Shown: piece by piece, positions 1 to 64,000 of the stretch
Layout: every line of letters starts with the position of its first letter
Position numbering within the stretch: position 1 is the stretch's first letter
Assembly (NCBI GenBank): GCA_001725415.1
Contig: MEGH01000016.1
Span: forward strand, 111,743 to 175,742
Reading direction: 5' to 3'
DNA: 64,000 nt
Source of the DNA: Pseudonocardia sp. SCN 73-27
Lineage (GTDB): Bacteria > Actinomycetota > Actinomycetes > Mycobacteriales > Pseudonocardiaceae
Position numbers and translations under genes: made by a program
Notes under the pieces: model-generated
Told to the model about the DNA's origin: nothing
What the model saw: only the letters and a program-made list of their open reading frames with translations
The model's database searches: none

Positions 1-1
1 C

Positions 2-418
2 GCGATCGGTGAGGCCGACCTGGCCGCCGATCTCGGCCTCGTACCCGGCCCCGACCGCGCCGAGCTGGCACCCCACCGGGCGGCGATCGTCGTCGCCTCG
101 GCGGCGGCCGGGCTCGTCGCACCCGTCGCGCCCGTCGAGACCGACCTGACGGCCACCGACGACCAGCTCGCGGCGAGCACCGCCGCCCTGCTGCGGCAGG
201 GGTTCCGGGCCCGGACCGCGGTCCATCCCACGCAGATCCCGGTGATCAACGCCGCGTTCACGCCGACCGCCGACGAGCTGGACCGGGCGCGGGCGGTCGT
301 CGACACACTCGACGCTGCCGGATCCGGCATCGCGATCGACCCGCGGACCGGCCGCATGCTCGACGAGGCCGTCGTCCGCTCCGCGCGCGACGTGCTCGCG
401 CGCGCCGGATCCGGGTAG
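2..418 (+). CDS. CoA ester lyase, HpcH/HpaI-CitE type (3' end only)
   Basis: The gene enters from the left edge and ends at TAG 416-418, so only the last 138 residues are seen. The frame reads AIGEADLAADLGLVPGP, then a conserved block around AVHPTQIPVINAAF, which matches the C-terminal half of citrate-lyase-beta-like (malyl/citramalyl-CoA type) lyases that cleave or form beta-hydroxyacyl-CoA esters using Mg2+. The active-site Glu/Asp region lies mostly upstream of the window, so the substrate cannot be told. No partner gene is visible on the right; a STAS protein follows 77 bases later on the same strand. The family call is good; the specific reaction is unknown. Confidence 0.75.
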   Translation, partial: AIGEADLAADLGLVPGPDRAELAPHRAAIVVASAAAGLVAPVAPVETDLTATDDQLAASTAALLRQGFRARTAVHPTQIPVINAAFTPTADELDRARAVVDTLDAAGSGIAIDPRTGRMLDEAVVRSARDVLARAGSG

Positions 419-495
419 CCTGCATCACAGGACGTCTCGCCGACGTCCGCTCCCCGGGGTGAAGAAGCCGCCTCCCCTCACCACGGAGGCGCTGG

Positions 496-870
496 ATGAC
501 GCTCGCGCACAACGGATTCCTGGCAATCGAGTCGCCCGCCCCGGCCGTGCACCTCGTCCGCGTGACCGGTGACCTCGACGCCGCGACGGCGAACCGGGTC
601 CTGCGGCTCGTCGACGCGCGGGTGCAGCTCGTCGCGGCCGGCAGCTGCGTGACCCGGCACGTGCTCGTCGACCTGTCCGGTGTCGCGTCGCTGGCGCCCG
701 GCACGGTCACGGTCCTCGACCGGGCGCGTGAGGTCGCGGAGGCGCACGGGCTGACGGTCGACCTCGTCGGCACGTCCAAGCACACCGTCGCCCTCAGCGG
801 CCGCGACCGGCACATGCTGTTGCGGTTCCGGGCGTTCCCGTCGGTCGGGGTGGCGCTCGACTCCGTGTGA
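496..870 (+). CDS. STAS-domain protein (anti-sigma-factor antagonist-like)
   Basis: A 124-residue protein starting at ATG 496. It reads as one STAS domain: VHLVRVTGDLDAATANRVLRL at the N-terminus, then a central strand-turn HVLVDLSGVASLAPGTVTVL that carries the usual position of the phosphorylatable Ser/Thr, then a helix and a last strand. STAS proteins of this size bind anti-sigma factor kinases in partner-switching. No anti-sigma kinase or sigma factor gene lies nearby, so the partner must be elsewhere. Upstream (419-495) only a short GC-rich leader is seen. The exact regulatory role is inference from the family. Confidence 0.75.
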   Translation: MTLAHNGFLAIESPAPAVHLVRVTGDLDAATANRVLRLVDARVQLVAAGSCVTRHVLVDLSGVASLAPGTVTVLDRAREVAEAHGLTVDLVGTSKHTVALSGRDRHMLLRFRAFPSVGVALDSV

Positions 871-913
871 GACTCGGGTGGCGGTGCCACCAGGGCCGGG
901 CCAGGATTCGACC

Positions 914-1336
914 ATGCCGATCCCGGTCAGCGGTTTCTCCCACGTCCGCATCACCGTCACCGACATCGAGCGCTCCAAGCGCTTCTACGACGACGTCCTC
1001 GGGCTGCCGGTCGCCTTCCAGCTCCCGCCCGACGCCGACGAGAAGACCCACGAGGAGAACTGGTGGCTCTTCGGCGGGGTGGTCTACCAGGTCCCCGGCG
1101 GGTTCTTCGGGCTGCGTCCCGTCGCCCCCGCCGACGACTCGTTCACCGAGGACCGCGCCGGGCTCGACCACCTGAGCTTCGCCGTGCCCTCGCGTGCCGA
1201 CCTCGACGCCGCCGCCGCGCGCCTCGACGAACTCGGCATCGCCCATGACGGAGTCAAGGACATCGGGATCGGCTGCCTGCTGGAGTTCCGCGACCCCGAC
1301 AACATCGCGCTGGAGCTGTGGGCCGACGCCTCCTGA
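914..1336 (+). CDS. VOC family protein (glyoxalase/dioxygenase fold)
   Basis: A 140-residue protein. The start chosen is ATG 914, because the vicinal-oxygen-chelate signature begins at once (SGFSHVRITVTDIERSKRFY); an upstream in-frame start at 878 would only add an unconserved tail. A second half-module follows with DHLSFAVPSRADLDAAAARL and ends in the typical FRDPDNIALELW strand with its metal-ligand Glu. Such single-subunit VOC proteins include lactoylglutathione lyases, fosfomycin-resistance enzymes and ring-cleavage dioxygenases; nothing here separates these. It converges on the nitroreductase gene with only three bases between. Confidence 0.8.
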   Translation: MPIPVSGFSHVRITVTDIERSKRFYDDVLGLPVAFQLPPDADEKTHEENWWLFGGVVYQVPGGFFGLRPVAPADDSFTEDRAGLDHLSFAVPSRADLDAAAARLDELGIAHDGVKDIGIGCLLEFRDPDNIALELWADAS

Positions 1337-1339
1337 TCC

Positions 1340-1888
1340 TCACGGGCGGGGCGCCCACACCGTCAGGTCCTGCCAGGTCACCCGCCTGCCCCGGCGCAGC
1401 GCACCCGGTCCGCCCGGGGCCGGGTGGCCGAGACAGACGAGGAACTCGGGCGTCCAGCCGGCCGGGACGTCGAGCACCGCGCCGACCGCGGCCCGGCTGA
1501 ACGACGTCACCGGCCCGCCGCCGACGCCGAGCGCGTGCGCGGCGAGCAGCAGCGTCGCGGCGGCGGTACCGACGTCGACCGAGAGGCTGTGCGCGTGGCG
1601 GGCGAAGCCGTAGTCGACGGCCAGGTCACGGTCGACGCAGATCCCCACCACCGCGACCGGGCGCTGCAGCATGCCCGGCGACACCATCCGCAGCGCCCGC
1701 AGCGTGCCCGGGTCGTCGCTGGCCACGAAACGTTGCAGGTGACGGTTGCCGGCCGTCGGCGCCCAGCGGGCCGCGTCGAGAATCCGTTCGAGCGTCTCCC
1801 GCGGGATCGGCTCGTCGGTCATCGCACGGACGACGCGGCGGCTGCGGATCGCGTCCAGGACGGGGTTCGGGTCGCTCTCTCCGCTCAC
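1340..1888 (-). CDS. Nitroreductase family protein
   Basis: A 182-residue FMN-dependent nitroreductase-like protein. GTG 1888 is taken as start because it overlaps the upstream gene's stop (GTGA). Recognisable blocks are the N-terminal IRSRRVVRAMTDEPIPRETLERIL with the basic FMN-phosphate contacts, RWAPTAGNRHLQRF, and the dimer helix around VGTAAATLLLAAHALGVGGG, ending in a FLVCLGHPA strand. Family members reduce nitro groups, quinones or enones with NAD(P)H, and some dehalogenate. Translation appears coupled to the small protein upstream at 1885-2208. The substrate is not predictable. Confidence 0.85.
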   Translation of the reverse strand: MSGESDPNPVLDAIRSRRVVRAMTDEPIPRETLERILDAARWAPTAGNRHLQRFVASDDPGTLRALRMVSPGMLQRPVAVVGICVDRDLAVDYGFARHAHSLSVDVGTAAATLLLAAHALGVGGGPVTSFSRAAVGAVLDVPAGWTPEFLVCLGHPAPGGPGALRRGRRVTWQDLTVWAPRP

Positions 1889-2208
1889 GACGAGCGTCCC
1901 GGCACGTAGCGCCGGGCCAGCAGCGCGCCGAGCTCGGCGCAGACCGCGTCGAGGCGGGCGACGTACTCGTCGCGGCCCTCGCGCGGCACGGCGAGCTCGG
2001 GCAGTGGCCCGACGTGGTCGCGCGCGAAGGCGGCCGTCGGCTCCGACGCGCGGGCCGCGAGCCGGTCCGCGACCTTGTGCGCGGCCGTCAGCAGCCGCAG
2101 CGGGCCGTATTCGGCGGCCTCGTCGACCTGGGTCCGGGCGGCGGTGACGAGGTGGGCGAGCACCTCGAGGGCGTCGTCCTCGTCGAGGACCCACACGGGT
2201 TCGGTCAT
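1885..2208 (-). CDS. Small alpha-helical protein, DUF6092-like
   Basis: A 107-residue protein from ATG 2208, with a 4-base overlap into the nitroreductase start. It opens MTEPVWVLDEDDALEVLAHLV and continues with AARTQVDEAAEYGPLRLLTAA, a pattern I associate with the small actinobacterial DUF6092 family; the assignment is from memory and moderate. It has no signal peptide or membrane segment and is probably all helical. It lies between the decarboxylase upstream (17 bases away) and the nitroreductase, so the three genes probably form one leftward transcript. No biochemical role can be given. Confidence 0.6.
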   Translation of the reverse strand: MTEPVWVLDEDDALEVLAHLVTAARTQVDEAAEYGPLRLLTAAHKVADRLAARASEPTAAFARDHVGPLPELAVPREGRDEYVARLDAVCAELGALLARRYVPGRSS

Positions 2209-2225
2209 GACAGCGTTCCCTCCTC

Positions 2226-3896
2226 TCAGGGCTGCGGTGCGACGCCCAGCGCGCGGGTCAGCGTGGCCAGCAGCTCGGGGACGTCGTCGCGCGGGACGAC
2301 AGCCTGGACGAGGGTGAACCCGTCCGGGTCCGTACAGGCCAACGCCGCGCGCAGCTCTCCCGCCGTGGTCGCGCGCACCGCGGTGGCCCGCGCGCCGCCG
2401 CCGAACATCGCCGGGACCGCGGTCCAGTCCCAGCGGGCGATGTCGTTGTACGGCTCGTCGGGACCGTGGATGGCGCGTTCGACGGTGTAGCCGTCGTTGT
2501 CGACGACGACCACCAGCGCCGGCAGCCCCAGCCGCATGACCGTGCTCAGCTCCTGGACGGTCGTCTGCGCGGCGCCGTCGCCGATCAGCAGGACGCCGCG
2601 GCGGCCGGGCGCGGCCGTGCACACCCCGAGCAGCGCGGGCAGCGTGTACCCGATCGACGCCCACAGCGGCTGCCCCACGAACGTCACGCCCGTCGGCAGC
2701 CGGTGCGGCGCCATCCCGTAGAAGCAGGTGCCCTGGTCGGCGAGGACGACGTCGCCCGCCCGCAGCGCCCCCGACACCTCCGTCCACAGGGTGTCCTGGT
2801 CGAGCGGGGTGTCGTCGGCGGCGGCGGTCGCCGCGGGCGCAGCAGCGGCGTCGGGTTCCGTGGCGGCCGGCAGGGCCGCGACCAGCGGCGCGAGCGCCTC
2901 CAGCGCGGCGGGCAGCGTCACCGGCGCGAACGTCGCCGCCCCGACCGACGCCGCGTCCGCGCCCAGCTCGATCGTCCGCGACCGCGTGATGCGCTGGGTG
3001 AACAGGCCGCTGTTGAGGTCGGTGAACTGCACCCCTGCGAGGACGAGCGCGGCAGCGTCCTCGACGACACGGCGCGTCTGCTCGGTGCTGCCCGCCGCAC
3101 CCGAGTACGTCCCCGCGAAACCGGAGGCCGACTCGTCGAGCAGGCTCTTCGCCCACGGCGTCGTCGCGTGCGGGACGGCCCCGTCGCGCAGCAGCGCGGC
3201 GAGCCGGTCGCCCGCGTCGAACCGGTGCACGAGCAGGCCGGCGAGCACTCCGACCTCGGCGATCGACCCCGCCTCGCCCAGCAGCCGCCGCGCCGCCTCG
3301 GTGAACCCGGCGAGCGCCTCGGGATCGGTGCCGTCGACGGGCGGCGGCAGCGGCGTCGTCACCTGCTCGACCGGGGCCTCGGCGACGTCGGCGGCGAGCA
3401 GCAGGTAGCCCGGCAGCCGCTGGTCGCGGACCGCGACGAGGACCCGGTCGATCTCCGCGACCGCGTTGCCGGGGGTGAGGACGGTGCGGGCGCACGTGAT
3501 GTCGGCGTGCATCGCGAGGAAGTGCCCGAACTCGCCGTCGCCCAGCGTGTGGTGCACCGGCGGGCGCAGCGCCTGCTTGGTCAGCGCCGGGGCGCCGACG
3601 ACGTGCACCACCGGCACGTGCTCGGCGTAGCTGCCGGCGACCGCGTTGATCGCGCTCAGCTCGCCGACCCCGAACGTCGTGCACAGCGCCGCGACGCCGC
3701 GCAGCCGGGCGTACCCGTCGGCCGCGTAGCCGGCGTTGAGCTCGTTGGTGCAGCCGGTCCACTCGACGACGGGATGGCGGACGACGTGGTCGAGCATGCC
3801 CAGGCTGTAGTCGCCGGGAACGCCGAAGATGCGGCCGGCGCCCAACTCGGCGAGCCGGTCCATCAGGTGGTCGGCGACGGTGTGGCGCGCGCTCAT
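2226..3896 (-). CDS. Thiamine-diphosphate 2-oxo-acid decarboxylase (indolepyruvate/pyruvate decarboxylase type)
   Basis: A 556-residue ThDP enzyme of usual family length. The N-terminal domain has FGVPGDYSLGMLDHV and the catalytic Glu in CTNELNAGYAADGYAR (E52), followed by the paired histidines of pyruvate decarboxylases in RPPVHHTLGDGEF (H115-H116). The C-terminal ThDP/Mg2+ motif is the IGDGAAQ to VVVDNDGYT stretch. These features favour a non-oxidative decarboxylase giving an aldehyde from pyruvate, indolepyruvate, phenylpyruvate or branched 2-oxo acids, rather than acetolactate synthase. An Ala/Pro-rich insert around residues 345-365 is probably a linker. Start ATG 3896. Head of the leftward unit containing the nitroreductase. 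Confidence 0.88.
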   Translation of the reverse strand: MSARHTVADHLMDRLAELGAGRIFGVPGDYSLGMLDHVVRHPVVEWTGCTNELNAGYAADGYARLRGVAALCTTFGVGELSAINAVAGSYAEHVPVVHVVGAPALTKQALRPPVHHTLGDGEFGHFLAMHADITCARTVLTPGNAVAEIDRVLVAVRDQRLPGYLLLAADVAEAPVEQVTTPLPPPVDGTDPEALAGFTEAARRLLGEAGSIAEVGVLAGLLVHRFDAGDRLAALLRDGAVPHATTPWAKSLLDESASGFAGTYSGAAGSTEQTRRVVEDAAALVLAGVQFTDLNSGLFTQRITRSRTIELGADAASVGAATFAPVTLPAALEALAPLVAALPAATEPDAAAAPAATAAADDTPLDQDTLWTEVSGALRAGDVVLADQGTCFYGMAPHRLPTGVTFVGQPLWASIGYTLPALLGVCTAAPGRRGVLLIGDGAAQTTVQELSTVMRLGLPALVVVVDNDGYTVERAIHGPDEPYNDIARWDWTAVPAMFGGGARATAVRATTAGELRAALACTDPDGFTLVQAVVPRDDVPELLATLTRALGVAPQP

Positions 3897-3993
3897 CGGG
3901 CCTCCGGTGTGCGGCGACGCGGGCGAGCGGATCTCTCCCGGGTGCGGGGATCACCCTGCCGCACAGCGCCCGTCGCGGCATCCGCCATTCGAC

Positions 3994-4025
3994 GTGCGGT
4001 CCGCGACCGTCGTCGCGGACCGCAC
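3994..4025. other. Perfect 14-bp hairpin in the divergent spacer 3897-4229
   Basis: In the 333-base spacer between the divergent decarboxylase and Rieske genes, GTGCGGTCCGCGAC (3994-4007) is followed by CGTC and its exact reverse complement (4012-4025). The stem has no T-run on either side and lies beyond the 5' ends of both genes, so it is not an obvious terminator of either. A second, looser palindrome, GGTGATCGTCAACGG to CATCACC (about 4107-4140), lies closer to the rightward gene. The rest of the spacer holds nothing I recognise. It could be a terminator of an upstream transcript, a cruciform or a regulator site. Confidence 0.6.
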
Positions 4026-4229
4026 ACCACGGACCCGGTCCGCCCGCCGAGCCGGTTCATTCGTCGAGGACGGGCACCCGCAGATCCGGTTCCGGCCCGG
4101 ACCTGCGGTGATCGTCAACGGACCGTCCGATCATCACCGGGCGAGAAACACGGTGATGGTGAGCACGCGTGCGCGGTGCGACCATGCGAGTCGTCGCGAC
4201 GACGCGGCACGGACAGGAGCGGAGCAGCG

Positions 4230-5240
4230 ATGTCGAGTTCGGACACACCGTCAGGCGCACCCGCGCCCGGGGGCGCGTCCCGGCTGACGACCTGGCACCG
4301 CGACCTCTTCGCCGCGATCACCGCATGGCCGTGGCTGCGCGACGCCGACGAGAAGGTCGCCGCCGTCGTCCTGCCGGTCTACGACCGACACCGCGCCAAC
4401 CCCGTCGTCGAGCTCATGCACGGCGGCCGCTGGGCGGGGCACTCGCTGCACGCCGCACTCAGCGACCTTCCGATCGGGTTCTGGGCCGGGTCGGTGGTGC
4501 TCGACGTCCTCGGCAAGGACCGCGCCGGCAGCACTGGCCTCGACCCTGCCAGCACGCTCAGCGCCGCCGGGATCGCCGCGGCCGCCGCCACCGTCGCGAC
4601 CGGGGCCACCGACTGGACCGTCAGCGACGGCGAGGACCGCCGCGTCGGCCTGCTGCACGGGATGATGAACCTCGCGGGCACCACGCTCGCCGCCGCGTCG
4701 CTGGCCGCCCGCGTCGCCGGGAAGCGTCGTCCCGCGCAGGCGCTCGGCATGGCGGGCATGGCCGTCACCGCCGCGGCCGGCTACGTCGGCGGACACCTCG
4801 TGCAGGGTCGCGGCCTCATGGTCAACCGGGTCGCCAACACCGCCGGCCCCAACCGGTGGGTCAAGGCGGTCGAGGAGACCGACCTGCCGGACGGCGCCAC
4901 CACCGGCGTCACCGTCGAAGGGCGGCAGGTCGTGCTCCACCGCTCCGGCGACGTCGTGTACGCCCTCGACGACCTCTGCAGCCACGCCGGGGGATTGCTC
5001 AGCCGCGGCGAGGTCGTCGACTGCGTCATCTCGTGCCCCCTGCACGAGTCGCTGTTCGACCTTCGCGACGGCCACATCGTCCGCGGCCCCGCCCACCACC
5101 CGCAGCCCGTGCTGCCCACCCGGATCCGCAACGGCTGGGTCGAGGTGCGGGGCTCACAGCCGCGGGCGCGCGGGACCCGGTCGGGTGCCGCGCCGGCCGA
5201 GGGCCGCACCCGGACCCGCAGTGCCCCCACCACCACCTAG
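4230..5240 (+). CDS. DUF2231 membrane protein fused to a Rieske [2Fe-2S] domain
   Basis: A 336-residue protein, ATG 4230 with GGAGC-type ribosome site just upstream. Residues about 30-190 hold a DUF2231-like membrane part (HSLHAALSDLPIGFWAGSVV, then several hydrophobic segments with the histidines of HGMMNLAGTTLAAA). The C-terminal part carries the Rieske cluster motif CSHAG and, 17 residues later, CPLHES, giving two Cys and two His ligands. The tail is Arg/Thr-rich and low complexity. The architecture suggests a membrane-anchored electron carrier; the partner is unknown. A second Rieske protein follows after nine bases, so the two are likely co-expressed. Confidence 0.85.
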   Translation: MSSSDTPSGAPAPGGASRLTTWHRDLFAAITAWPWLRDADEKVAAVVLPVYDRHRANPVVELMHGGRWAGHSLHAALSDLPIGFWAGSVVLDVLGKDRAGSTGLDPASTLSAAGIAAAAATVATGATDWTVSDGEDRRVGLLHGMMNLAGTTLAAASLAARVAGKRRPAQALGMAGMAVTAAAGYVGGHLVQGRGLMVNRVANTAGPNRWVKAVEETDLPDGATTGVTVEGRQVVLHRSGDVVYALDDLCSHAGGLLSRGEVVDCVISCPLHESLFDLRDGHIVRGPAHHPQPVLPTRIRNGWVEVRGSQPRARGTRSGAAPAEGRTRTRSAPTTT

Positions 5241-5249
5241 GAGGCAGCC

Positions 5250-5606
5250 ATGGCATGGGAAGCGGTCGCGGACCTCGACCAGCTCGAAGAGGGCGACATG
5301 ATGGTCGTCGAGATGAAGGGCGAGCCCATCTGCGTGGTGCGGCTCTACGAGGACGAGGCCGTCGCCGTCCACAACACCTGCACGCATCAGCAACAGCCGC
5401 TCAACGAGGGCTACCTGCAGGAGGACGACACCCTCATCTGCCCGGCCCACAACTCCTGCTTCGACCTGCGCACCGGTGAGCCCCGCGGCGTGCCCGCGGT
5501 GAGCCCGATCCCGGTGTACGCCTGCAAGATCGAGGACGACGCGATCTGGGTCGACGCCGACCAGCAGCTCAACGACGCCGAGATCCCGCACAAGCCGTTC
5601 CACTGA
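5250..5606 (+). CDS. Rieske [2Fe-2S] ferredoxin-like protein
   Basis: A 118-residue soluble Rieske protein, ATG 5250 preceded by AGGAGGCAGCC. The ligands are C-x-H in NTCTHQQQ and C-x2-H in CPAHNSCFD, 17 residues apart, with the usual FDLRTGEPRGVPA loop closing the cluster. Such proteins feed electrons to ring-hydroxylating oxygenases or serve as small-subunit analogues of nitrite reductase NirD; no oxygenase or NirB lies beside it. Its nearest neighbour is the membrane Rieske fusion nine bases upstream, which suggests the two form an electron relay; that pairing is inference. Confidence 0.88.
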   Translation: MAWEAVADLDQLEEGDMMVVEMKGEPICVVRLYEDEAVAVHNTCTHQQQPLNEGYLQEDDTLICPAHNSCFDLRTGEPRGVPAVSPIPVYACKIEDDAIWVDADQQLNDAEIPHKPFH

Positions 5607-5645
5607 CGTCGGAACAGCCGCCGCCGCGGCGGGGTTGGCACCGGC

Positions 5646-6077
5646 ATGACCTCGTCCTCGTTCGACCCGCACGCGTTGCTCGCCGAGAGCCGGCTCGGAG
5701 TACTGGCGACGATCAAGGCCGACGGCCGCCCACAGCTCTCACCGGTCACCCCGTTCTACGACCGCGACGCCGGGCTGCTGCACGTGTCGATGACGGAGGG
5801 CCGCGCGAAGACCGCGAACCTGCGCCGTGACCCACGCGCGACCCTGGAGGTCACCAGCGCCGACGGGTGGGGCTGGGCGACGGTCGAGGGTGTCGCGACG
5901 CTCGTCGGTCCCGGCACCGACCCGAACGGCCCCGAGGTCGATGCGCTCGTCGGTTACTACCGGGCGGCCGCGGGTGAGCACCCGGACTGGCACGAGTACC
6001 GCCGGGTCATGGTCGACGACCGCCGCGTCCTCATGACGATGACGGTCGAGCACGTGTACGGCGCGCGCATCCGCTAG
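5646..6077 (+). CDS. PPOX/F420-dependent family protein (FMN-binding split barrel)
   Basis: A 143-residue protein from ATG 5646. It has the pattern of the actinobacterial PPOX-class, F420-dependent family: LLAESRLGVLATIKADGRPQ, then SMTEGRAKTANLRRDPRATL, then WATVEGVATLVGP. The Arg/Lys in the GRAKTANLRRDPR stretch are those that bind flavin or F420 phosphate. Enzymes of this type reduce unsaturated substrates or bind F420 or haem-derived cofactors; the substrate here is unknown. Its stop codon overlaps the end of the degraded gene on the other strand (6074-6212). Confidence 0.82.
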   Translation: MTSSSFDPHALLAESRLGVLATIKADGRPQLSPVTPFYDRDAGLLHVSMTEGRAKTANLRRDPRATLEVTSADGWGWATVEGVATLVGPGTDPNGPEVDALVGYYRAAAGEHPDWHEYRRVMVDDRRVLMTMTVEHVYGARIR

Positions 6078-6212
6078 CCCAGCAGCGGTCGCAGGTTCTC
6101 GTGGGCCCGGGCCGCGAGAAGAACCCGCAGCACAGGTGCAGGACCGCCCTGATCAGCAATCGACGACGTGACTGCCGACGTTGCCCGTCGGGGTGGTCAC
6201 GGCGATCTGCAC
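6074..6212 (-). pseudogene. Remnant of an NmrA-like NAD(P)-binding protein gene
   Basis: Directly behind the MFS gene, a good ribosome site (AGGAG, seven bases before GTG 6212) leads into VQIAVTTPTGNVGSHVVDC and then TGA. This is the N-terminal beta-alpha dinucleotide-binding motif of atypical SDR/NmrA proteins, normally about 280 residues. After the stop, another frame reads VLLAARAHENLRPLLG and ends at a TAG (6074-6076); that tail looks like the family's C-terminus. The simplest reading is a large internal deletion leaving both ends. The start signals are seen; the deletion and the identity of the tail are inference. Confidence 0.5.
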
Positions 6213-6219
6213 GAGTCTC

Positions 6220-7479
6220 CTATCGGTCGTCCGGTTCGGGCTCCGGCCCACCCTCCCCCGCCCCACCGACAGTTCCGTCCCGGCGGACGCCGTCGCCTGC
6301 TCGCACGAGGCTCGCCGCGCCCGTGACGGCCAGGACGCCCGCCAGCACCACCAGCCCCACACCCGTCGACGCCCCGGCCGCGACCGCGCCGACCAGCAAC
6401 GGACCGCCCGCGTCGCCCAGCTCGCGTCCGACCTCCGCCGACCCCATCGTCTGCCCCAGCCGTTCGGGCGGCGACGACGCGGCGAGCGTCGCGAACGCGA
6501 CGGGCGTCAGTACCCCGACACCCAACCCGACCAGGATCGCGGCCGGCACGATCCCTGCCAGGCCCGAGACTGTCGCGGCGACGACGAACCCGCCGACCAT
6601 CGGCACGAACCCCAGCAGCAGCGCCGCCCGGGTGCCCAGCTCGCCACGGTCGTGCGCACGCCCGGCCCGGGGCTGGACCAGCGTCGACGTCAGGGCGAGC
6701 AGCGCCACGACCGCGCCCGTCGCCACCGGGCCGAGCCCCACCGCCGCACCCAGCACCGGCAGGAACCCGACACCCACCGACAGCGCGGCGGTTGTCGCGG
6801 CGAGCGCCGCCGTCGGCCGCAGGAACGACGCCGACCCCAGCCTGCGGGCGAGGTCGACGACGGTCTGCCGCTTGCGCGGCAACGGATCGAGCACCGGCAC
6901 CGCGACGACCACCCACACCGCGACGACCGCGGCCAGCACCCCGAGCGTCGCGAACAACAACGGCAGCCCGCCGAGCACGACCAGCACACCGCCCAGGATC
7001 GGGCCCGCGGTGTAGCCCAGGCCCTTCCAGGCGCCGTACGAGCCGAAGGCCCGTCCCTGCTTCCCGCCGGCCGACAGCCGCCCGACCATCGCCCCGGCGG
7101 CCGGGGAGAACGCCGACGCCGCGGCACCCTGCCCGAGGCGCGCCAGCGTCAGCGCCACGACCGCACCCGACGCGGCGACGACGCCGGTCGTCGCCAGCAC
7201 CGCGTACACCCCCGACACCAGCGCGAACGCCACCAGTCCGCCCAGCAGCACTCGCCGCGGCCCCCACCGGTCGGCCAACGACCCGAACACCGGCTTGAGC
7301 AGCACCTCCGCGCCGTCGTACACCGCGAGGACGACGCCCAGCGCCAGCAGCGACAGCCCGTCGCGACCGACCTCCGACCCGACGCTCGCCGCCACCGCGT
7401 GTGCCCCGAACGCCGTGACGAACCCGGCCGCGTAGAGCGCAGCCGGCGCCCGCGTGCCCGCGGAGGTCACCGGGCCCAC
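6220..7479 (-). CDS. MFS transporter, 12-TM type
   Basis: A 419-residue membrane protein of normal major-facilitator length. The first half has the loop 2-3 signature GSLADRWGPRRVLLGG, and hydrophobic segments alternate with short basic loops throughout; a longer Arg/Lys-rich centre loop (PRKRQTVVDLARRLGS) separates the halves. It resembles drug or metabolite efflux members. Translation is shown from GTG 7479; a GTG at 7470 is equally possible. The stop overlaps the ribosome site of the NmrA-like remnant, so the two were once coupled. Substrate unknown. Confidence 0.85.
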   Translation of the reverse strand: MGPVTSAGTRAPAALYAAGFVTAFGAHAVAASVGSEVGRDGLSLLALGVVLAVYDGAEVLLKPVFGSLADRWGPRRVLLGGLVAFALVSGVYAVLATTGVVAASGAVVALTLARLGQGAAASAFSPAAGAMVGRLSAGGKQGRAFGSYGAWKGLGYTAGPILGGVLVVLGGLPLLFATLGVLAAVVAVWVVVAVPVLDPLPRKRQTVVDLARRLGSASFLRPTAALAATTAALSVGVGFLPVLGAAVGLGPVATGAVVALLALTSTLVQPRAGRAHDRGELGTRAALLLGFVPMVGGFVVAATVSGLAGIVPAAILVGLGVGVLTPVAFATLAASSPPERLGQTMGSAEVGRELGDAGGPLLVGAVAAGASTGVGLVVLAGVLAVTGAASLVRAGDGVRRDGTVGGAGEGGPEPEPDDR

Positions 7480-7525
7480 ACGAGGAGGATGTCGACCCGC
7501 ACGTCGTCGATCGTGCCCGGCACCC

Positions 7526-7801
7526 CTACTCGGCCAGTCCCGGCTCGGTCTTCGGCCGACTCCACGGCACGGAGCCGTCAGGCCGCTCGCCGGCCACGGT
7601 CAGCCATTCGACGCGTCGCCAGTCGTCGAGCGCCTGGTGCACCTCGGCCAGGTCGAGGGTCCCGGTGGACCGAGCCATGAGGCGCTGCCATTGCGGGTCG
7701 AAGGCGGCCGCGTCCTCCGGGGTCGGTGCAGCGCGCACCCTGGCCGGCGAGGCGTCGACGAACGAGGGCGAGCTCTCGCCCCCCGCGGCAGCGGCGGTCA
7801 C
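7526..7801 (-). CDS. DUF6247 family small protein
   Basis: A 91-residue protein when started at GTG 7801, the length I would expect for this actinobacterial family; the open frame extends further but the added part is not protein-like. The core reads DASPARVRAAPTPEDAAAFD, then QWQRLMARSTGTLDLAEVHQ and LDDWRRVEWLTV, a pattern recalled from DUF6247 proteins, which often precede a RelE-like toxin. No toxin gene follows: only 46 bases separate its stop from the MFS start. It may be an orphan antitoxin-like protein; function is not established. Confidence 0.6.
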   Translation of the reverse strand: MTAAAAGGESSPSFVDASPARVRAAPTPEDAAAFDPQWQRLMARSTGTLDLAEVHQALDDWRRVEWLTVAGERPDGSVPWSRPKTEPGLAE

Positions 7802-7973
7802 GACCTGGACCCTAGCGACGACCACCGACGATCCGGGGACGCCGCGACACCGCGTGCATCTCGGCGCGGTGTCACCACCCGGCGTCGACCCGCCGAGGAC
7901 CGCTATCTGGCGGCTAGGTCGCAGATCATTCGACGATGACGCCAAGGATCCAGCGTCGAACGGGCCACCCGCG

Positions 7974-8222
7974 TCAGACCGGGTCGACCCGCAACGCGTT
8001 CTTGTCGTGCTGGGTGATCCGGCCGTCGCGGGCGACCCCGGCGACGCACGAGTACCAGACGGCGTGCCGGCAGCCCGTCGCCCGCCGGTCGATGACGATC
8101 GGGCCGTCGGCGGTGATCTCGAAGTAGTCGCCGCGGTGCCCGACGGTGACGGCGGGGTCCTCTTCGGCGACCGTGGCGACGGCGACGTTCTCGGGCACGT
8201 CGAGCACGTAGAGGGTGGTCAC
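7974..8222 (-). CDS. Small hypothetical protein coupled to a VOC gene
   Basis: An 82-residue protein whose GTG start (8222) overlaps the stop of the VOC gene by four bases (GTGA), which strongly favours co-translation. It opens TTLYVLDVPENVAVATVAEE and later has RRATGCRHAVWYSCVAG, with two cysteines flanking an aromatic patch. There is no signal peptide, membrane segment or motif I recognise. Its tight linkage suggests a role tied to the VOC enzyme and the ring-cleavage cluster, but that is only context. The next 172 bases to the DUF6247 gene hold no other gene that I can support. Confidence 0.55.
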   Translation of the reverse strand: MTTLYVLDVPENVAVATVAEEDPAVTVGHRGDYFEITADGPIVIDRRATGCRHAVWYSCVAGVARDGRITQHDKNALRVDPV

Positions 8223-8833
8223 ACCGGCACCCGGGAGGCGATGAGCTCAGCCTTGCGCGCCAATAGTTTCCCGAACGTCGGCTCGGGCTCGGCGACGACG
8301 TCGAGGAGGGCGTCGACGGTGAGCTCCGCGTCGACGTCCTCCTGCGGCAGCACGGGCCGCAGGGCGCGGGTGATCTCGAACATGTAGCCGTTGGGGTCGT
8401 GGGTGTAGATCGACTCGATCGTCTCGTGCCGGATCTGCATCTCCACCGGCCAGGAGCTGGCGTCGAGCCGGCGGCGGTACTCCAGCAGGTCCTCCTCGGA
8501 GTCGACGTGGATCGCGAGGTGACGCGAGCGCACGAAGTATTCGGGCACGTCGGCGCCGAAGCGGGCGTGGACGTCGCCCTTCTCCCCCGCCGGACCGCCG
8601 ACCTCGGGCGGGGTGCCGAAGTAGTAGAAGAACGCGATCCGGTCGCCGTTTCCGATGTCGAAGAAGAAGTGGATGAAGTCCGGGTGGTTCTCGGGGCCCC
8701 AACCCGCGGCACAGATCGAGTGCACGACCGGGAATCCCAGGACGTCCCGGTAGAAGCGGACCGTGGCCGCGGGGTCGAAGGTCGGGAAGGCGACGTGGTC
8801 GACGCCGCGCACCCGGTGGTCCTGTTCGCTCAT
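8219..8833 (-). CDS. VOC family protein, possible ring-cleavage dioxygenase
   Basis: A 204-residue vicinal-oxygen-chelate protein from ATG 8833. It opens with VRGVDHVAFPTFDPAATVRFY, contains a long aromatic stretch FIHFFFDIGNGDRIAFFYYF, then RHLAIHVDSEEDLLEYRRRL and the metal-ligand strand THDPNGYMFEITRAL. The His of DHVAF, the His of RHLAIHV and the Glu of FEITRAL can supply the 2-His-1-carboxylate site. Next to a maleate isomerase and an aryl-acid ligase, an aromatic ring-opening role is plausible but not proven. Transcription probably starts just upstream under the palindrome at 8863-8882. Confidence 0.75.
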   Translation of the reverse strand: MSEQDHRVRGVDHVAFPTFDPAATVRFYRDVLGFPVVHSICAAGWGPENHPDFIHFFFDIGNGDRIAFFYYFGTPPEVGGPAGEKGDVHARFGADVPEYFVRSRHLAIHVDSEEDLLEYRRRLDASSWPVEMQIRHETIESIYTHDPNGYMFEITRALRPVLPQEDVDAELTVDALLDVVAEPEPTFGKLLARKAELIASRVPV

Positions 8834-8862
8834 GACACCGACGCTACGCGCCTGTCGACGAA

Positions 8863-8882
8863 TGCGTCAACAGTTTGACGCA
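8863..8882. promoter_or_regulatory. Perfect palindromic operator overlapping a -35 box
   Basis: TGCGTCAA, CAGT, TTGACGCA: two exact 8-base inverted arms with a 4-base spacer, in the 58 bases between the TetR stop and the VOC start. Read leftward, the distal arm supplies TTGACG, and 18 bases on is TAGCGT, a reasonable -35/-10 pair for the VOC gene 8833. A bound regulator would block this promoter. The adjacent TetR protein is the obvious candidate, which is inference. Confidence 0.65.
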
Positions 8883-8891
8883 AACGACAAA

Positions 8892-9602
8892 TCAGCTGAT
8901 GTCGAGGACCCGTTCCAGGTGGTCCAGGTCCTGGCGCAGCATCTTCACCGCCGCCGCGGGGCCCTCCCCCTCGAGCGTCTGGCCATCGGGACGCGCGAGG
9001 GCACCGACGGCCATGTCGGACAGCTGCGCGACGACGGCCCCGGCCGAGTCGCGCCCTCCCGGGTGGAACCACCACGCCACCCAGTTGCACATGCCGAGGA
9101 CGCCGAGCGCGGCGACACGGGCGTCGACGGGCCGGAACCGCCCGGCGCGCACCCCGTCCTCGATGACGTCGGCGATCGACGCCAGGACGTCGCGTCGCGA
9201 CGCCGCGTAGGCCTCCGTGAGCTCGGCCGGCAGCTCGGCCTCCGACCGGATGAGCAGCCGGAACCGCTCGGGCTGCGCGACCCGGCGCCCGACGATGATC
9301 TCGACGACGCCGCGCAGCCGCGCCACCGCGTCGAGGTCGGTGCGGGCGCCCAGCGCGGCGAGCTCGTCGCGCGGTCCGTTGGTGACCTCGGTGACCAGCC
9401 TCGCCAGCAGCTCGTCCTTGCTGCTGACGTAGTAGTAGAGCGCGGGACGGGTGATGCCGAGGGCGTCGGCGATGTCCTGCAGGCTCGTCCCGGCGAAGCC
9501 GCGTTCGGCGAACAGCCGCGTGGCGTGCTCCAACAGCTCGTTCTCGACGAGCTCACGCCGGGCGGTCCCGGCCCGCCGCGAGCGGGGCTCCCCACTGCTC
9601 AT
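8892..9602 (-). CDS. TetR/AcrR family transcriptional regulator
   Basis: A 236-residue regulator. The N-terminal helix-turn-helix is clear: LLEHATRLFAERGFAGTSLQ, then DIADALGITRPALYYYVSSK and DELLARLV. The C-terminal ligand domain includes FRLLIRSEAELPAELTEAY and a Trp-rich CNWVAWWFHPGGR. Its ATG (9602) overlaps the stop of the maleate isomerase gene, so it is last in the leftward operon starting at 12790 and is probably autoregulated. Likely targets are the palindromes at 8863-8882 and 12821-12834. The ligand is probably a CoA ester or aromatic intermediate of the cluster, by context only. Confidence 0.9.
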   Translation of the reverse strand: MSSGEPRSRRAGTARRELVENELLEHATRLFAERGFAGTSLQDIADALGITRPALYYYVSSKDELLARLVTEVTNGPRDELAALGARTDLDAVARLRGVVEIIVGRRVAQPERFRLLIRSEAELPAELTEAYAASRRDVLASIADVIEDGVRAGRFRPVDARVAALGVLGMCNWVAWWFHPGGRDSAGAVVAQLSDMAVGALARPDGQTLEGEGPAAAVKMLRQDLDHLERVLDIS

Positions 9603-10357
9603 GACGCGATCGTAGAGGTGCCGGCCTTCGTGTCAGTGCCTGCGAGGAGCGTGCCCGCCCCGGGCAGCCGCGGATCGAGGCCGAGCGCGCGCAGCAGCGA
9701 GAACGCGCCCGCGGTGGCCGCGGAGAGCACCGGGAGCCCGAACTCGGCCTCGGCCGGAGCGACGAGATCGAGCGACGGCATCTGGACGCACGCGGAGACG
9801 ACGAGCGCGTCGGCGCCGGCGAACGACAGGCCACGCGCGGCCCCCATGACGCGCTCGCCCGGGATGCAGCCCACCTCGGCGTTGTCGCCGACCTCCAGCG
9901 CCACCCAGTCGACGACCTCGATCCCCTCGGACTCCAGATAGCCCACGACCTGCTCGGCCAGCGGCCGCAGGTACGGCGTGACCAGCGCGATCCGCCGCGC
10001 CCCCAGCGCCTGCAGGCCTTCGACGAGCGCGCCGGCACTGGACCGGACAGCGGTGCCCGGCAGCTGCCCGCGCACCAAGGCCTCCACGCGCTGGTGCTCC
10101 CCCGGCCCCTGCGCCATGAGCGCGACGAGGCACGCGTAGAGCAGGGCGTCGACACCGGCATCGGCCAGCTCGTCGACACATCGTTCGCGCTGGGCGTTCA
10201 TGGCGCGCAGCTCCTCCGGCGAGACGCGGTGCATCCGCATCCGGCTCGAGTGGAACGAGAACCGGGCGTCGGCATGGCGGGCGAGCAGCGCCGGGACCTC
10301 GGTCTCGACGGTCACGTTCGAGCTGGGGACGACCAGCCCGATGCGGTGCGGCGTCAT
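9599..10357 (-). CDS. Maleate cis-trans isomerase
   Basis: A 252-residue Asp/Glu-racemase-superfamily protein that closely follows the actinobacterial maleate isomerase pattern: RIGLVVPSSNVTVETEVPAL, FHSSRMRMHRV, YACLVALM with the catalytic Cys at residue 76, and VVSACVQMPS with the second catalytic Cys (C190). It isomerises maleate to fumarate without cofactor. Start ATG 10357 overlaps the ligase stop (ATGA). In this setting it would finish a pathway that releases maleate, such as direct hydrolysis of maleylpyruvate or maleamate. A diverged paralogue lies at 44933-45718. Confidence 0.88.
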   Translation of the reverse strand: MTPHRIGLVVPSSNVTVETEVPALLARHADARFSFHSSRMRMHRVSPEELRAMNAQRERCVDELADAGVDALLYACLVALMAQGPGEHQRVEALVRGQLPGTAVRSSAGALVEGLQALGARRIALVTPYLRPLAEQVVGYLESEGIEVVDWVALEVGDNAEVGCIPGERVMGAARGLSFAGADALVVSACVQMPSLDLVAPAEAEFGLPVLSAATAGAFSLLRALGLDPRLPGAGTLLAGTDTKAGTSTIAS

Positions 10358-12000
10358 CGGTTCTCCTCGGTCAGCGTCGCGGTGATCGCGGCCTGCAGCC
10401 GCTTCTTGTCGGTCTTGCCGACGAGGGTCCGGGGGATCTCGTCGAGGTGCTCGATGCGTTCGGGCCACTTGAACTTGGCGACGTCGAGCGCGGCGAAGTG
10501 CTCCTGCACCTGCGGCAGCGTGAGCGGCTCCCCGCGGACGACGACGTAGGCGCAGGTCCGCTCCCCCAGCCGCGGGTCGGACATGGCGACGACCGCGGCC
10601 GCGGTGACGCGGGGGTGGCGCAGCAGGAGCAGCTCGACCTCCTCGGCGTTGATCTTCTCGCCGCCGCGGTTGATGAGGTCCTTGATGCGGCCCTCGATGG
10701 AGACGCAGCGTTCGCCGCCGATCGTGCGGAGCGCGGCGAGGTCGCCGGTGCGGTAGAAGCCGTCGGAGGTGAAGGCGCGGGCGTTGTGGTCGGGGGCGTC
10801 GACGTAGCCGCGCAGTGTGTACGGGCCGCGGCAGGCGAGCTCGCCGACCTCCCCCTCGGGCACCTCGTCCTCGCTGTCCGGCACGAGGATGCGGATCTCG
10901 TCGTGCGGCGACAGCGGGGTGCCGACGGTCGTCGCGCGTGCCTCCCGGGCCGCGCCGGGGCGCGTCGTCAGGAAGAGTCCCTCGCCCATCCCGAACAGCT
11001 GCCCCGACCAGATACCGCGCGCCTCGATGCCGTCGAACAGCGCGGGCGGGACCTTGGCCCCGGAGAGCACGACCTGGGTGAGCGCGGCGGCCGCGGCGTC
11101 GAAGCCCGGGTGGTCGGGGGCGCGGAAATGGCCGTGTCCGAGCAGGACGTGCGTCGCGGCCTCGCGGGCCATGAGCGGCAACGACTCGTCAAGATCGCCG
11201 GTGCCCAGGACCAGGGCGGCGCCGACGCTGTGCGGGGCGTGCACGGCACACACGATCCCGGCGTTGTGGATGATCGGGATGAGGTGGGCGACGCGGGTCG
11301 TCTCGTCCCAGCCCCAGGAGCGGGCGTACTCGGCGGCGTTGTACCAGTACTCGGCGTGCAGGCGCGGGATCACCTTGGGCACGCCGGTCGTACCGCCCGA
11401 CAACTGGAAGACGGCGACGTCGTCGGGGTCGATCCCGGCCTGCACCTTCTCGACGGCCACCCGCGCGGCGGCGGGGTCGGTCCCCGCGCCGAGGGAGGTG
11501 ACCGGGACGCCGCGGTCGTCGTCGCCGACGACCAGCACGTGCCGCAGCGTCGGATGGTCACGCTGCTGGTCGAGGGCGAACCCGACGAGGTCGAACCCGC
11601 GCGTCCCGGCCTCGACGAGGTGCGCGACGGCCCCGACCCGGCGGCTGATCTCGCCGATCTCGTGCCCGCGGTGCGCGGCCAGCGTGCAGACCGGCACGAG
11701 CCCGGCCTTGAGCACCCCGTACCAGGCGACGACGGCGTCGAGCCGGTTGGTGACCTGGAACAGCACGGGGGCGCCGGGACGCGGCCCGAGGTCGAGGAGC
11801 CCGGCGGCGAGCAGGTCGGTACGGGCGTCGAGCTCGCGGAACGTGACCCGGCCGTCGAGCGCGACGACGGCGTCGCGGTCGGGGTGCGCGGCGGCGACGC
11901 GGGACAGCTCCTCGGCGATCGTGGCGGTGCCCCACAGCCCGGCGCCGCGGTGGGCGGCGACGGCGTCCGCGGGGTAGCGGACCACCCGGTCGTCGGTCAT
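10354..12000 (-). CDS. Aryl-acid AMP/CoA ligase (dihydroxybenzoate/salicylate-AMP ligase type)
   Basis: A 548-residue acyl-adenylate-forming enzyme from ATG 12000, overlapping the stop of the frameshifted flavoprotein gene. It carries the phosphate loop LSGGTTGVPKVIPRLH, the SGQLFGMGEGLF region, YRTGDLAAL, and IKDLINRGGEKINAEEVE with its hinge, and the catalytic Lys near its C-terminus in RTLVGKTDKKRL. The NAEYWYN-like adenylation pocket and the overall form resemble EntE/DhbE-type and salicylate-AMP ligases rather than fatty-acyl ligases. It probably activates a hydroxy-aromatic acid for the flavin hydroxylase next door; salicylate is the leading guess by analogy with CoA-dependent salicylate-gentisate pathways. 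Confidence 0.85.
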   Translation of the reverse strand: MTDDRVVRYPADAVAAHRGAGLWGTATIAEELSRVAAAHPDRDAVVALDGRVTFRELDARTDLLAAGLLDLGPRPGAPVLFQVTNRLDAVVAWYGVLKAGLVPVCTLAAHRGHEIGEISRRVGAVAHLVEAGTRGFDLVGFALDQQRDHPTLRHVLVVGDDDRGVPVTSLGAGTDPAAARVAVEKVQAGIDPDDVAVFQLSGGTTGVPKVIPRLHAEYWYNAAEYARSWGWDETTRVAHLIPIIHNAGIVCAVHAPHSVGAALVLGTGDLDESLPLMAREAATHVLLGHGHFRAPDHPGFDAAAAALTQVVLSGAKVPPALFDGIEARGIWSGQLFGMGEGLFLTTRPGAAREARATTVGTPLSPHDEIRILVPDSEDEVPEGEVGELACRGPYTLRGYVDAPDHNARAFTSDGFYRTGDLAALRTIGGERCVSIEGRIKDLINRGGEKINAEEVELLLLRHPRVTAAAVVAMSDPRLGERTCAYVVVRGEPLTLPQVQEHFAALDVAKFKWPERIEHLDEIPRTLVGKTDKKRLQAAITATLTEENR

Positions 12001-12790
12001 CGTTCCTCCTCCGTGAGCAGCACATGGTCCATCCGGCCGCTGACCAGGGCGGCGGCGAGGTCGTCGCGCAGCGCCGCGGGCGCGGCGACGGTGGCACCGC
12101 AGCGCGACCTCGTCCGAGGCACCGGCCTCCAGAACCTCGGTGGTCGCGTCGAAACCGGCCCGGCACCACGTCGCCTCGTCGGTCTCGACGAGGAAGGTGC
12201 TCGTCCCTGTCCCAGCGGCCGAGTACGGGCAGGCGTGCGTGACGAACACGCCGTGTTCCGTGCGTACCGGGGCGAGGACGGCGTCGGCGAGGGCGACGTC
12301 GGTACCGCACCACAGGTAGCGGCCGCGGCCGTGGTCGACCGTCGCGCCGAAGCCCCGGCCTCGCGGGTGGCGCTGCCGACCCCGTCCGCGGCTGACGACG
12401 ACATCGGCGTCCAGCTCCCCGACGCCACGGCGGTCGCCGAAGTGCAGGGTGACCCCGGCCTTCTCCGCGTGCCGCTGCAGCACGGCGAGCAGCTCGGTGC
12501 GGGCGATGCCGACGAGGCGGTCGTTGCGGACGCGCGGTGTGCCCGTCGACGGTCATCGTCATGTCGTGGCGGACCCCGGCGGCGAGGATCCCCTGCAGGG
12601 TCTCGGGGTCGGCCGCCTCCAGCTTGCGCTGGGTGCCGGCGGCCAGGCCGACGCCGAACCCGAACGTCGTGTCGGGGCCGCCCTGCTCGTGCAGGACCAC
12701 CTCGCAGGCGGGGTTCGCGAGCTTGAGCAGCCGTGCGGCGTAGAGCCCGCCCGGGCCCCCGCCCAGCACCGCGACGCGACGCAGATCCAT
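11997..12790 (-). pseudogene. Frameshifted, truncated FAD monooxygenase (salicylyl-CoA-hydroxylase-like)
   Basis: The N-terminus from ATG 12790 is clean: VAVLGGGPGGLYAARLLK and TTFGFGVGLAAGTQRKLEA, a FAD-binding motif like that of the intact enzyme at 40624-42870. Homology then hops frames at about 12525-12540, 12388-12400, 12348-12365 and 12092-12110 (VRNDRLVGIARTELLAV, then AADGVGSATREA, then FGATVDHGRGRYLW, and a last shift). The second FAD motif (GDAAH, residues 275-279 in the paralogue) is absent; after SDEVALR the match is lost. The coding signals and the overlap with the ligase start show it was once the first gene of the operon. Sequencing indels could explain shifts but not the missing C-terminus. 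Confidence 0.75.
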
Positions 12791-12820
12791 TCCGACCTCC
12801 CCGCCGGCGACAGCCGACTT

Positions 12821-12834
12821 TGACGAAATCGTCA
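12821..12834. promoter_or_regulatory. Palindromic operator candidate upstream of the 12790 operon
   Basis: TGACGA, AA, TCGTCA: exact 6-base inverted arms, 31 bases upstream of ATG 12790, flanked by an A/T-rich TTATT stretch unusual for this DNA. It is placed to control the leftward operon (flavoprotein remnant, ligase, maleate isomerase, TetR). It shares TTTGACG with the palindrome at 8863-8882, but the arm geometry differs (arms face outward here), so it need not bind the same protein. Confidence 0.55.
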
Positions 12835-12883
12835 GTTATTCGACGCTATCGATGGTCACGCGTCAAGTGCCCCGGCCCGCGGA

Positions 12884-12897
12884 CCGATGAGTTCCGG
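12884..12897 (+). repeat. 14-base repeat CCGATGAGTTCCGG, copy 1
   Basis: CCGATGAGTTCCGG lies with exactly 22 bases between its end and ATG 12920 of the hydrolase gene. An identical copy (14227-14240) lies exactly 22 bases before ATG 14263. The fixed spacing suggests a shared promoter element or leader, for instance an ECF-sigma -10 region; this is inference. Confidence 0.6.
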
Positions 12898-12919
12898 CGG
12901 GGTCCGTCGTCTCTCCTGC

Positions 12920-13786
12920 ATGACCACGCACACCCTCGCCATGCCCGAGGTCGACCTCGTCTACGACGTGATCGGCCCGCCGCCCACCAGCGACGGGCGG
13001 CCGCCGCTGCTGATGATCGGCCAGCCGATGACGGCGGAGGGCTTCACGACCCTGGCCACCCATTTCACCGACCGCACGGTCGTCACCTACGACCCCCGTG
13101 GCCTGGGCCGCAGCGTCCGCAAGGACGGCCGCACCGACCACCGGCCCGAGGTGCAGGCAGAGGACCTCCACCAGCTGATCCAGGAACTCGGCGGTGGGCC
13201 CGTCGACCTCTTCGGCAGCAGCGGTGGCGCCGTCGTGGGTCTCGCGCTCGTCGCCGCCCACCCGAACGACGTGCGGACCCTCGTCGCCCACGAGCCACCG
13301 GCGATTCCGGTGCTGCCCGACGCCGAGGCCGCCGAGCGCGCCCGCGCCGGGTTCTTCGACGTCTACAACGCCAAGGGCGGCAACGCGGGCATGGCCGCGT
13401 TCATCGCGATGACGAGCTGGAAGGGCGAGTTCACCGACGAGTACTTCGCCGCGCCCGCGCCCGACCCGGCGATGTTCGGCATGCCGACGGAGGACGACGG
13501 CCGGCGCGACGACCCGCTGCTCTCCGACATCTCCTGGGCCGTGAGCAGCTACAGCCCCGACGTCGACGCCCTGACCGCCGCGCCGACGCGGGTGGTCGTG
13601 GGGGTCGGCGAGGAGTCGACGGGCGTGTTCACCGGCCGGACCTCCGTCGCACTGGCCGCGCTGCTCGGCCAGGAGGCGACGGTCTTCCCCAGCCACCACG
13701 GTGGCTTCCTCGGCGGGGAGCACGGCTACGCCGGCAAGCCCGCGGAGTTCGCCGCGACGCTGCGCGAGGTCCTCGACGCGAGCTGA
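12920..13786 (+). CDS. Alpha/beta hydrolase
   Basis: A 288-residue alpha/beta-hydrolase from ATG 12920. The oxyanion strand is MIGQPMTAEGFTTLA, followed by VVTYDPRGLGRSVRK, the nucleophile elbow DLFGSSGGAVVGLAL (Ser in G-S-S-G-G), and a C-terminal PSHHGGFLGG containing the catalytic His. Proteins of this form hydrolyse esters, epoxides or C-C bonds; substrate is not predictable. An in-frame ATG at 12887 would add eleven residues and place the 14-base repeat inside the coding region; I prefer 12920 as the fold begins there. A long inverted repeat follows the stop. Confidence 0.85.
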   Translation: MTTHTLAMPEVDLVYDVIGPPPTSDGRPPLLMIGQPMTAEGFTTLATHFTDRTVVTYDPRGLGRSVRKDGRTDHRPEVQAEDLHQLIQELGGGPVDLFGSSGGAVVGLALVAAHPNDVRTLVAHEPPAIPVLPDAEAAERARAGFFDVYNAKGGNAGMAAFIAMTSWKGEFTDEYFAAPAPDPAMFGMPTEDDGRRDDPLLSDISWAVSSYSPDVDALTAAPTRVVVGVGEESTGVFTGRTSVALAALLGQEATVFPSHHGGFLGGEHGYAGKPAEFAATLREVLDAS

Positions 13787-13800
13787 ACCCGGGCACGGTC

Positions 13801-13865
13801 CCGCCGAGTTCGACATCGACCTGGTTCCGACCCTCGTCGGACCGGGCTCCTGTCGAACTCGGCGG
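13801..13865. terminator. Long-loop inverted repeat after the hydrolase gene
   Basis: CCGCCGAGTTCGAC (13801-13814) is mirrored exactly at 13852-13865, with 37 bases between that hold a smaller stem (TCCGAC, CCTC, GTCGGA). It begins 14 bases after the hydrolase stop. There is no T-run; AAAAA follows. It may act as a terminator or be an intergenic palindromic repeat unit. A similarly built element follows another gene at 46143-46210. Confidence 0.55.
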
Positions 13866-13920
13866 AAAAATCTGCACCCGCGGGCATACTGGGAGACGGC
13901 GCATCCGGGAGGAGGGGCCC

Positions 13921-14181
13921 ATGTGGCTGGTGTGCGGCATCGACGAGGAGCACCGGTTCCGCGAGTGGGACGAGGCGGCCGACTACCACCGGCTGATGGT
14001 CGGCGACTGGGTCGCCCGCCACGGTGACGACGCCGGCGCGGCCTCCTCGCTGGCCGGGCTGGCCGTCGGCCAGAGCTCGACGATCACCTTCCCCGACCCG
14101 GATCGCGACGCCGCGACGGTGGAGTTCTCCCTGACCTGGGAACGGGCCCGCGCCGGGCTCGAGGTCATCGGGGCCTGCTGA
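13921..14181 (+). CDS. Small hypothetical protein
   Basis: An 86-residue protein, ATG 13921, preceded by GGGAGGAGGGGCCC which contains a strong ribosome site. The sequence is acidic and hydrophilic (GIDEEHRFREWDEAADYHRL, later GQSSTITFPDPDRDAATVEF) with no signal peptide or membrane segment. I do not recognise the family. The strong ribosome site and codon bias support a real gene. It stands alone between two palindromic or repeated elements. Confidence 0.6.
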   Translation: MWLVCGIDEEHRFREWDEAADYHRLMVGDWVARHGDDAGAASSLAGLAVGQSSTITFPDPDRDAATVEFSLTWERARAGLEVIGAC

Positions 14182-14226
14182 CCCGGCGCTGCAGCATCCC
14201 GGCGTGCCGGACGAGCCCGGCACGCG

Positions 14227-14240
14227 CCGATGAGTTCCGG
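14227..14240 (+). repeat. 14-base repeat CCGATGAGTTCCGG, copy 2
   Basis: Identical to the copy at 12884-12897, and again with exactly 22 bases between it and the start codon (ATG 14263). The two following genes are unrelated in sequence, which argues for a regulatory rather than a duplicated coding origin. Confidence 0.6.
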
Positions 14241-14262
14241 TGCTCACGTCGGTCCTCATTGC

Positions 14263-14793
14263 ATGGACACCACGAACCTCGCAGGCCTGTACGACGTCCC
14301 CGCGTTGGAGTGGGAGACGATCCGGACCGGGCTCGACGCCGGCTTCCCGCAGGCGCCGGGCGAGGGCGGTCCTGACCGGCACACCTGCTGGCTGACCACT
14401 CTGGACGCCGACGGCGGCCCGCACGTCACGGGCATCGGCGCGCTGTGGGCCGAGGGCGCGTTCTGGTTCGAGACCGGTGAACGGACGCGCAAGGGGCGCA
14501 ACGTCGCCCGCGATCCGCGGTGTGCGCTGAGCCTGGCGACGGGGGCGTTCGACCTCGTGGTGCGCGGCCGGGCGGAGATGGTCACCGACCGCGCGCTGGT
14601 CGCGGCGCGGGCGGCCGAGTGGGCAGCCGGGGGCTGGCCGTGCGAGGTCGACGAGTCCGGCGAGGCGTTGACGGCGCCGTTCAGTGCGCCGTCGGCGGGG
14701 AAGCCGCCGTGGCGGGTCTACCGGATCGTGGTGGAGTCGGCGACGGCGTTGCAGACGGTCGAGCCCGGCGGCGCGACGACGTGGCGGTTCTGA
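14263..14793 (+). CDS. Pyridoxamine 5'-phosphate oxidase-like flavin-binding protein
   Basis: A 176-residue split-barrel protein from ATG 14263. It reads CWLTTLDADGGPHVTGIGAL, then FETGERTRKGRNVARDPRCA, then FDLVVRGRAEMVTD. The Arg/Lys-rich GERTRKGRNVARDPR is the phosphate-binding region for FMN or F420. It belongs to the large actinobacterial PPOX-like superfamily; the closest formal names vary (PPOX, deazaflavin-dependent). It shares the upstream 14-base repeat and spacing with the hydrolase at 12920 and may be co-regulated with it. The 290 bases after its stop hold no gene that I can support. Confidence 0.8.
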   Translation: MDTTNLAGLYDVPALEWETIRTGLDAGFPQAPGEGGPDRHTCWLTTLDADGGPHVTGIGALWAEGAFWFETGERTRKGRNVARDPRCALSLATGAFDLVVRGRAEMVTDRALVAARAAEWAAGGWPCEVDESGEALTAPFSAPSAGKPPWRVYRIVVESATALQTVEPGGATTWRF

Positions 14794-15083
14794 CGTCGCC
14801 TTCGGGTCCCCGCCATTCTCACGGGCCGGCTGGAGCGCGTTCATGTGAGCGGCCTCTACGAACGATCCGCTCGATCGCGGACCGCTCGCCCGGCTGTCGA
14901 GCCGAGCCCGGTCGAGTGCCACGGACAAACCACTCACAGCACGACAATCCCGTCCGAGACCGGCGCAGCTGGGCGACGACGAGCGGTTTTCCGTTCCTGA
15001 CGCGCAACCCGATCGGGCGACGGTCGTCTCCCTTTGTATCGGCGGTCGATGTGCTCGACGGCCGGCACGAGAGGAGAGCGGTT

Positions 15084-15755
15084 GTGAGAAGGCGGCACGC
15101 GTACGGCGCGGTGGGGCTCGGGGTCGTGACGGTCACGACGAGCATCCTGCTCGCGGGCACCGCGTTCGCGGCGAACACCGCGCCCGACCCCGCGACAGGC
15201 GAGTCGGCGGCGACCGCGGCGGTCCGTTCCCAGGCGCTCGTGCCGGGCACCCCGTGCTCGGTGACGGCGAAGGCGTGCGTCGACCTCGACTCACAGCGCG
15301 CCTGGCTGATCCAGGACGGCAAGGTCACCCGCGGCCCGGTGAACGTCGCATCGGGCGGGAAGACGACGCCGACACCGGTCGGGCACGACCTGCACGTCTA
15401 CCTCAAGGACATCGACCACGTGAGCGGTGAGTCGTTCACCAACGGCGTCGGCGACCCGATGCCGTACTCGGTGTTCTTCGAGGACGGCGGCATCGCGTTC
15501 CACGAGGGCAACCCCGAGGCCGCGTCGAGCGGGTGCATCCACCTGGCCGCCGACGACGCCAAGGCTTGGTACGGCTACCTGCAGATCGGCGACTCGGTGC
15601 AGGTCGTCAAGGCGTCGGAGGAGTTCGCGGCGCGCGGCCAGAGCTACGACGGCCCGATGTACGGCGCCGGCGGCGTCCGCGCCTGGGAGGCCGAGCACGG
15701 CGGCGACAACGCCTCCGGCGACAGCTCCGACGACAGCGACTCCGGGGACAACTGA
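15084..15755 (+). CDS. Secreted L,D-transpeptidase (YkuD domain) with altered SHGC motif
   Basis: A 223-residue exported protein; GTG 15084 has GAGGAGAG upstream. The signal peptide runs about 1-29 (hydrophobic VTVTTSILLAGTAFA then AN). The YkuD domain has DLDSQRAWLIQDGKV, the catalytic His in GIAFHEGN (H140) and the nucleophile in SSGCIHL (C151). The usual SHGC has Ser in place of the His before Gly-Cys, and the His-Cys gap is short. The C-terminus is a Ser/Asp-rich tail. Such enzymes form 3-3 cross-links in peptidoglycan; whether this one is active is open. Confidence 0.82.
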   Translation: MRRRHAYGAVGLGVVTVTTSILLAGTAFAANTAPDPATGESAATAAVRSQALVPGTPCSVTAKACVDLDSQRAWLIQDGKVTRGPVNVASGGKTTPTPVGHDLHVYLKDIDHVSGESFTNGVGDPMPYSVFFEDGGIAFHEGNPEAASSGCIHLAADDAKAWYGYLQIGDSVQVVKASEEFAARGQSYDGPMYGAGGVRAWEAEHGGDNASGDSSDDSDSGDN

Positions 15756-15795
15756 GTCTCCGCGGGCCGGCTGCGAGGGGCGGCCGGTCCGCGGG

Positions 15796-16563
15796 TCACC
15801 CCTGTCTACCCACGAGATGGAACACGCGGCTCAGACCGCGGTAGGGGTCGCGCGCCGCAGCCCGCAGCTCGACCTCGGCGACGGCCTGCGCGTCGGCGTC
15901 GTCGGGGATCTCCACCCAGTCGGCGAACAGCCACACCCCGTACCAGGCCTCCTGCCGCACCCCGTTGGCGCGCAGCAACTCTGCCAGGCCGTCGACGGTG
16001 TCGCCGCGGGTCGGAGTGCCGAGCACCCCGGTCTCGGTCGTGGCGTCGAACGCGGCGAGCGCGTCGTCCCACCTGCCCTCCAGCGCCGGCCTGACCGCGA
16101 GCGTCCGGGCGTTGAGCGCCATGACCGACACCAGTCCGCCGGGGGCGGCGCACCGGCACAGCGCGTCGAGCATCGGGCGCGGATCGTCGAGATACATCAG
16201 GACGCCGTGACACAGCACCGCGTCGAACTGCGCCTCCGCGGTCAGGACGTCGGCACGTTCCCCGGGTCCTTCCACCAGCCGGACCCGCCGACGTACCTCC
16301 TCCGGCTCCGCGGCGATCCGCGCCGCGGCACGCGCCAGCATCTCGGGCGACGAGTCCACGACGGTCACGTGGTACCCGAGCCGGGCCAGCGGCAGCGACT
16401 GGTGCCCCGCTCCCCCACCGACGTCGAGCACCGCGGCGTGCGGCGGCGGCAGATGGTCGAGCAGCTGCCGGTGCAGGACCTGGGTCCGGACACGGCCTCT
16501 CACCGTGGCGTACGCGCCGTCGACGAACGCGTCCGCCAGCTCCGCCCACTCATCCTCCGCCAC
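15796..16563 (-). CDS. Class I SAM-dependent methyltransferase
   Basis: A 255-residue methyltransferase from GTG 16563. Motif I is AAVLDVGGGAGHQSLPLA, motif II HVTVVDSSPEMLARAAARI, motif IV FDAVLCHGVLMYLDDP, and motif V CAAPGGLVSVMALN. The C-terminal part (AWYGVWLFADWVEIPDDADA) matches CmoA/tRNA-modification-like and UbiE-like enzymes recalled from actinobacteria, so an RNA or small-molecule substrate are both possible. It is divergent from the small gene starting at 16597. Confidence 0.85.
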   Translation of the reverse strand: MAEDEWAELADAFVDGAYATVRGRVRTQVLHRQLLDHLPPPHAAVLDVGGGAGHQSLPLARLGYHVTVVDSSPEMLARAAARIAAEPEEVRRRVRLVEGPGERADVLTAEAQFDAVLCHGVLMYLDDPRPMLDALCRCAAPGGLVSVMALNARTLAVRPALEGRWDDALAAFDATTETGVLGTPTRGDTVDGLAELLRANGVRQEAWYGVWLFADWVEIPDDADAQAVAEVELRAAARDPYRGLSRVFHLVGRQG

Positions 16564-16596
16564 GCTGCGATCGTCGCACCCGTCGGCGGGGACGGC

Positions 16597-16878
16597 GTGC
16601 CGGGCCGGTCGCCGGGGTACGGGCTGTCCGTGGCCGCCTACCTCGCCTGGACCTCGCAGCCTCCGGTCGATCTCGTCGGGCCGTGGGAGGAGGTGCGCGA
16701 GGCGGCGCCCGGGCTGTTGCTGATCGACAGCACCGCGTCGGTGTCGGCGGTCTACCACGCCGTGAAGTGGTGCCTACCGGACGACGCGGCGCTGCTGGTC
16801 ACGGCGGTGGAGTCGACGCCCAAGTCACGCGGGCTGGCCGCCGGGAGCACGACCTGGCTGCGCAACCGGACCCGATGA
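16597..16878 (+). CDS. Small hypothetical protein
   Basis: A 93-residue protein with GTG 16597 as the only good in-frame start; frame upstream reads HAAIVAPVGGDG and may belong to the natural N-terminus, so the start is uncertain. It reads GYGLSVAAYLAWTSQPPVDL, then GPWEEVREAAPGLLLIDSTA and YHAVKWCLPDDAALLVTAV. I recall similar small uncharacterised proteins in Pseudonocardiaceae but know no function. Divergent from the methyltransferase with 33 bases between. Confidence 0.5.
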   Translation: MPGRSPGYGLSVAAYLAWTSQPPVDLVGPWEEVREAAPGLLLIDSTASVSAVYHAVKWCLPDDAALLVTAVESTPKSRGLAAGSTTWLRNRTR

Positions 16879-16899
16879 GCACGCTCCCGCCGCGAACGG

Positions 16900-17361
16900 T
16901 CAGGCCGTCCGGGTCGACCGGGAGACCTCGCGCCCGAGGACGACGCCCAGCGCGATCATGGCGACCGCCAGGACCAGGTGGAGCCAGTTGTCCGCGGTGT
17001 TGAGCGGCACGAAGTTCGCGTCGCTGCCGTGGTCGATCACGAGCCCGTAGATCCACAGCACCGCGTAGACGATCCCGCCGTAGACGAGGTAGTTGCGGGC
17101 GGTGTCGGGCCTGCGGGCGAGGGCGAGCCCCGCGATCCCGAAGAGCAGGTGGACGATGTTGTGCAGGACCGAGACCGCGAACAGCCCGAGCAGCAGTGCA
17201 CCGGACTCGTGGCCCGCGAACTGCAGCTGGTCGTAGTTCGTCGTCACCCCGGGAACGAAGCCCAGGACCCCGACGAGCAGGAAGACCACACCGAAGACGG
17301 CTGCGACGATCTGCACCGGCCGGCGGGTCCCGACGGCGGCGCCTGTGCGCGGAGTACTCAT
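16900..17361 (-). CDS. DUF4383 membrane protein
   Basis: A 153-residue protein with four hydrophobic segments, from ATG 17361. The signature is VFLLVGVLGFVPGVTTNYDQ, then the His-rich VSVLHNIVHLLFGIAGLAL, and NWLHLVLAVAMIALGVVLG. This matches DUF4383, a four-helix inner-membrane family common in actinobacteria and often found near stress genes. No activity is established. It sits downstream of the damaged manganese catalase on the same strand, about 120 bases apart, so a common stress context is possible. Confidence 0.85.
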   Translation of the reverse strand: MSTPRTGAAVGTRRPVQIVAAVFGVVFLLVGVLGFVPGVTTNYDQLQFAGHESGALLLGLFAVSVLHNIVHLLFGIAGLALARRPDTARNYLVYGGIVYAVLWIYGLVIDHGSDANFVPLNTADNWLHLVLAVAMIALGVVLGREVSRSTRTA

Positions 17362-17481
17362 TGAACCTCGCTCTGATGGGTGGTGGCGGACGACGTCGTC
17401 GTCCAGGACGGGTTCGTGCTGCCGACCGAACGGCGGGATCACGGCGGGACCGGTCCGGGACCGCCCGTGTGCACCACGGCG

Positions 17482-17946
17482 CTACTCCTTGTTCTGCGCG
17501 TCCTGCGCGGCCCCGGCGACCTTCTCGAGGGCGTCGGGCAGTTCGGTCGTGCCGTAGAAGCGGCTGTCGGGACGGGTCGGCGGCGGCATCGGCGCGCTCG
17601 TCGTCGGCCCGTCGTGACAGGTGAACTCGCCGTTCCCGTCGGGGCTGGGGCCCTTGGCCCAGCGACCCTCACCGGCGTGCGCGCCGTCGGAGAAGTTGAG
17701 GTACTGGTAGGAGACCTCGGTGTGCTCCTCGGACTGCGGGAAGTTGCTCGGCGCCGGCAGCTTCTCCGCGCCCTCCTCCTGCAGCTCCGCGACGGCTGCC
17801 ATGTTCCAGCCCTGGAACATGTACTGCATGGCGATGGTGATCTCGCCGTACCGGCCGCCCAGCACCTCCTGCAGTTTCCGGGTGTACACGGCGTCGGGCT
17901 TCTCGGGGGTGGACGTGAACTGCAGCTCTTGGCGGTGCAGGAACAC
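17482..17946 (-). pseudogene. Manganese catalase with in-frame internal deletion
   Basis: GTG 17946 has GGAGG eight bases upstream. The N-terminus (FLHRQELQF, VLGGRYGEITIAMQYMFQGW) and the C-terminus (PSNFPQSEEHTEVSYQYLNF, GPTTSAPMPPPTRPDSRFYG) both fit full-length manganese catalases of about 300 residues, but only 154 codons remain. The join is at GWNM-AAVAELQEEG, so roughly 140-150 codons are lost without a frameshift. The lost part holds four of the five manganese ligands; only the first Glu (GEIT) is kept. The product cannot be a normal catalase. It is otherwise open and may still be translated. Confidence 0.85.
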
Positions 17947-18105
17947 GAAGGGACCTCCGGAGGGATTCGGGTGTGGCCGGGATCGCGGCGCGCTACTGGA
18001 CCGCTCGGCGTCACGGATCGCGACGCACCCGAGATCTGCCCGCCGCTCCGAGGCCCAAACCCACACCACCGGACGAATCCGACGCCGGCGGATCGAATAC
18101 CGGGA

Positions 18106-18435
18106 TCAGTCGTCGGGGCGGGTGGAGACCGACGGCCCGGGGACCACGAGGGCGACGTCGTAGACGTCGGGCCGGCGCAGCTTCTCCTGCAGGTGGGCGC
18201 GGGTCGCCGCCTCGCCGAGGGCGGCCCGGCTCGACCCGTGGCCGGTCCACACCACCGGGACCGGGAAGTCCTCGCGCAACCCCGCGAGCAGGCCGTAGCC
18301 GCCGTACAGCAGGTCGTCGAGGGCGTCCAGGCTGGGCCCGAGCGTCCACGACTTGCCGTGCATGAACACCCGGTTGACCTCGTCGTAGAAGCCGGCGATG
18401 CCATCGACGGCCGCGCCGTCGATCTCCACCCTCAT
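18106..18435 (-). CDS. Barstar-like ribonuclease inhibitor (orphan)
   Basis: A 109-residue acidic protein from ATG 18435, overlapping the stop of the glycosyltransferase gene (ATGA). It begins RVEIDGAAVDGIAGFYDEVN, then SWTLGPSLDALDDLLYGGYG, the helix and loop that in barstar plug the RNase active site, and ends in an acidic tail. Barstar proteins block barnase-type RNases. No barnase gene is in the window, so it is an orphan immunity protein or acts on an exogenous toxin. Its coupling to glycosyltransferase genes is unusual. Confidence 0.8.
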   Translation of the reverse strand: MRVEIDGAAVDGIAGFYDEVNRVFMHGKSWTLGPSLDALDDLLYGGYGLLAGLREDFPVPVVWTGHGSSRAALGEAATRAHLQEKLRRPDVYDVALVVPGPSVSTRPDD

Positions 18436-19649
18436 CGTGCACCTCGCGGGATCACTCCAGCATGGACGTGGCACGTCATCCTGCCGAACGCCCGCGCGAT
18501 CACCTCCTCGCGGGGCACGTCGGGCCGGCGCCGGGCGCGGCCCTCGGCCCGGGCGCTGGTCAGCGTGGCGAGGTCGGCGCCCGTGTCGGCGCCGATGATC
18601 GTGATCTCCCCGGGGTCGTGCTCCTCGAGCATGCGCATCGCCTCCTCGATCGCCGTCGCCGGCAGCACGCCGTGGACGACGACGCGGGCCCGGGCGCGGC
18701 GCAGCTGATCGGCCGACCAGAACCGGTCGGGCGGACCGATCGCGAGGTCGCGGTGGGTCTGGGCGCCGAGCGAGGCGCCGACCGCACTGCTGTCGGCATC
18801 GAGCTCGACCAGGACGTCGGGCAGCCCGCCCGCAGGGCGAGCCCCGCGCGTGCCCGGCTCCGGGATCAGCTCGGCGAGCCGTGCGGCCTCGGCCTCCTTC
18901 TGCCCGGCCTCGACGTCGCGGTCCGCCCAGTCGGGGCCGTCGTGCCAGGCGACGGCGTCGCGCCGGCGGACGAGGACGGCGCCGCCGTTCCAGGCCCGGT
19001 ACGCCAGGTCCCAGTCCTCGCCGCCGTAGCCGACGAAGCGCTCGTCGAAGCCGCCGAGGTCGTCGAACAGGCTCCGGCGGCAGGCGAGGACGGCGCTGAT
19101 GACGAAGCGGAAGCTGCGGCCGTCGGCGTGCAGGAGGTCCCCGGAGTGCGCGTAGCCGTCGGCGAGCCATTGCGGCGCCTCCAGCCGGGGCGCGGTCGCC
19201 GGGTCGTCGCCGGGGGCGAGCGCTGCCAGGTCGGCGTGCAGGCGGCGGCCGACCGCGACCACGTCCGGGCACTGCGCGACGGGTGCGGTCAGCGCCTCGA
19301 CGAACCCCGGCTCGGGCACGGTGTCGGCGTCGAGGAACACCAGTACCTCTCCACGGCTCCGTGAGGCGCCGAGGTTCCGGGCCGCCGCGGCGCGGAAGCC
19401 TCGATCCTCCTGGCGCACAACCGTTGTCGGCACCGGGCCGGCGCCGGCTCGGACGGGCCCGCGGGAGCCGTCGTCGGCGACGACGATCTCCACCGGCGGC
19501 AGGGTCTGCCGTTGCAGCGCGGCGAGGGTGAGCGCGAGCTGCCGGGGCTGTTCGTAGTGCACCACGACGACGCTCACCGTCGGCCGCGGCACGGGCAGGC
19601 CGGCGAGCAGGTCCCAACGGTTGTGCGGCAGCAGGACGTCGGTCAGCAC
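18432..19649 (-). CDS. Family 2 glycosyltransferase (GT-A)
   Basis: A 405-residue GT2 enzyme from GTG 19649, which overlaps the upstream gene by seven bases. The GT-A domain has PTVSVVVVHYEQPRQLALTL, VVADDGSRG (the first acidic nucleotide-sugar contact), GEVLVFLDADTVPEPGFVEA (the DxD) and GGFDERFVGYGGEDWDLAYR (the galactosyltransferase-like EDWD block). The C-terminal 130 residues form an unknown extra domain. It probably adds sugars to a surface glycan or glycolipid, together with the neighbouring GT. No flippase or polymerase gene is nearby. Confidence 0.85.
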   Translation of the reverse strand: MLTDVLLPHNRWDLLAGLPVPRPTVSVVVVHYEQPRQLALTLAALQRQTLPPVEIVVADDGSRGPVRAGAGPVPTTVVRQEDRGFRAAAARNLGASRSRGEVLVFLDADTVPEPGFVEALTAPVAQCPDVVAVGRRLHADLAALAPGDDPATAPRLEAPQWLADGYAHSGDLLHADGRSFRFVISAVLACRRSLFDDLGGFDERFVGYGGEDWDLAYRAWNGGAVLVRRRDAVAWHDGPDWADRDVEAGQKEAEAARLAELIPEPGTRGARPAGGLPDVLVELDADSSAVGASLGAQTHRDLAIGPPDRFWSADQLRRARARVVVHGVLPATAIEEAMRMLEEHDPGEITIIGADTGADLATLTSARAEGRARRRPDVPREEVIARAFGRMTCHVHAGVIPRGAR

Positions 19650-20602
19650 CGCACCCCCTGGACGCTCGCGTAGACCCGCAGGTGGGCGGCACCGGCGTCG
19701 GGCCAGGCCCGCGGGCCCGCGAGCACCGTCGCGGCGGGCCGGGCGAGCGCCGTGGCCGCCGCGGTGGCCAGGCCACGCCGTTCGTAGAGGACCAGTGCGT
19801 CCGGGAAGGCGCGGGCCTGCTCCGTCGCGTAGACACCGGCCGCGACCAGCGGCCGCCTGCCCGCGGCCCACCACGTGGCCAGTGTCCCGCTGGCGCTGAC
19901 CGCGCGACCGGGCACGACCGGGACGGTAACGGCGTGCGCCGCCGCACCCATCGCGGCGTCGTCGAGGCGCCCGGTGAGGACCAGTTCGACACGGAGCGTG
20001 GCAGCGAGGTTCTCCAGCTTCGCGCGCACCGACTCGTGGCCGGGGCTGACCGCGCCCGCAGCGACCACCCGGGGCCGTTCCGGCAGGCATGCGGCGACGC
20101 GCACGACGTCGGCGTGGCCCTTGCCGGGATAGACGAACCCGAGGACACCGAGGGTCGGCCGGTCGGCCCAGTCCGGCCGTGGCCCGCACGGCACCGGCTC
20201 GACGGGCAGTCCCACGACGGCCGCCTCCTGGCCCGTCATGGCGGCGACCTTCGCCGCCTCGTGGGCGGCGGACACGACGACGACGTCGGCCGCGGCGAGC
20301 ACCTTCGTGTAGCCGCGGCACCGCCGCTCGTCGCGCCGTGGGTCGACGTCGCCGCCCGGGAGGTCGTGCAGCGTGACGACGAGCGGGACCCGCACGGTCG
20401 CCGCCCACTCGGTGAAGCGGGCCGCGGCGGTGGCGATGTCGGGTCCCCAGAGGGCGTCGGTGAACTGGACGTGGACGATGTCGGCGACGGATGCGTCGTC
20501 GACGACGTGCACACCGCCCCCGCGCAGCAGTCGAGCCAGCGTCGCCGAATGGCGCACGACGCCGTGGTCGGGCGGACCCGGGGCGACGAGCCGCACCCTC
20601 AC
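19643..20602 (-). CDS. Glycosyltransferase family 4-like protein
   Basis: A 319-residue GT-B-like protein, GTG 20602 as start (GTG 20596 is an alternative). It has RLVAPGPPDHGVVRHSATLA, the acceptor-domain pattern of GT4, then HVQFTDALWGPD, VVTLHDLPGGDV, LGVLGFVYPGKGHADVVRVA with the K/G donor loop, and the donor end VSASGTLATWWAAGRRPLVA. It is shorter than most GT4 enzymes (360-400). It is coupled to the GT2 gene and the barstar gene, forming a three-gene unit. Substrate unknown. Confidence 0.75.
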   Translation of the reverse strand: MRVRLVAPGPPDHGVVRHSATLARLLRGGGVHVVDDASVADIVHVQFTDALWGPDIATAAARFTEWAATVRVPLVVTLHDLPGGDVDPRRDERRCRGYTKVLAAADVVVVSAAHEAAKVAAMTGQEAAVVGLPVEPVPCGPRPDWADRPTLGVLGFVYPGKGHADVVRVAACLPERPRVVAAGAVSPGHESVRAKLENLAATLRVELVLTGRLDDAAMGAAAHAVTVPVVPGRAVSASGTLATWWAAGRRPLVAAGVYATEQARAFPDALVLYERRGLATAAATALARPAATVLAGPRAWPDAGAAHLRVYASVQGVRC

Positions 20603-20920
20603 GAGGTGGCCCGCGGGAGAAGGACGCAGATCAGCACGGCAGGACGTTCCCGCCTGGCGTCGTCTCAACCCCGCGCCGCGTCACACACCCCGCCGTGTCC
20701 GGACAACCGGTAGAAATGTCTCGCATCCTGAGGCGTCCGCCGTCGTGGCGCTGCGGCGTCGACACACTCGAGGGGTGTGGTCATGATCGTCTCGTGGACC
20801 GCACCCGCAGGCTGACGCGTCGTCGTCACATCCACCTGCTGCGCATGTCAGCTCTTCGAGCGCAGCGGCCCGGAGTTCGTCAACGCCTGGACGCGCGCCG
20901 ACCTCGCCTGATCCCCTGAC
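20603..20920. other. Intergenic stretch with a possible short gene remnant
   Basis: These 318 bases lie between the GT operon and the MMPL gene end. On the plus strand, 20829-20912 reads TCCACQLFERSGPEFVNAWT and stops with TGA; just before it, in another frame, DRTRRLTRRRHIH. Together these could be a small cysteine-containing protein broken by one frameshift, but I do not recognise the family. No hairpin terminator or RNA gene is apparent. Confidence 0.3.
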
Positions 20921-23092
20921 TCACGCGGGTGGAGCAGCCGCCCGCTCCCCCGCGTGGTCGGACCGGGCGGGCCGGTCGAGCGCCGACGGCCACCAGACGC
21001 GACGCCCGATGTCGAGCGTCAGCGCCGGGACCAGGATCGACCGCACCAGGAGCGTGTCGACGAGGACGCCGACCGCGACGAGGAACGCGATCTGCAGCAG
21101 GAACAGGATCGGCAGCACCGCCAGCGCGGCGAACGTCGCCGCCAGCACGACCCCGGCCGAGGTGATCACGCCGCCGGTGACGCGCAGCCCGCGGACGACG
21201 CCGTCGGCGGTCCCGTACAGCTTCGTCTCCTCCCGCACCCGGCTCATCAGGAAGATGTTGTAGTCGACGCCGAGAGCCACGAGGAACACGAACGCGAACA
21301 GCGGGACGCTCGGGTCGGCCCCGGGCAGGTCGAGGACATGGTTGAACACCAGCGCCCCGATGCCGAGGGTCGCGGCGAACGACAGCACCACCGTCGCGAT
21401 CAGCAGCAGCGGCGCCACCAGCGCCCGCAACAACAGCGCGAGCACCAGGAACACGACGGCGAGCACGGCAGGGACGACGACACCCAGGTCGCGCGTCGCT
21501 GCCTCCTGGGTGTCGAGCTGCGTCGCGGTAACGCCGCCGACCAGCGGGGACGCGTCGGGGACCGCGGCGAGAGTGCGGCGCAGCTCGGCGACGGTCGCGA
21601 CGGCGGCCTCGCTGTCGGCCGGGTCGGCCAGTACGGCGTCGAGCTGCACGCGTCCGTCGACGACGCGATCCGTGCCGCGCTCGACCGACACGATCCCCGG
21701 CACCGCCCGCGCGGCCTCGACGACCCGGCCCTCGGCGGCGGCCGCCACGATCACGACGGCCGGTGACCCGGTTCCTCCCGGGAAGTGCCTGCTCAGCGCC
21801 TCCTGGCCCTGCACCGAGTCGACGGAGGACCTGTCGACGAAGAAGTCGGACTGCGCCACCCCGGACGCCTGGAACTGCGGGACGAACGCGGCGAGCACAC
21901 CGAGCGCGAGGGCGGTGACGATCCACAGCCGCCGCGGCCGCCGCCCCACGGCGTCGGCGATCCGCGCCCACAGCCCGCTCGTCGTCTCCGCGGTGCCCGC
22001 ACGTGGGCGGAACGGCCAGAACGCGGCCCGCCCGAACAGCAGCAGCGCGGCCGGCAGGAACGTCAGGGCGGCGAGGACGGACGCCACGATGCCCAGCGCC
22101 GCAACGGGTCCGAGGCCACGGTTGGAGTTCAGCCCCGACAGCAGCAGGCACAGCAGGCCCAGGACGACCGTCCCCGCCGACGCCAGCACGGGTTCGACCG
22201 TGGCTCGCCAGGCGCTGCGCATCGCGGCCGCGGTGGACGCGGTGCGGCGCAGCTCCTCGCGGTAGCGGGCGATGAGCAGCAGCGCGTAGTCGGTGGCCGC
22301 ACCGACGACCAGGATGAACAGGATCCCCTGCGTCTGGCCGGACAAGGTGATGAGACCGGCGTCGGCGAGCAGGTACACCGCGATCACCGCGAGGCACAGC
22401 GCGAGGCCCGCCGAGAGCAGGACCAGCACCGGGAGCAGCGGGCTGCGGTAGACGATCAGCAGGATCAGCGCGACGACGCCCCCGGCCACGGCGAGCAACA
22501 GCCCGTCGATACCCGCGAACGCCGCGGACAGGTCGGCGGCGAGCCCGGCCGGTCCGGTGACGTGCACGGACAGCCCGGCGGGCAGACCTGCGGCCATCGT
22601 CTCGCGCAGCTGCGGGACCGACTCGTCGAGACCGTCGCGGGCCTCGGCAGGGTACGACGCGATGAACTGGGCGGCGCCACCGTCCGGGGACGGGATGACC
22701 GGCGACACCGCCTCCACCCCGGGGGAACGGGCGGCCGCGGCGGCGCGGGCGCGGATCGTGTCGAGGTCCTGCCCGGTCAGACCGCCGGGGCGTTCGAAGA
22801 CGACGACCCCGGGCAGCGGCCTCGGTCCGGCAAAGGCCTGTTGCTGCTCGGCGGCCCGTGTCGACTCGGCGTCGGCGGGCAGGAACGTGCTGCTGTCGTT
22901 GGTCTGGACCTCGGCCAGCCGGCCCTGGAACGGCCCACCGATCGCGCCGACGGCGAGCCACAGCATCAGCACGAGCGCGACGGCAGGCCACAGCCGGCGG
23001 GCCCGGACCGGTGCCGGCGCGGGGCGGGGCTCGTCCGAGGGCGGGGTGACCGGCGTCGTCGGACCGGGCGAATCGCCCGAAACTGGACTCAC
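20921..23092 (-). CDS. MMPL/RND family transporter
   Basis: A 723-residue membrane protein with two internally homologous halves, each one helix, a large external domain and about five helices. The intramembrane signature appears as ILFILVVGAATDYALLLIAR in the first half and FAFVFLVALGVDYNIFLMSR in the second; the GxxxDY pairs carry the proton-relay Asp. GTG 23092 overlaps the stop of the beta-subunit gene (GTGA), so it closes the leftward operon starting near 29288. MMPL proteins export lipids or hydrophobic metabolites with proton drive. Here it could expel a pathway product or substrate; that is context. Confidence 0.88.
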   Translation of the reverse strand: MSPVSGDSPGPTTPVTPPSDEPRPAPAPVRARRLWPAVALVLMLWLAVGAIGGPFQGRLAEVQTNDSSTFLPADAESTRAAEQQQAFAGPRPLPGVVVFERPGGLTGQDLDTIRARAAAAARSPGVEAVSPVIPSPDGGAAQFIASYPAEARDGLDESVPQLRETMAAGLPAGLSVHVTGPAGLAADLSAAFAGIDGLLLAVAGGVVALILLIVYRSPLLPVLVLLSAGLALCLAVIAVYLLADAGLITLSGQTQGILFILVVGAATDYALLLIARYREELRRTASTAAAMRSAWRATVEPVLASAGTVVLGLLCLLLSGLNSNRGLGPVAALGIVASVLAALTFLPAALLLFGRAAFWPFRPRAGTAETTSGLWARIADAVGRRPRRLWIVTALALGVLAAFVPQFQASGVAQSDFFVDRSSVDSVQGQEALSRHFPGGTGSPAVVIVAAAAEGRVVEAARAVPGIVSVERGTDRVVDGRVQLDAVLADPADSEAAVATVAELRRTLAAVPDASPLVGGVTATQLDTQEAATRDLGVVVPAVLAVVFLVLALLLRALVAPLLLIATVVLSFAATLGIGALVFNHVLDLPGADPSVPLFAFVFLVALGVDYNIFLMSRVREETKLYGTADGVVRGLRVTGGVITSAGVVLAATFAALAVLPILFLLQIAFLVAVGVLVDTLLVRSILVPALTLDIGRRVWWPSALDRPARSDHAGERAAAPPA

Positions 23093-24723
23093 GCCAGAAG
23101 CCTAGTCAGCTTCCCGCGAAGCGCATCTCCGTTCTCGTCCTCGGCCGCGGCGGCGCGCAGGGCCGCCAGGGTGGTCGCGGCGTCGCGACGGCCCCGCAAC
23201 GCCCGGGCGGCGGCCATCAGCCGGGTGAAGCTCTCGCCGCCGTGGGCCCAGGTCGCGCCGTAGCCCTTGAGCACCTCCCGGCACTCGACGATCTCCGTGG
23301 CCAGCGCGGGGTCTGTCGCGGCGACGTCGATCGCGAGCGTGGTCCAGTCGTCGATCGCGGCCTGCTCGTGGACGAACCGCAGCGACCGGGGCCGCAGCGG
23401 CCGCAGCCGTGCCATCGTCGAGAGCAGTGTGAACCCGGTGACCGACGTCGTGTCGAGGACGATGCCGTCACGCGCCACCCGGTCGACGGCGCGGGTGAAG
23501 GCACGGGAGCGGCGCAGGAGCCGGCCCAGCCGGTAGGGCATGGTGTCGGTGATCTCCTCGGCCTGTGGGTGCAGGTACTCGCGAACCTGGGTGAGCTGCG
23601 CCGGGGTCGCCGACGCCTCGGTGCGGACGCGGTCGAGGCGGCGCTGCCGGGTCTTCTGGTGGGCGACCTGGATGGTGTCCTGATAGCACATCCACAGCGC
23701 GAGCTGCCGGGCCGCGGCGCTGGTCAGGGCGGCCGCGCCGTCGCGGTCGGGGTCGGCGGCGGCGAACGCGCGGACCCGGCCGAGGTAGCGCCGGGCGTAG
23801 TCGACGTCCTGGTAGACGCCGGTGCGGACGAGCCCGTGCAGGACCGTCGACCGGGCCGCGGCCGGCAGGTCCGCGACCTGGCGGGCGAGCGGGCGCAGGT
23901 CCGGGCCGACGAGCGACTCCGGGTCGGTGGCGGCGACCGCGGTGCGCCGGGCCTCCTCGCGGTCCTTCTCGTCGGCGGGCGACGGCGGGCGGGGCCCGAT
24001 CGTGATCGCGACCGGGGCAGGCCGCCGGGGCGCGACGGTCTCGCGGGCGGCGTCGAACCCGCCGGCGAACGCCGTGAGGCTCGGCCCGACACCCTTGCCG
24101 GCGTCGCGGATCGCCCGCTCGAACTCCTCGCGTCCGAACGGCAGCGCGCCCGAGCCCGCGACGGCGCCGAGCAGCGCAGCGGAGACGACGCTGCGGTGTC
24201 GGGTGGCGATGGCGGCGAAGTCGGCGGCGACGAGCTGCTTCGCGGCGCGACCGGCGGCGGCGAGCAGTTCGGCGGAGTCGACGCGACCGTCGCCGGGATG
24301 CATCTTCTCGTCGATCGTGTAGACGCGGTTGGTCGACGCGATCAGCGTCGTGCGGTCCGGGGTGGCGAACCCGCGCTGCACGGCGCGACCGCACTCCATC
24401 AGCTCCGACGCGACGACGACGTCGACCTCCCCGGGCGCCGGGAACACCGACAGCACCGGCTCGGGGCGACCGGCTGCGCCGACGTCGGGCACCGGCGGGT
24501 ACAGCTCGGCGTAGTAGACGGTCGCGCCCGTCCGCTGCGCGACGCCGGCGACCGACGTCGTCTGCGCGTGGTAGCCCGCTGTTTCGGCGACCGCGACGAT
24601 CCAGTCGGCGAGGACGCCGCCGCCCTCCCCACCCATCGCCAGGATCGCGACGGTGATCGGGCGGGCCCCGGCGTACCAGGACGCCGTGCCGGTGGCGGCG
24701 GGTGCGGGCATGACGGTGGGCAT
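23089..24723 (-). CDS. Indolepyruvate ferredoxin oxidoreductase beta-like subunit with C-terminal extension
   Basis: A 544-residue protein from ATG 24723, overlapping the alpha-subunit stop by one base. Residues 20-230 form the gamma/beta pyruvate-ferredoxin-oxidoreductase domain: ILAMGGEGGGVLADWIVAVA, TSVAGVAQRTGATVYYAELY, VVVASELMECGRAVQRGF. Residues about 290-540 are a helical extension (WMCYQDTIQVAHQKTRQRRL, FTLLSTMARLRPLRP) as in the DUF6537-containing versions found in aerobes. Paired with the alpha subunit it would oxidise an aryl-2-oxo acid to an acyl-CoA, passing electrons to ferredoxin. Confidence 0.8.
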   Translation of the reverse strand: MPTVMPAPAATGTASWYAGARPITVAILAMGGEGGGVLADWIVAVAETAGYHAQTTSVAGVAQRTGATVYYAELYPPVPDVGAAGRPEPVLSVFPAPGEVDVVVASELMECGRAVQRGFATPDRTTLIASTNRVYTIDEKMHPGDGRVDSAELLAAAGRAAKQLVAADFAAIATRHRSVVSAALLGAVAGSGALPFGREEFERAIRDAGKGVGPSLTAFAGGFDAARETVAPRRPAPVAITIGPRPPSPADEKDREEARRTAVAATDPESLVGPDLRPLARQVADLPAAARSTVLHGLVRTGVYQDVDYARRYLGRVRAFAAADPDRDGAAALTSAAARQLALWMCYQDTIQVAHQKTRQRRLDRVRTEASATPAQLTQVREYLHPQAEEITDTMPYRLGRLLRRSRAFTRAVDRVARDGIVLDTTSVTGFTLLSTMARLRPLRPRSLRFVHEQAAIDDWTTLAIDVAATDPALATEIVECREVLKGYGATWAHGGESFTRLMAAARALRGRRDAATTLAALRAAAAEDENGDALRGKLTRLLA

Positions 24724-26888
24724 CAGGCCTCCATCCGGGCGGCGCGGCGTTCGAGGCCGCGGCCGATGAATGTGATCCACCACGATCGGAACCGGCCGAG
24801 CAGGCGGTCGGCGACAGTGGGGTTGTCGACGACGTCGGTGCGGTAGAACGACGGGCACAGTACCGCTGCGTGGGCGTTGTTCCCACAGACGCCGCAGCCG
24901 ACGCAGGAGTCGAGGACGGTCGCGACCGGGTTGCGGCGCAGGGGATCCGGGTTGTCGGTGATCGTCAGCGACGGGCAGCCGGAGATGCGGATGCAGGCGT
25001 GGTCGCCGGTGCAGGTCTCGGGATCGACGCCGAACCGTTCGCGGACCACGCGCTCGCCGCGTTCCAGCTTTCGCGCACGTTCCTTCTTGACGCGCCGCTG
25101 CCGGTTGAGCTGGCACTCCGACTGCATGACGAGCAGCTCGGGGCCCTTCTCCGTGCGCCGGAAGGCTTTCAGGAACGCGTCGCGGACGCGGGCGACGTCG
25201 TAGGTGTGGTCGATCGTCGTCGCCCGGGTGATGCCGAGCCCGCGGGCCGCCGTCTCGATGGGGTGCTTGGTCGAGCGGCGGTCGAGGTCGGCGTGCGAGG
25301 ACAGGACGTCCTGCCCGCCGGTGGCGGCGGCGTAGTCGTTGTCGACCACGACCATGAGCTGGTCGGCCTTGTTGAACACGGCGTTGCCGACGCCGGACAC
25401 GAGCCCGTTGTGCCAGAACCCGCCGTCGCCCATGATCGACACCGGCCGCCGGTCCGACGTGCCGCCGGCCAGCGCGGACGCTCCCGCCGCGCCCATGCCG
25501 TAGCCCATCGTCGTGGCGCCGAGGTCGAAGGGCGCGTTGATCGCGAAGAGGTGACAGCCGATGTCGGCGGAGATCTGGTGGGCCCCGGTCTCGCGTTCGG
25601 CGAGCTTCAGCCCGGAGAAGATCGGCCGTTCCGGGCAGCCGGTGCACAGCCCTGGCGGGCGGGGCCGGACGACGTCGGCGTCGACCCGCGGCGTGAACGG
25701 GCTCCCCGGGTCGGAGGCGTCGCGCAGCAGCGCTGGCCGGCCGGCGACGACGTCGGGGGCGTACTTGCCGAGGAACTCGTCGAGACCACGGGTGACGACC
25801 TGCGTCGTGTACTCTCCCGCCGCGGCCAGCATGTCCTTGCCGTGCAACACCGTCGGGACGTCGGCGCGACGCAGGATCGCGTGCAGGTTCTGCTCGATGT
25901 GGTCGGGCTGGCCCTCCTCGACGAGGATCACCGCCCGCTTCCCGGCACAGAACTCGACGATCTCGGAGTCGACGACGGGGTAGGTCACGTTCATGACGTA
26001 GGTCGGGACCCGGGTGCGGCCGAACGCGTCGGAGGCGCCGAGCAGCTCCATCGACCGGTTGAGGGTGTTGTAGAGCCCTCCCTGCACGACGATCCCCACG
26101 TCGGAGGCGCTGCCGTCGCCGGGGAAGAGCTCGTTCATGCCGCGCTCGCGGATGAACTCGACGGCCTTGGGCCAGCGCTGTTCGAGCTTCTCCTTCTCGT
26201 GCAGGAAGCTCGCGGGCGGCAGCACGATGCGGTCGACGGCGCGGCGCGGGGCGTCGGCGGCCTGCGCGACCGTCATCGGCGGGCGCCTGTTGTCCTTGGC
26301 GACGAACCCGCCGTGCAGGTGACACGACCGCAGCCGCAGCTCCAGGAACACCGGGGTGTTGGACGCCTCGGACAGCTCGAACCCGGCCTCGACCGCGTCG
26401 ACGATCGCGGTGGTGTTCGGGCGAGGATCGAGAAGCCACATCTGCGACTTCATCGCGAACGCGTGCGAGCGCTCCTGCATGATCGAGCTGCCCTCGCCGT
26501 AGTCCTCGCCGAGGATCACCAGCGCGCCGCCGGTCACGCCACCGGACGCCAGGTTGGCCAGCGCGTCGGAGGCCACGTTGGTGCCGACCGGCGACTTGAA
26601 CGTGATCGCACCGCGCAGCGGATGGTGCACCGACGCCGCCAGCATCGCGGCGGCGGTCGCCTCGGAGGCGGAGTTCTCGAACCGGACGTCGAGCTCGTCG
26701 AGGATCTCGCGGGCGTCGCCGAGGACGTCCATGAGGTGCGAGATCGGGGCGCCCTGGTAGCCGCCGACGTAGGCGACGCCGGACTGCAGCAGCGCCTTGG
26801 TCACGGCCAGGATGCCCTCGACGTGCAGCGTCTCGCCCGCACCGGCGCGCAGTTTCGCGACCTCGGCGGTGAAGGACCGTTCAGCCAT
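24723..26888 (-). CDS. Indolepyruvate ferredoxin oxidoreductase alpha-like subunit (ThDP, Fe-S)
   Basis: A 721-residue subunit from ATG 26888. The N-terminal pyrimidine-binding domain has LLQSGVAYVGGYQGAPISHL and FENSASEATAAAMLAA; the ThDP/Mg2+ motif is MGDGGFWHNGLVSGVGNAVF followed by VVVDNDYAA. The C-terminal Fe-S domain shows CTGDHACIRISGCP and CVGCGVCGNNAHAAVLCP; the first site has fewer Cys than a standard 4Fe-4S set. Family enzymes convert indolepyruvate or other aryl-2-oxo acids to acyl-CoA. Such enzymes are often oxygen-sensitive, which is notable in a cluster full of monooxygenases. The stop overlaps the beta gene and the start overlaps the FAD oxidoreductase gene. Confidence 0.85.
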   Translation of the reverse strand: MAERSFTAEVAKLRAGAGETLHVEGILAVTKALLQSGVAYVGGYQGAPISHLMDVLGDAREILDELDVRFENSASEATAAAMLAASVHHPLRGAITFKSPVGTNVASDALANLASGGVTGGALVILGEDYGEGSSIMQERSHAFAMKSQMWLLDPRPNTTAIVDAVEAGFELSEASNTPVFLELRLRSCHLHGGFVAKDNRRPPMTVAQAADAPRRAVDRIVLPPASFLHEKEKLEQRWPKAVEFIRERGMNELFPGDGSASDVGIVVQGGLYNTLNRSMELLGASDAFGRTRVPTYVMNVTYPVVDSEIVEFCAGKRAVILVEEGQPDHIEQNLHAILRRADVPTVLHGKDMLAAAGEYTTQVVTRGLDEFLGKYAPDVVAGRPALLRDASDPGSPFTPRVDADVVRPRPPGLCTGCPERPIFSGLKLAERETGAHQISADIGCHLFAINAPFDLGATTMGYGMGAAGASALAGGTSDRRPVSIMGDGGFWHNGLVSGVGNAVFNKADQLMVVVDNDYAAATGGQDVLSSHADLDRRSTKHPIETAARGLGITRATTIDHTYDVARVRDAFLKAFRRTEKGPELLVMQSECQLNRQRRVKKERARKLERGERVVRERFGVDPETCTGDHACIRISGCPSLTITDNPDPLRRNPVATVLDSCVGCGVCGNNAHAAVLCPSFYRTDVVDNPTVADRLLGRFRSWWITFIGRGLERRAARMEA

Positions 26889-28506
26889 CGTTGCTCCCAC
26901 GGAGTCGGGACCGCAGCCGTGCGGCACGCCCGGGCGTCGCGAGCCGGTCGGCGACGAGGTAGCCGGACGCCCCGCCGAGGCCGGGCCCGGGATGGGTGGA
27001 CGCGCCGATCTGCCACAGCGCCGCGACCGGTGTCGCGTGGGCGCCGGCGGTGGGCAGCGGGCGCCACCAGAAGTTCTGGTCGAGCTCGGCCGACCCGGCG
27101 TAGGGGTCACCGCGCAGGGCGTTCGGGTTGTGCGCCGCGAGCGCCGTCGGGTCGAGGACGTCCACGGCGCGCACCAGCTTCCGGAGTCCTGGCGCGTGCA
27201 CGGCCACCCGGTCGAGGACGCGCCCGGCGTAGCCCTCCGCGAGCTTGCGGTCCCAGCCGTCGGTGGCGTCCAGCTCCGCGGCGGCGTCACCGACCGGCTC
27301 GAACGGCAGCTCCTGCAGCTGCAACCACAGCGCCGCGGCACCGTCGGGCACCCGGGACGGGTCGAGCACGTGCTGCTGCCCGACGACGACGGTGGGCCGC
27401 CGCGGCAGCAGCCCCGCCTCGGCCTCGGCGCATGCGATCGCCGTCGACGACGAGCCGTCCGAGACGTGGACGAGCGGGACGTCGGCGAGCCGGGCGTCGG
27501 CCCACGGCACGGGGCCCGACAGTGCGACGTGGATCTGCATGGCGGCACGTCCGGGCCGGTAGCGGGCGGCGGCGTCGACGACGTCGGCAGACGCCGAGCC
27601 GGGCGGCAGCAGCGACCCGTAGAGGGCGGTCGGCGTCACCGAGGCGAGCACCGCGCGGCGGGCGACGATCTCGAACCCGTCGCCGGCCACCCCGGTCGCC
27701 CGGCCGTCGGCCACCGGAATCCGCTCGACGCTCCGCCCGGTGTGGACGGTGACGCCCAGCTCGGCGAGGAACATCTCCCAGGCGGCGAGGAAGTTCCCCG
27801 ACCCGCCGGCGACGACGGGCAGCCCGGCGCCGTGCATCGTCGCCGCGAAGATCGGCACCATCAGCCCGCCCGAGGCGGCGTCGGGGGTGAGCCCGGCGTG
27901 CAACAGCCACGGCGCCCACAGCAGGTCGGTCTCGGGTCCGGCGAAGCGGGCCCGCATCCACGAGCGTCCCGAGGTGACGGCGTCGCGCGCGTACTCCTCG
28001 AGCCCGGTGCGCCGAGCCGCGCGGGCCAGCGTCAGCGCGGGCCGTAGCGACGACCCGGCGTGCAGCTCCGCGCCCAGCAGGCCACCGATGCCGGCGGCGT
28101 GCGCGCCGAACCGGGTGATCATCGCGCGGTACGCGTCGCGGTCGGCGGCCTCGGCGAACCCGGCGACGGTGGCGTCGACGTCGCGGTGGGCCAGCGCGAC
28201 CCTCCCGTCGTCGGCAACGGTGGCGGTCAGGGGGCCGTCGGTGTTGGCGTAGGCGAGGCCGTGGCGGTGCAGGTCGTCGCCGAACGCGGCGTAGGCGGGG
28301 CCGGTCACGAACAGCGGATGCCAGCTCGACCAGGTGTCGTGCACGTAGCCGGGCAGCGTCCGCTCGCCCGACGCGACGAACCCGCCGATCCGGTCGTGGT
28401 CGTCGACCAGCGCGACCGACCAGCCGGCTCGCGCGAGCCGGGCCGCGGCGGCGAGCCCGTTGATCCCGGCGCCGACGACCACGGCGTCGACGATGCTGCG
28501 CTGCAT
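26881..28506 (-). CDS. FAD-dependent oxidoreductase, phytoene-desaturase-like
   Basis: A 541-residue flavoprotein from ATG 28506 (GTG 28512 is possible). The Rossmann motif is DAVVVGAGINGLAAAARLAR, followed by VALVDDHDRIGGFVASGERT; the FAD-binding C-terminal motif is ALWQIGASTHPGPGLGGASG. This pattern is that of phytoene dehydrogenase/CrtI-like and RetSat-like proteins, which desaturate, isomerise or saturate isoprenoid or aryl side chains. Eight bases separate it from the cyclase gene, and its stop overlaps the alpha subunit, so all belong to one transcript. The substrate is unknown; no carotenoid genes are near. Confidence 0.82.
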   Translation of the reverse strand: MQRSIVDAVVVGAGINGLAAAARLARAGWSVALVDDHDRIGGFVASGERTLPGYVHDTWSSWHPLFVTGPAYAAFGDDLHRHGLAYANTDGPLTATVADDGRVALAHRDVDATVAGFAEAADRDAYRAMITRFGAHAAGIGGLLGAELHAGSSLRPALTLARAARRTGLEEYARDAVTSGRSWMRARFAGPETDLLWAPWLLHAGLTPDAASGGLMVPIFAATMHGAGLPVVAGGSGNFLAAWEMFLAELGVTVHTGRSVERIPVADGRATGVAGDGFEIVARRAVLASVTPTALYGSLLPPGSASADVVDAAARYRPGRAAMQIHVALSGPVPWADARLADVPLVHVSDGSSSTAIACAEAEAGLLPRRPTVVVGQQHVLDPSRVPDGAAALWLQLQELPFEPVGDAAAELDATDGWDRKLAEGYAGRVLDRVAVHAPGLRKLVRAVDVLDPTALAAHNPNALRGDPYAGSAELDQNFWWRPLPTAGAHATPVAALWQIGASTHPGPGLGGASGYLVADRLATPGRAARLRSRLRGSNDG

Positions 28507-28514
28507 GCCCACGA

Positions 28515-29288
28515 TCAGTCCTCGACGAGCGCCAGCACCCGTGCCGGGCTGCCCGACCCGCCGACGATCGGCAGCGGGCACACCACGAGCACAGCGCCCG
28601 TCGCCGGGAGCTGGTCGAGGTTGCGCAGGCTGGTCAGGCCCCACTTGCCGGCACCCATCAGCTCCGAGTGGCACGGGAACGCCGGGTCGAGGCCCGGCGC
28701 CTGGCCGGCGTCGGTCCCGACAGTCTCGACGCCGAAGCCGGAGATCGGGGTCTCGCGGGCGAGCCAGCGCGCGCAGTCCGGCGCGACACCCGGGGTGTGC
28801 GGACCGTTCTCGTCGGCGTTGGCGAACGCCGCGGCATCCTCACCGCGTGACGACCAGCCCGTGCGGTGGAGCAGCCAGCCGCCCTCGGGCAGCGGGCCGT
28901 GCTCGGCCTGCCAGGCCTCGACGTCGGCGATCTGCAGCAGGAAGTCGGCGTCCTTCTCCGCCTCGGCCGTCTTGTCGATGACGACGACGGGCGCTACGAG
29001 CGTCGACAGCGGCGCCCGGGAGACGTCGAGACCGTCGCGGCCGGTGACCCAGTGGTTCGGGGCGTCGAGGTGGGTGCCGGTGTGCTCGCCGGTGTGGATG
29101 TCGTTCCAGTACCAGGCCGGGCCCTTCTCGTCGTAGCGCGACAGCTCCTCGAGCCGGAACCGGCTGGTGTTGGCGAAGGGCGGTGGCAGCTCGAGGATCG
29201 GGGTGGACTCCTGCAGCGGCGTCGTGAGGTCGACGACGCGGACCGCGCCGGAGCGGGCGGCGTCGAGCAGGGCGGACAGCACGGGCAC
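28515..29288 (-). CDS. Cyclase family protein (kynurenine-formamidase-like metal hydrolase)
   Basis: A 257-residue protein. GTG 29288 has AGGAGG seven bases upstream; a start further up is less likely. The defining metal motif is HTGEHTGTHLDAPNHW, with DLTTPLQESTPILELPPPF before it and GFGVETVGTDAGQAPGLDP after it. The family includes kynurenine formamidase and ring-opening hydrolases that use Zn or Mn. Being first in the operon with an aryl-2-oxo-acid oxidoreductase, it could open a lactone or amide from an aromatic or alicyclic ring; this is inference. Confidence 0.85.
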   Translation of the reverse strand: MPVLSALLDAARSGAVRVVDLTTPLQESTPILELPPPFANTSRFRLEELSRYDEKGPAWYWNDIHTGEHTGTHLDAPNHWVTGRDGLDVSRAPLSTLVAPVVVIDKTAEAEKDADFLLQIADVEAWQAEHGPLPEGGWLLHRTGWSSRGEDAAAFANADENGPHTPGVAPDCARWLARETPISGFGVETVGTDAGQAPGLDPAFPCHSELMGAGKWGLTSLRNLDQLPATGAVLVVCPLPIVGGSGSPARVLALVED

Positions 29289-29400
29289 GGGAGACCTCCT
29301 GGGCGGCTCGGGACCTGTCCGAGGATCGGGCACGGTCCGGTCGGCAGCCATCCGCTGCGCGCGGACGCTGTCCGGAAAGCGCCCGGCCGGCGGCGTACGG

Positions 29401-30378
29401 TCAGCGGCGCAGCGTCTCCGACGGCGACTCGCCCCAGCGTTCCTTGTAGGCGACGGCGAAGCGGCCCAGGTGATGGAAGCCCCAGTCGGCCGCGACCTGG
29501 GAGACCGTGCGGCGCGTCGGGTCGGCGTCGGCCAGCTCCCGGCGCACCCCGGCCAGCCGCGCCTCGCGCAGCCGTGCCGTCGGCGTCGTGTCGTAGTGGC
29601 GGCGAAAGCCCTCCTGCAGGCTGCGCACCGACAGGCCCACCGCCTCGGCGATGTCGTCGACGGTCAGCGGCTCGCGGGCGTGCGCCTCGATGAGGGCGTC
29701 GGCGCGACGGATCACGCGCGGCACGGCGGGCGCGCTGCCGTCGGTCGACGCGAGCAGCTCGTCGGACGCCGAGTGCGGCACCGCGGCGAGGAGCTGGCTC
29801 ATGAGCAGGCGCTCGGCCTGGGTGCGCAGCACGGGATGGGTGAGCCCGACGGGACCGTCGAGGTCGGAACGGACCATCTGCACGGTCGAGAGCCACGAGC
29901 GGGCCTGCGGGGTGGTGAGGTCGAGCTTCGTCGCCAACCGCAGCGGCGCCGCCGGCGGCCGGCCGAGCAACCGCTCCAGCTGCTCCTCCAGTGCCGCCCG
30001 CTCCACACGGATGATCAGCTGCGCGTTGCCCGCCTCCCACGTCATGTCGAGGTCGGCGTCCGGGTCGGGAACCGATGCGACGGTCGGGTCGGACTCGATC
30101 TCGGTGCCACCGGTGCGCACCAACGCCCTGCCCGACAACGGGATCTGCACGAGGACGAAGGACGACAGTGGCTGCGGACGGATCCGCACCGTCGAGCCGT
30201 AGTCCAGGTAGGACAACCCGATCGCCCCGAAACCGGCGGAGTTGAAGCACACCGGCTGCGACGTCGGCCGGGCGACCACCTCCAGCCGGTGCGGGCAGAA
30301 CACCTCACCCACGCGCTCGCGGGCCTCGTCGAGATCCCGGGAGTGCACGCGGCGGTACCCGCTCAGCAGCTCTACCAC
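29401..30378 (-). CDS. AraC family transcriptional regulator (cupin-type N-domain)
   Basis: A 325-residue regulator from GTG 30378. The N-terminal half is a cupin-like ligand domain (SYLDYGSTVRIRPQPLSSFV, PLSGRALVRTGG). The C-terminal double HTH is EPLTVDDIAEAVGLSVRSLQ, then EGFRRHYDTTPTARLREARL, and AADWGFHHLGRFAVAYKERW. It faces away from the SDR gene at 30500; the palindrome ATAGTC-N5-GACTAT sits between them. It may activate the rightward SDR/FMO/LLM genes, the leftward cyclase operon downstream of it, or both. Ligand unknown. Confidence 0.88.
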   Translation of the reverse strand: MVELLSGYRRVHSRDLDEARERVGEVFCPHRLEVVARPTSQPVCFNSAGFGAIGLSYLDYGSTVRIRPQPLSSFVLVQIPLSGRALVRTGGTEIESDPTVASVPDPDADLDMTWEAGNAQLIIRVERAALEEQLERLLGRPPAAPLRLATKLDLTTPQARSWLSTVQMVRSDLDGPVGLTHPVLRTQAERLLMSQLLAAVPHSASDELLASTDGSAPAVPRVIRRADALIEAHAREPLTVDDIAEAVGLSVRSLQEGFRRHYDTTPTARLREARLAGVRRELADADPTRRTVSQVAADWGFHHLGRFAVAYKERWGESPSETLRR

Positions 30379-30420
30379 GGCACCTCCTCGCGCCCGACGG
30401 ACAGCACCCGCGCAGTGGGG

Positions 30421-30437
30421 ATAGTCACGCCGACTAT
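30421..30437. promoter_or_regulatory. Palindrome between divergent AraC and SDR genes
   Basis: ATAGTC, ACGCC, GACTAT: exact 6-base arms with a 5-base spacer, followed by ATATAGCCAAATCCTTA, an A/T-rich patch rare in this window and suited to a -10 region. It lies 43 bases upstream of the AraC start and 62 bases upstream of the SDR start, the place for a shared operator. Confidence 0.55.
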
Positions 30438-30499
30438 ATAGCCAAATCCTTACGGCGTTCATCAGTCCGCTAGATCGAGGCCCTGCCCCGGAGGTTCGG

Positions 30500-31282
30500 A
30501 TGTCGCCCGCCCTGCACGGCCGCACGGTCCTGGTGACCGGCGGATCGACCCTCGTCGGACACGGTGTCGTCCGTGCCCTGCACGCCGCCGGCGCGACCGT
30601 CGCCGTCGTCGACATCGACGCCGAGGGCGCCAAGCCGCTGCTCGACGAGCTCGGCGAGCGGATCTCGTTCCACCGCACCGACATCACCGACGACGCCGCA
30701 CTGGCCGCCACCGTCGCGACGATCGCCGCGAACGGCCTGCACGGCCTGGTCAACCTGGCCTGCAGCTACCTCGACGAGGGCGCCGACACCGGCCGCGCCG
30801 ACTGGCTGCACGCCCTCGACGTCAACGTCGTGTCCGCCGTCCAGGCCACCCGTGCCGCCCGCCCGCACCTCGCCGCGACGCGCGGTGCCGTCGTCAACCT
30901 GACGTCGATCTCGTCGAAGGTCGCCCAGACCGGACGCTGGGTCTACCCGGCCTCGAAGGCGGCACTCGTGCAGGTCACACGCTCGATGGCGATGGACCTC
31001 GCCACCGACGGCATCCGCGTCAACTCCGTCAGCCCGGGCTGGACCTGGTCGAGGATCATGGACGATCTCAGCCACGGCGACCGCGCCAAGACCGACCGGG
31101 TCGCGGCGCCGTTCCACCTCACCGGGCGCGTCGGCGACCCGGACGAGGTCGGCGAGGTCGTCGCCTTCCTCCTCTCCCCCGCCGCGTCGGCGGTCACCGG
31201 CGCCGACTGGGCCGTCGACGGCGGCTACTCCGCCATGGGCCCCGAACAGGCCGTCCCCGCCATCCCACAGCTCGCCGACTGA
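30500..31282 (+). CDS. Short-chain dehydrogenase/reductase
   Basis: A 260-residue classical SDR from ATG 30500. The cofactor motif is VTGGSTLVGHG (TGxxxGxG), the Asp of VVDIDAEG after beta-2 points to NAD(H), and the catalytic set is Ser in NLTSISSKV and Y149-x3-K153 in VYPASKAALV. The usual NNAG motif is altered to NLAC (85-88). C-terminal GRVGDPDEVGEVVAFLLSPA is typical. It probably oxidises a secondary alcohol to the ketone used by the flavin monooxygenases that follow; seventeen bases separate it from the next gene. Confidence 0.9.
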   Translation: MSPALHGRTVLVTGGSTLVGHGVVRALHAAGATVAVVDIDAEGAKPLLDELGERISFHRTDITDDAALAATVATIAANGLHGLVNLACSYLDEGADTGRADWLHALDVNVVSAVQATRAARPHLAATRGAVVNLTSISSKVAQTGRWVYPASKAALVQVTRSMAMDLATDGIRVNSVSPGWTWSRIMDDLSHGDRAKTDRVAAPFHLTGRVGDPDEVGEVVAFLLSPAASAVTGADWAVDGGYSAMGPEQAVPAIPQLAD

Positions 31283-31298
31283 CCACGAGGAACCCGTC

Positions 31299-32813
31299 AT
31301 GCGCAACGCGATCGTCGGGGCCGGGTTCGCCGGCCTCTCCTCCGCCAAGGTCCTGACCGCCTTCGGTCACGACGTCACCGTCTACGAGAAGGCCCCCGAC
31401 GTCGGCGGGGTGTGGAGCGCGAGCCGCCGCTACCCCGGCCTGACCACGCAGAACGACAAGGGCACCTACTCGCTGTCCGACTTCCCGATGCCGCGGCACT
31501 ACCCGGAGTGGCCGAGCGGGCAGCAGGTCCAGGAGTACCTGGAGGCCTACGCCCGGCACTTCGGCATCCGCGACAACGTCCGGACGTCCACCGAGGTGCT
31601 CTCCGCCGAGCCGCGCCCCGGCGGCGGCTGGACGATCACCACGACCGCGGGCACCTCCCCCGGCACCGACCAGGTCGACCATCTCGTCGTCGCCAACGGG
31701 ATCTTCTCCGAGCCGTTCCTGCCCGCCCTGCCCGGCACCGACGAGTTCCGGGCCGCGGGCGGCCGCTACTGCCCGCCGTCGGAGTTCACCGACCTGGCCG
31801 ACGCGCAGGGCCGCGACGTCGTCGTCATCGGCTACGGCAAGTCCGCGTGCGACGTCGCCGTGGCACTGAACGAGGTCTCGGCGTCGACGACGGTCGTCGC
31901 CCGCGAGCTGCTGTGGAAGATGCCGCGCAAGATCGGCGGCGCCCTCAACTACAAGTATCTGCTGCTGACGCGGCTCGGTGAGGGCCTGTTCCGCTACGCC
32001 CACCTGGCCGGGTTCGAGAAGTTCCTGCACGGACCCGGCAAGGGCGTCCGCAACGGGATGATGGGCAGCCTGCAGGGCCAGATCGTGCGGCAGCTCAAGC
32101 TGCGCAAGCTCGGGCTGGTCCCCGACGGGTCGCTGGAGGACATCGCGCGGTCGACGGTCAGCCTGGCGACCGAGGGGTTCTACGAGGCCGTCACCGACGG
32201 GTCGATCGCCGTGCACCGCGACACGCTCGTCGCCGGTCTCGGCGCCCGCGACGGCCGGCCCGTCGCGGTCCTGGCCGACGGCACCGAGATCCCCGCCGAC
32301 GTCGTCGTCGCGGCGACCGGGTTCCACCAGCGGGTCCCGTTCCTGCCCCAGGACGTCCGCGACCGCCTGGTCGACGAGCGCGGCAACTTCGAGCTGTACC
32401 GCCAGATCCATCCGCACACCGTCGAGGACCTGAGCTTCTGCGGGTACAACTCGTCGTTCCTGTCGCCGCTGTCGGCCGAGGTCGCGGCGCTGTGGATCGC
32501 GACGCAGCTCGCCGGCGGGATCACGCTGCCGCCGCTCGCACAACGGCGGTCTTTCGTGCAGGAGCGGCTGCGGTGGATGGAGGAGCGCACCGAGGGCAAG
32601 CACGCCCGCGGCACCAACATCATCCCGTTCTCCCTGCACAACATCGACGAGATGCTGTCCGACCTCGGCACCGGCATCGGGCGACGGCGCCGCGTCACCG
32701 AGTGGCTGCTTCCCGTGGACCCCGGCGCCTACCGACGGGTGACCAGGGAGCTGATGGCGCGTCACGCCGCCACGCCACGACCCGAGACCGCTCCGTTGCG
32801 CGCCGCGGGCTGA
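31299..32813 (+). CDS. FMO-like NAD(P)/FAD monooxygenase
   Basis: A 504-residue protein with two Rossmann motifs: IVGAGFAGLSSAKVLTAFGH for FAD at the N-terminus and VVVIGYGKSACDVAVALNEV for NADPH. GVWSASRRYPGLTTQNDKGT and DVVVAATGFHQRV are typical of flavin-containing monooxygenases. The fingerprint normally reading FxGxxxHxxx is altered here to FRAAGGRYCPPSEF, without the His. It could hydroxylate N or S atoms or insert oxygen into a ketone; the altered fingerprint makes a Baeyer-Villiger reaction uncertain. It follows the SDR by 16 bases. Confidence 0.82.
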   Translation: MRNAIVGAGFAGLSSAKVLTAFGHDVTVYEKAPDVGGVWSASRRYPGLTTQNDKGTYSLSDFPMPRHYPEWPSGQQVQEYLEAYARHFGIRDNVRTSTEVLSAEPRPGGGWTITTTAGTSPGTDQVDHLVVANGIFSEPFLPALPGTDEFRAAGGRYCPPSEFTDLADAQGRDVVVIGYGKSACDVAVALNEVSASTTVVARELLWKMPRKIGGALNYKYLLLTRLGEGLFRYAHLAGFEKFLHGPGKGVRNGMMGSLQGQIVRQLKLRKLGLVPDGSLEDIARSTVSLATEGFYEAVTDGSIAVHRDTLVAGLGARDGRPVAVLADGTEIPADVVVAATGFHQRVPFLPQDVRDRLVDERGNFELYRQIHPHTVEDLSFCGYNSSFLSPLSAEVAALWIATQLAGGITLPPLAQRRSFVQERLRWMEERTEGKHARGTNIIPFSLHNIDEMLSDLGTGIGRRRRVTEWLLPVDPGAYRRVTRELMARHAATPRPETAPLRAAG

Positions 32814-32909
32814 CGCCGCGCACACCGGCTGACGACAGCGCGGAACGGATCGTCGCACCAGGCCCGTCTCACGAGAATCTCCTGGTCACCGACTCGAGGA
32901 GGACTCGAC

Positions 32910-34007
32910 GTGAAGGCCATCTCCGACGGCAAGGACTTCAAGCTGGGGCTGTTCTCCGCGAACTGCTCCTCCGGTCTCGCCGTGACGCGCATCCCGGAGC
33001 GCTGGTCGGCGAGCTGGGCCGACAACCTGCGTCTCGCCCAGCTCGCCGACGAGGTCGGCATCGACTTCCTGCTGCCCATCGCCCGGTGGATCGGCTACGG
33101 CGGCGACACCAACTTCCACGAGTCGGTGCTCGACCCGACGTCGCTGGCCGCGGCGCTGCTCGCACGCACCGACCGGATCACGGTGTTCTCCACCGTCCAC
33201 GCCGCCTTCAACCACCCCGTCGTCGCCGCGAAGGCGCTGGCCACCGTCGACCAGATCGGACAGGGCCGGGCGGGCATCAACATCGTCGCCGGCTGGAACG
33301 AGCCCGAGTACCGGGCCATGGGCCTCGACCTGCCCACCGACCACGACGACCGCTACGCCCTGGCCCAGGAGTGGTGGGACGTCATCCGCCGCATCTGGAC
33401 CACCGATGGCTCCTTCGACCACGACGGCCGGTTCTTCCAGCTCCAGGGCGTCGAGGGCATGCCCGAGCCGTTCGACGGGCCGCTGCCCGTCCTCAACGCC
33501 GGCTCGTCCGGACAGGGCCGCGGGTTCGCCGCCCGCAACGCCGACTTCGCGTTCACGATCGTCGGCGGGCCGGAGGACGGTGCCGACGTCGTCCGCACGG
33601 TGACGGCCGCGGCCGAGCAGGACCACGGGCGGTCGGTCGGCGTGTTCACCCTCGGGCACGTGGTGTGCCGGCCGACGCGCGCCGAGGCCGAGGACTACCT
33701 GCGGTACTACGCCGACGAGAACGCCGACTGGGCCGCCGTCGACAACCTGATGCGGCTCCAAGGCCTGCACGCCCAGTCGTTCACCCCCGAGATGCTGGAG
33801 ACGTTCCGCAACCGTTTCGCCGCGGGCCACGGCAGCTGCCCGCTCGTCGGCGACCCCGACGACGTCGCCGACGGCATCGCCGCCCTGCACGAGGCGGGCT
33901 TCGCCGGGATGACGGTGTCGTTCGTCGACTACGCCGGCGAGCTCGGGTACTTCGCGCAGGAGGTCATCCCGCGTCTGGAGGCGCGGGGGGTGCGCGTGCC
34001 ACGGTGA
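32910..34007 (+). CDS. LLM class flavin-dependent monooxygenase (RutA/SsuD-like)
   Basis: A 365-residue luciferase-like protein, GTG 32910 with GAGGAGGA upstream. Blocks include FKLGLFSANCSSGLAVTRIP, the FMN-binding TVHAAFNHPVVAAKALATVD and GRAGINIVAGWNEPEYRAMG, and a C-terminal AGMTVSFVDYAGELGYFAQE. The GWNEPEY pattern resembles RutA and dimethyl-sulfone or alkanesulfonate monooxygenases that use reduced FMN from a partner reductase; no flavin reductase gene is adjacent. It shares direction with the SDR and FMO-like genes and may belong to the same regulon. Confidence 0.86.
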   Translation: MKAISDGKDFKLGLFSANCSSGLAVTRIPERWSASWADNLRLAQLADEVGIDFLLPIARWIGYGGDTNFHESVLDPTSLAAALLARTDRITVFSTVHAAFNHPVVAAKALATVDQIGQGRAGINIVAGWNEPEYRAMGLDLPTDHDDRYALAQEWWDVIRRIWTTDGSFDHDGRFFQLQGVEGMPEPFDGPLPVLNAGSSGQGRGFAARNADFAFTIVGGPEDGADVVRTVTAAAEQDHGRSVGVFTLGHVVCRPTRAEAEDYLRYYADENADWAAVDNLMRLQGLHAQSFTPEMLETFRNRFAAGHGSCPLVGDPDDVADGIAALHEAGFAGMTVSFVDYAGELGYFAQEVIPRLEARGVRVPR

Positions 34008-34041
34008 GGGGCCGACCCCGGCCTCGCCGACCGACACCCTG

Positions 34042-35013
34042 GTGGACACGATGAGGTGCACACCCCCGCCCCTGCCGCTCACCGCGGCCGACCGCAGCGA
34101 CCGGCTCGACGAGCTGCGCGACAGCGTGCAGGAGGTGACGATCGCCCACGAGGTGCGGCGCCGCCGCGGACAGCCCGACGGCGCGGCCTCACGGGCGAGC
34201 GTCGGCGCGGTCAACGTCGTGTTCGTGCAGTACGGGGCCGACGTCGTCGTCGACGCCTTCCCGACGCGCAGCCGGTTCACCGCCACCGTCCCGCTCGGCC
34301 CCATGGGCGTGACCATGGGGCCCGCGGTGCGGGACGCGACGATGCGGGCGGGGTTCGCGCTGTCGGCCGACGAGCACACCGTCATGCGGCCCGACCCGCT
34401 GGCCGGGGCGCTCGTCCTCGCCACCGGCATGGGACGGCTGGAGGAGCAGCTCGTCACGATGACGGGAACCCCCGCCCGGACGCGGTTGCGCTTCCTCGAC
34501 CCCGACCAGCCCGCCGCCGCCCCGCCGGGTCTGCTCGACGCCACCTGGCGGCTGGTGTGCCGGACGATCGTCGAGTCGGGCGGGCGGCCGGCGCCGATCG
34601 TCGAACGCACCCTCGAGGAGCAGCTGCTCACCGCGTTGCTGCTGTCGTTGCCGCACACCGGGACCGCCGACCTGCTCGCGGCCCCGCCGGTCGCGCCCAC
34701 CACCGCCGTCGACCGGGCGATGGAGTGGATCGAAGACCATCTCGACGAGCCCCTGACGGTGTCCGACGTCGCCGCGGCCGCGGGGCTGAGCACGCGGCAG
34801 CTGCAGGAGGTGTTCCGCAGGCAGCGCGGCGTGAGCCCGATGGAGGTGGTGCGCGACCTGCGGCTCACCCGGGCGCACGCGCAGCTGCGCGGGTCGACCT
34901 CGGTCGGCGACGTCGCGCACGCCTGCGGGTTCGGCCACCTCAGCCGGTTCGCGAGCGCCTACCGGGACCGATTCGGCGAGCTGCCGTCGGAGACGCTGCA
35001 GCGGCGCCGGTGA
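34042..35013 (+). CDS. AraC family transcriptional regulator
   Basis: A 323-residue regulator from GTG 34042 (ATG 34051 is an alternative; no clear ribosome site for either). The N-domain is cupin-like, and the C-terminal HTH reads EPLTVSDVAAAAGLSTRQLQ, EVFRRQRGVSPMEVVRDLRL, and AHACGFGHLSRFASAYRDRF. The start is 34 bases after the LLM gene, and its stop overlaps the start of the PaaX gene (GTGA). It probably governs part of the 28-34 kb cluster. Confidence 0.86.
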   Translation: MDTMRCTPPPLPLTAADRSDRLDELRDSVQEVTIAHEVRRRRGQPDGAASRASVGAVNVVFVQYGADVVVDAFPTRSRFTATVPLGPMGVTMGPAVRDATMRAGFALSADEHTVMRPDPLAGALVLATGMGRLEEQLVTMTGTPARTRLRFLDPDQPAAAPPGLLDATWRLVCRTIVESGGRPAPIVERTLEEQLLTALLLSLPHTGTADLLAAPPVAPTTAVDRAMEWIEDHLDEPLTVSDVAAAAGLSTRQLQEVFRRQRGVSPMEVVRDLRLTRAHAQLRGSTSVGDVAHACGFGHLSRFASAYRDRFGELPSETLQRRR

Positions 35014-35906
35014 AGGGCGCCAGTACTGTTGTGGCCGTGGCGATCGAGGACGAGGACGGCGGAGGTGCTGCAGGCCAGCCCGGCCGGCTGATCCTCACCG
35101 TGTACGGCCTCTACGCGCGCGAACGCGGCGGCTGGCTGCCGATCGCCGGGCTCGTACGGCTGCTCGGCGAGGTCGGGATCAACGTGCAGGCCGTGCGGTC
35201 GGCGATCCACCGGCTCAAGCGCCGCGGCCTGGTCGACGCGCAGCGCCGCGCCGACGCCGCCGGGTACGCCCTCTCCGACGACGCCCATGGCCTGCTCGCC
35301 GAGGGCGACGTCCGCATCTTCGGCCACACCCGCGGCGCCGCCGACGACGGCTGGCTGCTCGTCGTGTTCTCGGTGCCCGACACCGAGCGTGCCAAGCGCT
35401 ACCAGCTGCGTTCGACGCTGACCCGGCTCGGTTTCGGCACCGTCTCCCCCGGCACCTGGATCGCGCCGCGGCACCTGGAGGCCGCGACGGTCGAGACGCT
35501 GGAGCGGGCCGGGCTGGCCGGGTTCACGCAGGTCTTCGCCGGTCCGCACGTCGCGGGTGGCGACCTGGCCGGGCTCGTCGCGTCCTGGTGGGACCTCGAC
35601 GGGCTCCAGGAGCTCTACGCCGACTTCCTCGACCGCTTCGAGCCGGTCGGCGCCAGGTGGCTGTCCGGGGACGACGGGCCCGGCGACGACGCCCGCGCCT
35701 TCGTCGACCTCGTCGACATGCTGACGGCGTGGCGGCGGCTGCCCTACGCCGACCCGGGCCTGCCGCTGGAGCTGCTGCCCGCGGGGTGGAACGGCGAGCG
35801 CGCCCACGAGTTGTTCGCGGCGCTCTCGGCCCGGCTGCGCGAGCCCGCCGCCCGCCACGTCGAGGCCCTGCTCGGGCCGGCCGAGACGCTCCCGGCCGCC
35901 GGCTGA
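35010..35906 (+). CDS. PaaX family transcriptional regulator
   Basis: A 298-residue protein if started at GTG 35010 (four-base overlap with AraC); GTG 35037 would give 289. The N-terminal winged HTH is RLILTVYGLYARERGGWLPI and VQAVRSAIHRLKRRGLVDAQ; the C-terminal domain has WLLVVFSVPDTERAKRYQLR and GTVSPGTWIAPRH. PaaX-type repressors usually respond to aryl-CoA esters such as phenylacetyl-CoA. That matches the ligases and 2-oxo-acid oxidoreductase in the window, both of which yield aryl-CoAs. Which operator it binds is unknown. Confidence 0.88.
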   Translation: MKGASTVVAVAIEDEDGGGAAGQPGRLILTVYGLYARERGGWLPIAGLVRLLGEVGINVQAVRSAIHRLKRRGLVDAQRRADAAGYALSDDAHGLLAEGDVRIFGHTRGAADDGWLLVVFSVPDTERAKRYQLRSTLTRLGFGTVSPGTWIAPRHLEAATVETLERAGLAGFTQVFAGPHVAGGDLAGLVASWWDLDGLQELYADFLDRFEPVGARWLSGDDGPGDDARAFVDLVDMLTAWRRLPYADPGLPLELLPAGWNGERAHELFAALSARLREPAARHVEALLGPAETLPAAG

Positions 35907-35907
35907 G

Positions 35908-36633
35908 TCAGTCCCGGCCCGCCTGGTCGATGGCGACCGCGAGCCGCTCCGGTGCCGTGAACATGACCTCGTGGCTACCCGGCAGCTGCACCAGCCGGTA
36001 CATGCCCAGCCGGCTCGACATCCGCGGGTGCCAGCCCCACTCACCGGGCGGGAGCGCCGTGTCCTCGGTGGCGTTGATGTAGCTCTTGGGCAGCTCGGAG
36101 GCGTAGAAGCGGGTGAGGTCGAGCTTGTCGCGGAACGGCTGGTAGGGCTCCGTCGACAGCTGCGCGTGCGTGGAGGCGGCGAGCTCCGCGTCGGCGTCCT
36201 GGATGAACGCCTCCCGCCAGATCGGGAACGGCATCGCGACGGTGTCGTCGTCGGTCGAGGCTGCGAGCTGGTCGAAAAGCTCCTTGTAGTGCGGCGGGAC
36301 CTCGTCGAGCAGGCTGTTGCCCGGCGCCGGTACGAACGCGTTCCAGAAGATCAGCCGCCGCAGCCGGTCGGGGATCTCCTCGGCGACGCGGGCGATGACG
36401 GTGCCGCCGAAGCTGTGCCCCAGCAGGATCACGTCGCGCAGGTCGGCGCCGGCGATGTGGTCGACGATCGAGGCGACGCAGTCGTCGTGGGTGACGTTCT
36501 TGGACACGCCGACGCCGTGCCCTGCGACGGTCGGGGTGTGCACGTCGTGGCCCATGCCGGTGAGGTGGGTCGCGACCGGCTTCCACAGGTCGCCGTCGTG
36601 CCAGGAACCGTGGACGAGGACGTAGGTGCTCAT
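35908..36633 (-). CDS. Alpha/beta hydrolase (esterase / hydroxynitrile-lyase-like)
   Basis: A 241-residue protein from ATG 36633, of the compact plant-esterase/hydroxynitrile-lyase-like group. It opens TYVLVHGSWHDGDLWKPVAT, has the nucleophile S74 in ILLGHSFGGTVIARV, and the catalytic His in QLPGSHEVMFTAPE. A hydroxynitrile lyase would fit the nitrilase gene nearby, but simple esterases have the same form. It is convergent with the PaaX gene with one base between them. Confidence 0.85.
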   Translation of the reverse strand: MSTYVLVHGSWHDGDLWKPVATHLTGMGHDVHTPTVAGHGVGVSKNVTHDDCVASIVDHIAGADLRDVILLGHSFGGTVIARVAEEIPDRLRRLIFWNAFVPAPGNSLLDEVPPHYKELFDQLAASTDDDTVAMPFPIWREAFIQDADAELAASTHAQLSTEPYQPFRDKLDLTRFYASELPKSYINATEDTALPPGEWGWHPRMSSRLGMYRLVQLPGSHEVMFTAPERLAVAIDQAGRD

Positions 36634-36669
36634 GCGCTGGCCTCCGGGGTCGCGGGATGTCCGGCGACG

Positions 36670-37644
36670 CTATTCACGGAGTGCGGTCCGCCCTGTCCGG
36701 CGAACGCGACCCGGCCGCATCGCGCGGGCCCCGCATCCCTGTGAGCGGCGCAGGTCATCCGACGGCGAGCGACCGAAGGCGCGGCGGTACTCGGCGGCGA
36801 AGCGGCCGAGGTTGCCGAAGCCCCAGCGGGTCGCGACCTCGACGACCGTCTCCCCGGTGCCTTCCAGGAGGTCGGCGCGGGCGCGGTCCAGGCGGACCCG
36901 GCGCAGGTGCGCGATGGGGCTGGTGCCGAGCCGGTCGCGGAAGTGGTCCTGCAGCGTCCGGGGCGCGACGCCGGCCGCGTCGGCGATGTCGATCAGCCCG
37001 ATCCCGTTGCCCGCGTTCGCCTCCACGTACTCGCAGGCGATGCGCACGACGTCGGCGGCCGTGGCGCGTGGGCGGTCCGGGGTCTGCGTCACGCCGAACG
37101 AGTCGAGCGCGGCGACGGCCGCGAGCTGCGCGACCGACGCACCGAACGGGGTGTGCAGCAGCCCGTGCGGGACGACGTCGGCGAGCAGCAGCCGGGTCAC
37201 CGCGTCCCAGGGGCGCGGGTCGCCCGCCGTGCCGGTGCGGACGTCGCCCGCCCGCCCGGAGGCGGCCCCGGCGCGGGCGACGAGCGTCGACGGGAGCTTG
37301 ATCGTCAGCAGCCGGCAGCCCGGGCCGAAACCGAGGTCGTGGGCGGTGCCGGCGTCCAGCGCGACGGTCCGGCCCTGGGCGACTGTCGTCTCCCCCACCG
37401 TGAGTGCTCCCGCGAGGGGGCGGGAGAACAGCACGAAGTCGCCGAACGGCTCCGGCCGCACCCGGACCGCGCCCTCGCCGTAGGACAGGGAGAACACGCC
37501 GAGGTCGTCGGAGCCCGCCTCGGCGTGGCGGGCGTGGAACCCACCGCCGGTGGGCGCCAGCGCGTGCGGGCAGTAGGAGCGGGCGACCTGAGCACGTGCG
37601 AGGTCGACGTCACGGGTGTCGAGCCGCGTCTCCCAACCCTGCAC
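36670..37644 (-). CDS. AraC family transcriptional regulator
   Basis: A 324-residue regulator from GTG 37644. The N-domain is cupin-like (GVFSLSYGEGAVRVRPEPFG, DFVLFSRPLAGALTVGE). The double HTH has GIGLIDIADAAGVAPRTLQD, HFRDRLGTSPIAHLRRVRLD and VATRWGFGNLGRFAAEYRRA. An Arg-rich tail follows. It lies 36 bases upstream of the hydrolase gene on the same strand and downstream of the leftward aryl-CoA operon, either of which it may control. Confidence 0.88.
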   Translation of the reverse strand: MQGWETRLDTRDVDLARAQVARSYCPHALAPTGGGFHARHAEAGSDDLGVFSLSYGEGAVRVRPEPFGDFVLFSRPLAGALTVGETTVAQGRTVALDAGTAHDLGFGPGCRLLTIKLPSTLVARAGAASGRAGDVRTGTAGDPRPWDAVTRLLLADVVPHGLLHTPFGASVAQLAAVAALDSFGVTQTPDRPRATAADVVRIACEYVEANAGNGIGLIDIADAAGVAPRTLQDHFRDRLGTSPIAHLRRVRLDRARADLLEGTGETVVEVATRWGFGNLGRFAAEYRRAFGRSPSDDLRRSQGCGARAMRPGRVRRTGRTALRE

Positions 37645-37697
37645 GGGGCCTCCTGGATGCTCGGCCCGTCAGTGTGACGCACCCGGGCCCGTCGACG

Positions 37698-37958
37698 TCA
37701 GGGGTCGACGTCGCACGTCCGGCTCGGGTGCCCGGCAGCCGGCGCGTCGGCGGCCCGCTCCTCGTCGTCGGTCGCGACGGAGGTCGACGTCGCCTTCGTG
37801 CAGGAGCGGGTCACCTCGCATGTCTCGATCGTGTAGTCGTCGAGGATCGCCGTGCGTCCCAACCTCTCCACCGCGCGAGAGGTGGTCGTACCAGGCCGTG
37901 ATCGACTCCTCGTCCTCGACGTACGCGATCGCGAGCTCCCGGGGGGCACGATGTGCAC
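37698..37958 (-). pseudogene. Frameshifted unknown gene at the end of the aryl-CoA operon
   Basis: Sixteen bases after the CoA-ligase stop, GTG 37958 reads HIVPP; after one base lost in the run of C near 37940 the sequence continues RELAIAYVEDEESITAWYDH, and after a further shift near 37865 VERLGRTAILDDYTIETCEV and on to TGA 37698-37700. Codon bias in each part fits coding DNA. Rejoined it would be about 87 residues. I do not recognise the family. Sequencing error in the C/G runs is possible; otherwise it is a decayed last gene of the operon. Confidence 0.4.
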
Positions 37959-37973
37959 CTCACGATCGTCAGG

Positions 37974-39614
37974 TCATGCCGTCGCGGGTGTGCGCGGGGT
38001 CGGGCGGGCGGTCGTGACGTCGCGCCCCGCGGGCGGCGCCGACGCCCGCTCCCGCAGCGCCACCCGCAGGAGTTTGCCGGAGGCGTTGCGCGGCAACGTG
38101 TCCACGAACTCGACCCGGCGCGGGTACTTGTAGGGCGCGCCGACGGCCTTGACGTGGTCCTGCAGCGCCTTGGCGGTCGCCGCGCCGGGCGCGACCCCGT
38201 CGCGGAGCACCACGAACGCGGTGACGACCGCGCCGCGTTCCGGGTCGGGCGCGCCGACGACGCCGGACTCGACGACGTCGGGATGGGTGGCCAGCAGCTC
38301 CTCGACCTCGGGGCCGGCGATGTTGTAGCCGGAGGAGACGATCATGTCGTCGGCGCGGGCGACGTGGTGGAAGAAGCCGTCGGCGTCGCGGACGTAGACG
38401 TCACCGGTGAGGTTCCAGCCGTCGCGGACGTAGTCGCGCTGGCGGGGGTCGTCGAGGTAGCGGCAGCCGGTCGGGCCCTTCACCGCCAGCAGGCCGGGGG
38501 TGCCGTCGGGGACCGGGCGGCCGTCGACGTCGTGCACCTCGGCCCGGAAGCCGGGCACGACACGGCCGGTGGCGCCGGGGCGGGCGTCGTCGTCGGCCGC
38601 GGAGATGAACACGTGCAGCATCTCGGTGCCGCCGATGCCGTCGATCAGCGGGCGGCCGGCGGTCTCGCGGTAGTGGACGGCGACCTCGGCGGGCAGCGCC
38701 TCGCCCGCCGACACCGCGCGCCGCACACCGGCGAGCAGGTGCCCGTCGCCGGCGTCGAGGATCGCGCGGTAGGCGGTCGGCGCGGTGAACAGGACGCTCA
38801 CGCCGCGGTCGGCGGTGATCCGGGCCAGCTCGGCGGGGGTCGCCCTCTCGAGGAGCAGCACCGATGCGCCGGCGTGCAGCGGGAACACCAGCAGCCCGCC
38901 GAGCCCGAAGGTGAACGCGAGCGGCGGGGTGCCGGCGAACAGGTCGTCGGGCCGGGGCTTGAGCACGTGCGCGGAGAAGGTGTCGGCGATGGCGAGGACG
39001 TCGCGGTGGACGTGCATCGTGGCCTTGGGCCGGCCGGTGGTGCCGGAGGTGAAGGCGAGCAGGGCGACGTCGTCGGCGGCGGTGGCGACGTCGGGGAACG
39101 TCGCCGGGTGCGCGGCGCAGCGGGCCTGCAGGTCGGTCCCGAACGCCACCGCGGGCACGTCGGGCGGGAGCTCGTCGAGGAAACGCTCGTCGCACAGCGC
39201 GACGGTGGGCCTGGCCGTCGCGACGATCTTGTCGAGCTCGTGGCGGCGCAGCAGCGGCATCGTGGCGACGGCGACCGCCCCGGCCTTGAGGACGGCGAGC
39301 CAGCAGGCCGCGAGCCACGGGGTGTTGGGGCCGCGGAGCAGGACGCGGTTGCCGGGGACGACGCCGAGGTCGGCGGTGAGGACGTGCGCGATGCGGTTGG
39401 CGCGGGTCAGGACGTCGCCGTAGGTCCAGGTCTGGTCGGGTGAGAGCAGACACGGGCGGTCGGCGCCGAACCGGGCGATCGTGTCGTCGAGCAGCGCGGT
39501 CGCGGCGTTGAGCTGTCTCGGGTACTGCAGCTGGGGAAGGTCGAACACGAACTCGGGCTGCTGGTCGGCCGGTGGCAACCCGTCGCGGCAGAACGTGTCG
39601 ACGTGGGCGGTCAT
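37974..39614 (-). CDS. Aryl-CoA ligase (benzoate/2-aminobenzoate-CoA ligase type)
   Basis: A 546-residue acyl-adenylate enzyme from ATG 39614, overlapping the nitrilase stop (ATGA). It has the phosphate loop LAFTSGTTGRPKATMHVHRD, the acceptor motif IDGIGGTEMLHVFISA, GWNLTGDVYVRDADG, MIVSSGYNIAGPEVEELLAT, and the catalytic Lys in PRNASGKLLRV. The IGGTEMLHVFISA block is the one I associate with benzoate-type CoA ligases. Beside the bifunctional hydroxylase it would make the aryl-CoA substrate, benzoyl-, salicylyl- or aminobenzoyl-CoA. Confidence 0.88.
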   Translation of the reverse strand: MTAHVDTFCRDGLPPADQQPEFVFDLPQLQYPRQLNAATALLDDTIARFGADRPCLLSPDQTWTYGDVLTRANRIAHVLTADLGVVPGNRVLLRGPNTPWLAACWLAVLKAGAVAVATMPLLRRHELDKIVATARPTVALCDERFLDELPPDVPAVAFGTDLQARCAAHPATFPDVATAADDVALLAFTSGTTGRPKATMHVHRDVLAIADTFSAHVLKPRPDDLFAGTPPLAFTFGLGGLLVFPLHAGASVLLLERATPAELARITADRGVSVLFTAPTAYRAILDAGDGHLLAGVRRAVSAGEALPAEVAVHYRETAGRPLIDGIGGTEMLHVFISAADDDARPGATGRVVPGFRAEVHDVDGRPVPDGTPGLLAVKGPTGCRYLDDPRQRDYVRDGWNLTGDVYVRDADGFFHHVARADDMIVSSGYNIAGPEVEELLATHPDVVESGVVGAPDPERGAVVTAFVVLRDGVAPGAATAKALQDHVKAVGAPYKYPRRVEFVDTLPRNASGKLLRVALRERASAPPAGRDVTTARPTPRTPATA

Positions 39615-40618
39615 CGCTCCACCTCCGCGTCGTCGTCGGTCACGACAGCGGGAGGCCTGCCCGTCACGACGAGCGGAACTCGCGGAGTCGCGTCGAGGTG
39701 CAGTGAGAGCACGTCGAACCGGTTGTAGTGACCGATGATGTCGTGCATCTGCTTGGCCTGGATACTGCGCGCGAGATCGATCTCCGCGTAGACGATGCCC
39801 TCGTCGTCGATCAGCGGTTCGACGACCGGGCGTCCGTCGGGCCCGAAGATGCCGGACAGGGCGTTGCGGGGCCGGGACAGCTGCTTGCGGACGCTCTCGT
39901 CGTCGCCCGCGACGGTGTCGACGATCTCCTCGGACACCACCGACGTCGACACCACCGAGAAGACCTTGCCCTCGAAGGCGTGCGCGGCGGTGCGGATGGC
40001 GATGGCGTCGGCCATGTCGTAGTCCTCGGGCGCGACGGGCAGCGCGATGTAGGACGCGACGTGCACCTGCTCGCCCTGGGCCAGCAGCGCGAACCGGGCG
40101 AGGGTGTTGGTGTTCTCCCCGCAGGCGAGCACGCCGAGCTTCCCGACCGGCGTCTCGTGCACGACGAGCGAGCTGCCGTCGCCGCCGGTCCAGGTGAGCT
40201 TCTCCGCCCACGTCGGGACGAGCTTGCGGTGCACACCGATCAGCTCGCCGGTGTGGGAGATCGTGAGCATGGTGTTGTAGATGACGCCCATGCTGTGCGC
40301 GCCGCGCTCGTTCACCCCGATGACGACGGTGACGCCGTGGCGGCGGGCCGCGTCGCGCAGGGTGTCGACCTCGGGGCCCGGGACGTCGATCGCGTTGCGG
40401 TACAGGCGTTCGAACCACGGCGACCCCTGCACCGGGTTCATCGTCCAGTTCCAGTACGGGTACCCGGGCACGAACGCCTCGGGGAAGGCGACGAGCGTCG
40501 CGCCGTTCCCGGCCGCCTCGGCGATCAGGTCGGCGGCCTTGGCGACGGTGGCCGCCGCGTCGAGGTAGACGGGTGCGGTCTGGACGGCGGCGGCGGTGAA
40601 ACGCGGCAGCTCCAGCAT
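39611..40618 (-). CDS. Nitrilase (carbon-nitrogen hydrolase)
   Basis: A 335-residue nitrilase-superfamily enzyme from ATG 40618. The catalytic triad is visible: E47 in LVAFPEAFVPGYPYW, K132 in GVHRKLVPTWAEKL and C166 in LGVLACGENTNTLARF. The CGENTNTLARF context and length match true nitrilases and cyanide hydratases rather than amidases. It would hydrolyse R-CN to the carboxylate and ammonia. Six bases downstream of the bifunctional hydroxylase and overlapping the ligase, it makes a nitrile the likely entry compound of this operon. Confidence 0.9.
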   Translation of the reverse strand: MLELPRFTAAAVQTAPVYLDAAATVAKAADLIAEAAGNGATLVAFPEAFVPGYPYWNWTMNPVQGSPWFERLYRNAIDVPGPEVDTLRDAARRHGVTVVIGVNERGAHSMGVIYNTMLTISHTGELIGVHRKLVPTWAEKLTWTGGDGSSLVVHETPVGKLGVLACGENTNTLARFALLAQGEQVHVASYIALPVAPEDYDMADAIAIRTAAHAFEGKVFSVVSTSVVSEEIVDTVAGDDESVRKQLSRPRNALSGIFGPDGRPVVEPLIDDEGIVYAEIDLARSIQAKQMHDIIGHYNRFDVLSLHLDATPRVPLVVTGRPPAVVTDDDAEVER

Positions 40619-40623
40619 GGCGG

Positions 40624-42870
40624 TCAGCCCTTCGTGGAGGTGAGCAGCGGACGCCAGCGCCGGTGGACCGGCACGGGCTCGGGATCGGTGAGCGTGAGCC
40701 GCGGCGGGACGCGACGGGCGGTGGGCGGCGGAGCGGCCCCGGCGCGCAGGTGGGCCGGCCATGCCACCTCGTCCCAGCCGAGCGCGACGGCGGCGTGCAG
40801 GGCCCAGGCGGGGTCGTGCAGCATCGCCCGGCCGACGGCGACGAGATCGGCGCGGCCGGCGAGCACGATGGAGTTGGCGTCGTCGGCGGTGGAAATGCCG
40901 CCGACCGCGACGACGGGGACACCGGCGTCGTGACGGATCCGTTCGGCGAGCGGGGTCTGGTAGCTACGGCCGTAGTTGGGCCGCTGGTGGGCGACGACCT
41001 CACCGGACGACACGTCGATCACATCGGCGCCGTGCGCGGCCAGTGCCCGGCTGATCTCGACGGCGTCGGTGACGGTCTGCCCGCCGGGTGCGTGGTCGAC
41101 CGCGGAGATGCGGACGAGCAGCGGGCCCGCCCACACCGCGCGGACGGCGTCGAGGACCCGCAGCGGGAACCGCAGCCGGTCGGCGACGTCGCCCGGGTTG
41201 GTGAGCGGCGACAGGTAGGTCGAGAGCAGGTGGCCGTGGCCGGCGTGCAGTTCGAGCACGTCGAACCCGGCGTCGGCGGCGCGGCGGGCGGCGTCGGTGA
41301 ACGCGGCTGCCACGGCGTCCTCGTCAACCGGGCCCGGCGCGGGGTCGCCGTCGCGGTACGGAACGGGTGTCGGTGCGACGGGTGCGACGCCGCGGCGGCC
41401 GGCGTGGGTGAGCTGGACGCCGATCCGGGCGTCGGACGTCGCGTGGATGCGGTCGGTGATCGCGCGCCACGCGGCGACGTGCGCCTCGGACCACAGGCCG
41501 CTGCTCTCCGCGCAGGCGCGACCGTCGGCGGAGACGGCGGTGCCGCCGGTGAGCACGAGCCCTGCTCCCCCCACGGCCGCGGCGGACAGCATCAGCATCT
41601 CGGCGTCGCCGGGCACCCCGTCGCGGGCGGTGTCGACGGTGACCGGTGCAGCGACGATCCTGTTGGGCAGCACCAGCTCTCCCACCGAGAAGGGCTGGAA
41701 CAGGGGCGGCGCGCCGGGCGCGAAGTGGGTGCGGACCCGGGTGGCGTAGTCGGGGTCGCGGACCGCGAGGTTGTCGAAGGTGACGCGGCGGCTGCGGGTG
41801 AGCAGGTTGAACGCGAACTGCTGCGGGTCGAGCCCGGTCACGTGGTCGACGTCCTCGAACCATTCCAGGCTGGCCTGGGCGGCCCGCTGGGTGGACTCGA
41901 CGACGGGCCGGCGCTCGGCCTCGTACGCGGCGAGCGCGGTGGGGACGTCGGCGTGCCGGCGCAGCGCCGCGGCCAGCGCCAGCGAGTCCTCCATCGCGAG
42001 CTTGGTGCCCGAGCCGATGGAGAAGTGCGCGGTGTGCGCGGCGTCGCCCAGCAACACGAGGTTGCCGTCGTGCCAGCGCCGGTTGCGGACGGTGGTGAAC
42101 CGCAGCCACTTCGAGTTGTTCGCGACGAGCGCGGCGCCGCCCAGCTCGTCACCGAACAGCTCGGCGATCGCGGCGATGCTCGCCTCGTCGTTGACCCCGG
42201 GCGGGAGCGAGTCGGCGTCGACGCCGTCGAAACCCAGTGCGCGCCAGGTGTTTTCCGACGTCTCGACGATGAACGTCGACCGCTGCTCGGAGAACGGGTA
42301 TGCGTGCACCATCAGCGCGCCGTGCGGGGTCTGCTTCGCGACGAAGGTGAACGCGTCGAGCACCCGGTCGGTGCCCAGCCACATGTAGCGGGCGCCGCGG
42401 ACGTCGAGGTCGGGGCCGAACACGTCGGCGTGCGCGGTGCGGATCGCCGAGCGGGCGCCGTCGGCGGCGACGACGAGGTCGTAGGTCGCGCGCAGCTGAT
42501 CGACGGGCGGGGCGACGGTGCGGAACCGCAGGTCGACCCCCACCTCCGTGCAGCGGTTCGCGAGCAGCTCCAGCAGGACGCGGCGGTTGATCGCGGAGAA
42601 CCCGTGGCCGCCGGAGGTGACCGTCTCGCCGCGGTGCACGACGTCGATGTCCGACCAGCGCGCGAACCGGGCCGAGACCGACGCGAACAGGACGGGGTCG
42701 GCCTGCTCGAGGCCGTCGAGGGTCTCGTCGGAGAAGACGACACCGAAGCCGAACGTGTCGTCGACGGCGTTGCGCTCGAACACGACGACCTCGCGGGCCG
42801 GGTCGAGCTGCTTCGCCAGCGCGGCCAGGTAGAGGCCGCCCGGACCCCCACCCACGACGGCGATCCTCAT
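40624..42870 (-). CDS. Bifunctional FAD monooxygenase / OYE-like reductase acting on aryl-CoA
   Basis: A 748-residue two-domain protein from ATG 42870. Residues 1-375 are a salicylate-hydroxylase-like monooxygenase: GGGPGG (7-12), DDTFGFGVVFSDET, and the second FAD motif GDAAH (275-279). Residues about 390-730 are an Old-Yellow-Enzyme-type reductase: FQPFSVGELVLPNRIVAAPV, QLTHAGRRG, ELHAGHGHLLSTYLSPLTN, VPVVAVGGIST. This layout is that of 2-aminobenzoyl-CoA monooxygenase/reductase and bifunctional salicylyl-CoA 5-hydroxylases. With the gentisate-type dioxygenase opposite, 5-hydroxylation of salicylyl-CoA is favoured. Confidence 0.9.
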   Translation of the reverse strand: MRIAVVGGGPGGLYLAALAKQLDPAREVVVFERNAVDDTFGFGVVFSDETLDGLEQADPVLFASVSARFARWSDIDVVHRGETVTSGGHGFSAINRRVLLELLANRCTEVGVDLRFRTVAPPVDQLRATYDLVVAADGARSAIRTAHADVFGPDLDVRGARYMWLGTDRVLDAFTFVAKQTPHGALMVHAYPFSEQRSTFIVETSENTWRALGFDGVDADSLPPGVNDEASIAAIAELFGDELGGAALVANNSKWLRFTTVRNRRWHDGNLVLLGDAAHTAHFSIGSGTKLAMEDSLALAAALRRHADVPTALAAYEAERRPVVESTQRAAQASLEWFEDVDHVTGLDPQQFAFNLLTRSRRVTFDNLAVRDPDYATRVRTHFAPGAPPLFQPFSVGELVLPNRIVAAPVTVDTARDGVPGDAEMLMLSAAAVGGAGLVLTGGTAVSADGRACAESSGLWSEAHVAAWRAITDRIHATSDARIGVQLTHAGRRGVAPVAPTPVPYRDGDPAPGPVDEDAVAAAFTDAARRAADAGFDVLELHAGHGHLLSTYLSPLTNPGDVADRLRFPLRVLDAVRAVWAGPLLVRISAVDHAPGGQTVTDAVEISRALAAHGADVIDVSSGEVVAHQRPNYGRSYQTPLAERIRHDAGVPVVAVGGISTADDANSIVLAGRADLVAVGRAMLHDPAWALHAAVALGWDEVAWPAHLRAGAAPPPTARRVPPRLTLTDPEPVPVHRRWRPLLTSTKG

Positions 42871-42973
42871 ATTCCTCACTCCTGACGCTGGTTGAGTGGA
42901 CGCAACGTTAGCATCTGTTGCTGCCGTCGAAAAGACGCTATGTTGAGTCGGCGACGAGAGACGAGGAGGCGTG
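42871..42973. promoter_or_regulatory. Divergent promoter region of the two gentisate-type operons
   Basis: These 103 bases separate the leftward hydroxylase operon from the rightward dioxygenase operon. They hold an inverted pair GCAAC (42902-42906) and GTTGC (42917-42921) with ten bases between, and a direct repeat GTTGAGT (42891-42897 and 42942-42948). The A/T content is higher than in the surroundings (AACGTTAGCATC, GAAAAGACGCTATG). A shared regulator here would switch both operons together; the candidates in the window are the PaaX or AraC proteins. Confidence 0.5.
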
Positions 42974-44086
42974 ATGACCGACCTGAGTGACGACGTCCTC
43001 GGGCGTGCCCGGGTGCACGACACCGCCGAGCTGGAGGCCTACTACCGGCGACTCGAGGACCTCGAGGCCGGCGCCCTGTGGAAGATCGCCAACAAGATCG
43101 AGCCCTGGTACCCGCAGCCGCGCTCGCGCCCGATGCTGTGGCGCTACGCCGACCTGCGCCCGCTCGTGCTGGAGGCCTTGGGCCTGGTCAGCGGTGACGA
43201 CGCCGGCCGTCGCGTCGTCGCGCTCTACAACCCCGACCTGCGCGACATCGCGGCCACCTGCGGCCTGCTCTACACCGGACTGCAGGTCATGGCGCCCGGC
43301 GAGTCGATGACCGCGCACCGCCACCAGGCGTCGGCACTACGGTTCGTGCTGGAGGGCGAGGGCGCCTGGACGATCGTCGACGGGCAGAAGCTCAAGGTCG
43401 GCCCGCGCGACTTCGCGATCACCCCGAACTGGACCTGGCACGAGCACGGCAACGAGGGGCTCGAGTCCGAGGGTGCCGTGATCTGGCAGGACGGGCTCGA
43501 CATCCCGCTGGTCAACGCCCTGGACGCGCCGTTCTACGAGGTGCACCCCGACGTCTACCAGAAGCAGGACGGCGTCACGAACTCCTCGGTCCTCACCTAC
43601 GGCGCCGGGCAGCTGCGGCCCGTCGGCGACCCGTGGGACAAGCGCTACTCACCGCTGACGGCCTACCCGTGGGAGCCGACGTACGAGGCGCTGCAGAACG
43701 CGGCGCAGGCCTCCGACGGCTCGCCCTACGACGGCATCATCATGGAGTACTCCAACCCGCTGACCGGCGGTTCCGTGATGCCGACGATGAGCGCGCACAT
43801 GCAGATGCTGCGTCCCGGTGAGCGGACGCTGGCGCACCGCCAGGTCGGCTCGCAGGTCTACACCGCAGCCAAGGGCTCGGGCCACACGATCATCAACGGT
43901 GTCCGCTACGACTGGACCGAGGGCGACATCTTCGTCATCCCGTCGTGGGCCTGGCACGAGCACGCCAACGCCAGCACGTCCGACGACGCGTGCCTGTTCT
44001 CGTTCACCGACTTCCCGGTGATGCGCTCGCTCGGCTTCTACCGCGAAGAGGCCTACGCCGACAACGACGGCCACCAGGCCGTCTGA
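42974..44086 (+). CDS. Gentisate 1,2-dioxygenase-like cupin (ring-cleaving)
   Basis: A 370-residue bicupin. ATG 42974 has GAGGAGG four bases before it; the GTG three bases earlier is too close. The N-terminal cupin carries the Fe(II) ligands in SMTAHRHQASALRF (H115, H117) and NWTWHEHGN (H156 or H158); the C-terminal cupin repeats the pattern as TLAHRQVGSQVY and SWAWHEHANAS. Family members cleave gentisate, salicylate or 1-hydroxy-2-naphthoate. With a FAH-type hydrolase next and a 5-hydroxylase opposite, gentisate cleavage to maleylpyruvate is most likely. Confidence 0.88.
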   Translation: MTDLSDDVLGRARVHDTAELEAYYRRLEDLEAGALWKIANKIEPWYPQPRSRPMLWRYADLRPLVLEALGLVSGDDAGRRVVALYNPDLRDIAATCGLLYTGLQVMAPGESMTAHRHQASALRFVLEGEGAWTIVDGQKLKVGPRDFAITPNWTWHEHGNEGLESEGAVIWQDGLDIPLVNALDAPFYEVHPDVYQKQDGVTNSSVLTYGAGQLRPVGDPWDKRYSPLTAYPWEPTYEALQNAAQASDGSPYDGIIMEYSNPLTGGSVMPTMSAHMQMLRPGERTLAHRQVGSQVYTAAKGSGHTIINGVRYDWTEGDIFVIPSWAWHEHANASTSDDACLFSFTDFPVMRSLGFYREEAYADNDGHQAV

Positions 44087-44099
44087 AAGGGAACCTCCG

Positions 44100-44936
44100 A
44101 TGCTCCTGGTCAGCTTCTCCGTCGAAGGCGGCCCGGCCCTGCCCGGTGCCATGGTCGGCGACGAGGTCGTGGACCTGTCCGCGCACGTCACCGACCTGCG
44201 CGGGCTGTTCGGCACAGCGCTCCCGCCGCTGGACGGCCCTCGCGTCCCCCGCGACTCCGTGCGGCTGCACGCCCCGTTCCGGCCGGGGAAGATCGTCGGG
44301 GTCGGGCTCAACTACGTCGAGCACGTCGACGAGTCGGCCCGCGCCCTCGACACCCACAAGGAGCTGCCGACGCGGCCGGTGCTGTTCGGAAAGCCGGCGA
44401 CCGCCGTCGTCGGACCCGGGGAGCCGATCCTGCACGACGGCAACCTCACCGAGCAGCTCGACTGGGAGTGCGAGCTGGCCGTCGTCATCGGGCGGGCCGC
44501 GCGGAAGGTGTCGCGCGAGGCCGCGCTCGCGCACGTGTTCGGATACTCGATCATCAACGACATCTCCGCGCGCGACCAGCGCCGCTCCGGGCAGTGGTTC
44601 TTCTCCAAGGGCCAGGACTCCTACGCGCCCTTCGGCCCCGCCGTCCGCACCGCCGACGAGGTCCCCGACCCGCAGACCCTCGCCCTCGGGCTCAAGGTCA
44701 ACGACGAGGTGAAGCAGAAGGGCAACACCGCCCACATGCTGTTCACCGTCGCCGAACTGATCGCCGACATCTCCTCCGGCATGACCTTGGAGCCCGGCGA
44801 CGTCATTGCCACCGGCTCGCCCCAGGGCGTCGGAGCGGCGCAGAACCCGCCACAGTTCCTGCGCCCCGGCGACGTCGTCGAGGCGACCGTCGAGGGCATC
44901 GGGACGTTGCGCAACCCGGTGGTCGACGCCCGATGA
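44100..44936 (+). CDS. Fumarylacetoacetate hydrolase family protein (acylpyruvate hydrolase)
   Basis: A 278-residue FAH-domain protein from ATG 44100. The metal and catalytic blocks are KIVGVGLNYVEHVDE, LDWECELAVVIGRAARK (Glu ligands), GYSIINDISARDQRRSGQWF, and IATGSPQGVGAAQNPP with the C-terminal Gly loop. It would split maleylpyruvate or fumarylpyruvate into pyruvate and maleate or fumarate. It lies 13 bases after the dioxygenase gene and overlaps the isomerase gene by four bases. Confidence 0.9.
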   Translation: MLLVSFSVEGGPALPGAMVGDEVVDLSAHVTDLRGLFGTALPPLDGPRVPRDSVRLHAPFRPGKIVGVGLNYVEHVDESARALDTHKELPTRPVLFGKPATAVVGPGEPILHDGNLTEQLDWECELAVVIGRAARKVSREAALAHVFGYSIINDISARDQRRSGQWFFSKGQDSYAPFGPAVRTADEVPDPQTLALGLKVNDEVKQKGNTAHMLFTVAELIADISSGMTLEPGDVIATGSPQGVGAAQNPPQFLRPGDVVEATVEGIGTLRNPVVDAR

Positions 44937-45718
44937 CCCGCTCGTTCCGGATCGGCCAGATCGTCCCCAGCTCCAACGTCACGATGGAGACCGAGATCCC
45001 GGCGCTGCTGCGGGCGCGCGAGACCGTGGCGCCGGAGCGGTTCACGTTCCACTCGAGCCGGATGCGCATGACCCGGGTGACCGCCGACGAGCTGGCCGCG
45101 ATGGACGGCGAGTCCGACCGCTGCGCCGTCGAGCTGTCCGACGCCCGCGTCGACGTCCTCGGCTACGCCTGCCTCGTCGCGATCATGAGCATGGGGCCGG
45201 GCTACCACCGCGAGTCGCAACGCCGGCTGCACGCGCGCACGGTCGACAACGGCGGGCCTGCACCCGTCGTGACCAGCGCGGGGGCGCTCGTCGACGGCCT
45301 GCGGGTGCTCGGCGCGCGGCGGATCGTGCTCATCGCGCCCTACATGCCGGAGCTGACCCGCACGGTCGTCGACTACATCGAGGCCGAGGGTGTCGACGTG
45401 CTCGACCACCGTGCGCTCGGCGTGCCCGGCAACCTGGACGTCGCCGCACTCGACCCGCGCGGGTTGATCGCGCACGCGGCGGAGCTGGACCGGCCCGACG
45501 CCGACGCCGTCGTGTTGTCGGCGTGCGTCCAGATGCCGTCGCTCGACGTGATCGACGAGGTCCAGCAGCTGCTGGGCAAACCGGTGCTGTCGGCGGCCGT
45601 CGCGACGACGCACCGGATGCTGCGCGCGCTCGACCTGCCCGCCGTCGCACCCCTCGGTGGCGCGCTGCTCGGCGGCGACCACGCGCTGGCCGACCCGCCC
45701 GCTGCGGTCGCCCGATGA
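44933..45718 (+). CDS. Maleate isomerase paralogue (Asp/Glu racemase superfamily)
   Basis: A 261-residue protein from ATG 44933 (ATGA overlap). It aligns along its length with the maleate isomerase at 9599-10357: RIGQIVPSSNVTMETEIPAL, FHSSRMRMTRVTADEL, GYACLVAIM with C80 and VVLSACVQMPSLDVI with C198. Both catalytic cysteines are kept. Differences include an insert after residue 95. It could isomerise maleate to fumarate after direct hydrolysis of maleylpyruvate; arylmalonate-decarboxylase-like activity is a less likely alternative. Confidence 0.82.
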   Translation: MTRSFRIGQIVPSSNVTMETEIPALLRARETVAPERFTFHSSRMRMTRVTADELAAMDGESDRCAVELSDARVDVLGYACLVAIMSMGPGYHRESQRRLHARTVDNGGPAPVVTSAGALVDGLRVLGARRIVLIAPYMPELTRTVVDYIEAEGVDVLDHRALGVPGNLDVAALDPRGLIAHAAELDRPDADAVVLSACVQMPSLDVIDEVQQLLGKPVLSAAVATTHRMLRALDLPAVAPLGGALLGGDHALADPPAAVAR

Positions 45719-45731
45719 TGCGAGTGCCGTC

Positions 45732-46133
45732 GTGACCGCCGCCGCAACCCGGCCCACCGTCACGATCCGGCGGACCGTCGAGTGGTCCGACACCGACGCG
45801 TCCGGGCACTACTACAACGGCGTCGTGCTGCGCTGGGTCGAGGCGGCCGAGGCCGAGCTGCTCGGACGGCTCGGCCTCGCCGGGCTCTTCGGGCGCATCC
45901 CCCGGGTGCGCTACGAGGCCGACTTCCGAGCCCGGCTGTGGTTCGGCGACGAGGTCGAGATCGACATGACGATCGGGCACGTCGGCACCACGTCGATGCG
46001 CTACGACTTCGAGGTCCGCTCCGGAACCACGGTCGCCGCGGCCGGGTCGACGACGGTCGTCAACGCGACGCCCGACGCCCCGGCCGCGACCCCGTGGCCA
46101 GACGACGTGCGGACGGCGCTGGCACCCGGCTGA
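45732..46133 (+). CDS. Acyl-CoA thioesterase (4-hydroxybenzoyl-CoA-thioesterase-like hotdog)
   Basis: A 133-residue hotdog-fold protein, GTG 45732. It carries the signature VEWSDTDASGHYYNGVVLRW, where the Asp in SDTDASGH is the catalytic residue, then FRARLWFGDEVEIDMTIGHV. As last gene of the dioxygenase operon, it would release the free aromatic acid (gentisate) from its CoA ester so that the dioxygenase can act. This fills the step between the CoA-level hydroxylase and the ring cleavage. Confidence 0.86.
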   Translation: MTAAATRPTVTIRRTVEWSDTDASGHYYNGVVLRWVEAAEAELLGRLGLAGLFGRIPRVRYEADFRARLWFGDEVEIDMTIGHVGTTSMRYDFEVRSGTTVAAAGSTTVVNATPDAPAATPWPDDVRTALAPG

Positions 46134-46142
46134 GAGCGACCG

Positions 46143-46210
46143 GCGGAACATCCGCCATGTCACCGAGCCGGCCGTGTGCCGCGAACCGGGCGAGATGGCG
46201 GATGTTCCGC
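46143..46210. terminator. Long-loop inverted repeat with palindromic arms
   Basis: GCGGAACATCCGCCAT (46143-46158) and its exact reverse complement (46195-46210) flank a 36-base loop, ten bases after the thioesterase stop. Each arm is itself a small hairpin (GGCGGA, ACA, TCCGCC), so the element can fold two ways. No T-run follows. It probably ends the dioxygenase operon, but its build resembles an intergenic repeat unit like that at 13801-13865. Confidence 0.55.
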
Positions 46211-46287
46211 GCCTACGGACAGACGAACGTTGATGTCAGGAAAGGGACCGACCCGGCACCCGCCACCCGACAGAAACGGAAGAAGCC

Positions 46288-46899
46288 ATGTCCGCCAAGA
46301 GTATTCTCATCGGTTTCCTGCCCTGGATCGCCTTCTCGATGATCTCGACGCGGGTCGGTCCAGGGGCCGTCGGCATGGCGGCGCTGATCGCGCTCGTCGT
46401 CGCCGCGATCCTCGTCGCCCGCTCCGTCGCCCGTGGGCAGAGCCCCAAGCTCCTGGAGCTCACCGGCATGGTGACGTTCGCGGCGATGGGCGTCTGGGCG
46501 CTCGTCGACCCGGCCTCCGACGCGTTCCTCGCCTTCTACGGACGCGGCGTCGCCGCCCTGGTCCTGGCCGCCGTCATCGTCGCCACCCTGGCCTCGCGGC
46601 CGTTCACCGAGCAGTACGCCCGCGAGTCCGTGCCGCAGGAGTACTGGGACTCCCCGCGATTCCACGAGGTCAACCGCAGGATCAGCGCGGCCTGGGCGGG
46701 CACCGTCGCCGTCATGGGTGTCGGGCACCTGATCGCAGGCGCGTTGGCCCAGAACGCGGCCGAGTACAGCGGCTACCTGGCGAGCCGGCCCGGCGACCTG
46801 ATCCTCAACTGGCTGATCCCGGGCCTGTTGGTCCTGCTCACGGTCCGCTACACCCGCCGCGTCACCGGTGCCGACGCCCCCGCGCAGGTCACCCGCTGA
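46288..46899 (+). CDS. Membrane protein of unknown function
   Basis: A 203-residue protein with five or six hydrophobic segments, ATG 46288 preceded by GGAAGAAGCC. It begins AKSILIGFLPWIAFSMISTR and later has ELTGMVTFAAMGVWALVDP and VAVMGVGHLIAGALAQNAAE; a soluble loop FTEQYARESVPQEYWDSPRF lies in the middle. The pattern is reminiscent of DUF3159/intracellular-septation-A-like membrane proteins, but I am not sure. A strong hairpin follows its stop. It appears to be a single-gene unit. Confidence 0.7.
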   Translation: MSAKSILIGFLPWIAFSMISTRVGPGAVGMAALIALVVAAILVARSVARGQSPKLLELTGMVTFAAMGVWALVDPASDAFLAFYGRGVAALVLAAVIVATLASRPFTEQYARESVPQEYWDSPRFHEVNRRISAAWAGTVAVMGVGHLIAGALAQNAAEYSGYLASRPGDLILNWLIPGLLVLLTVRYTRRVTGADAPAQVTR

Positions 46900-46915
46900 C
46901 AGCACGACCGTCACA

Positions 46916-46946
46916 CGCCGAAGAGTGGGTCACCCACCCTTCGGCG
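46916..46946 (+). terminator. Hairpin terminator after the membrane protein gene
   Basis: CGCCGAAGAGTGGGT pairs with ACCCACCCTTCGGCG around a minimal loop (one mismatch in 15), 17 bases after the stop at 46899. It lacks a clear T-run, as is common in high-GC actinobacteria. The rest of the gap to 47087 holds nothing I recognise. Confidence 0.65.
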
Positions 46947-47086
46947 TCGTCGTGTGTGCGCCGACGGCGGGAGACCGTCAGATCCGCTGACGGGTACGGG
47001 GCCGGCGGACGGTCTCCACAGTGGAGGTGTCACCGTCCGGGGTCGTCGTGTTTGCCGTCCTCGCGTTCCGGCGTCATCCTGGACGT

Positions 47087-47431
47087 GTGAGTGAGAACTC
47101 TGTCGCCCTGGACCTCGACGACGCCGGTCTGGCCCGGGGCCTTCCCCGCCCGCTGCACCGCCACGACGCGATCCAGGACGTTCCGTTCCGACCCGTCGGT
47201 TTCCGTGACGACGACCTGCCCTCGGCACTGGAGCGCTCGGCCCGCTGGCTGCGCGAGGTGCAGGAGTGGCTCGGCGAGCCCGTCGACGTCATCGGTGTCC
47301 ACCTCGACTACGACGACAGCCCCGACGGCGTCTACTACGAGGTCAAACTGCTGTGCAACGACGAGGATCTCGCCGGTGCACCCATCGCGGTCCGCGCCCA
47401 GGAGGCGCCCGACCCGGCCGAGGAGCAGTAG
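47087..47431 (+). CDS. Small hypothetical protein
   Basis: A 114-residue acidic protein. GTG 47087 is chosen because the protein-like part starts there (SENSVALDLDDAGLARGLPR). It continues DVPFRPVGFRDDDLPSALER and WLREVQEWLGEPVDVIGVHL. There is no signal peptide or membrane segment, and I do not recognise the family. The start is supported only weakly. Convergent with the acyl-CoA dehydrogenase gene, 15 bases apart. Confidence 0.6.
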   Translation: MSENSVALDLDDAGLARGLPRPLHRHDAIQDVPFRPVGFRDDDLPSALERSARWLREVQEWLGEPVDVIGVHLDYDDSPDGVYYEVKLLCNDEDLAGAPIAVRAQEAPDPAEEQ

Positions 47432-47446
47432 CCCCCGGAGCAGGAA

Positions 47447-48625
47447 TCAGCGCACGAAGGCCGAGTGTCCCGTGACGGCCCGGCCCACGACGAGCGTGTT
47501 GATCTCGCGGGTACCTTCGAAGGAGTAGAGGGCCTCGGCGTCGGCGAAGTACTTGGCGACGCCGTGGTCCAGCACGATCCCGTTGCCGCCGACGACCTGT
47601 CGCGCCATCGCGACGGTCTCGCGCATCGCGGTGGTCGTGTACTCCTTGGCGAGGGCGGCGTGCTCGTCGCGGGCCGTGCCGTCGTCCTGCATCGCGGCCA
47701 GCCGGACGGCCATGCCGAGTGATGCGGTGACGTTGCCGAGCATGCGGACGAGCAGGTCCTGGACGAGCTGGAACCCGGCGATGGGCCGGCCGAACTGCTC
47801 GCGTTGCTTCGCGTAGGCGAGCGCGTTCTCGTAGGCGGCCATCATGGTGCCGGTCGCACCCCACGCGACGCCGCCACGGGTGCGGCGCAGCACCTCGTTG
47901 GTGTCGGCGAACGACTCGGCGCGCTGCAGCCGGTGATCCTCGGGCACCTCGCAGCCGGTGAGCACGAGCTCGGCGTTCTGCACGGTGCGCAGCGCGATCT
48001 TGCGTTCGATCCGTGTCGCCGACATCCCCGGGTTGTCGCCGTACACGACGAAGCCCTTGACGCTGTCGTCGGCGAGGTCGCGTGCCCACACGACGACGAG
48101 GTCGGCGAAGGTGCCGTTGCCGATCCAGCGCTTCTGCCCGTCGAGGACCCAGGTGTCGCCGTGACGGCGGGCGGTCGTCGTCAGCCCGCCGGCGACGTCG
48201 GAGCCGCCGTCGGGCTCGGTGAGCCCGAACGCCCCGATCTGCTCGAACCGGGCCATGGCGGGCAGCCAGCGGCGGCGCTGCTCGTCGGAACCACAGATGT
48301 CGATGCTGCCCATCGCGAGCCCGCTGTGGACGCCGTGGAAGCTGTTGAACGACGGGTCGGTGTGCGCGAGGACCAGCGACACGAACCCGGTCAGGATGCG
48401 GCGTGCGGCCGGGCCCTGCAGGTCGTCGTAGGGCAGGGCGGCCAGCCCCAGCTCGGCGAAGCGGGGCACGATCGCGTGCGGGAACTCGGCGTCGATCCAC
48501 GCGTCGAGGGCGATCGGGGCGAGCTCGGTGCGGCAGAACTCACGCACCGCCGCCAGCGTCTTCTGTTCCTCGGCGGTGAGCAGGGTTCCGAAACCGTAGA
48601 AGTCACCGTCGAGCAGGTCGGTCAT
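47447..48625 (-). CDS. Acyl-CoA dehydrogenase (glutaryl-CoA-dehydrogenase-like)
   Basis: A 392-residue flavoprotein from ATG 48625. The FAD-binding blocks are IGAFGLTEPDGGSDVAGGLT and WVLDGQKRWIGNGTFADLVV; the catalytic Glu sits in ALYSFEGTREINTLVVGRAV, the C-terminal position used by glutaryl-CoA and short-chain dehydrogenases. YAKQREQFGRPIAGFQLVQD is also diagnostic. Electron transfer goes to ETF. Substrate may be glutaryl-CoA or a short dicarboxylyl-CoA. It lies downstream of pntAB but is separated from it by a strong hairpin. Confidence 0.88.
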   Translation of the reverse strand: MTDLLDGDFYGFGTLLTAEEQKTLAAVREFCRTELAPIALDAWIDAEFPHAIVPRFAELGLAALPYDDLQGPAARRILTGFVSLVLAHTDPSFNSFHGVHSGLAMGSIDICGSDEQRRRWLPAMARFEQIGAFGLTEPDGGSDVAGGLTTTARRHGDTWVLDGQKRWIGNGTFADLVVVWARDLADDSVKGFVVYGDNPGMSATRIERKIALRTVQNAELVLTGCEVPEDHRLQRAESFADTNEVLRRTRGGVAWGATGTMMAAYENALAYAKQREQFGRPIAGFQLVQDLLVRMLGNVTASLGMAVRLAAMQDDGTARDEHAALAKEYTTTAMRETVAMARQVVGGNGIVLDHGVAKYFADAEALYSFEGTREINTLVVGRAVTGHSAFVR

Positions 48626-48669
48626 CGTCGCCTCACGGGCCCGGGTTCCCCGGAGGGTGCGGGCCCAAC

Positions 48670-48704
48670 CGCCCGCGCCCCCGTCAGCGGTGGGGGCGCG
48701 GGCG
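48670..48704 (-). terminator. Hairpin terminator after pntB
   Basis: CGCCCGCGCCCCC and GGGGGCGCGGGCG form a perfect 13-base stem with a 9-base loop, 11 bases past the pntB stop in the direction of transcription. There is no T-run. It should separate the pntAB transcript from the acyl-CoA dehydrogenase gene. Confidence 0.7.
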
Positions 48705-48714
48705 TGGAATGCCG

Positions 48715-50148
48715 TCAGCCGGTCCTGACGTGCGCCCCGAGCTCGGCGAGGATGTCCTCGACCCGGGCCTTGGCGTCGCCGAAGAGCATCTGGGTGTTCT
48801 CCCGGAAGAACAGCGGGTTCTGGACGCCCGCGTAGCCGGTGGCCATCGACCGCTTGAACACGATCACGTCCTTGGCCTCCCACACCTTCAGCACCGGCAT
48901 GCCCGCGATCGGGCTGCCCGGGTCCTCCGACGCGGCCGGGTTGACCGTGTCGTTGGCCCCGATGACGAGGACGACGTCGGTCTCGGCGAGGTCGTCGTTG
49001 ATCTCGTCCATCTCCAGGACGATGTCGTAGGGGACCTGGGCCTCGGCCAGCAGCACGTTCATGTGCCCGGGCAGCCGGCCCGCGACCGGGTGCACACCGA
49101 AGCGGACCTCGACACCGGCCTCGCGCAGCTTGCGGGTCAGCTCCGCAACCGGGTACTGCGCCTGCGCGACGGCCATCCCGTAGCCGGGGGTGATCACCAC
49201 GGACGACGCGTTGCCCAGCAGCTCGGCCACACCCACGGCGTTGACCTCGCGGTGCTCGCCCTCGACCGCGGCCGCCGACGTGGCCGTGGCGCCGAAACCA
49301 CCGGCGATGACGGAGATGAACGACCGGTTCATCGCCTTGCACATGATGTAGGACAGGTACGCACCCGACGAGCCGACGAGCGCCCCGGTGATGATCAGCA
49401 GGTCGTTGCCCAGCAGGAAGCCCGACGCGGCCGCGGCCCAGCCGGAGTAGCTGTTGAGCATCGACACGACCACGGGCATGTCGCCGCCGCCGATCGAGGC
49501 CACCAGGTGGATGCCCAGCAGCAGCGCCAGCACCGTGAGCACGGCCAGGATCCACAGCTGCGGGCTGATCACGAACCACACCGTGAACGCCGCGAACACG
49601 ACCAGCGCGCCCAGGTTCAAGACGTTCTTGCCCGGCAGCATCAGCGGCGCCGACTTGATCTTCGCCGACAGCTTCAGGTACGCGATGATCGAGCCCGTGA
49701 ACGTGACCGCGCCGATGAACACGCCGATCGCGACCTCGGCGTGGTGGATCCCCAGCAGCGAGCCGGTCAGTTGCTCTGCCCCACCGGCACCGCCCTCGGC
49801 TGCTCCGCCTTCCACCTCGAGGTAGCCGTTCCAGCCGACCAGCACCGCGGCGAGACCGACGAAGCTGTGCATGAGCGCGATCAGCTCGGGCATGCCCGTC
49901 ATCTCCACGACCCGCGCCCGCCACAGCCCGATCGCCGCACCGATGACCAGCGCCACCAGCAGCAGCGCGATGCCCAGCCCCGACGCCGAGCCGAACGCGA
50001 CGATCGCGGTGGCCACCAGCGCGATCGTCATACCCGCGATACCGAACACGACACCGGAGCGCGACGTCTCGTGCCGCGACAGCCCGGCGAGGCTGACCAC
50101 GAACAGCAGGGCGGCGATCAAATACGCCGCCGTCGTCCACGTCTGCAT
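48715..50148 (-). CDS. pntB: NAD(P) transhydrogenase, beta subunit
   Basis: A 477-residue membrane subunit from ATG 50148. Nine or so helices are followed by the NADP-binding dIII domain: [60 protein letters not shown], and the terminal [19 protein letters not shown]. All match PntB. With PntA it couples proton entry to NADPH formation from NADH, which would supply the many NADPH- or flavin-dependent oxygenases here. Three bases separate it from pntA. Confidence 0.95.
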
Positions 50149-50151
50149 GGT

Positions 50152-51747
50152 TCAGCTCCTCCCGGGGCTGCGCGAGAACATCGACAGCATGCGGCGGGTC
50201 ACCGCGAAGCCACCGACGATGTTGATGAACGCCAGCAGCGTCGCCGCCGCGGCCAGACCCAGCACCAGGCCGCTGCCACCGGTACCGATCTGCAGGATCG
50301 CGCCGACGACGATGATCCCGGAGATCGCGTTGGTCACCGACATCAGCGGCGTGTGCAGCGCGTGGTGCACGTTCCCGATCACGTAGAAGCCGATCACGAT
50401 GGCCAGCACGAACACCGTGAGGTGCCCGGCCAGCTCCGGCGGCGCGAACGCCGTGATCAGGAACAGCGCGACCGCACCGATGACCGACGGGAGCGCCTTC
50501 GCCAGCGGCGAACGCTCCTTCTCCGGGGCCTTCTCCACCGGCGCCGCCGCCTGCGGGGCCGCGGGCGCGGCGCTGACCGACACCGCGGGTGGCGGCCAGA
50601 GCACCTCGCCGGCGTGCGCGGTGGTCAGCCCCCGCACGACGGTGTCGTCGAGGTCGAGCGCAAGGCGCCCGTCCTTCTCCGGGGTCATCAGCTTCAGCAG
50701 GTTCAACACGTTGGTGCCGTAGAGCTGCGAGGCCTGCGCGGGCAGCCGGGCCGCGAGGTCGGTGTAGCCGATGATCGTCACACCGTGGTCGGTGGTGACG
50801 ACCTCCCCGGCGACCGAGCCCTCGACGTTGCCGCCCTGCGCGGCGGCCATGTCCACGATCACCGAACCCGGGCGCATCGACGCCACATCCGCCGCGGTGA
50901 TCAGCTTCGGCGCCGGACGGCCCGGGATCAGCGCGGTCGTGACGATGATGTCGACGTCGGCGGCCTGCTCGGAGTAGATCTCCGCCGCCCGCTTGTCGTA
51001 GGCCTCCGACGTGGCCTTGGCGTAGCCGTCGGTCGACGCCTCCTGCTCCACCTCGACCGCCAGGTACTCACCACCCAACGACTTGACCTGGTCGGCGACC
51101 TCGGCCCGCGGGTCGGTGGCCCGCACGACCGCGCCCAGGCTGTTGGCCGCCGCGATCGCCGCGAGCCCGGCCACACCGGCGCCCGCGACCAGCACCTTGG
51201 CCGGCGGGACCTTGCCCGCCGCGGTGACCTGCCCGGTGAAGAACCGCCCGAACGCGTGCGCCGCCTCGATCACCGCGCGGTAACCCGCGATGTTGGCCAT
51301 CGACGACAGCACGTCCATCGACTGGGCCCGCGAGATACGGGGCACCGCGTCCATCGACAGCGCAGTCACACCCTGCGCGGCCAGCGCGGCGGTGCGTTCC
51401 TCGGAGAACCGCGGCGCCAGCATCGCGATCAGCGCCGACCCGGACCGGAGCTTGCCGATCTCCTCGGGCCCGGGCGCATTGATCATCACCACGATGTCGG
51501 AGTCCCAGACCGGACCGTCGACCACCTCGGCACCCGCCTCGGCATACGCGGAGTCCTCGAACCCGGCCAACGCACCCGCACCGGACTGGACTGTCACGCC
51601 GTAGCCGAGCGCCACGACCTTGCCGACCGTCTCGGGGCTGAGCGCGACCCGGGTCTCGGACTTGGCGGACTCCGACGCGACCCCGATCCGCATCGGTACA
51701 GTAGCGGCGGGCGGTGGGGATTCGGCGTCCTCGGTGGTGTCGCGCAT
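50152..51747 (-). CDS. pntA: NAD(P) transhydrogenase, alpha subunit
   Basis: A 531-residue subunit. ATG 51747 has AGGAG eight bases before it; an internal ATG at 51693 (MRIGVASES) is the classical start position, so the first 18 residues may be an extension. The NAD-binding dI domain shows [40 protein letters not shown] and [20 protein letters not shown]; three C-terminal helices follow a Pro/Ala linker, so alpha-1 and alpha-2 are fused as in E. coli. First gene of the pntAB operon. Confidence 0.95.
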
Positions 51748-52047
51748 TCACTCTCCTATAAGTGGGCCGGCCCGCACGCATTGCGGCCCGTGGGCGTGGT
51801 CCGTCGCCGACGAAGGTCAGCTGCCGAGACGCATGGGCGATGGACCTCGCACCGTCGACGTCCTCGACGAGTCTGTTCCCGGCGTCACTGCCACGAGCAG
51901 ACTAATCGTTGCGGAGCCTCGAAAGGTCACGAGCCCGACGTGATGTCGGCGCGTCACCCCCGACGGCGGGAGGCGGTCGGCGCAGGTCGCCGACGGGCGT
52001 TGCGCGTGCCGGCTGCCCAGGCAGGACCCTGTCGCCGGGAGCTCGCG

Positions 52048-52305
52048 ATGGGTCGGGCGGAGGGCGCCGTGCAGAGCCACCGGGCCGAGCTGTGGAGCTG
52101 CGCGGCCACCGCGACCATGCACCTCGGGACCGCCGACGACGTCGTCGTCACCGCGCTGCCGACTCCGCACGTGTACGGCAACGTCGTGATCAACGGGACC
52201 TTCGGGGCCGGCGGCACCGTCGTGCTGATGGAGAGGTTCCGCCCCGGCGAGACGTTGCGGCTCATCGCCGAGCACCGGGCGACGCTGTTCGAGGGCGTGC
52301 CTGCC
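52048..52305 (+). pseudogene. Internal fragment of an AMP-dependent acyl-CoA ligase gene
   Basis: The frame from about 52060 reads GAVQSHRAELWSCAATATMH, DDVVVTALPTPHVYGNVVIN and GGTVVLMERFRPGETLRLIA up to LFEGVPA. This is the segment just after the phosphate loop (normally TSGTTGRPKGAVQSH) of acyl-CoA ligases. Both the N-terminal and the C-terminal parts of the gene are missing; flanks show no ligase-like sequence. It is a clear stump of about 85 codons. The preceding stretch 51748-52047 holds the pntA promoter area but no gene. Confidence 0.75.
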
Positions 52306-52351
52306 CGGGCACGCCGGAACCGGCGACCACAGCCCCCACCGCAGCGCGTCG

Positions 52352-53409
52352 TCACGGGTCGGCCGGCCGACGGCGCAGGCGCCGGCCGGTGGCCCGCGAC
52401 CACACCCGCTGGAACAGCACGACCGAGACGACCAGCGAGAGCACGACGACCACCAGGCTCACCCAGTGGAAGGCATCGAAGTTCTTCTGCGTGAAGTCCC
52501 ACACCGTCAGCCCGAACGTCGCCAGGCTCAGCATCGTCACCGCGAGCACGACACCGTTGAGGAACCGTCCCTGCCGGGTCGTGAGCGACGTCGCGGTGTG
52601 GGTGTAGACGTGCTCGCACGCGTCCAGGCCGGTGTGGAGCGACGACAGCTGGTCGGTGAGCCGCCAGACCTCGTTGACGCGGTTCCAGATCTCCTGGTCA
52701 CGGCCGGTGAGGTGCAGTGGGATCATCTCGATCCCGGCCCGGAACGTCTGCACCCGTTCGTAGACGGTGAGCAGGTGCGTCGAGCGTTCCTCGAGCTCGT
52801 GCAGGGACAGCTTCCGCGGGTTGCGGTCGAGCATCGCGGTGAGCTGGAAGTCGACGTCGAGGACGGCCGCCCAGATCGCGGTCTGGGCGGCGACCACCCG
52901 GGCCAGCGCGTCCCACGTGTCCGTCACCGACCGGTGCGTGACGACGCACGCCTCGACACCAGCCGGACCGACGCGCTCCCGGGCTCCGCGGTACCGACGA
53001 GCGCCTGCCCGTCCGGGGAGAGGGTGCGCCCGATCCGTTCCATCGCGTCGGTGTCGGTGCCGGGCGGTGCCTCGACGAGCAGCATCCGTTGTGCCCACAG
53101 CGGTTCCCCGACGCGGGAGGCGGTGATCCCCGTCGCGAGCGGCGCCGCACGGACCAGGAAGCTCTCCCGCGACCGCACCCGTGCGACCTCGTCGCGCAGC
53201 CCGTCCCAGTCGGTGGCCGCATCCGGCCGGTGGACGTCGACGAACGTGGCGTGACCGATCCCGAAGCTCCACATGTCGACGAGCCCGGCGCCGTCCCCGG
53301 GGACCCCGATGCGGGCGGCCCGGTGCGGGAGCCGGTCATGCAGGCGGGTACGCAGCGACTCCGAGTACGGCCACAGCCGCAGGTCGGCCAGCGGGGCGAC
53401 GTCGGGCAC
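52352..53409 (-). pseudogene. Membrane protein gene split by a frameshift
   Basis: From GTG 53409 the first frame reads VAPLADLRLWPYSESLRTRL, DMWSFGIGHATFVDVHRPD and MLLVEAPPGTDTDAMERIGR up to GSASVRL near 52970. The sequence then continues in the next frame as EACVVTHRSVTDTWDALARV, RKLSLHELEERSTHLLTVYE and a C-terminal pair of helices (NGVVLAVTMLSLATFGLTVW, HWVSLVVVVLSLVVSVVLF). Joined it would be about 350 residues with a cytosolic domain, a helical stalk and two C-terminal TM segments, vaguely CorA-like in layout. One indel near 52970 separates the parts. Upstream to 53522 another in-frame piece may mark a further shift. Confidence 0.55.
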
Positions 53410-53522
53410 CGGCTGCGGGTTCTCGGTCCGGCGGGGTCAGTCGACGACCGCCTGCCCCCCGGTCCGCGGTGTCGACGCGCTGCGTACCGTCCGCGGTCAC
53501 GACGTCGCCACGGTGGCGGGCG

Positions 53523-53828
53523 TCATTCGTGCTGTCCGGGATGCTTGCTGATCATCCGTCCCGCCCACAGCGACACGACGAGGAACACCATCCCGGTCAG
53601 TGTGAGCGTGAACGTGGCGGCCACGATCCCGACGACGAGGATGACGAGGCCGGCGACGAGTCCCACCCACACCATGCGTGGCGCCCCGCCTGCGCGCAGC
53701 GACGGGAACCGGTCGGTCCGGCCGACCGCGGCACCCCGGCGTCGGAGCCGGCGGACGAACTTCGGGTCCTCCGCGGCGAGGTGCCGCTCGATGGCTTCCA
53801 GCCTGCGACGATCTTCCCGGCTCATCAT
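53523..53828 (-). CDS. DUF3040 membrane protein
   Basis: A 101-residue protein from ATG 53828 (a second ATG follows at once). It has SREDRRRLEAIERHLAAEDP at the N-terminus, the hallmark of DUF3040, then a hydrophobic hairpin (VWVGLVAGLVILVVGIVAAT and TLTGMVFLVVSLWAGRMI). These small two-helix proteins are common in actinobacteria and of unknown role. It follows the small protein at 53848-54072 by 19 bases and may be the last gene of the LAL-regulator operon. Confidence 0.85.
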   Translation of the reverse strand: MMSREDRRRLEAIERHLAAEDPKFVRRLRRRGAAVGRTDRFPSLRAGGAPRMVWVGLVAGLVILVVGIVAATFTLTLTGMVFLVVSLWAGRMISKHPGQHE

Positions 53829-53847
53829 CGCGCCGGCCTCCCCTCGC

Positions 53848-54072
53848 TCAGGTGGCCCTACGGACCGACACGACCTCCAGACCCAACGACTGCATGCGCG
53901 ACAGCACGTCCTGGAGGCCACCGTCGTCGGCGACGTCACCGGAGATGATCGTCTCGGCGGGTACCTCGCGGACGTCCATCCCCGGGAATGCGGCGCGAGC
54001 CCGGTCCGACAGCCGTCCGATGACACGGAACTCGTAGTGGCCGTCCGGCGGGTCGTTGTGCCCGAGCTCCAT
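53848..54072 (-). CDS. Small protein of a LAL-linked family, copy 1
   Basis: A 74-residue protein from ATG 54072. It reads HYEFRVIGRLSDRARAAFPG, MDVREVPAETIISGDVADDG and MQSLGLEVVSVRRA. It aligns end to end with the 83-residue protein at 59960-60211 (YEFRV-GR, V-EVP--I--G, then a helix and GL--V). The strand-helix order suggests a ferredoxin-like or ACT-type fold, but no function is known. It lies 93 bases downstream of the LAL regulator 54166-56721 on the same strand. Confidence 0.7.
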   Translation of the reverse strand: MELGHNDPPDGHYEFRVIGRLSDRARAAFPGMDVREVPAETIISGDVADDGGLQDVLSRMQSLGLEVVSVRRAT

Positions 54073-54165
54073 TCGATCGGCCTCCCCGCCTCGCTGCTCG
54101 ATCCGCCTCCACGGTGGCGCGGCGGGCGCGCCGTCACGTCACCCGGAGGAGGTGAACAGGTCCCG

Positions 54166-56721
54166 TCAGGGAAGGAGGTCGAGATCGCGGGCCCGCAGGA
54201 CGGCGTCGCGCCGGTTCCCCACGCCGAGCTTGGTGTAGATCGACCGGATGTGCGTCTTGACGGTGTTGACCGACACCGTCAGCTCGTCGGCGATCTCGGC
54301 GGCGCTGAGCAGCGACGGGAGCAGCGCGAGGACGGCGAGCTCGCGTTCGCTCAGCGCGGTCCGGGGTCGTCCGTGCACGACGGCGCGGGCTGCGAGGAGC
54401 CGTTCGTGCCATCCCGGGTCGGCGACCTCGGCGCCGGCCGCCTCCACCATGTCCCCGAGCGGCCCGCCGGCCAGGACCAGCGACCCGACGACGTCGAGCT
54501 GCGAGGCGCTGCGCACCGCCTCGACCACCTCGGCGCGGGCGCGGGCGACCTCTCCGCCGCGCAACGTGCACTCGGCGACGACGAGGTGGGCGTCGGCCGG
54601 GGTGTGGGCGAGCAGCGGCGGCACGACCCGCGCGACGACGGACTCGGCCGCGGTCCGGGCGATGTCGTGGTTGCCGGACGCCTGCGCGGCCCGGGCCTCC
54701 ATGAGCAGGATCTCGGCGACGTCGCCGGTGCGTTCCTCGAGCCACTCGGTGGTGCGCCGGGCGCTCTCCACCCCGGCGTGGACCAGTTCGACGCGGTGTT
54801 CGAGGACCGCGAGGCCAGCGAGCACCACGGCGGGTGCCGAGAGCTCGAACAGGGCGGACCGGCACCGCGCCAGGCCGATGGCCGTCTCGCCGAGGTCACT
54901 GCAGGCGACGGTGTGGACGACACGCAGGACACGTTCGGGCTCGCCGTGGGCCTCCTCGGCGATGGCCGCGGCGGCCCGGTCGCGGGCGGCGACCAGGTCG
55001 CCGCCGAGGAGGTCGGCGTACGCGGTGGCGGCGATCGAGGTGGTGACCGACGCGATCGGGCGGCCCTGCATCGCCGCGACGGTGAGGGCGGAGCGGGCCG
55101 CGCCCGCCATGGCCCGGTAGTGCCCGGCGGCGAGCTCGACCACCGTCAGCAGGGTCCAGGCCCACTCCTCGAACCAGCTGAAGCCGTGCTCGCGCGCGCC
55201 GAGGACCAGCGCCTCCAGGTCCTGCCTGGCCCGGACGGCGTCGACAGCGGGGTCGGCGAGCTCGACCGTCGCGCGGGACAGGTCCGCCAGCATCGTCTGC
55301 TCGGGTGTCCCGGTCACCGGTACGCCCGGCCCGATCGTCGCGACCCCGGTGAGCAGCAGCTCGACGGACCCGCGCAGCTGGGCCAGCGCCGGCTCCGGGG
55401 CGGCGGGCCATGCCCGCCCGGCCTGTTCCAGCGCCGCGAGCGCGGCGCGGTCGGTCCCCGACCCGAGCCGGTACTCGAGGTAGGCCTCCAGCAGCAGCGC
55501 CCAGGGATCGTCGGGGCCGCCCGCGCCGCGGGCGCCGTCGAGCAGCCGGCGCAGCGCGGCGAACCCGCCGGTCGCGACGAGCCGCAGCCCCATCGCGGGC
55601 AGCAGGCTGCGCAGCAGTTCCGGGTCCTCGGCGCGTTCGGCGTGGCTGAGCGCGTGGACCGCGTCGCCCGCGGCGAGCCACCACCAGGCCGCGGTGACGT
55701 GCGAGCTGCGGTACTGCGCGGGCAGGTGCCGTTCCAGCTCGGCACCCAGGTAGGTCCGCAGGAGCGGGTGGATCCGGTAGGTCGTCGCGTCGAGGCGGTC
55801 GACGAGACCGGTGATCTTCGCCAGCTCGCCGAGGATGCGGTCGGCGTCGGGCTGCCCGGACAGCGCCGACGCCAGCCCCGTCGGCAGCAGGTCGCACACC
55901 GACTCGAGCTGCAGCAGCTCGCGCGACGACGTCGGGAGGCTCGCCATCACCTCGCCCGCGAGGTAGTCGGCCATCGAGTGCTCGCTGCCGGAGAACTGGT
56001 CGATGAAACCCTGGCGGTCGTCGGTGGACAGCAGGGCGATCGCGGCGAATCGCAGCCCCGCCGCCCAGCCGCCGGTCCGGGAGCGCAGCGCCGCGACCTG
56101 GCGCGGCGTGAGGTCCAGGCCGGACAGCTCCATCAGGGTCGCCGTCTCCGCCAGGCTGAAGCGCAGGTGCTCGGCCCGCAGCTCGTGCGTGCGGCCCTCC
56201 CGGCGCAGCCGCGGCAGCATCGGCGGGTCGTGCCTGCCGGCGAGGACGAGCTGCAGCCCGCGTGCCCTGCCACGGACGAGCCTTCCGAGCTCGCGCTGCG
56301 CGTCGGGGTCGGTGAGCTCGTGGACGTCGTCGAGCACCAGCCGGACCGGGGGCCGGACGTCATCGAGCGCCGCGAGCAACTCGTCGACGACGTCCGACCC
56401 GGGACGACCGCCGGCCGCACCGGCGAGGTGGCGCAGGAGGCGGTCGGGCGGCAGGCCCGGCACGCCGGCGAGCGCCGCCGTCACGGCCGAGCGGAAGCGG
56501 TCCGCGTCCATGGTCCGGTCGAGCGACACCCACGCCGCGCGCGGCTGCCTGCGGGCCTGGATCCACTGCGTGAGCAGGACCGTCTTGCCGTACCCGGGTG
56601 GCGCGACCACGACGACCAGCTGCCGCGGCCCGGCCTGGTCGAGCAGCTCGAGCAGGTGGGGCCGCGGCGCCGACATCGCCGGCAGCTCCGGCAGGGTGAT
56701 GGTGCTCCCCGGAATCTCCAT
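54166..56721 (-). CDS. LuxR/MalT-type (LAL) ATP-binding transcriptional regulator, copy 1
   Basis: An 851-residue regulator, ATG 56721 with GGGAGGG upstream. Walker A is VVVAPPGYGKTVLLTQW (residues 40-47), Walker B lies in RLVLDDVHELTD, followed by a winged-helix and a TPR-rich middle (residues about 330-760). The C-terminal LuxR HTH is LSERELAVLALLPSLLSAAE and SVNTVKTHIRSIYTKLGVGN. MalT-like regulators bind an inducer and ATP to activate transcription. It follows the second LAL gene by 51 bases and precedes a small protein gene. Target genes are unknown. Confidence 0.9.
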   Translation of the reverse strand: MEIPGSTITLPELPAMSAPRPHLLELLDQAGPRQLVVVVAPPGYGKTVLLTQWIQARRQPRAAWVSLDRTMDADRFRSAVTAALAGVPGLPPDRLLRHLAGAAGGRPGSDVVDELLAALDDVRPPVRLVLDDVHELTDPDAQRELGRLVRGRARGLQLVLAGRHDPPMLPRLRREGRTHELRAEHLRFSLAETATLMELSGLDLTPRQVAALRSRTGGWAAGLRFAAIALLSTDDRQGFIDQFSGSEHSMADYLAGEVMASLPTSSRELLQLESVCDLLPTGLASALSGQPDADRILGELAKITGLVDRLDATTYRIHPLLRTYLGAELERHLPAQYRSSHVTAAWWWLAAGDAVHALSHAERAEDPELLRSLLPAMGLRLVATGGFAALRRLLDGARGAGGPDDPWALLLEAYLEYRLGSGTDRAALAALEQAGRAWPAAPEPALAQLRGSVELLLTGVATIGPGVPVTGTPEQTMLADLSRATVELADPAVDAVRARQDLEALVLGAREHGFSWFEEWAWTLLTVVELAAGHYRAMAGAARSALTVAAMQGRPIASVTTSIAATAYADLLGGDLVAARDRAAAAIAEEAHGEPERVLRVVHTVACSDLGETAIGLARCRSALFELSAPAVVLAGLAVLEHRVELVHAGVESARRTTEWLEERTGDVAEILLMEARAAQASGNHDIARTAAESVVARVVPPLLAHTPADAHLVVAECTLRGGEVARARAEVVEAVRSASQLDVVGSLVLAGGPLGDMVEAAGAEVADPGWHERLLAARAVVHGRPRTALSERELAVLALLPSLLSAAEIADELTVSVNTVKTHIRSIYTKLGVGNRRDAVLRARDLDLLP

Positions 56722-56772
56722 CGCCGCCCTCCCCGCAGCCTCGGATGGTCGCCGCGACCTCGACGGCGGGCG

Positions 56773-59415
56773 TCATGCGCGGCGGGTGAGGCGTGTGTCC
56801 CGGGCGCGATGGCCGTGCAACGGCGACGGTGTGCGACGCAGCAGCCCACGTTCGTGCGCGGCCAGTACCGCCCTCCGGCGGGAGGACGCGCCGAGCTTGT
56901 CGTAGATCGACCGGACGTGGCTCTTGACGGTGTTGACCGACACCTCGAGCTCGGCTGCGATCTCGTCGAGGTTCAGCAGCGACGGAAGCAGCGCGAGGAC
57001 GTCCTGCTCACGGTCGGTGAGCGTCGTCGCGACGGGCTTGGCGCCGCCGCGGGGCACCGCGAGCACACAGGCCGCGAACCGGGCCCGTACGCCCTCCCCC
57101 ATCAGCTCGTCGACGAGCAGCGCACGTACCGACGACGACGTGACGACGAACGGGCGTACCAGGTCCATCGTCGCGGCGTGGTCGAGCGCGTCGCGCACGG
57201 CGGACCGGGCGGCGGGGCGGTCGCCGCGGCGCACGGCGACGTTCGCGAGGACGAGCGTCGCCTCCACCAGCGTGGACGGCCGCGCCCGGGGCACGCCCGG
57301 TTGGAGCAGCTCCTCGATGCAGTGCTGCGCGTCACGGTGGTTCCCGGCGGCGCACTCGGCCCAGGCCCGCATCAGCAGCCGTTCGCCCTCCGCGACCACC
57401 AGCCCGTCGATGCGGCTCTCCGCCGTGGCGGCCGCGCGGGTGTAGCCCATCTCGAGCGCGGTGTGGTTCTCGATGAGCGCCGCCGCGGTGGCGAGGGCGG
57501 GCGGGACCTCGTGCCCGGCGCCGTCGGAGCGGGCCTGCTGCAGTGCGAGCAGACCCGCGGCGCGCTCCCCGGTGTCGAACAGCGCCGCGCCGCGTGACAC
57601 CCCGAGGGCGAGGCGCAGCACGGGGTCGCGGTCGGCGGACTCGCAGGTCTCGACCGCGTCGAGGATGGTGAGCGCGGCGTCGGAGCGGCCCCGTTCGACC
57701 GCGGTCAGCGCGGCCACGGCCGTGGCGCTGACGGTGAGGCCGGAGCCGGCCCAGCCGCCGTCGGCGACGGCCCGCAGCGCCGCGTCCGACGTGGCCGCGG
57801 CCTCGCGCAGGTCGCCGACCGCCCATGCCGCCTCGCTGAGCAGCAGCAGGCACTGGGCCTCCAGCAGGGACAGGTGCCAGCGCCGGGCGGTGTCCAGTGC
57901 GGTGGCCAGGTCGGAGCGCCCCTCGTCGAAGGTGCCGGTGAGGCACTCGACAGCGCCGCGCCCGGCGAGGGCCAGGGCCGCGAGGGACGGGTCGTCGGGC
58001 AGCGGCTCCGGCGCGGCGGGCACGGAGCGGGCCACGCCCGCGAGCCGCGCGGTCGCGGTCAGCAGCACCGCCAGGTCGGAGCCGGCTTCGGGGTGGCCCT
58101 CGCGGCGGGCCCGCCGGACGTCGGCGGCCACCGCCTCGCGGTCGCCGCGCACGAGGTTGTCCTGGGCCGACAGCGCGGCGGCCCACGTCCGCGACACGGT
58201 CGTCGTGCCCGACAGCCGCAGCGCGTCGCGCAGCACGGCCCGGTCGCCGATCGCGACGAGCCGGGCGCCGCGGCGCACGAGCATCCCGCCTGCGAACGCC
58301 GGGTCCCCGGCACGGCTGACGTGGTGCATGGCCTCGGCCGGCCTGCCGTGGCTGTCCCACCAGAGGGCGGCCCGGCGGTGCAGGGCCGCCACCGCGCCGC
58401 CGGACCGGCGGCGGAGGTCGGCCTCCAAGTAGGAACGCAGCAGCTCCTGGACGCGGAAGTCGGCGCGGTCGGGCGCGACGCTGATCAGCCCGATCTCCCG
58501 ACCCAGCTCGTCCAGGACGTCCGCGGCGTCCTCGCGGTCACAGAGCTCGACGGCGAGCGCCGCCGGGACCGGGTCGGCGATGCTGACGCGGCGCAGCACC
58601 TCGCGCCGATCCTCGTCGATCCCGGCGAGCACCTCCCCCACGAGGTAGTCGGCGACGGAGTGGTCGTCGCCGGAGAAGTCGGCCAGGAAGCGGTCGGGGT
58701 CGCGGACCTGGCGTAGCGAGCACGCCGCCAGCCGCAGTCCGGCGGCCCAGCCGCCGGTGCGCTCGTGCAGCGTCGCCGCCTGCCTGCGTGTCGGGTCCAG
58801 CCCGTTGCGGCGCAGGATCTGCACGGTCTCTCGTTCGGTGAACCGCAGCCGGTCGGTCCGCAGCTCGCAGAGCTCGCCCGACAGTCGCATCCGGGCCAGT
58901 GACAGCGGCGGGTCGAGGCGGCTGACCAGCACCAGCTGGACCGCCGGTCCGTGGTCACGCACGAGCAGCCGCAGGTGCTCGGCGGTCTCCCGGCCGCGCA
59001 GGTGGTGGGCGTCGTCGAGGATCAGCCGGATCGGGCCGGGCAGGGCCTCGAAGGTGGCGGCCACGTCGTCGGGCAGCCGGGACGGGCCGCCGGGCGTCCC
59101 GGGTCCGGGCGCCGTGGTGCGGCGCGGGCGGGTCGGCGCGACGATCCCCGTTGCCCGCAGCGCGCCCAGCACCGCGGCCCACAGCGCCGGGGGGTCGTCG
59201 TGCTCCGCGGTCAGCGACAGCCAGACGAACGGGGTTCCGGAGTCGCGCCGGACCCATTCGGCGACCGCGACGGTCTTGCCGAAACCCGGTGGCGCACAGA
59301 CCAGTGTGAGGGCCCGTCGGGCGCCGCTGTCGAGCTCGTCCCGCAGGTCCGGCCGCGACACGAGATCTCGCGGCAACGCCGGCGGGGACAGGGTGGACGG
59401 ATACGCGTCACGCAC
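56773..59415 (-). CDS. LuxR/MalT-type (LAL) ATP-binding transcriptional regulator, copy 2
   Basis: An 880-residue regulator. GTG 59415 has GAGGAGG six bases upstream and is preferred over ATG 59442. Walker A is CAPPGFGKTVAVAEW (residues 41-48), Walker B LILDDAHHLRGRE. The C-terminal HTH is LTDREQDVLALLPSLLNLDE and SVNTVKSHVRSIYDKLGASS. The whole layout parallels the first LAL protein, so the two are probably duplicates. It is divergent from the small-protein gene at 59960, with a 22-base palindrome in the spacer. Confidence 0.9.
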   Translation of the reverse strand: MRDAYPSTLSPPALPRDLVSRPDLRDELDSGARRALTLVCAPPGFGKTVAVAEWVRRDSGTPFVWLSLTAEHDDPPALWAAVLGALRATGIVAPTRPRRTTAPGPGTPGGPSRLPDDVAATFEALPGPIRLILDDAHHLRGRETAEHLRLLVRDHGPAVQLVLVSRLDPPLSLARMRLSGELCELRTDRLRFTERETVQILRRNGLDPTRRQAATLHERTGGWAAGLRLAACSLRQVRDPDRFLADFSGDDHSVADYLVGEVLAGIDEDRREVLRRVSIADPVPAALAVELCDREDAADVLDELGREIGLISVAPDRADFRVQELLRSYLEADLRRRSGGAVAALHRRAALWWDSHGRPAEAMHHVSRAGDPAFAGGMLVRRGARLVAIGDRAVLRDALRLSGTTTVSRTWAAALSAQDNLVRGDREAVAADVRRARREGHPEAGSDLAVLLTATARLAGVARSVPAAPEPLPDDPSLAALALAGRGAVECLTGTFDEGRSDLATALDTARRWHLSLLEAQCLLLLSEAAWAVGDLREAAATSDAALRAVADGGWAGSGLTVSATAVAALTAVERGRSDAALTILDAVETCESADRDPVLRLALGVSRGAALFDTGERAAGLLALQQARSDGAGHEVPPALATAAALIENHTALEMGYTRAAATAESRIDGLVVAEGERLLMRAWAECAAGNHRDAQHCIEELLQPGVPRARPSTLVEATLVLANVAVRRGDRPAARSAVRDALDHAATMDLVRPFVVTSSSVRALLVDELMGEGVRARFAACVLAVPRGGAKPVATTLTDREQDVLALLPSLLNLDEIAAELEVSVNTVKSHVRSIYDKLGASSRRRAVLAAHERGLLRRTPSPLHGHRARDTRLTRRA

Positions 59416-59492
59416 GGCCCACCTCCTCGGCAGGCGGCACATGGTGCCGGTACCACAAGTCGGGCTGCACCGACCGTTGTGCGGATCGGGAT

Positions 59493-59514
59493 CGACACGG
59501 CCCGGGCCGTGTCG
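59493..59514. promoter_or_regulatory. 22-base perfect palindrome in the LAL divergent spacer
   Basis: CGACACGGCCC joined to its exact reverse complement GGGCCGTGTCG, 77 bases upstream of the LAL start 59415 and within the 544-base spacer to the divergent gene at 59960. It is a fitting dyad for a dimeric activator such as MalT-like proteins. The rest of the spacer (59515-59959) holds no gene I can support. Confidence 0.6.
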
Positions 59515-59959
59515 TGCGGGTGATGGATGCGAAGTGCCACCGCGCGAGATCGAATGTCATACGGCCTCCGAACGTCCTGCGTCGATCGGCTCAGGACGAC
59601 TGTCGCGTCGCACGTGCGCCGCGGACGAGGGCCCAACGGGAAGCGTATGGGGGACCTGTGCGGTCCGCCTTGGGCCCAATGTCCTTCTGCCCACGCCGAA
59701 AGACGTGTTCGACACCGGCGACACCGCCGGCGTGAAGCGGAATCACTCGAAGGCCGAACGGATCGTGGAGGCTGTGGTGTGGTGGCCCCGGAGCCCGTCC
59801 CGTCGGCCAGGACCTTGCGCACCATGCACGTACGAACCTCGACCGGAGCCCGACCGTCCAGGACCTTCCGGGTCATCCCCTTGGGGGGAGGACGACACGC
59901 GGCGAATGCGGAGGATGTCGTGCAGTGGCACGGGCCGGGCAGCGGCACAGGGAGGTGCG

Positions 59960-60211
59960 ATGACCCCGCGGATGTACGAGTTCCGGGTGGACGGACGGGT
60001 GGCCGGGCCGGCGCTGGACGCGTTCTGCGACCTCGACGTCGAGGAGGTGCCGCCGGGGCTGATCCTTCGGGGCGAGATCATCGACGAGTCGCACCTGCAC
60101 GCGATCATGGCGCTGTTCCGGACGCACGGGTTGCGGTTGGTGTGGGCGGAGCCGCTCGATCCGCGCAACACCGTCCCCGGACACGCGGTGCCGCCCCGGC
60201 CAGGGGCGTGA
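59960..60211 (+). CDS. Small protein of a LAL-linked family, copy 2
   Basis: An 83-residue protein from ATG 59960 with AGGGAGGTGCG before it. It reads RMYEFRVDGRVAGPALDAFC, DLDVEEVPPGLILRGEIIDE and FRTHGLRLVWAEPLDP, matching the protein at 53848-54072 block by block. It is transcribed away from LAL copy 2, as copy 1 lies behind LAL copy 1, so each LAL gene has a small partner. A role as a sensor or target of the LAL protein is only context. Confidence 0.7.
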   Translation: MTPRMYEFRVDGRVAGPALDAFCDLDVEEVPPGLILRGEIIDESHLHAIMALFRTHGLRLVWAEPLDPRNTVPGHAVPPRPGA

Positions 60212-60699
60212 CCGGCGGAGCCGGGGCCGCCGACGACCGGGTGAGGGAGTGGATCCCGTCGGCGGGGCAGAGGCCGGCCGACGGTGCCGACGGGTCGGCG
60301 CCCGTCGCCGGGGGGCCACTGCACCGACCCGTGGGGCGACCGGAGCCGACGCCCGGACGGCCACCAATCGGTCGGAACCGCACAAGTCGTGGCGAGTTCG
60401 ACGTGGTCACCCGCGGACGTTCGCACCCGTGGTGGCCGCGGACGTCACCCGGCGCGGGTGATCGCGCAGCTCGGCGCGGTGGCCCCGCGTGACCGCTGCG
60501 CCCATTGCCACGGCCGGTGCGACCGTTCCGCGCAGCGCCGCGGCGGCCGTCCGCCCAGCACGCGGAACAGCGGCTGCGGGTCTCCGGGGGCCGCGCACCG
60601 GCCCGGTCGGCGCCACGACGATCGCCGGATCGTCGAGGGTGGCGTCGACCGGTCCGGTGCCGCGCCCCGGTGCCCGCGGGAGACCCGTCGTCCCGTCGG
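60212..60699. other. Gap of 488 bases with weak open frames only
   Basis: A GTG at 60208 overlaps the preceding stop and opens 94 codons on the plus strand (to 60492), and the minus strand is open from about 60697 to 60407. Both are Pro/Arg/Gly-rich with no recognisable motif and no ribosome site. Neither is convincing. I see no hairpin, repeat or RNA gene here. Confidence 0.3.
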
Positions 60700-61119
60700 T
60701 CAGCCGTTGCGCAGGCGCGCGACGAGCGCGTAGATGATCGCCACGTCGATGGCGATGATCAGGATCGACCACAGCGGGTAGTGCGGCAGGAACATGAAGT
60801 TCGCCACCAGGCTGAGGCCGGCCAGCGCGATACCGACGATCGCTCCCCACGTCACACCGCGCACGACAGCGATCCCGGTGGCGATGAGGATCACGCCGAG
60901 GATCAGGTGGACCCAGCCCCAGGCGGTGAGGTCGAACTCGAAGGTGTAGTTCGGTGTGGTGAGGTAGACCTGGTCCTTGAGGATCGCGGAGACACCGCTG
61001 AGTGCGTGGTAGACGCCGCAGAGGATCATCATGAGCCCGCCGAAGAGCACGAGGCCCTTCTGCGCCGAGCTCTCGGCGGGCGCCGTCGTCGTGTATGTGT
61101 CCTGGGCCCGGGTGGTCAT
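60700..61119 (-). CDS. Four-helix membrane protein (DUF7144-like)
   Basis: A 139-residue protein from ATG 61119, overlapping the RDD gene stop (ATGA). After a soluble head come four helices: GLVLFGGLMMILCGVYHALS, GWVHLILGVILIATGIAVVR, and IVGIALAGLSLVANFMFLPH among them. The GWVHLILG and the FMFLPHYPLWSILIIAIDVA blocks match a common actinobacterial family I know as DUF7144; the number is from memory. Function unknown. Last gene of a three-gene leftward unit with the RDD and nonapeptide-repeat genes. Confidence 0.78.
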   Translation of the reverse strand: MTTRAQDTYTTTAPAESSAQKGLVLFGGLMMILCGVYHALSGVSAILKDQVYLTTPNYTFEFDLTAWGWVHLILGVILIATGIAVVRGVTWGAIVGIALAGLSLVANFMFLPHYPLWSILIIAIDVAIIYALVARLRNG

Positions 61120-61667
61120 CGTGGTTCCTCCTCGACTCGGGACCGCACACGGTGGCCGGGCGCGGCGCCTCCGGGGACACCCCCGAGGGGTGAAACATGT
61201 CCGTTCCCGGGGGTCCAGTCGTAGACGACGACGGTCCCGACGAGCAGGTCCTGCAGCGACCGCCGCCGCCTGCCCAGGACGGTCCAGAGCAGACCCAGCG
61301 GGAACACGACGCACAGGGCCGCGCGCACGACCGCGCGGAACCAGCCGGGCCGGGCACCGCGCACCGAGAGGACCCGCAGCCCGAGGACGGCGGCGCCGCA
61401 GCTGCGCCCGGCGGTCGCCCAGGCGACGGTGAGGTAGACGGTCGCGAGCACGGCGCCGACGACGACCGACAGCGTCCAGCTCGGGCTGGGCCAGCGAAAA
61501 CCCACCGGTGACACGAGGAACCGGGCGCCGGCGACCGCGAGCAGGGACGCGACCATGAGTGTGACGACGACAACCAGGTCGACGACCGCGGCGAGGGTGC
61601 GGGAGACGATCCCGGCCGTGCCGGCGGCGGCCGCGATCTCGGGGCCGTCCCGGTGGCCGTCGGTCAC
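61116..61667 (-). CDS. RDD family membrane protein
   Basis: A 183-residue protein from GTG 61667 (GTGA overlap upstream). It has the RDD layout: first helix after VSRTLAAVVDLVVVVTLMVA with the Arg-Asp pair (R and D of RTLAAVVD), middle helices, GRSCGAAVLGLRVLSVRGA and the last LGRRRRSLQDLLVGTVVVYD with the final Asp. RDD proteins are small inner-membrane proteins of unknown transport role. The C-terminal tail is Gly/Pro/Arg-rich. Confidence 0.82.
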   Translation of the reverse strand: MTDGHRDGPEIAAAAGTAGIVSRTLAAVVDLVVVVTLMVASLLAVAGARFLVSPVGFRWPSPSWTLSVVVGAVLATVYLTVAWATAGRSCGAAVLGLRVLSVRGARPGWFRAVVRAALCVVFPLGLLWTVLGRRRRSLQDLLVGTVVVYDWTPGNGHVSPLGGVPGGAAPGHRVRSRVEEEPR

Positions 61668-62449
61668 GGCGTGACCGGTGGTTGCGCCGCTCCCCTGCGC
61701 CGCAGGAGCCGGTCCATCGCACCCGACACGACGTCGTCGGCCGTCATCGCCTCGGAGCGCACCGCGCGCACGGTGTCCGAGCTGAGCGCGCCGGTGGAGG
61801 TCCGGATGATCTCGGGGAGGTCGAGCTCGTCGATCACGGTCCGCGCGATGCCGACGAGGTCGATGCGGGCGATGACCGCGTCGAGGTCGAGCCGGGCGGC
61901 GATGCCGTCGACGTCGACCTCGGCCAGCACCGGTTCGATGTCGACGCGGCGCACCACCGCGTCGAGGTCCACCCGCCGTACCGCCGCGTCGAGATCCACC
62001 CGCCGCACGACCGCGTCGAGGTCGACCGCGGCGACCACCCGGTCCAGGTCGACGCGGGCGACGATCGTGTCGAGGTCGAGGCGGCGCACCACCGCGTCGA
62101 GGTCGACCGTGGCCACCACGGCGTCGACGTCGAGGCCCCCGGCCAGCGCGTCGACGTCCACGTGGTCGCGGACGAGGGCGGTCAGGTCGACGGACCGCAG
62201 CATCGCGTCCAGGACCTCGACGACGAGGATCTCCAGCAGGCCGTTCCAGCGGCGCAGCAGCCGCACCCGTTCTCGCCGGCCCTGCCGCACCAGCGCGGCG
62301 GCGGTGCGCGGCGCGACGAGGGTGGCCATCGCGACCCCGCCGTGGAGCGCCGTCGACGTCACCGCGCGGACCGGGCGTGCCGACGCCCACATCAGCCTGG
62401 CGACGCCGCTCCCGGCTCCGAGCAGCAGCCTCCCGGTCCTCGCATCCAC
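61664..62449 (-). CDS. Nonapeptide-repeat protein of unknown function
   Basis: A 261-residue protein from ATG 62449. An N-terminal amphipathic part (RLLLGAGSGVARLMWASARP, then a basic RQGRRERVRLLRRW) is followed by twelve contiguous nine-residue repeats (residues 97-204) of the form VDLDAVVRR, with one more copy at 87-95. In each repeat positions 1, 3, 6 and 7 are hydrophobic and 2 and 4 acidic. This regular pattern suggests a coiled or solenoid fold. I recall no characterised protein of this type. It overlaps the RDD gene by four bases. Confidence 0.8.
   Translation of the reverse strand: MDARTGRLLLGAGSGVARLMWASARPVRAVTSTALHGGVAMATLVAPRTAAALVRQGRRERVRLLRRWNGLLEILVVEVLDAMLRSVDLTALVRDHVDVDALAGGLDVDAVVATVDLDAVVRRLDLDTIVARVDLDRVVAAVDLDAVVRRVDLDAAVRRVDLDAVVRRVDIEPVLAEVDVDGIAARLDLDAVIARIDLVGIARTVIDELDLPEIIRTSTGALSSDTVRAVRSEAMTADDVVSGAMDRLLRRRGAAQPPVTP
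61838..62161 (-). repeat. 27-base tandem repeat encoding VDLDAVVRR units
   Basis: Twelve 27-base units in a row inside the gene at 61664-62449, each coding for nine residues of the type V/L-D-L/V-D-x-V-V-x-R. The DNA units are similar but not identical, so selection acts on the protein. Several units share GTCGACCTCGACGCG-type cores (read on the coding strand). Confidence 0.85.
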
Positions 62450-62599
62450 CGCGGCCTCCCTCGTCGGGTCGTGTCGTCAGGCTGCGCCGACGCCGCCTGC
62501 GGGGCCTCATCCCTGTCAGGTGAGGCGCGCCGTGGACCGACGGCCGACGCTCGCCCGCACCCGATCGATCACGGACCGGTCGACGAGGAGGGCAACGAC

Positions 62600-63559
62600 A
62601 TGGCCGACCAGCGCGCCCGGCGGATCTCCGAGTTCATCGAGCCCCTGCGGGTCCGGCCCGGCCGGTCGGTGAACCTCCGCGACTTCGACCCCCGCCGGCA
62701 TTCGAAGGCCGTGCGGAAGAAGAAGCAGGGCCGTGAGCTGCTGCAGACCGGCATCGCGATGCTCGCCGACTACCAGGCGCGGCTCGCCGCCCAGGACACC
62801 TACGGGGTGCTCCTGTGCCTGCAGGCCCTCGACGCCGGCGGGAAGGACGGGACGATCCGTCACGTCATGAGCGGGGTGAACCCGCAGGGCGTGCACGTCG
62901 CCGGGTTCAAGGTCCCGTCGGTGGAGGAGCTCGACCACGACTACCTGTGGCGCTACGCGGCGCGGCTGCCCGCCCGCGGCGACATCGGGATCTTCAACCG
63001 GTCGCACTACGAGGAGGTCCTCGTGGTGCGGGTGCACCCTGAGCTGCTCGACCGCCAGAAGCTGCCCCCGGAGAGCCGCAAGAAGATCTGGCACCGCCGC
63101 TACCGGGAGATCAACGACTGGGAGCACTACCTCGTCGACAACGGTTTCCGGGTCGTCAAGGTGTTCCTGAACCTGTCCTACGAGGAACAGCGGCAGCGGT
63201 TCCTGCGGCGGATCGACGTGCCGGAGCGCAACTGGAAGTTCTCCGCCGCCGACGTGATGGAGCGCCGCCGCTGGAACGACTACCAGGACGCGTTCTCGGA
63301 GATGTTGTCGCACACGAGCACGAGCTGGGCGCCCTGGTACGTGGTGCCCGCCGACCGCAAGTGGATGGGCCGGATCTGCACGGCCGCGATCCTCGTCCAC
63401 ACCCTGATCGAGCTCGATCCGCAGTTCCCCACGGTGAGCGACGAGGCCCGGGCCCGGCTCGCCGACGCCCGCACCGAGCTGATGGCGCAGGCGCCCGACG
63501 CCGGCGGGCACCGCAACCACCGCGTGCCCGCAGGTGCACGGCACGGGGCGGCGGTCTAG
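62600..63559 (+). CDS. Polyphosphate kinase 2 family protein
   Basis: A 319-residue PPK2-type kinase from ATG 62600 with GAGGAGGG upstream. The Walker A variant is LQALDAGGKDGTIRHVMSGV, followed by NPQGVHVAGFKVPSVEELDH, DYLWRYAARLPARGDIGIFN, and NRSHYEEVLVVRVHPELL with Walker B. The lid and C-terminal RWNDYQDAFSEMLSHTSTSW and WYVVPADRKWMGRICTAAIL are diagnostic. PPK2 enzymes transfer phosphate between polyphosphate and nucleotides. The P-type ATPase gene follows without a gap. Confidence 0.92.
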   Translation: MADQRARRISEFIEPLRVRPGRSVNLRDFDPRRHSKAVRKKKQGRELLQTGIAMLADYQARLAAQDTYGVLLCLQALDAGGKDGTIRHVMSGVNPQGVHVAGFKVPSVEELDHDYLWRYAARLPARGDIGIFNRSHYEEVLVVRVHPELLDRQKLPPESRKKIWHRRYREINDWEHYLVDNGFRVVKVFLNLSYEEQRQRFLRRIDVPERNWKFSAADVMERRRWNDYQDAFSEMLSHTSTSWAPWYVVPADRKWMGRICTAAILVHTLIELDPQFPTVSDEARARLADARTELMAQAPDAGGHRNHRVPAGARHGAAV

Positions 63560-63910
63560 GTGCAGACCGCGCAGACGACCCCGGACGCGGCGGGGCCGCA
63601 GCCCCGGTGGACGGCGCTGTCGGGCGACGACGTCGCGCAGGTGCTCGGCGTCCACCCCGACGCCGGGCTGTCGTCGTCGACGGCGGCCGAGCGGTTGCAC
63701 ACCAACGGCCCCAACGCCCTGCCCCAGGAGGCGCCGGAGCCGGGCTGGCGCCGGTTCCTCGACGAGTACCGCAGCTACATGCAGATCATCCTGCTGGCGG
63801 CGGCGGTCGTCTCGGCCGTCATCGCCGAGTGGGGAACCGCGGTGCTGCTGCTCGTCCTGACCGTGCTCAACGCGGTCATCGGGCTCCGCCAGAAGGGCAA
63901 GGCGATGAGT
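63560..63910 (+). pseudogene. Cation P-type ATPase gene, cut by an insertion after about 117 codons
   Basis: GTG 63560 follows directly on the PPK2 stop. The frame reads DDVAQVLGVHPDAGLSSSTA, ERLHTNGPNALPQEAPEPGW and RFLDEYRSYMQIILLAAAVV, the N-terminal cation-ATPase domain and first helix of P-type ATPases, up to VLNAVIGLRQKGKAMS. Homology then ends abruptly at 63910 and IS-like sequence begins. The phosphorylation and nucleotide domains would lie beyond, outside the window or lost. The family is clear; the break is inferred from the switch in sequence. Confidence 0.7.
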
Positions 63911-64000
63911 TGCCCTGTGTCAAGCCGCCGTCGGTTGATCTTGGTTGAGGACGCGTTGAAGGGCTCGGTGTCGGTCGGGCTGGTAGGGGTTGTGGGTGGT
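63911..64000 (-). mobile_element. Probable insertion-sequence end with transposase C-terminus
   Basis: From TGCCCTGTGTCAAGCC on, the DNA has lower GC and other codon use than its surroundings. On the minus strand 63920-64000 is open, reading NPYQPDRHRALQRVLNQDQP and TGA, with the stop about ten bases from the element's edge, as expected for a transposase C-terminus. I cannot name the IS family. The element runs off the right edge, so its other end and any target-site repeat are not visible. Confidence 0.5.

Follow-up and report, generated by a model that had tools for sequence, protein, structure and literature searches.

Two divergent operons with a nitrilase among ring-cleavage genes

The 64,000-nucleotide stretch of Pseudonocardia sp. 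SCN 73-27 DNA analysed here (the window) contains two divergent operons in which a nitrilase gene stands among genes for the activation, hydroxylation and cleavage of an aromatic ring. The locus raises the question of which compound is degraded and at which step the nitrilase acts. The earlier note on this DNA proposed that a nitrile, for instance 2-hydroxybenzonitrile, is converted to salicylate, which is then activated, 5-hydroxylated and cleaved as gentisate, a route that we now consider scarcely credible. Our comparisons indicate that the operons probably serve aerobic anthranilate catabolism via 5-hydroxyanthranilate, with the nitrilase acting after ring cleavage.

The gene list and positions of the earlier note were borne out, and all seven genes of the block (37698..46133) are open frames of recognisable families. 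Three lie on the minus strand: an aryl-CoA ligase (37974..39614), predicted from its homology to the Arthrobacter sp. Rue61a pAL1 ligase to be an anthranilate-CoA ligase; a nitrilase-family C-N hydrolase of 335 aa (39611..40618; PF00795, E 6e-45), predicted to release nitrogen after ring cleavage; and a two-domain hydroxylase of 748 aa with an FAD monooxygenase and an OYE half (40624..42870), for which we predict 5-hydroxylation of 2-aminobenzoyl-CoA and whose reductase half is changed. Between the opposed start codons of the two operons lies a 103-bp divergent promoter region (42871..42973). On the plus strand follow a bicupin gentisate-type 1,2-dioxygenase (42974..44086; PDB 3bu7, E 1.5e-152), which is a predicted 5-hydroxyanthranilate 1,2-dioxygenase, an FAH-family hydrolase for maleylpyruvate or maleamylpyruvate, by prediction (44100..44936; PF01557, E 3.6e-71), a maleate isomerase (44933..45718; PDB 4fq7, E 2e-96) and a 4HBT_2 thioesterase predicted for 5-hydroxyanthraniloyl-CoA (about 45735..46133, start uncertain; PF13279, E 9e-11). 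The nitrilase and ligase genes overlap by 4 bases, as do the FAH and maleate isomerase genes, and no gene was assigned to segment 37698-37973. Two regulator genes lie nearby, one of the AraC family (36670..37644, minus strand) that weakly resembles AndR, the anthranilate 1,2-dioxygenase regulator (NF041686, E 1e-33, 117 bits against a cut-off of 350), and one of the PaaX family (35010..35906, plus strand; TIGR02277, E 7e-48, below cut-off).

Anthranilate as the likely substrate

The ligase shows 59.5% identity over 96% to the pAL1 ligase of Arthrobacter sp. Rue61a, which has reported anthranilate-CoA ligase activity, and the window hydroxylase is 52.6% identical to the hydroxylase adjoining that ligase. 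The Rue61a enzyme is the sole experimentally tested ligase in the comparison, and since a passage of its own paper allows that benzoate may be accepted too, ligase homology leaves the substrate unfixed. The comparison supports the grouping of both window enzymes with anthranilate/2-aminobenzoyl-CoA enzymes.

The best family for the hydroxylase is NF006101 (E 7.5e-272), a salicylyl-CoA 5-hydroxylase/oxidoreductase by name, which together with the intact nitrilase triad speaks for the salicylate route. However, the score of 904 bits lies below the equivalog cut-off of 1078, and NCBI gives the same name to a pAL1 protein for which the proposed function is that of a 2-aminobenzoyl-CoA monooxygenase/reductase. 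The ligase homology, the isatin and kynurenine context and the residue patterns described below all favour anthranilate. Moreover, the same genome carries a separate salicylate-type cluster on contig C5, with a single-domain hydroxylase lacking OYE and a mycothiol-type maleylpyruvate isomerase; its dioxygenase and FAH are 38% and 41% identical to those of the block, and it gave no nitrilase match. No nitrile-forming gene was recognised, and a search for aldoxime dehydratase found no match in this genome and none in the control genomes either. A nitrile feed into salicylate was rejected on context and homology.

Three further genes that the earlier note had not mentioned share the window and bear on the substrate. 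They encode, all on the minus strand, an isatin hydrolase forming isatinate (28515..29351; PDB 5nmp, E 4e-82, also 5nnb, 5nna and 4j0n), an IorA-like 2-oxoacid:ferredoxin oxidoreductase subunit predicted to convert isatinate to 2-aminobenzoyl-CoA (24723..26888; TIGR03336, E 2e-72, below cut-off; 57-76% to IorA of L112, L141 and L138) and an IorB-like subunit (23089..24723; NF006179, 663 bits, above the cut-off of 348). Judged by homology, these genes could be a source of 2-aminobenzoyl-CoA. An SDR gene (30500..31282, plus strand), 50% identical to an SDR beside a Rhodospirillaceae block, may serve an indole or isatin step. KynA and KynU are adjacent in the same genome, outside the block. Elsewhere, other phyla included, the neighbours of the block include KynA/KynB/KynU genes, IorAB and isatin-hydrolase-family genes, and a styrene-monooxygenase-like flavoprotein, named by eye, with an SDR. 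Against this reading, among 13 genomes or records, seven have a full-length hydroxylase of the reductase type only and one has none, a partial match (L135) being unclassed; in those genomes the block has to draw on some other supply, for which 5-hydroxyindoles are a possibility.

The earlier interpretation thus stands in part. The CoA-level 5-hydroxylation, thioesterase release and gentisate-type ring cleavage that it described are supported through homology and context, as is a lower route in which FAH hydrolyses directly and maleate isomerase acts next. Salicylate as the input is not supported, given the ligase and hydroxylase homology to anthranilate enzymes, isatin hydrolase and IorAB in the window and the kynurenine or isatin/IorAB neighbours of relatives; nor is the nitrile input, given the linkage described below.

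The changed reductase half of the hydroxylase

The hydroxylase consists of PF01494 and PF00724 domains. Its FAD monooxygenase domain is conserved as in the 2-aminobenzoyl-CoA monooxygenase/reductase, whereas its OYE motif is not intact, reading HAGHGH against HxAHGY, with the further changes E442G, C445A and Q624E. Among 69 block hydroxylases the first OYE His is missing in 64, A544 is changed in 68 and E442 in 67; the window enzyme is one of the five that retain the first His, its other motif residues being changed. The top seven columns that distinguish these 69 proteins from 24 reductase-type enzymes all fall within the OYE domain, and the block enzymes lost 0/82 reductase-type invariants in the FAD domain against 14/95 in the OYE domain (Fisher p 1.1e-4). 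In an even sample of Pseudomonadota, the OYE His was lost in 3/3 dioxygenase-linked copies and kept in all 69 others (p 1.7e-5), a statistic that ignores kinship and in which some dioxygenase-free loci, L226 and L279 among them, lie on short contigs. Judged from these residues, the hydroxylase is a relative of the 2-aminobenzoyl-CoA monooxygenase/reductase with a changed reductase site, and the change on joining the block is one that occurred in several separate lineages. A related monooxygenase/reductase is reported, in a passage of PMC3534580, to yield 5-hydroxyanthraniloyl-CoA under limiting NADH.

Around the 24 related hydroxylases outside the block, RidA was found nearby in 23, and 23 likewise had a match to a ligase, an enoyl-CoA hydratase or an acyl-CoA dehydrogenase. 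In the set L160-L174, RidA was present at 14 of 15 loci and PaaX at 13; 15 of the 18 block-free full-length hydroxylases listed were taken, G002, G014 and G024 being left out. Queries for RidA and enoyl-CoA hydratase matched nothing within the 64-kb window, and an acyl-CoA dehydrogenase match of 34% lies at 47480-48322.

Linkage of the nitrilase to the dioxygenase

The residues E47, K132 and C166 noted earlier in the nitrilase are present, and this triad of the nitrilase branch occurs in 90/90 aligned nitrilases. Against TIGR04048 the protein scores 242.6 bits, below the cut-off of 502.6, and the clade-specific residues include W137, T142, D199, M202, R249 and D261. We examined 88 loci, comprising the best 80 of at least 525 relatives in a Streptomyces-rich genome census and eight of the nine plasmid records at 60% or more; in the ninth, H3, coordinates place nitrilase and cupin side by side. 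In all 88 of these best-matching loci the nitrilase lies within 3.1 kb of a cupin dioxygenase, 70 of them within 300 bp. FAH was found in 86, both misses being at contig ends; thioesterase was matched in 68 and PaaX in 52, and maleate isomerase was missing from 13, some at contig ends. Within the stretches examined, IorA plus IorB occurred in only seven of the 88 and isatin hydrolase in four. The nitrilase-dioxygenase pairing persists in this set at loci without ligase and hydroxylase, so that a step following ring cleavage suits the nitrilase better than one preceding the ligase, and a nitrile input is not supported.

The outgroup nitrilases, 10 hand-picked from 52 plasmid records below 60%, were beside a cupin dioxygenase in 0/10 cases, and the block queries matched only once in these loci, with 31% to the ligase, at L151. 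Two annotated genes of L151 on the other strand, 2.7-4.4 kb off, encode a small cupin and an FAH-family protein, neither of which the queries matched. A second nitrilase, of the NIT4 type, replaces the window type in five further blocks and in L258. The cupin clade occurs in 17 plasmid records, of which nine have the window-type nitrilase and five a verified NIT4 type, lying 4.9 kb from FAH in Tistrella (L186); one (H118) was left out, and the other two have no C-N hydrolase nearby. Three canonical dioxygenase loci served as controls, the C5 cluster and two on plasmids, and 0/3 matched nitrilase queries of either type. One control locus, L193, contains an isochorismatase-family gene.

The nitrilase might instead stand at the top of the pathway, turning indole-3-acetonitrile into indole-3-acetate, or anthranilonitrile or anthranilamide into anthranilate. 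Isatin and auxin-type genes in the window and at several block loci agree with such a feed, but their low counts in the 88 loci, set against the dioxygenase in every locus and FAH in nearly all, and the NIT4-type nitrilase likewise adjoining the dioxygenase, make it highly unlikely. An indole-3-acetonitrile feed was rejected because the linkage is rare. The sequence record suggests that the natural role of the nitrilase clade is to free nitrogen after ring opening.

Ring-cleavage substrate and lower pathway

The bicupin dioxygenase carries metal-type ligands H115, H117 and H156/158, with a second set H288 and H328/330, where H290 is Q in the window protein. It scores 312 bits against TIGR02272, the gentisate 1,2-dioxygenase equivalog, below the cut-off of 442, which is also missed by the C5 homologue (254) and by the block cupins of R. 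pomeroyi (290) and P. gessardii (334). In the maleate isomerase, C80 is present in 74/75 and C198 in 75/75 aligned proteins, and both align with the 4fq7 cysteines.

The ring-cleavage substrate could be gentisate itself, with nitrogen lost before opening through the nitrilase-family or another enzyme and the remainder as we propose. A review passage gives 5-hydroxyanthranilate, gentisate and maleylpyruvate in that order (PMC4539516, attributed to Cain 1968), and another reports that indole degradation passes through gentisate (PMC6221969). PDB 3bu7, the only member of the cupin clade met in the PDB, has the same sequence as the block cupin of Ruegeria pomeroyi and was deposited as gentisate 1,2-dioxygenase, so that gentisate may be the true substrate. 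On the other hand, nitrilase-family enzymes act on nitriles and amides, and hydrolysis of an aryl amine fits that chemistry poorly; no aryl-amine deaminase gene was recognised in the blocks inspected. We regard gentisate as an unlikely substrate. The tight nitrilase-dioxygenase linkage is in itself compatible with nitrogen loss before or after ring opening. Direct cleavage of unhydroxylated anthranilate was rejected, as the maleate isomerase in the kynurenine-linked loci L058, L103 and L110 would imply a 5-oxygenated ring.

Proposed pathway

From the gene content, linkage, homology and residue patterns described above, we infer each of the following reactions in Pseudonocardia sp. SCN 73-27, together with whether nitrilase or FAH acts first and whether the product is an amide or a nitrile. 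Anthranilate would be supplied from tryptophan through KynA/KynU elsewhere in the genome, or by an isatin route through the isatin hydrolase and IorAB of the window. Anthranilate would be converted to 2-aminobenzoyl-CoA, to which the FAD half of the hydroxylase would add a 5-OH group, giving 5-hydroxyanthraniloyl-CoA; because the OYE reductase half is changed, the ring would stay aromatic, whereas the known 2-aminobenzoyl-CoA monooxygenase/reductase reduces it. Release of 5-hydroxyanthranilate from its CoA ester would fall to the thioesterase, and the bicupin enzyme would cleave C1-C2 in the manner of gentisate dioxygenase. Since C2 bears NH2 and not OH, cleavage would turn that end into either a carboxamide, giving maleamylpyruvate, or a nitrile, the latter through elimination from an iminolactone. 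The nitrilase may free ammonia from this product either before or after FAH cleavage. The products would be pyruvate and maleate, and maleate isomerase would then give fumarate.

That both recruited hydrolases are nitrilases, with no classical amidase, fits an amide product only moderately. A nitrile made by the dioxygenase through iminolactone elimination would be related to 3-cyanoacrylate and hence to beta-cyanoalanine. Such a product would explain why one dioxygenase has been joined by nitrilases of two subfamilies, that of the window and the beta-cyanoalanine (NIT4) type, and why no classical amidase was met there; as the natural substrate of the nitrilase we hold it possible but rather doubtful.

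Relation to known systems

With the 2-aminobenzoyl-CoA monooxygenase/reductase pathway of Azoarcus evansii and Rue61a pAL1, the block shares an anthranilate-CoA ligase homologue, the FAD/OYE enzyme, PaaX regulators and kynurenine or isatin feeds. That pathway has an intact OYE motif with RidA, enoyl-CoA hydratase or acyl-CoA dehydrogenase near, whereas the block has a changed motif with dioxygenase, FAH, nitrilase and maleate isomerase near. CoA-dependent salicylate degradation (Sdg) in Streptomyces sp. WA46 uses a CoA ligase, CoA-level 5-hydroxylation and a gentisate-type dioxygenase, all three of which the block shares. The nicotinate/nicotine lower pathway shares the logic of maleamate or maleate going to fumarate, and a close maleate isomerase homologue (PDB 4fq7); its ring is pyridine, and it employs as amidase a cysteine hydrolase that has no relation to the nitrilases. 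The iad auxin-degradation loci share IorA/IorB-like genes and isatin chemistry, but their described end product is anthranilate, and the main text has no nitrilase, cupin or gentisate (PMC9613470).

The 5-hydroxyanthranilate/gentisate route was reported, as cited in passages of reviews, for anthranilate in Nocardia opaca (Cain 1968) and for indole and IAA in Alcaligenes (Claus and Kutzner 1983). These routes share 5-hydroxyanthranilate and gentisate-type ring cleavage with the block; the review passages put gentisate after 5-hydroxyanthranilate and name no genes (PMC4539516, PMC6221969, PMC8383072), and according to the 2018 review the enzyme of the branch has yet to be reported and its genes to be disclosed (PMC6221969). 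Nocardia opaca is a name that now resolves to Rhodococcus opacus; strain ATCC 51881 of this species has the block, with no ligase in the stretch examined. The earlier note did not know the combination as a described system, and our searches of the open-licence PMC literature found no description of it. A search of 396 Actinomycetota genomes at E 1e-70 matched only this genome and one 50% relative, which makes the clade uncommon.

Significance

The block supplies candidate genes for the 5-hydroxyanthranilate or "gentisate" branch reported in 1968 and 1983. The candidates span Actinomycetota and Pseudomonadota and include Rhodococcus opacus, the 1968 species under its present name. A natural role is predicted for a nitrilase clade, and since the same enzyme half changes repeatedly as the downstream route changes, the prediction is easy to test. 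Catabolism of tryptophan, indole and auxin would be joined to one ring-cleavage block, and the gene set looks like the long-missing route for anthranilate, whether from tryptophan, indole or plant auxin, in a soil bacterium.

Gene content of the two divergent operons

The earlier note had placed seven genes in two divergent operons, and all seven were recognised at those positions in the window. The leftward operon contains an aryl-CoA ligase (37974-39614), a nitrilase (39611-40618), in which the named residues E47, K132 and C166 are present, and a two-domain FAD/OYE hydroxylase (40624-42870). The rightward operon encodes a bicupin dioxygenase (42974-44086), an FAH hydrolase (44100-44936), a maleate isomerase (44933-45718; PDB 4fq7 match, E 2e-96, both cysteines present) and a hotdog thioesterase (about 45735-46133).

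An alpha/beta hydrolase of the Abhydrolase_6 family lies at 35908-36633 (minus strand). A 76% homologue was found near the same gene block in Skermania (L077), and a 44% homologue adjoins the salicylate-type dioxygenase on another contig of this genome, C5 (L181:11444-12178). A partial second set at 8219-12805 (minus strand) combines genes for an AMP ligase, a TetR-like protein and a glyoxalase-family protein with a further maleate-isomerase-like gene (9599-10357); of an FAD hydroxylase no more than remnants are present. Its homologue in a close relative (L175, 2876-4396; an open frame of 506 aa) is matched in the window by two pieces, which together reach no further than residue 242.

Conservation of the block

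The census of nitrilase loci comprised the best 80 of at least 525 relatives in named genomes and 8 of the 9 plasmid records reaching 60% identity. The nearest named loci indicate a Pseudonocardia as the source organism. A gentisate-type dioxygenase was found within 3053 bp of the nitrilase in all 88 loci (within 300 bp in 70), and FAH in 86, the two misses both lying at contig ends. Maleate isomerase, hydroxylase, thioesterase and ligase were present in 75, 70, 68 and 67 loci, respectively. In the neighbourhoods of ten outgroup nitrilases (41-56% identical, out of 52 plasmid records below 60%), the block queries remained unmatched apart from one 31% ligase match in one locus.

Substrate of the pathway

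Several lines of sequence comparison say that the input of the pathway would be anthranilate, and not salicylate or a nitrile as proposed earlier: the homology of the ligase and hydroxylase and the isatin and kynurenine genes point to anthranilate instead. The ligase is 59.5% identical, across 96% of its length, to that of plasmid pAL1 from Arthrobacter sp. Rue61a, and the protein beside that ligase shares 52.6% identity with the hydroxylase. According to the relevant passages of PMC3534580, ARUE_113p00220, the pAL1 ligase, gave anthranilate-CoA ligase activity in E. coli, with benzoate left possible as an additional substrate, and its neighbour was proposed to be a 2-aminobenzoyl-CoA monooxygenase/reductase. 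The gene-derived portion of the primer given in the paper begins at L182:8986, the annotated start of ARUE_113p00220. The comparison took in 24 related hydroxylases from loci lacking the block. RidA was nearby in 23 of them, and 23 had a match to a ligase, an enoyl-CoA hydratase or an acyl-CoA dehydrogenase; nitrilase or dioxygenase matches were found in none of the 24 within the stretches compared.

The window also carries an isatin hydrolase (28515-29351; PDB 5nmp match, E 4e-82), which together with IorA/IorB-like genes lies 9-15 kb from the ligase. Since isatinate is a 2-oxoacid, an Ior-type enzyme could make 2-aminobenzoyl-CoA from it directly. KynA and KynU are adjacent on contig C3 of the same genome. 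Beyond the isatin hydrolase, consecutive genes for an SDR, an FMO-like flavoprotein and a luciferase-type monooxygenase (30500-34007, plus strand) possibly form an indole or auxin upper pathway. In Pseudonocardia asaccharolytica (L034), isatin hydrolase and IorAB are close to the block and a full-length ligase match is absent at the locus, as though the ligase were not needed where IorAB is present. On a Streptomyces sp. NBC_00388 plasmid (L183), a ligase 62% identical to that of the window occurs together with paaABCD and genes for anthranilate synthase; this may be a biosynthetic cluster that draws on anthraniloyl-CoA.

Blocks without hydroxylase and ligase have other neighbours. Lrp-KynB-KynA-KynU-AroP genes are beside the block in Paraburkholderia rhynchosiae and Pseudomonas gessardii, and KynA is near it in Embleya, Streptomyces endocoffeicus and a Bradyrhizobiaceae MAG. 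On Ruegeria, Shinella, Sagittula and Sulfitobacter plasmids the block occurs with IorAB, thioesterase and MarR genes, in some cases also with isatin-hydrolase-family genes, and in a Rhodospirillaceae MAG with an SDR and a styrene-monooxygenase-like flavoprotein, the latter named by eye. All these neighbours can be routes to anthranilate or its 5-hydroxy form; at five such loci (L091, L096, L097, L104 and L113) feed genes were not recognised. In 7 of the 13 genomes or records checked, the sole full-length hydroxylase was of the reductase type described below, and one had none (a partial match, L135, was left unclassed). Those blocks must therefore receive another feed, perhaps 5-hydroxyindoles.

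Altered reductase domain of the hydroxylase

We compared 69 block hydroxylases, including that of the window, with 24 reductase-type enzymes, i.e., relatives of 2-aminobenzoyl-CoA monooxygenase/reductase outside the block with an intact OYE motif. All seven best-separating alignment columns were inside the OYE reductase domain. Block enzymes have lost 14 of the 95 OYE-domain columns that are invariant in the reductase type, and none of the 82 such columns in the FAD domain (Fisher p 1.1e-4). The OYE motif HxAHGY is mostly replaced by QxGHG(H/F); the window enzyme has HAGHGH, plus E442G, C445A, Q624E and Y413D.

In FastTree trees, built without a formal topology test, the block enzymes fall into separate lineages. 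One is actinobacterial, a beta/gamma group adjoins the reductase-type L143, and the Novosphingobium enzyme adjoins L142/L144. A partial Rhodospirillaceae sequence, probably the remainder of a gene cut at the contig end of a block locus, is a further lineage. The Novosphingobium and Cupriavidus hydroxylases, examined once the pattern was known, both conform to it. Among 72 hydroxylase loci from 398 evenly sampled Pseudomonadota genomes, the histidine was lost and a nitrilase present in 3/3 dioxygenase-linked loci, and the histidine was kept in 69/69 loci with no dioxygenase nearby (p 1.7e-5, a value that ignores kinship and includes some short contigs).

Block hydroxylases thus retain the oxygenase and alter the reductase, in keeping with a ring that has to stay aromatic. 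For the related enzyme, PMC3534580 reports 5-hydroxyanthraniloyl-CoA as the product under limiting NADH.

Proposed ring cleavage and nitrogen release

The cupin would cleave 5-hydroxyanthranilate between C1 and C2, in which case, on chemical grounds, the amino carbon would become a carboxamide. Such a product would require a C-N hydrolase ahead of maleate formation, which is the place proposed for the nitrilase. Metal-type ligands are retained in both domains of block cupins and were not seen in the aligned C-terminal domain of 2d40. The main rival explanation, which we regard as improbable, holds that gentisate is the true ring-cleavage substrate and that deamination occurs earlier. The Ruegeria pomeroyi block cupin (L112:10045-11169) has the same sequence as PDB 3bu7, an entry that bears the name gentisate 1,2-dioxygenase. 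This cupin of solved structure sits in a nitrilase/IorAB block, and its annotation may deserve re-examination.

Five plasmid blocks without the window-type nitrilase have a NIT4-type nitrilase near cupin and FAH (35% identical to that of the window in the two compared; PDB NIT4 match, E 5.5e-105, for one), and L258 again has one. These nitrilases are a second line supporting a nitrilase-type step. As two nitrilase subfamilies were recruited, the cleavage product could instead be a nitrile, which seems rather doubtful. In two further plasmid cupin/FAH blocks a nitrilase was not found; the one on a Sulfitobacter alexandrii plasmid (L188) has RidA and thioesterase genes and no neighbour annotated as a C-N hydrolase, and may remove nitrogen in a different mode.

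Relation to known routes

Contig C5 carries a single-domain FAD hydroxylase, matched by NF006101 over the monooxygenase part only, a dioxygenase and FAH 38% and 41% identical to the window counterparts, a mycothiol-type maleylpyruvate isomerase, a dihydroxybenzoate-type AMP ligase and a PaaX regulator; the two nitrilase queries gave no match in this region. This set agrees with the known salicylyl-CoA/gentisate route, whereas the window has the FAD/OYE hydroxylase, maleate isomerase and nitrilase. Hence, the window set is probably a related system serving another function.

In the main text of two auxin papers (PMC9613470, PMC11630574), the words nitrilase, cupin and gentisate are absent. Two reviews (PMC4539516, PMC6221969) cite Cain (1968) for 5-hydroxyanthranilate in Nocardia opaca, and Claus and Kutzner (1983) for a route in Alcaligenes from indole through isatin and anthranilate to gentisate; according to one of them, neither the enzyme nor the genes responsible for the gentisate branch have been reported. 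Nocardia opaca is Rhodococcus opacus under its present name, and R. opacus ATCC 51881 (L092) carries the block.
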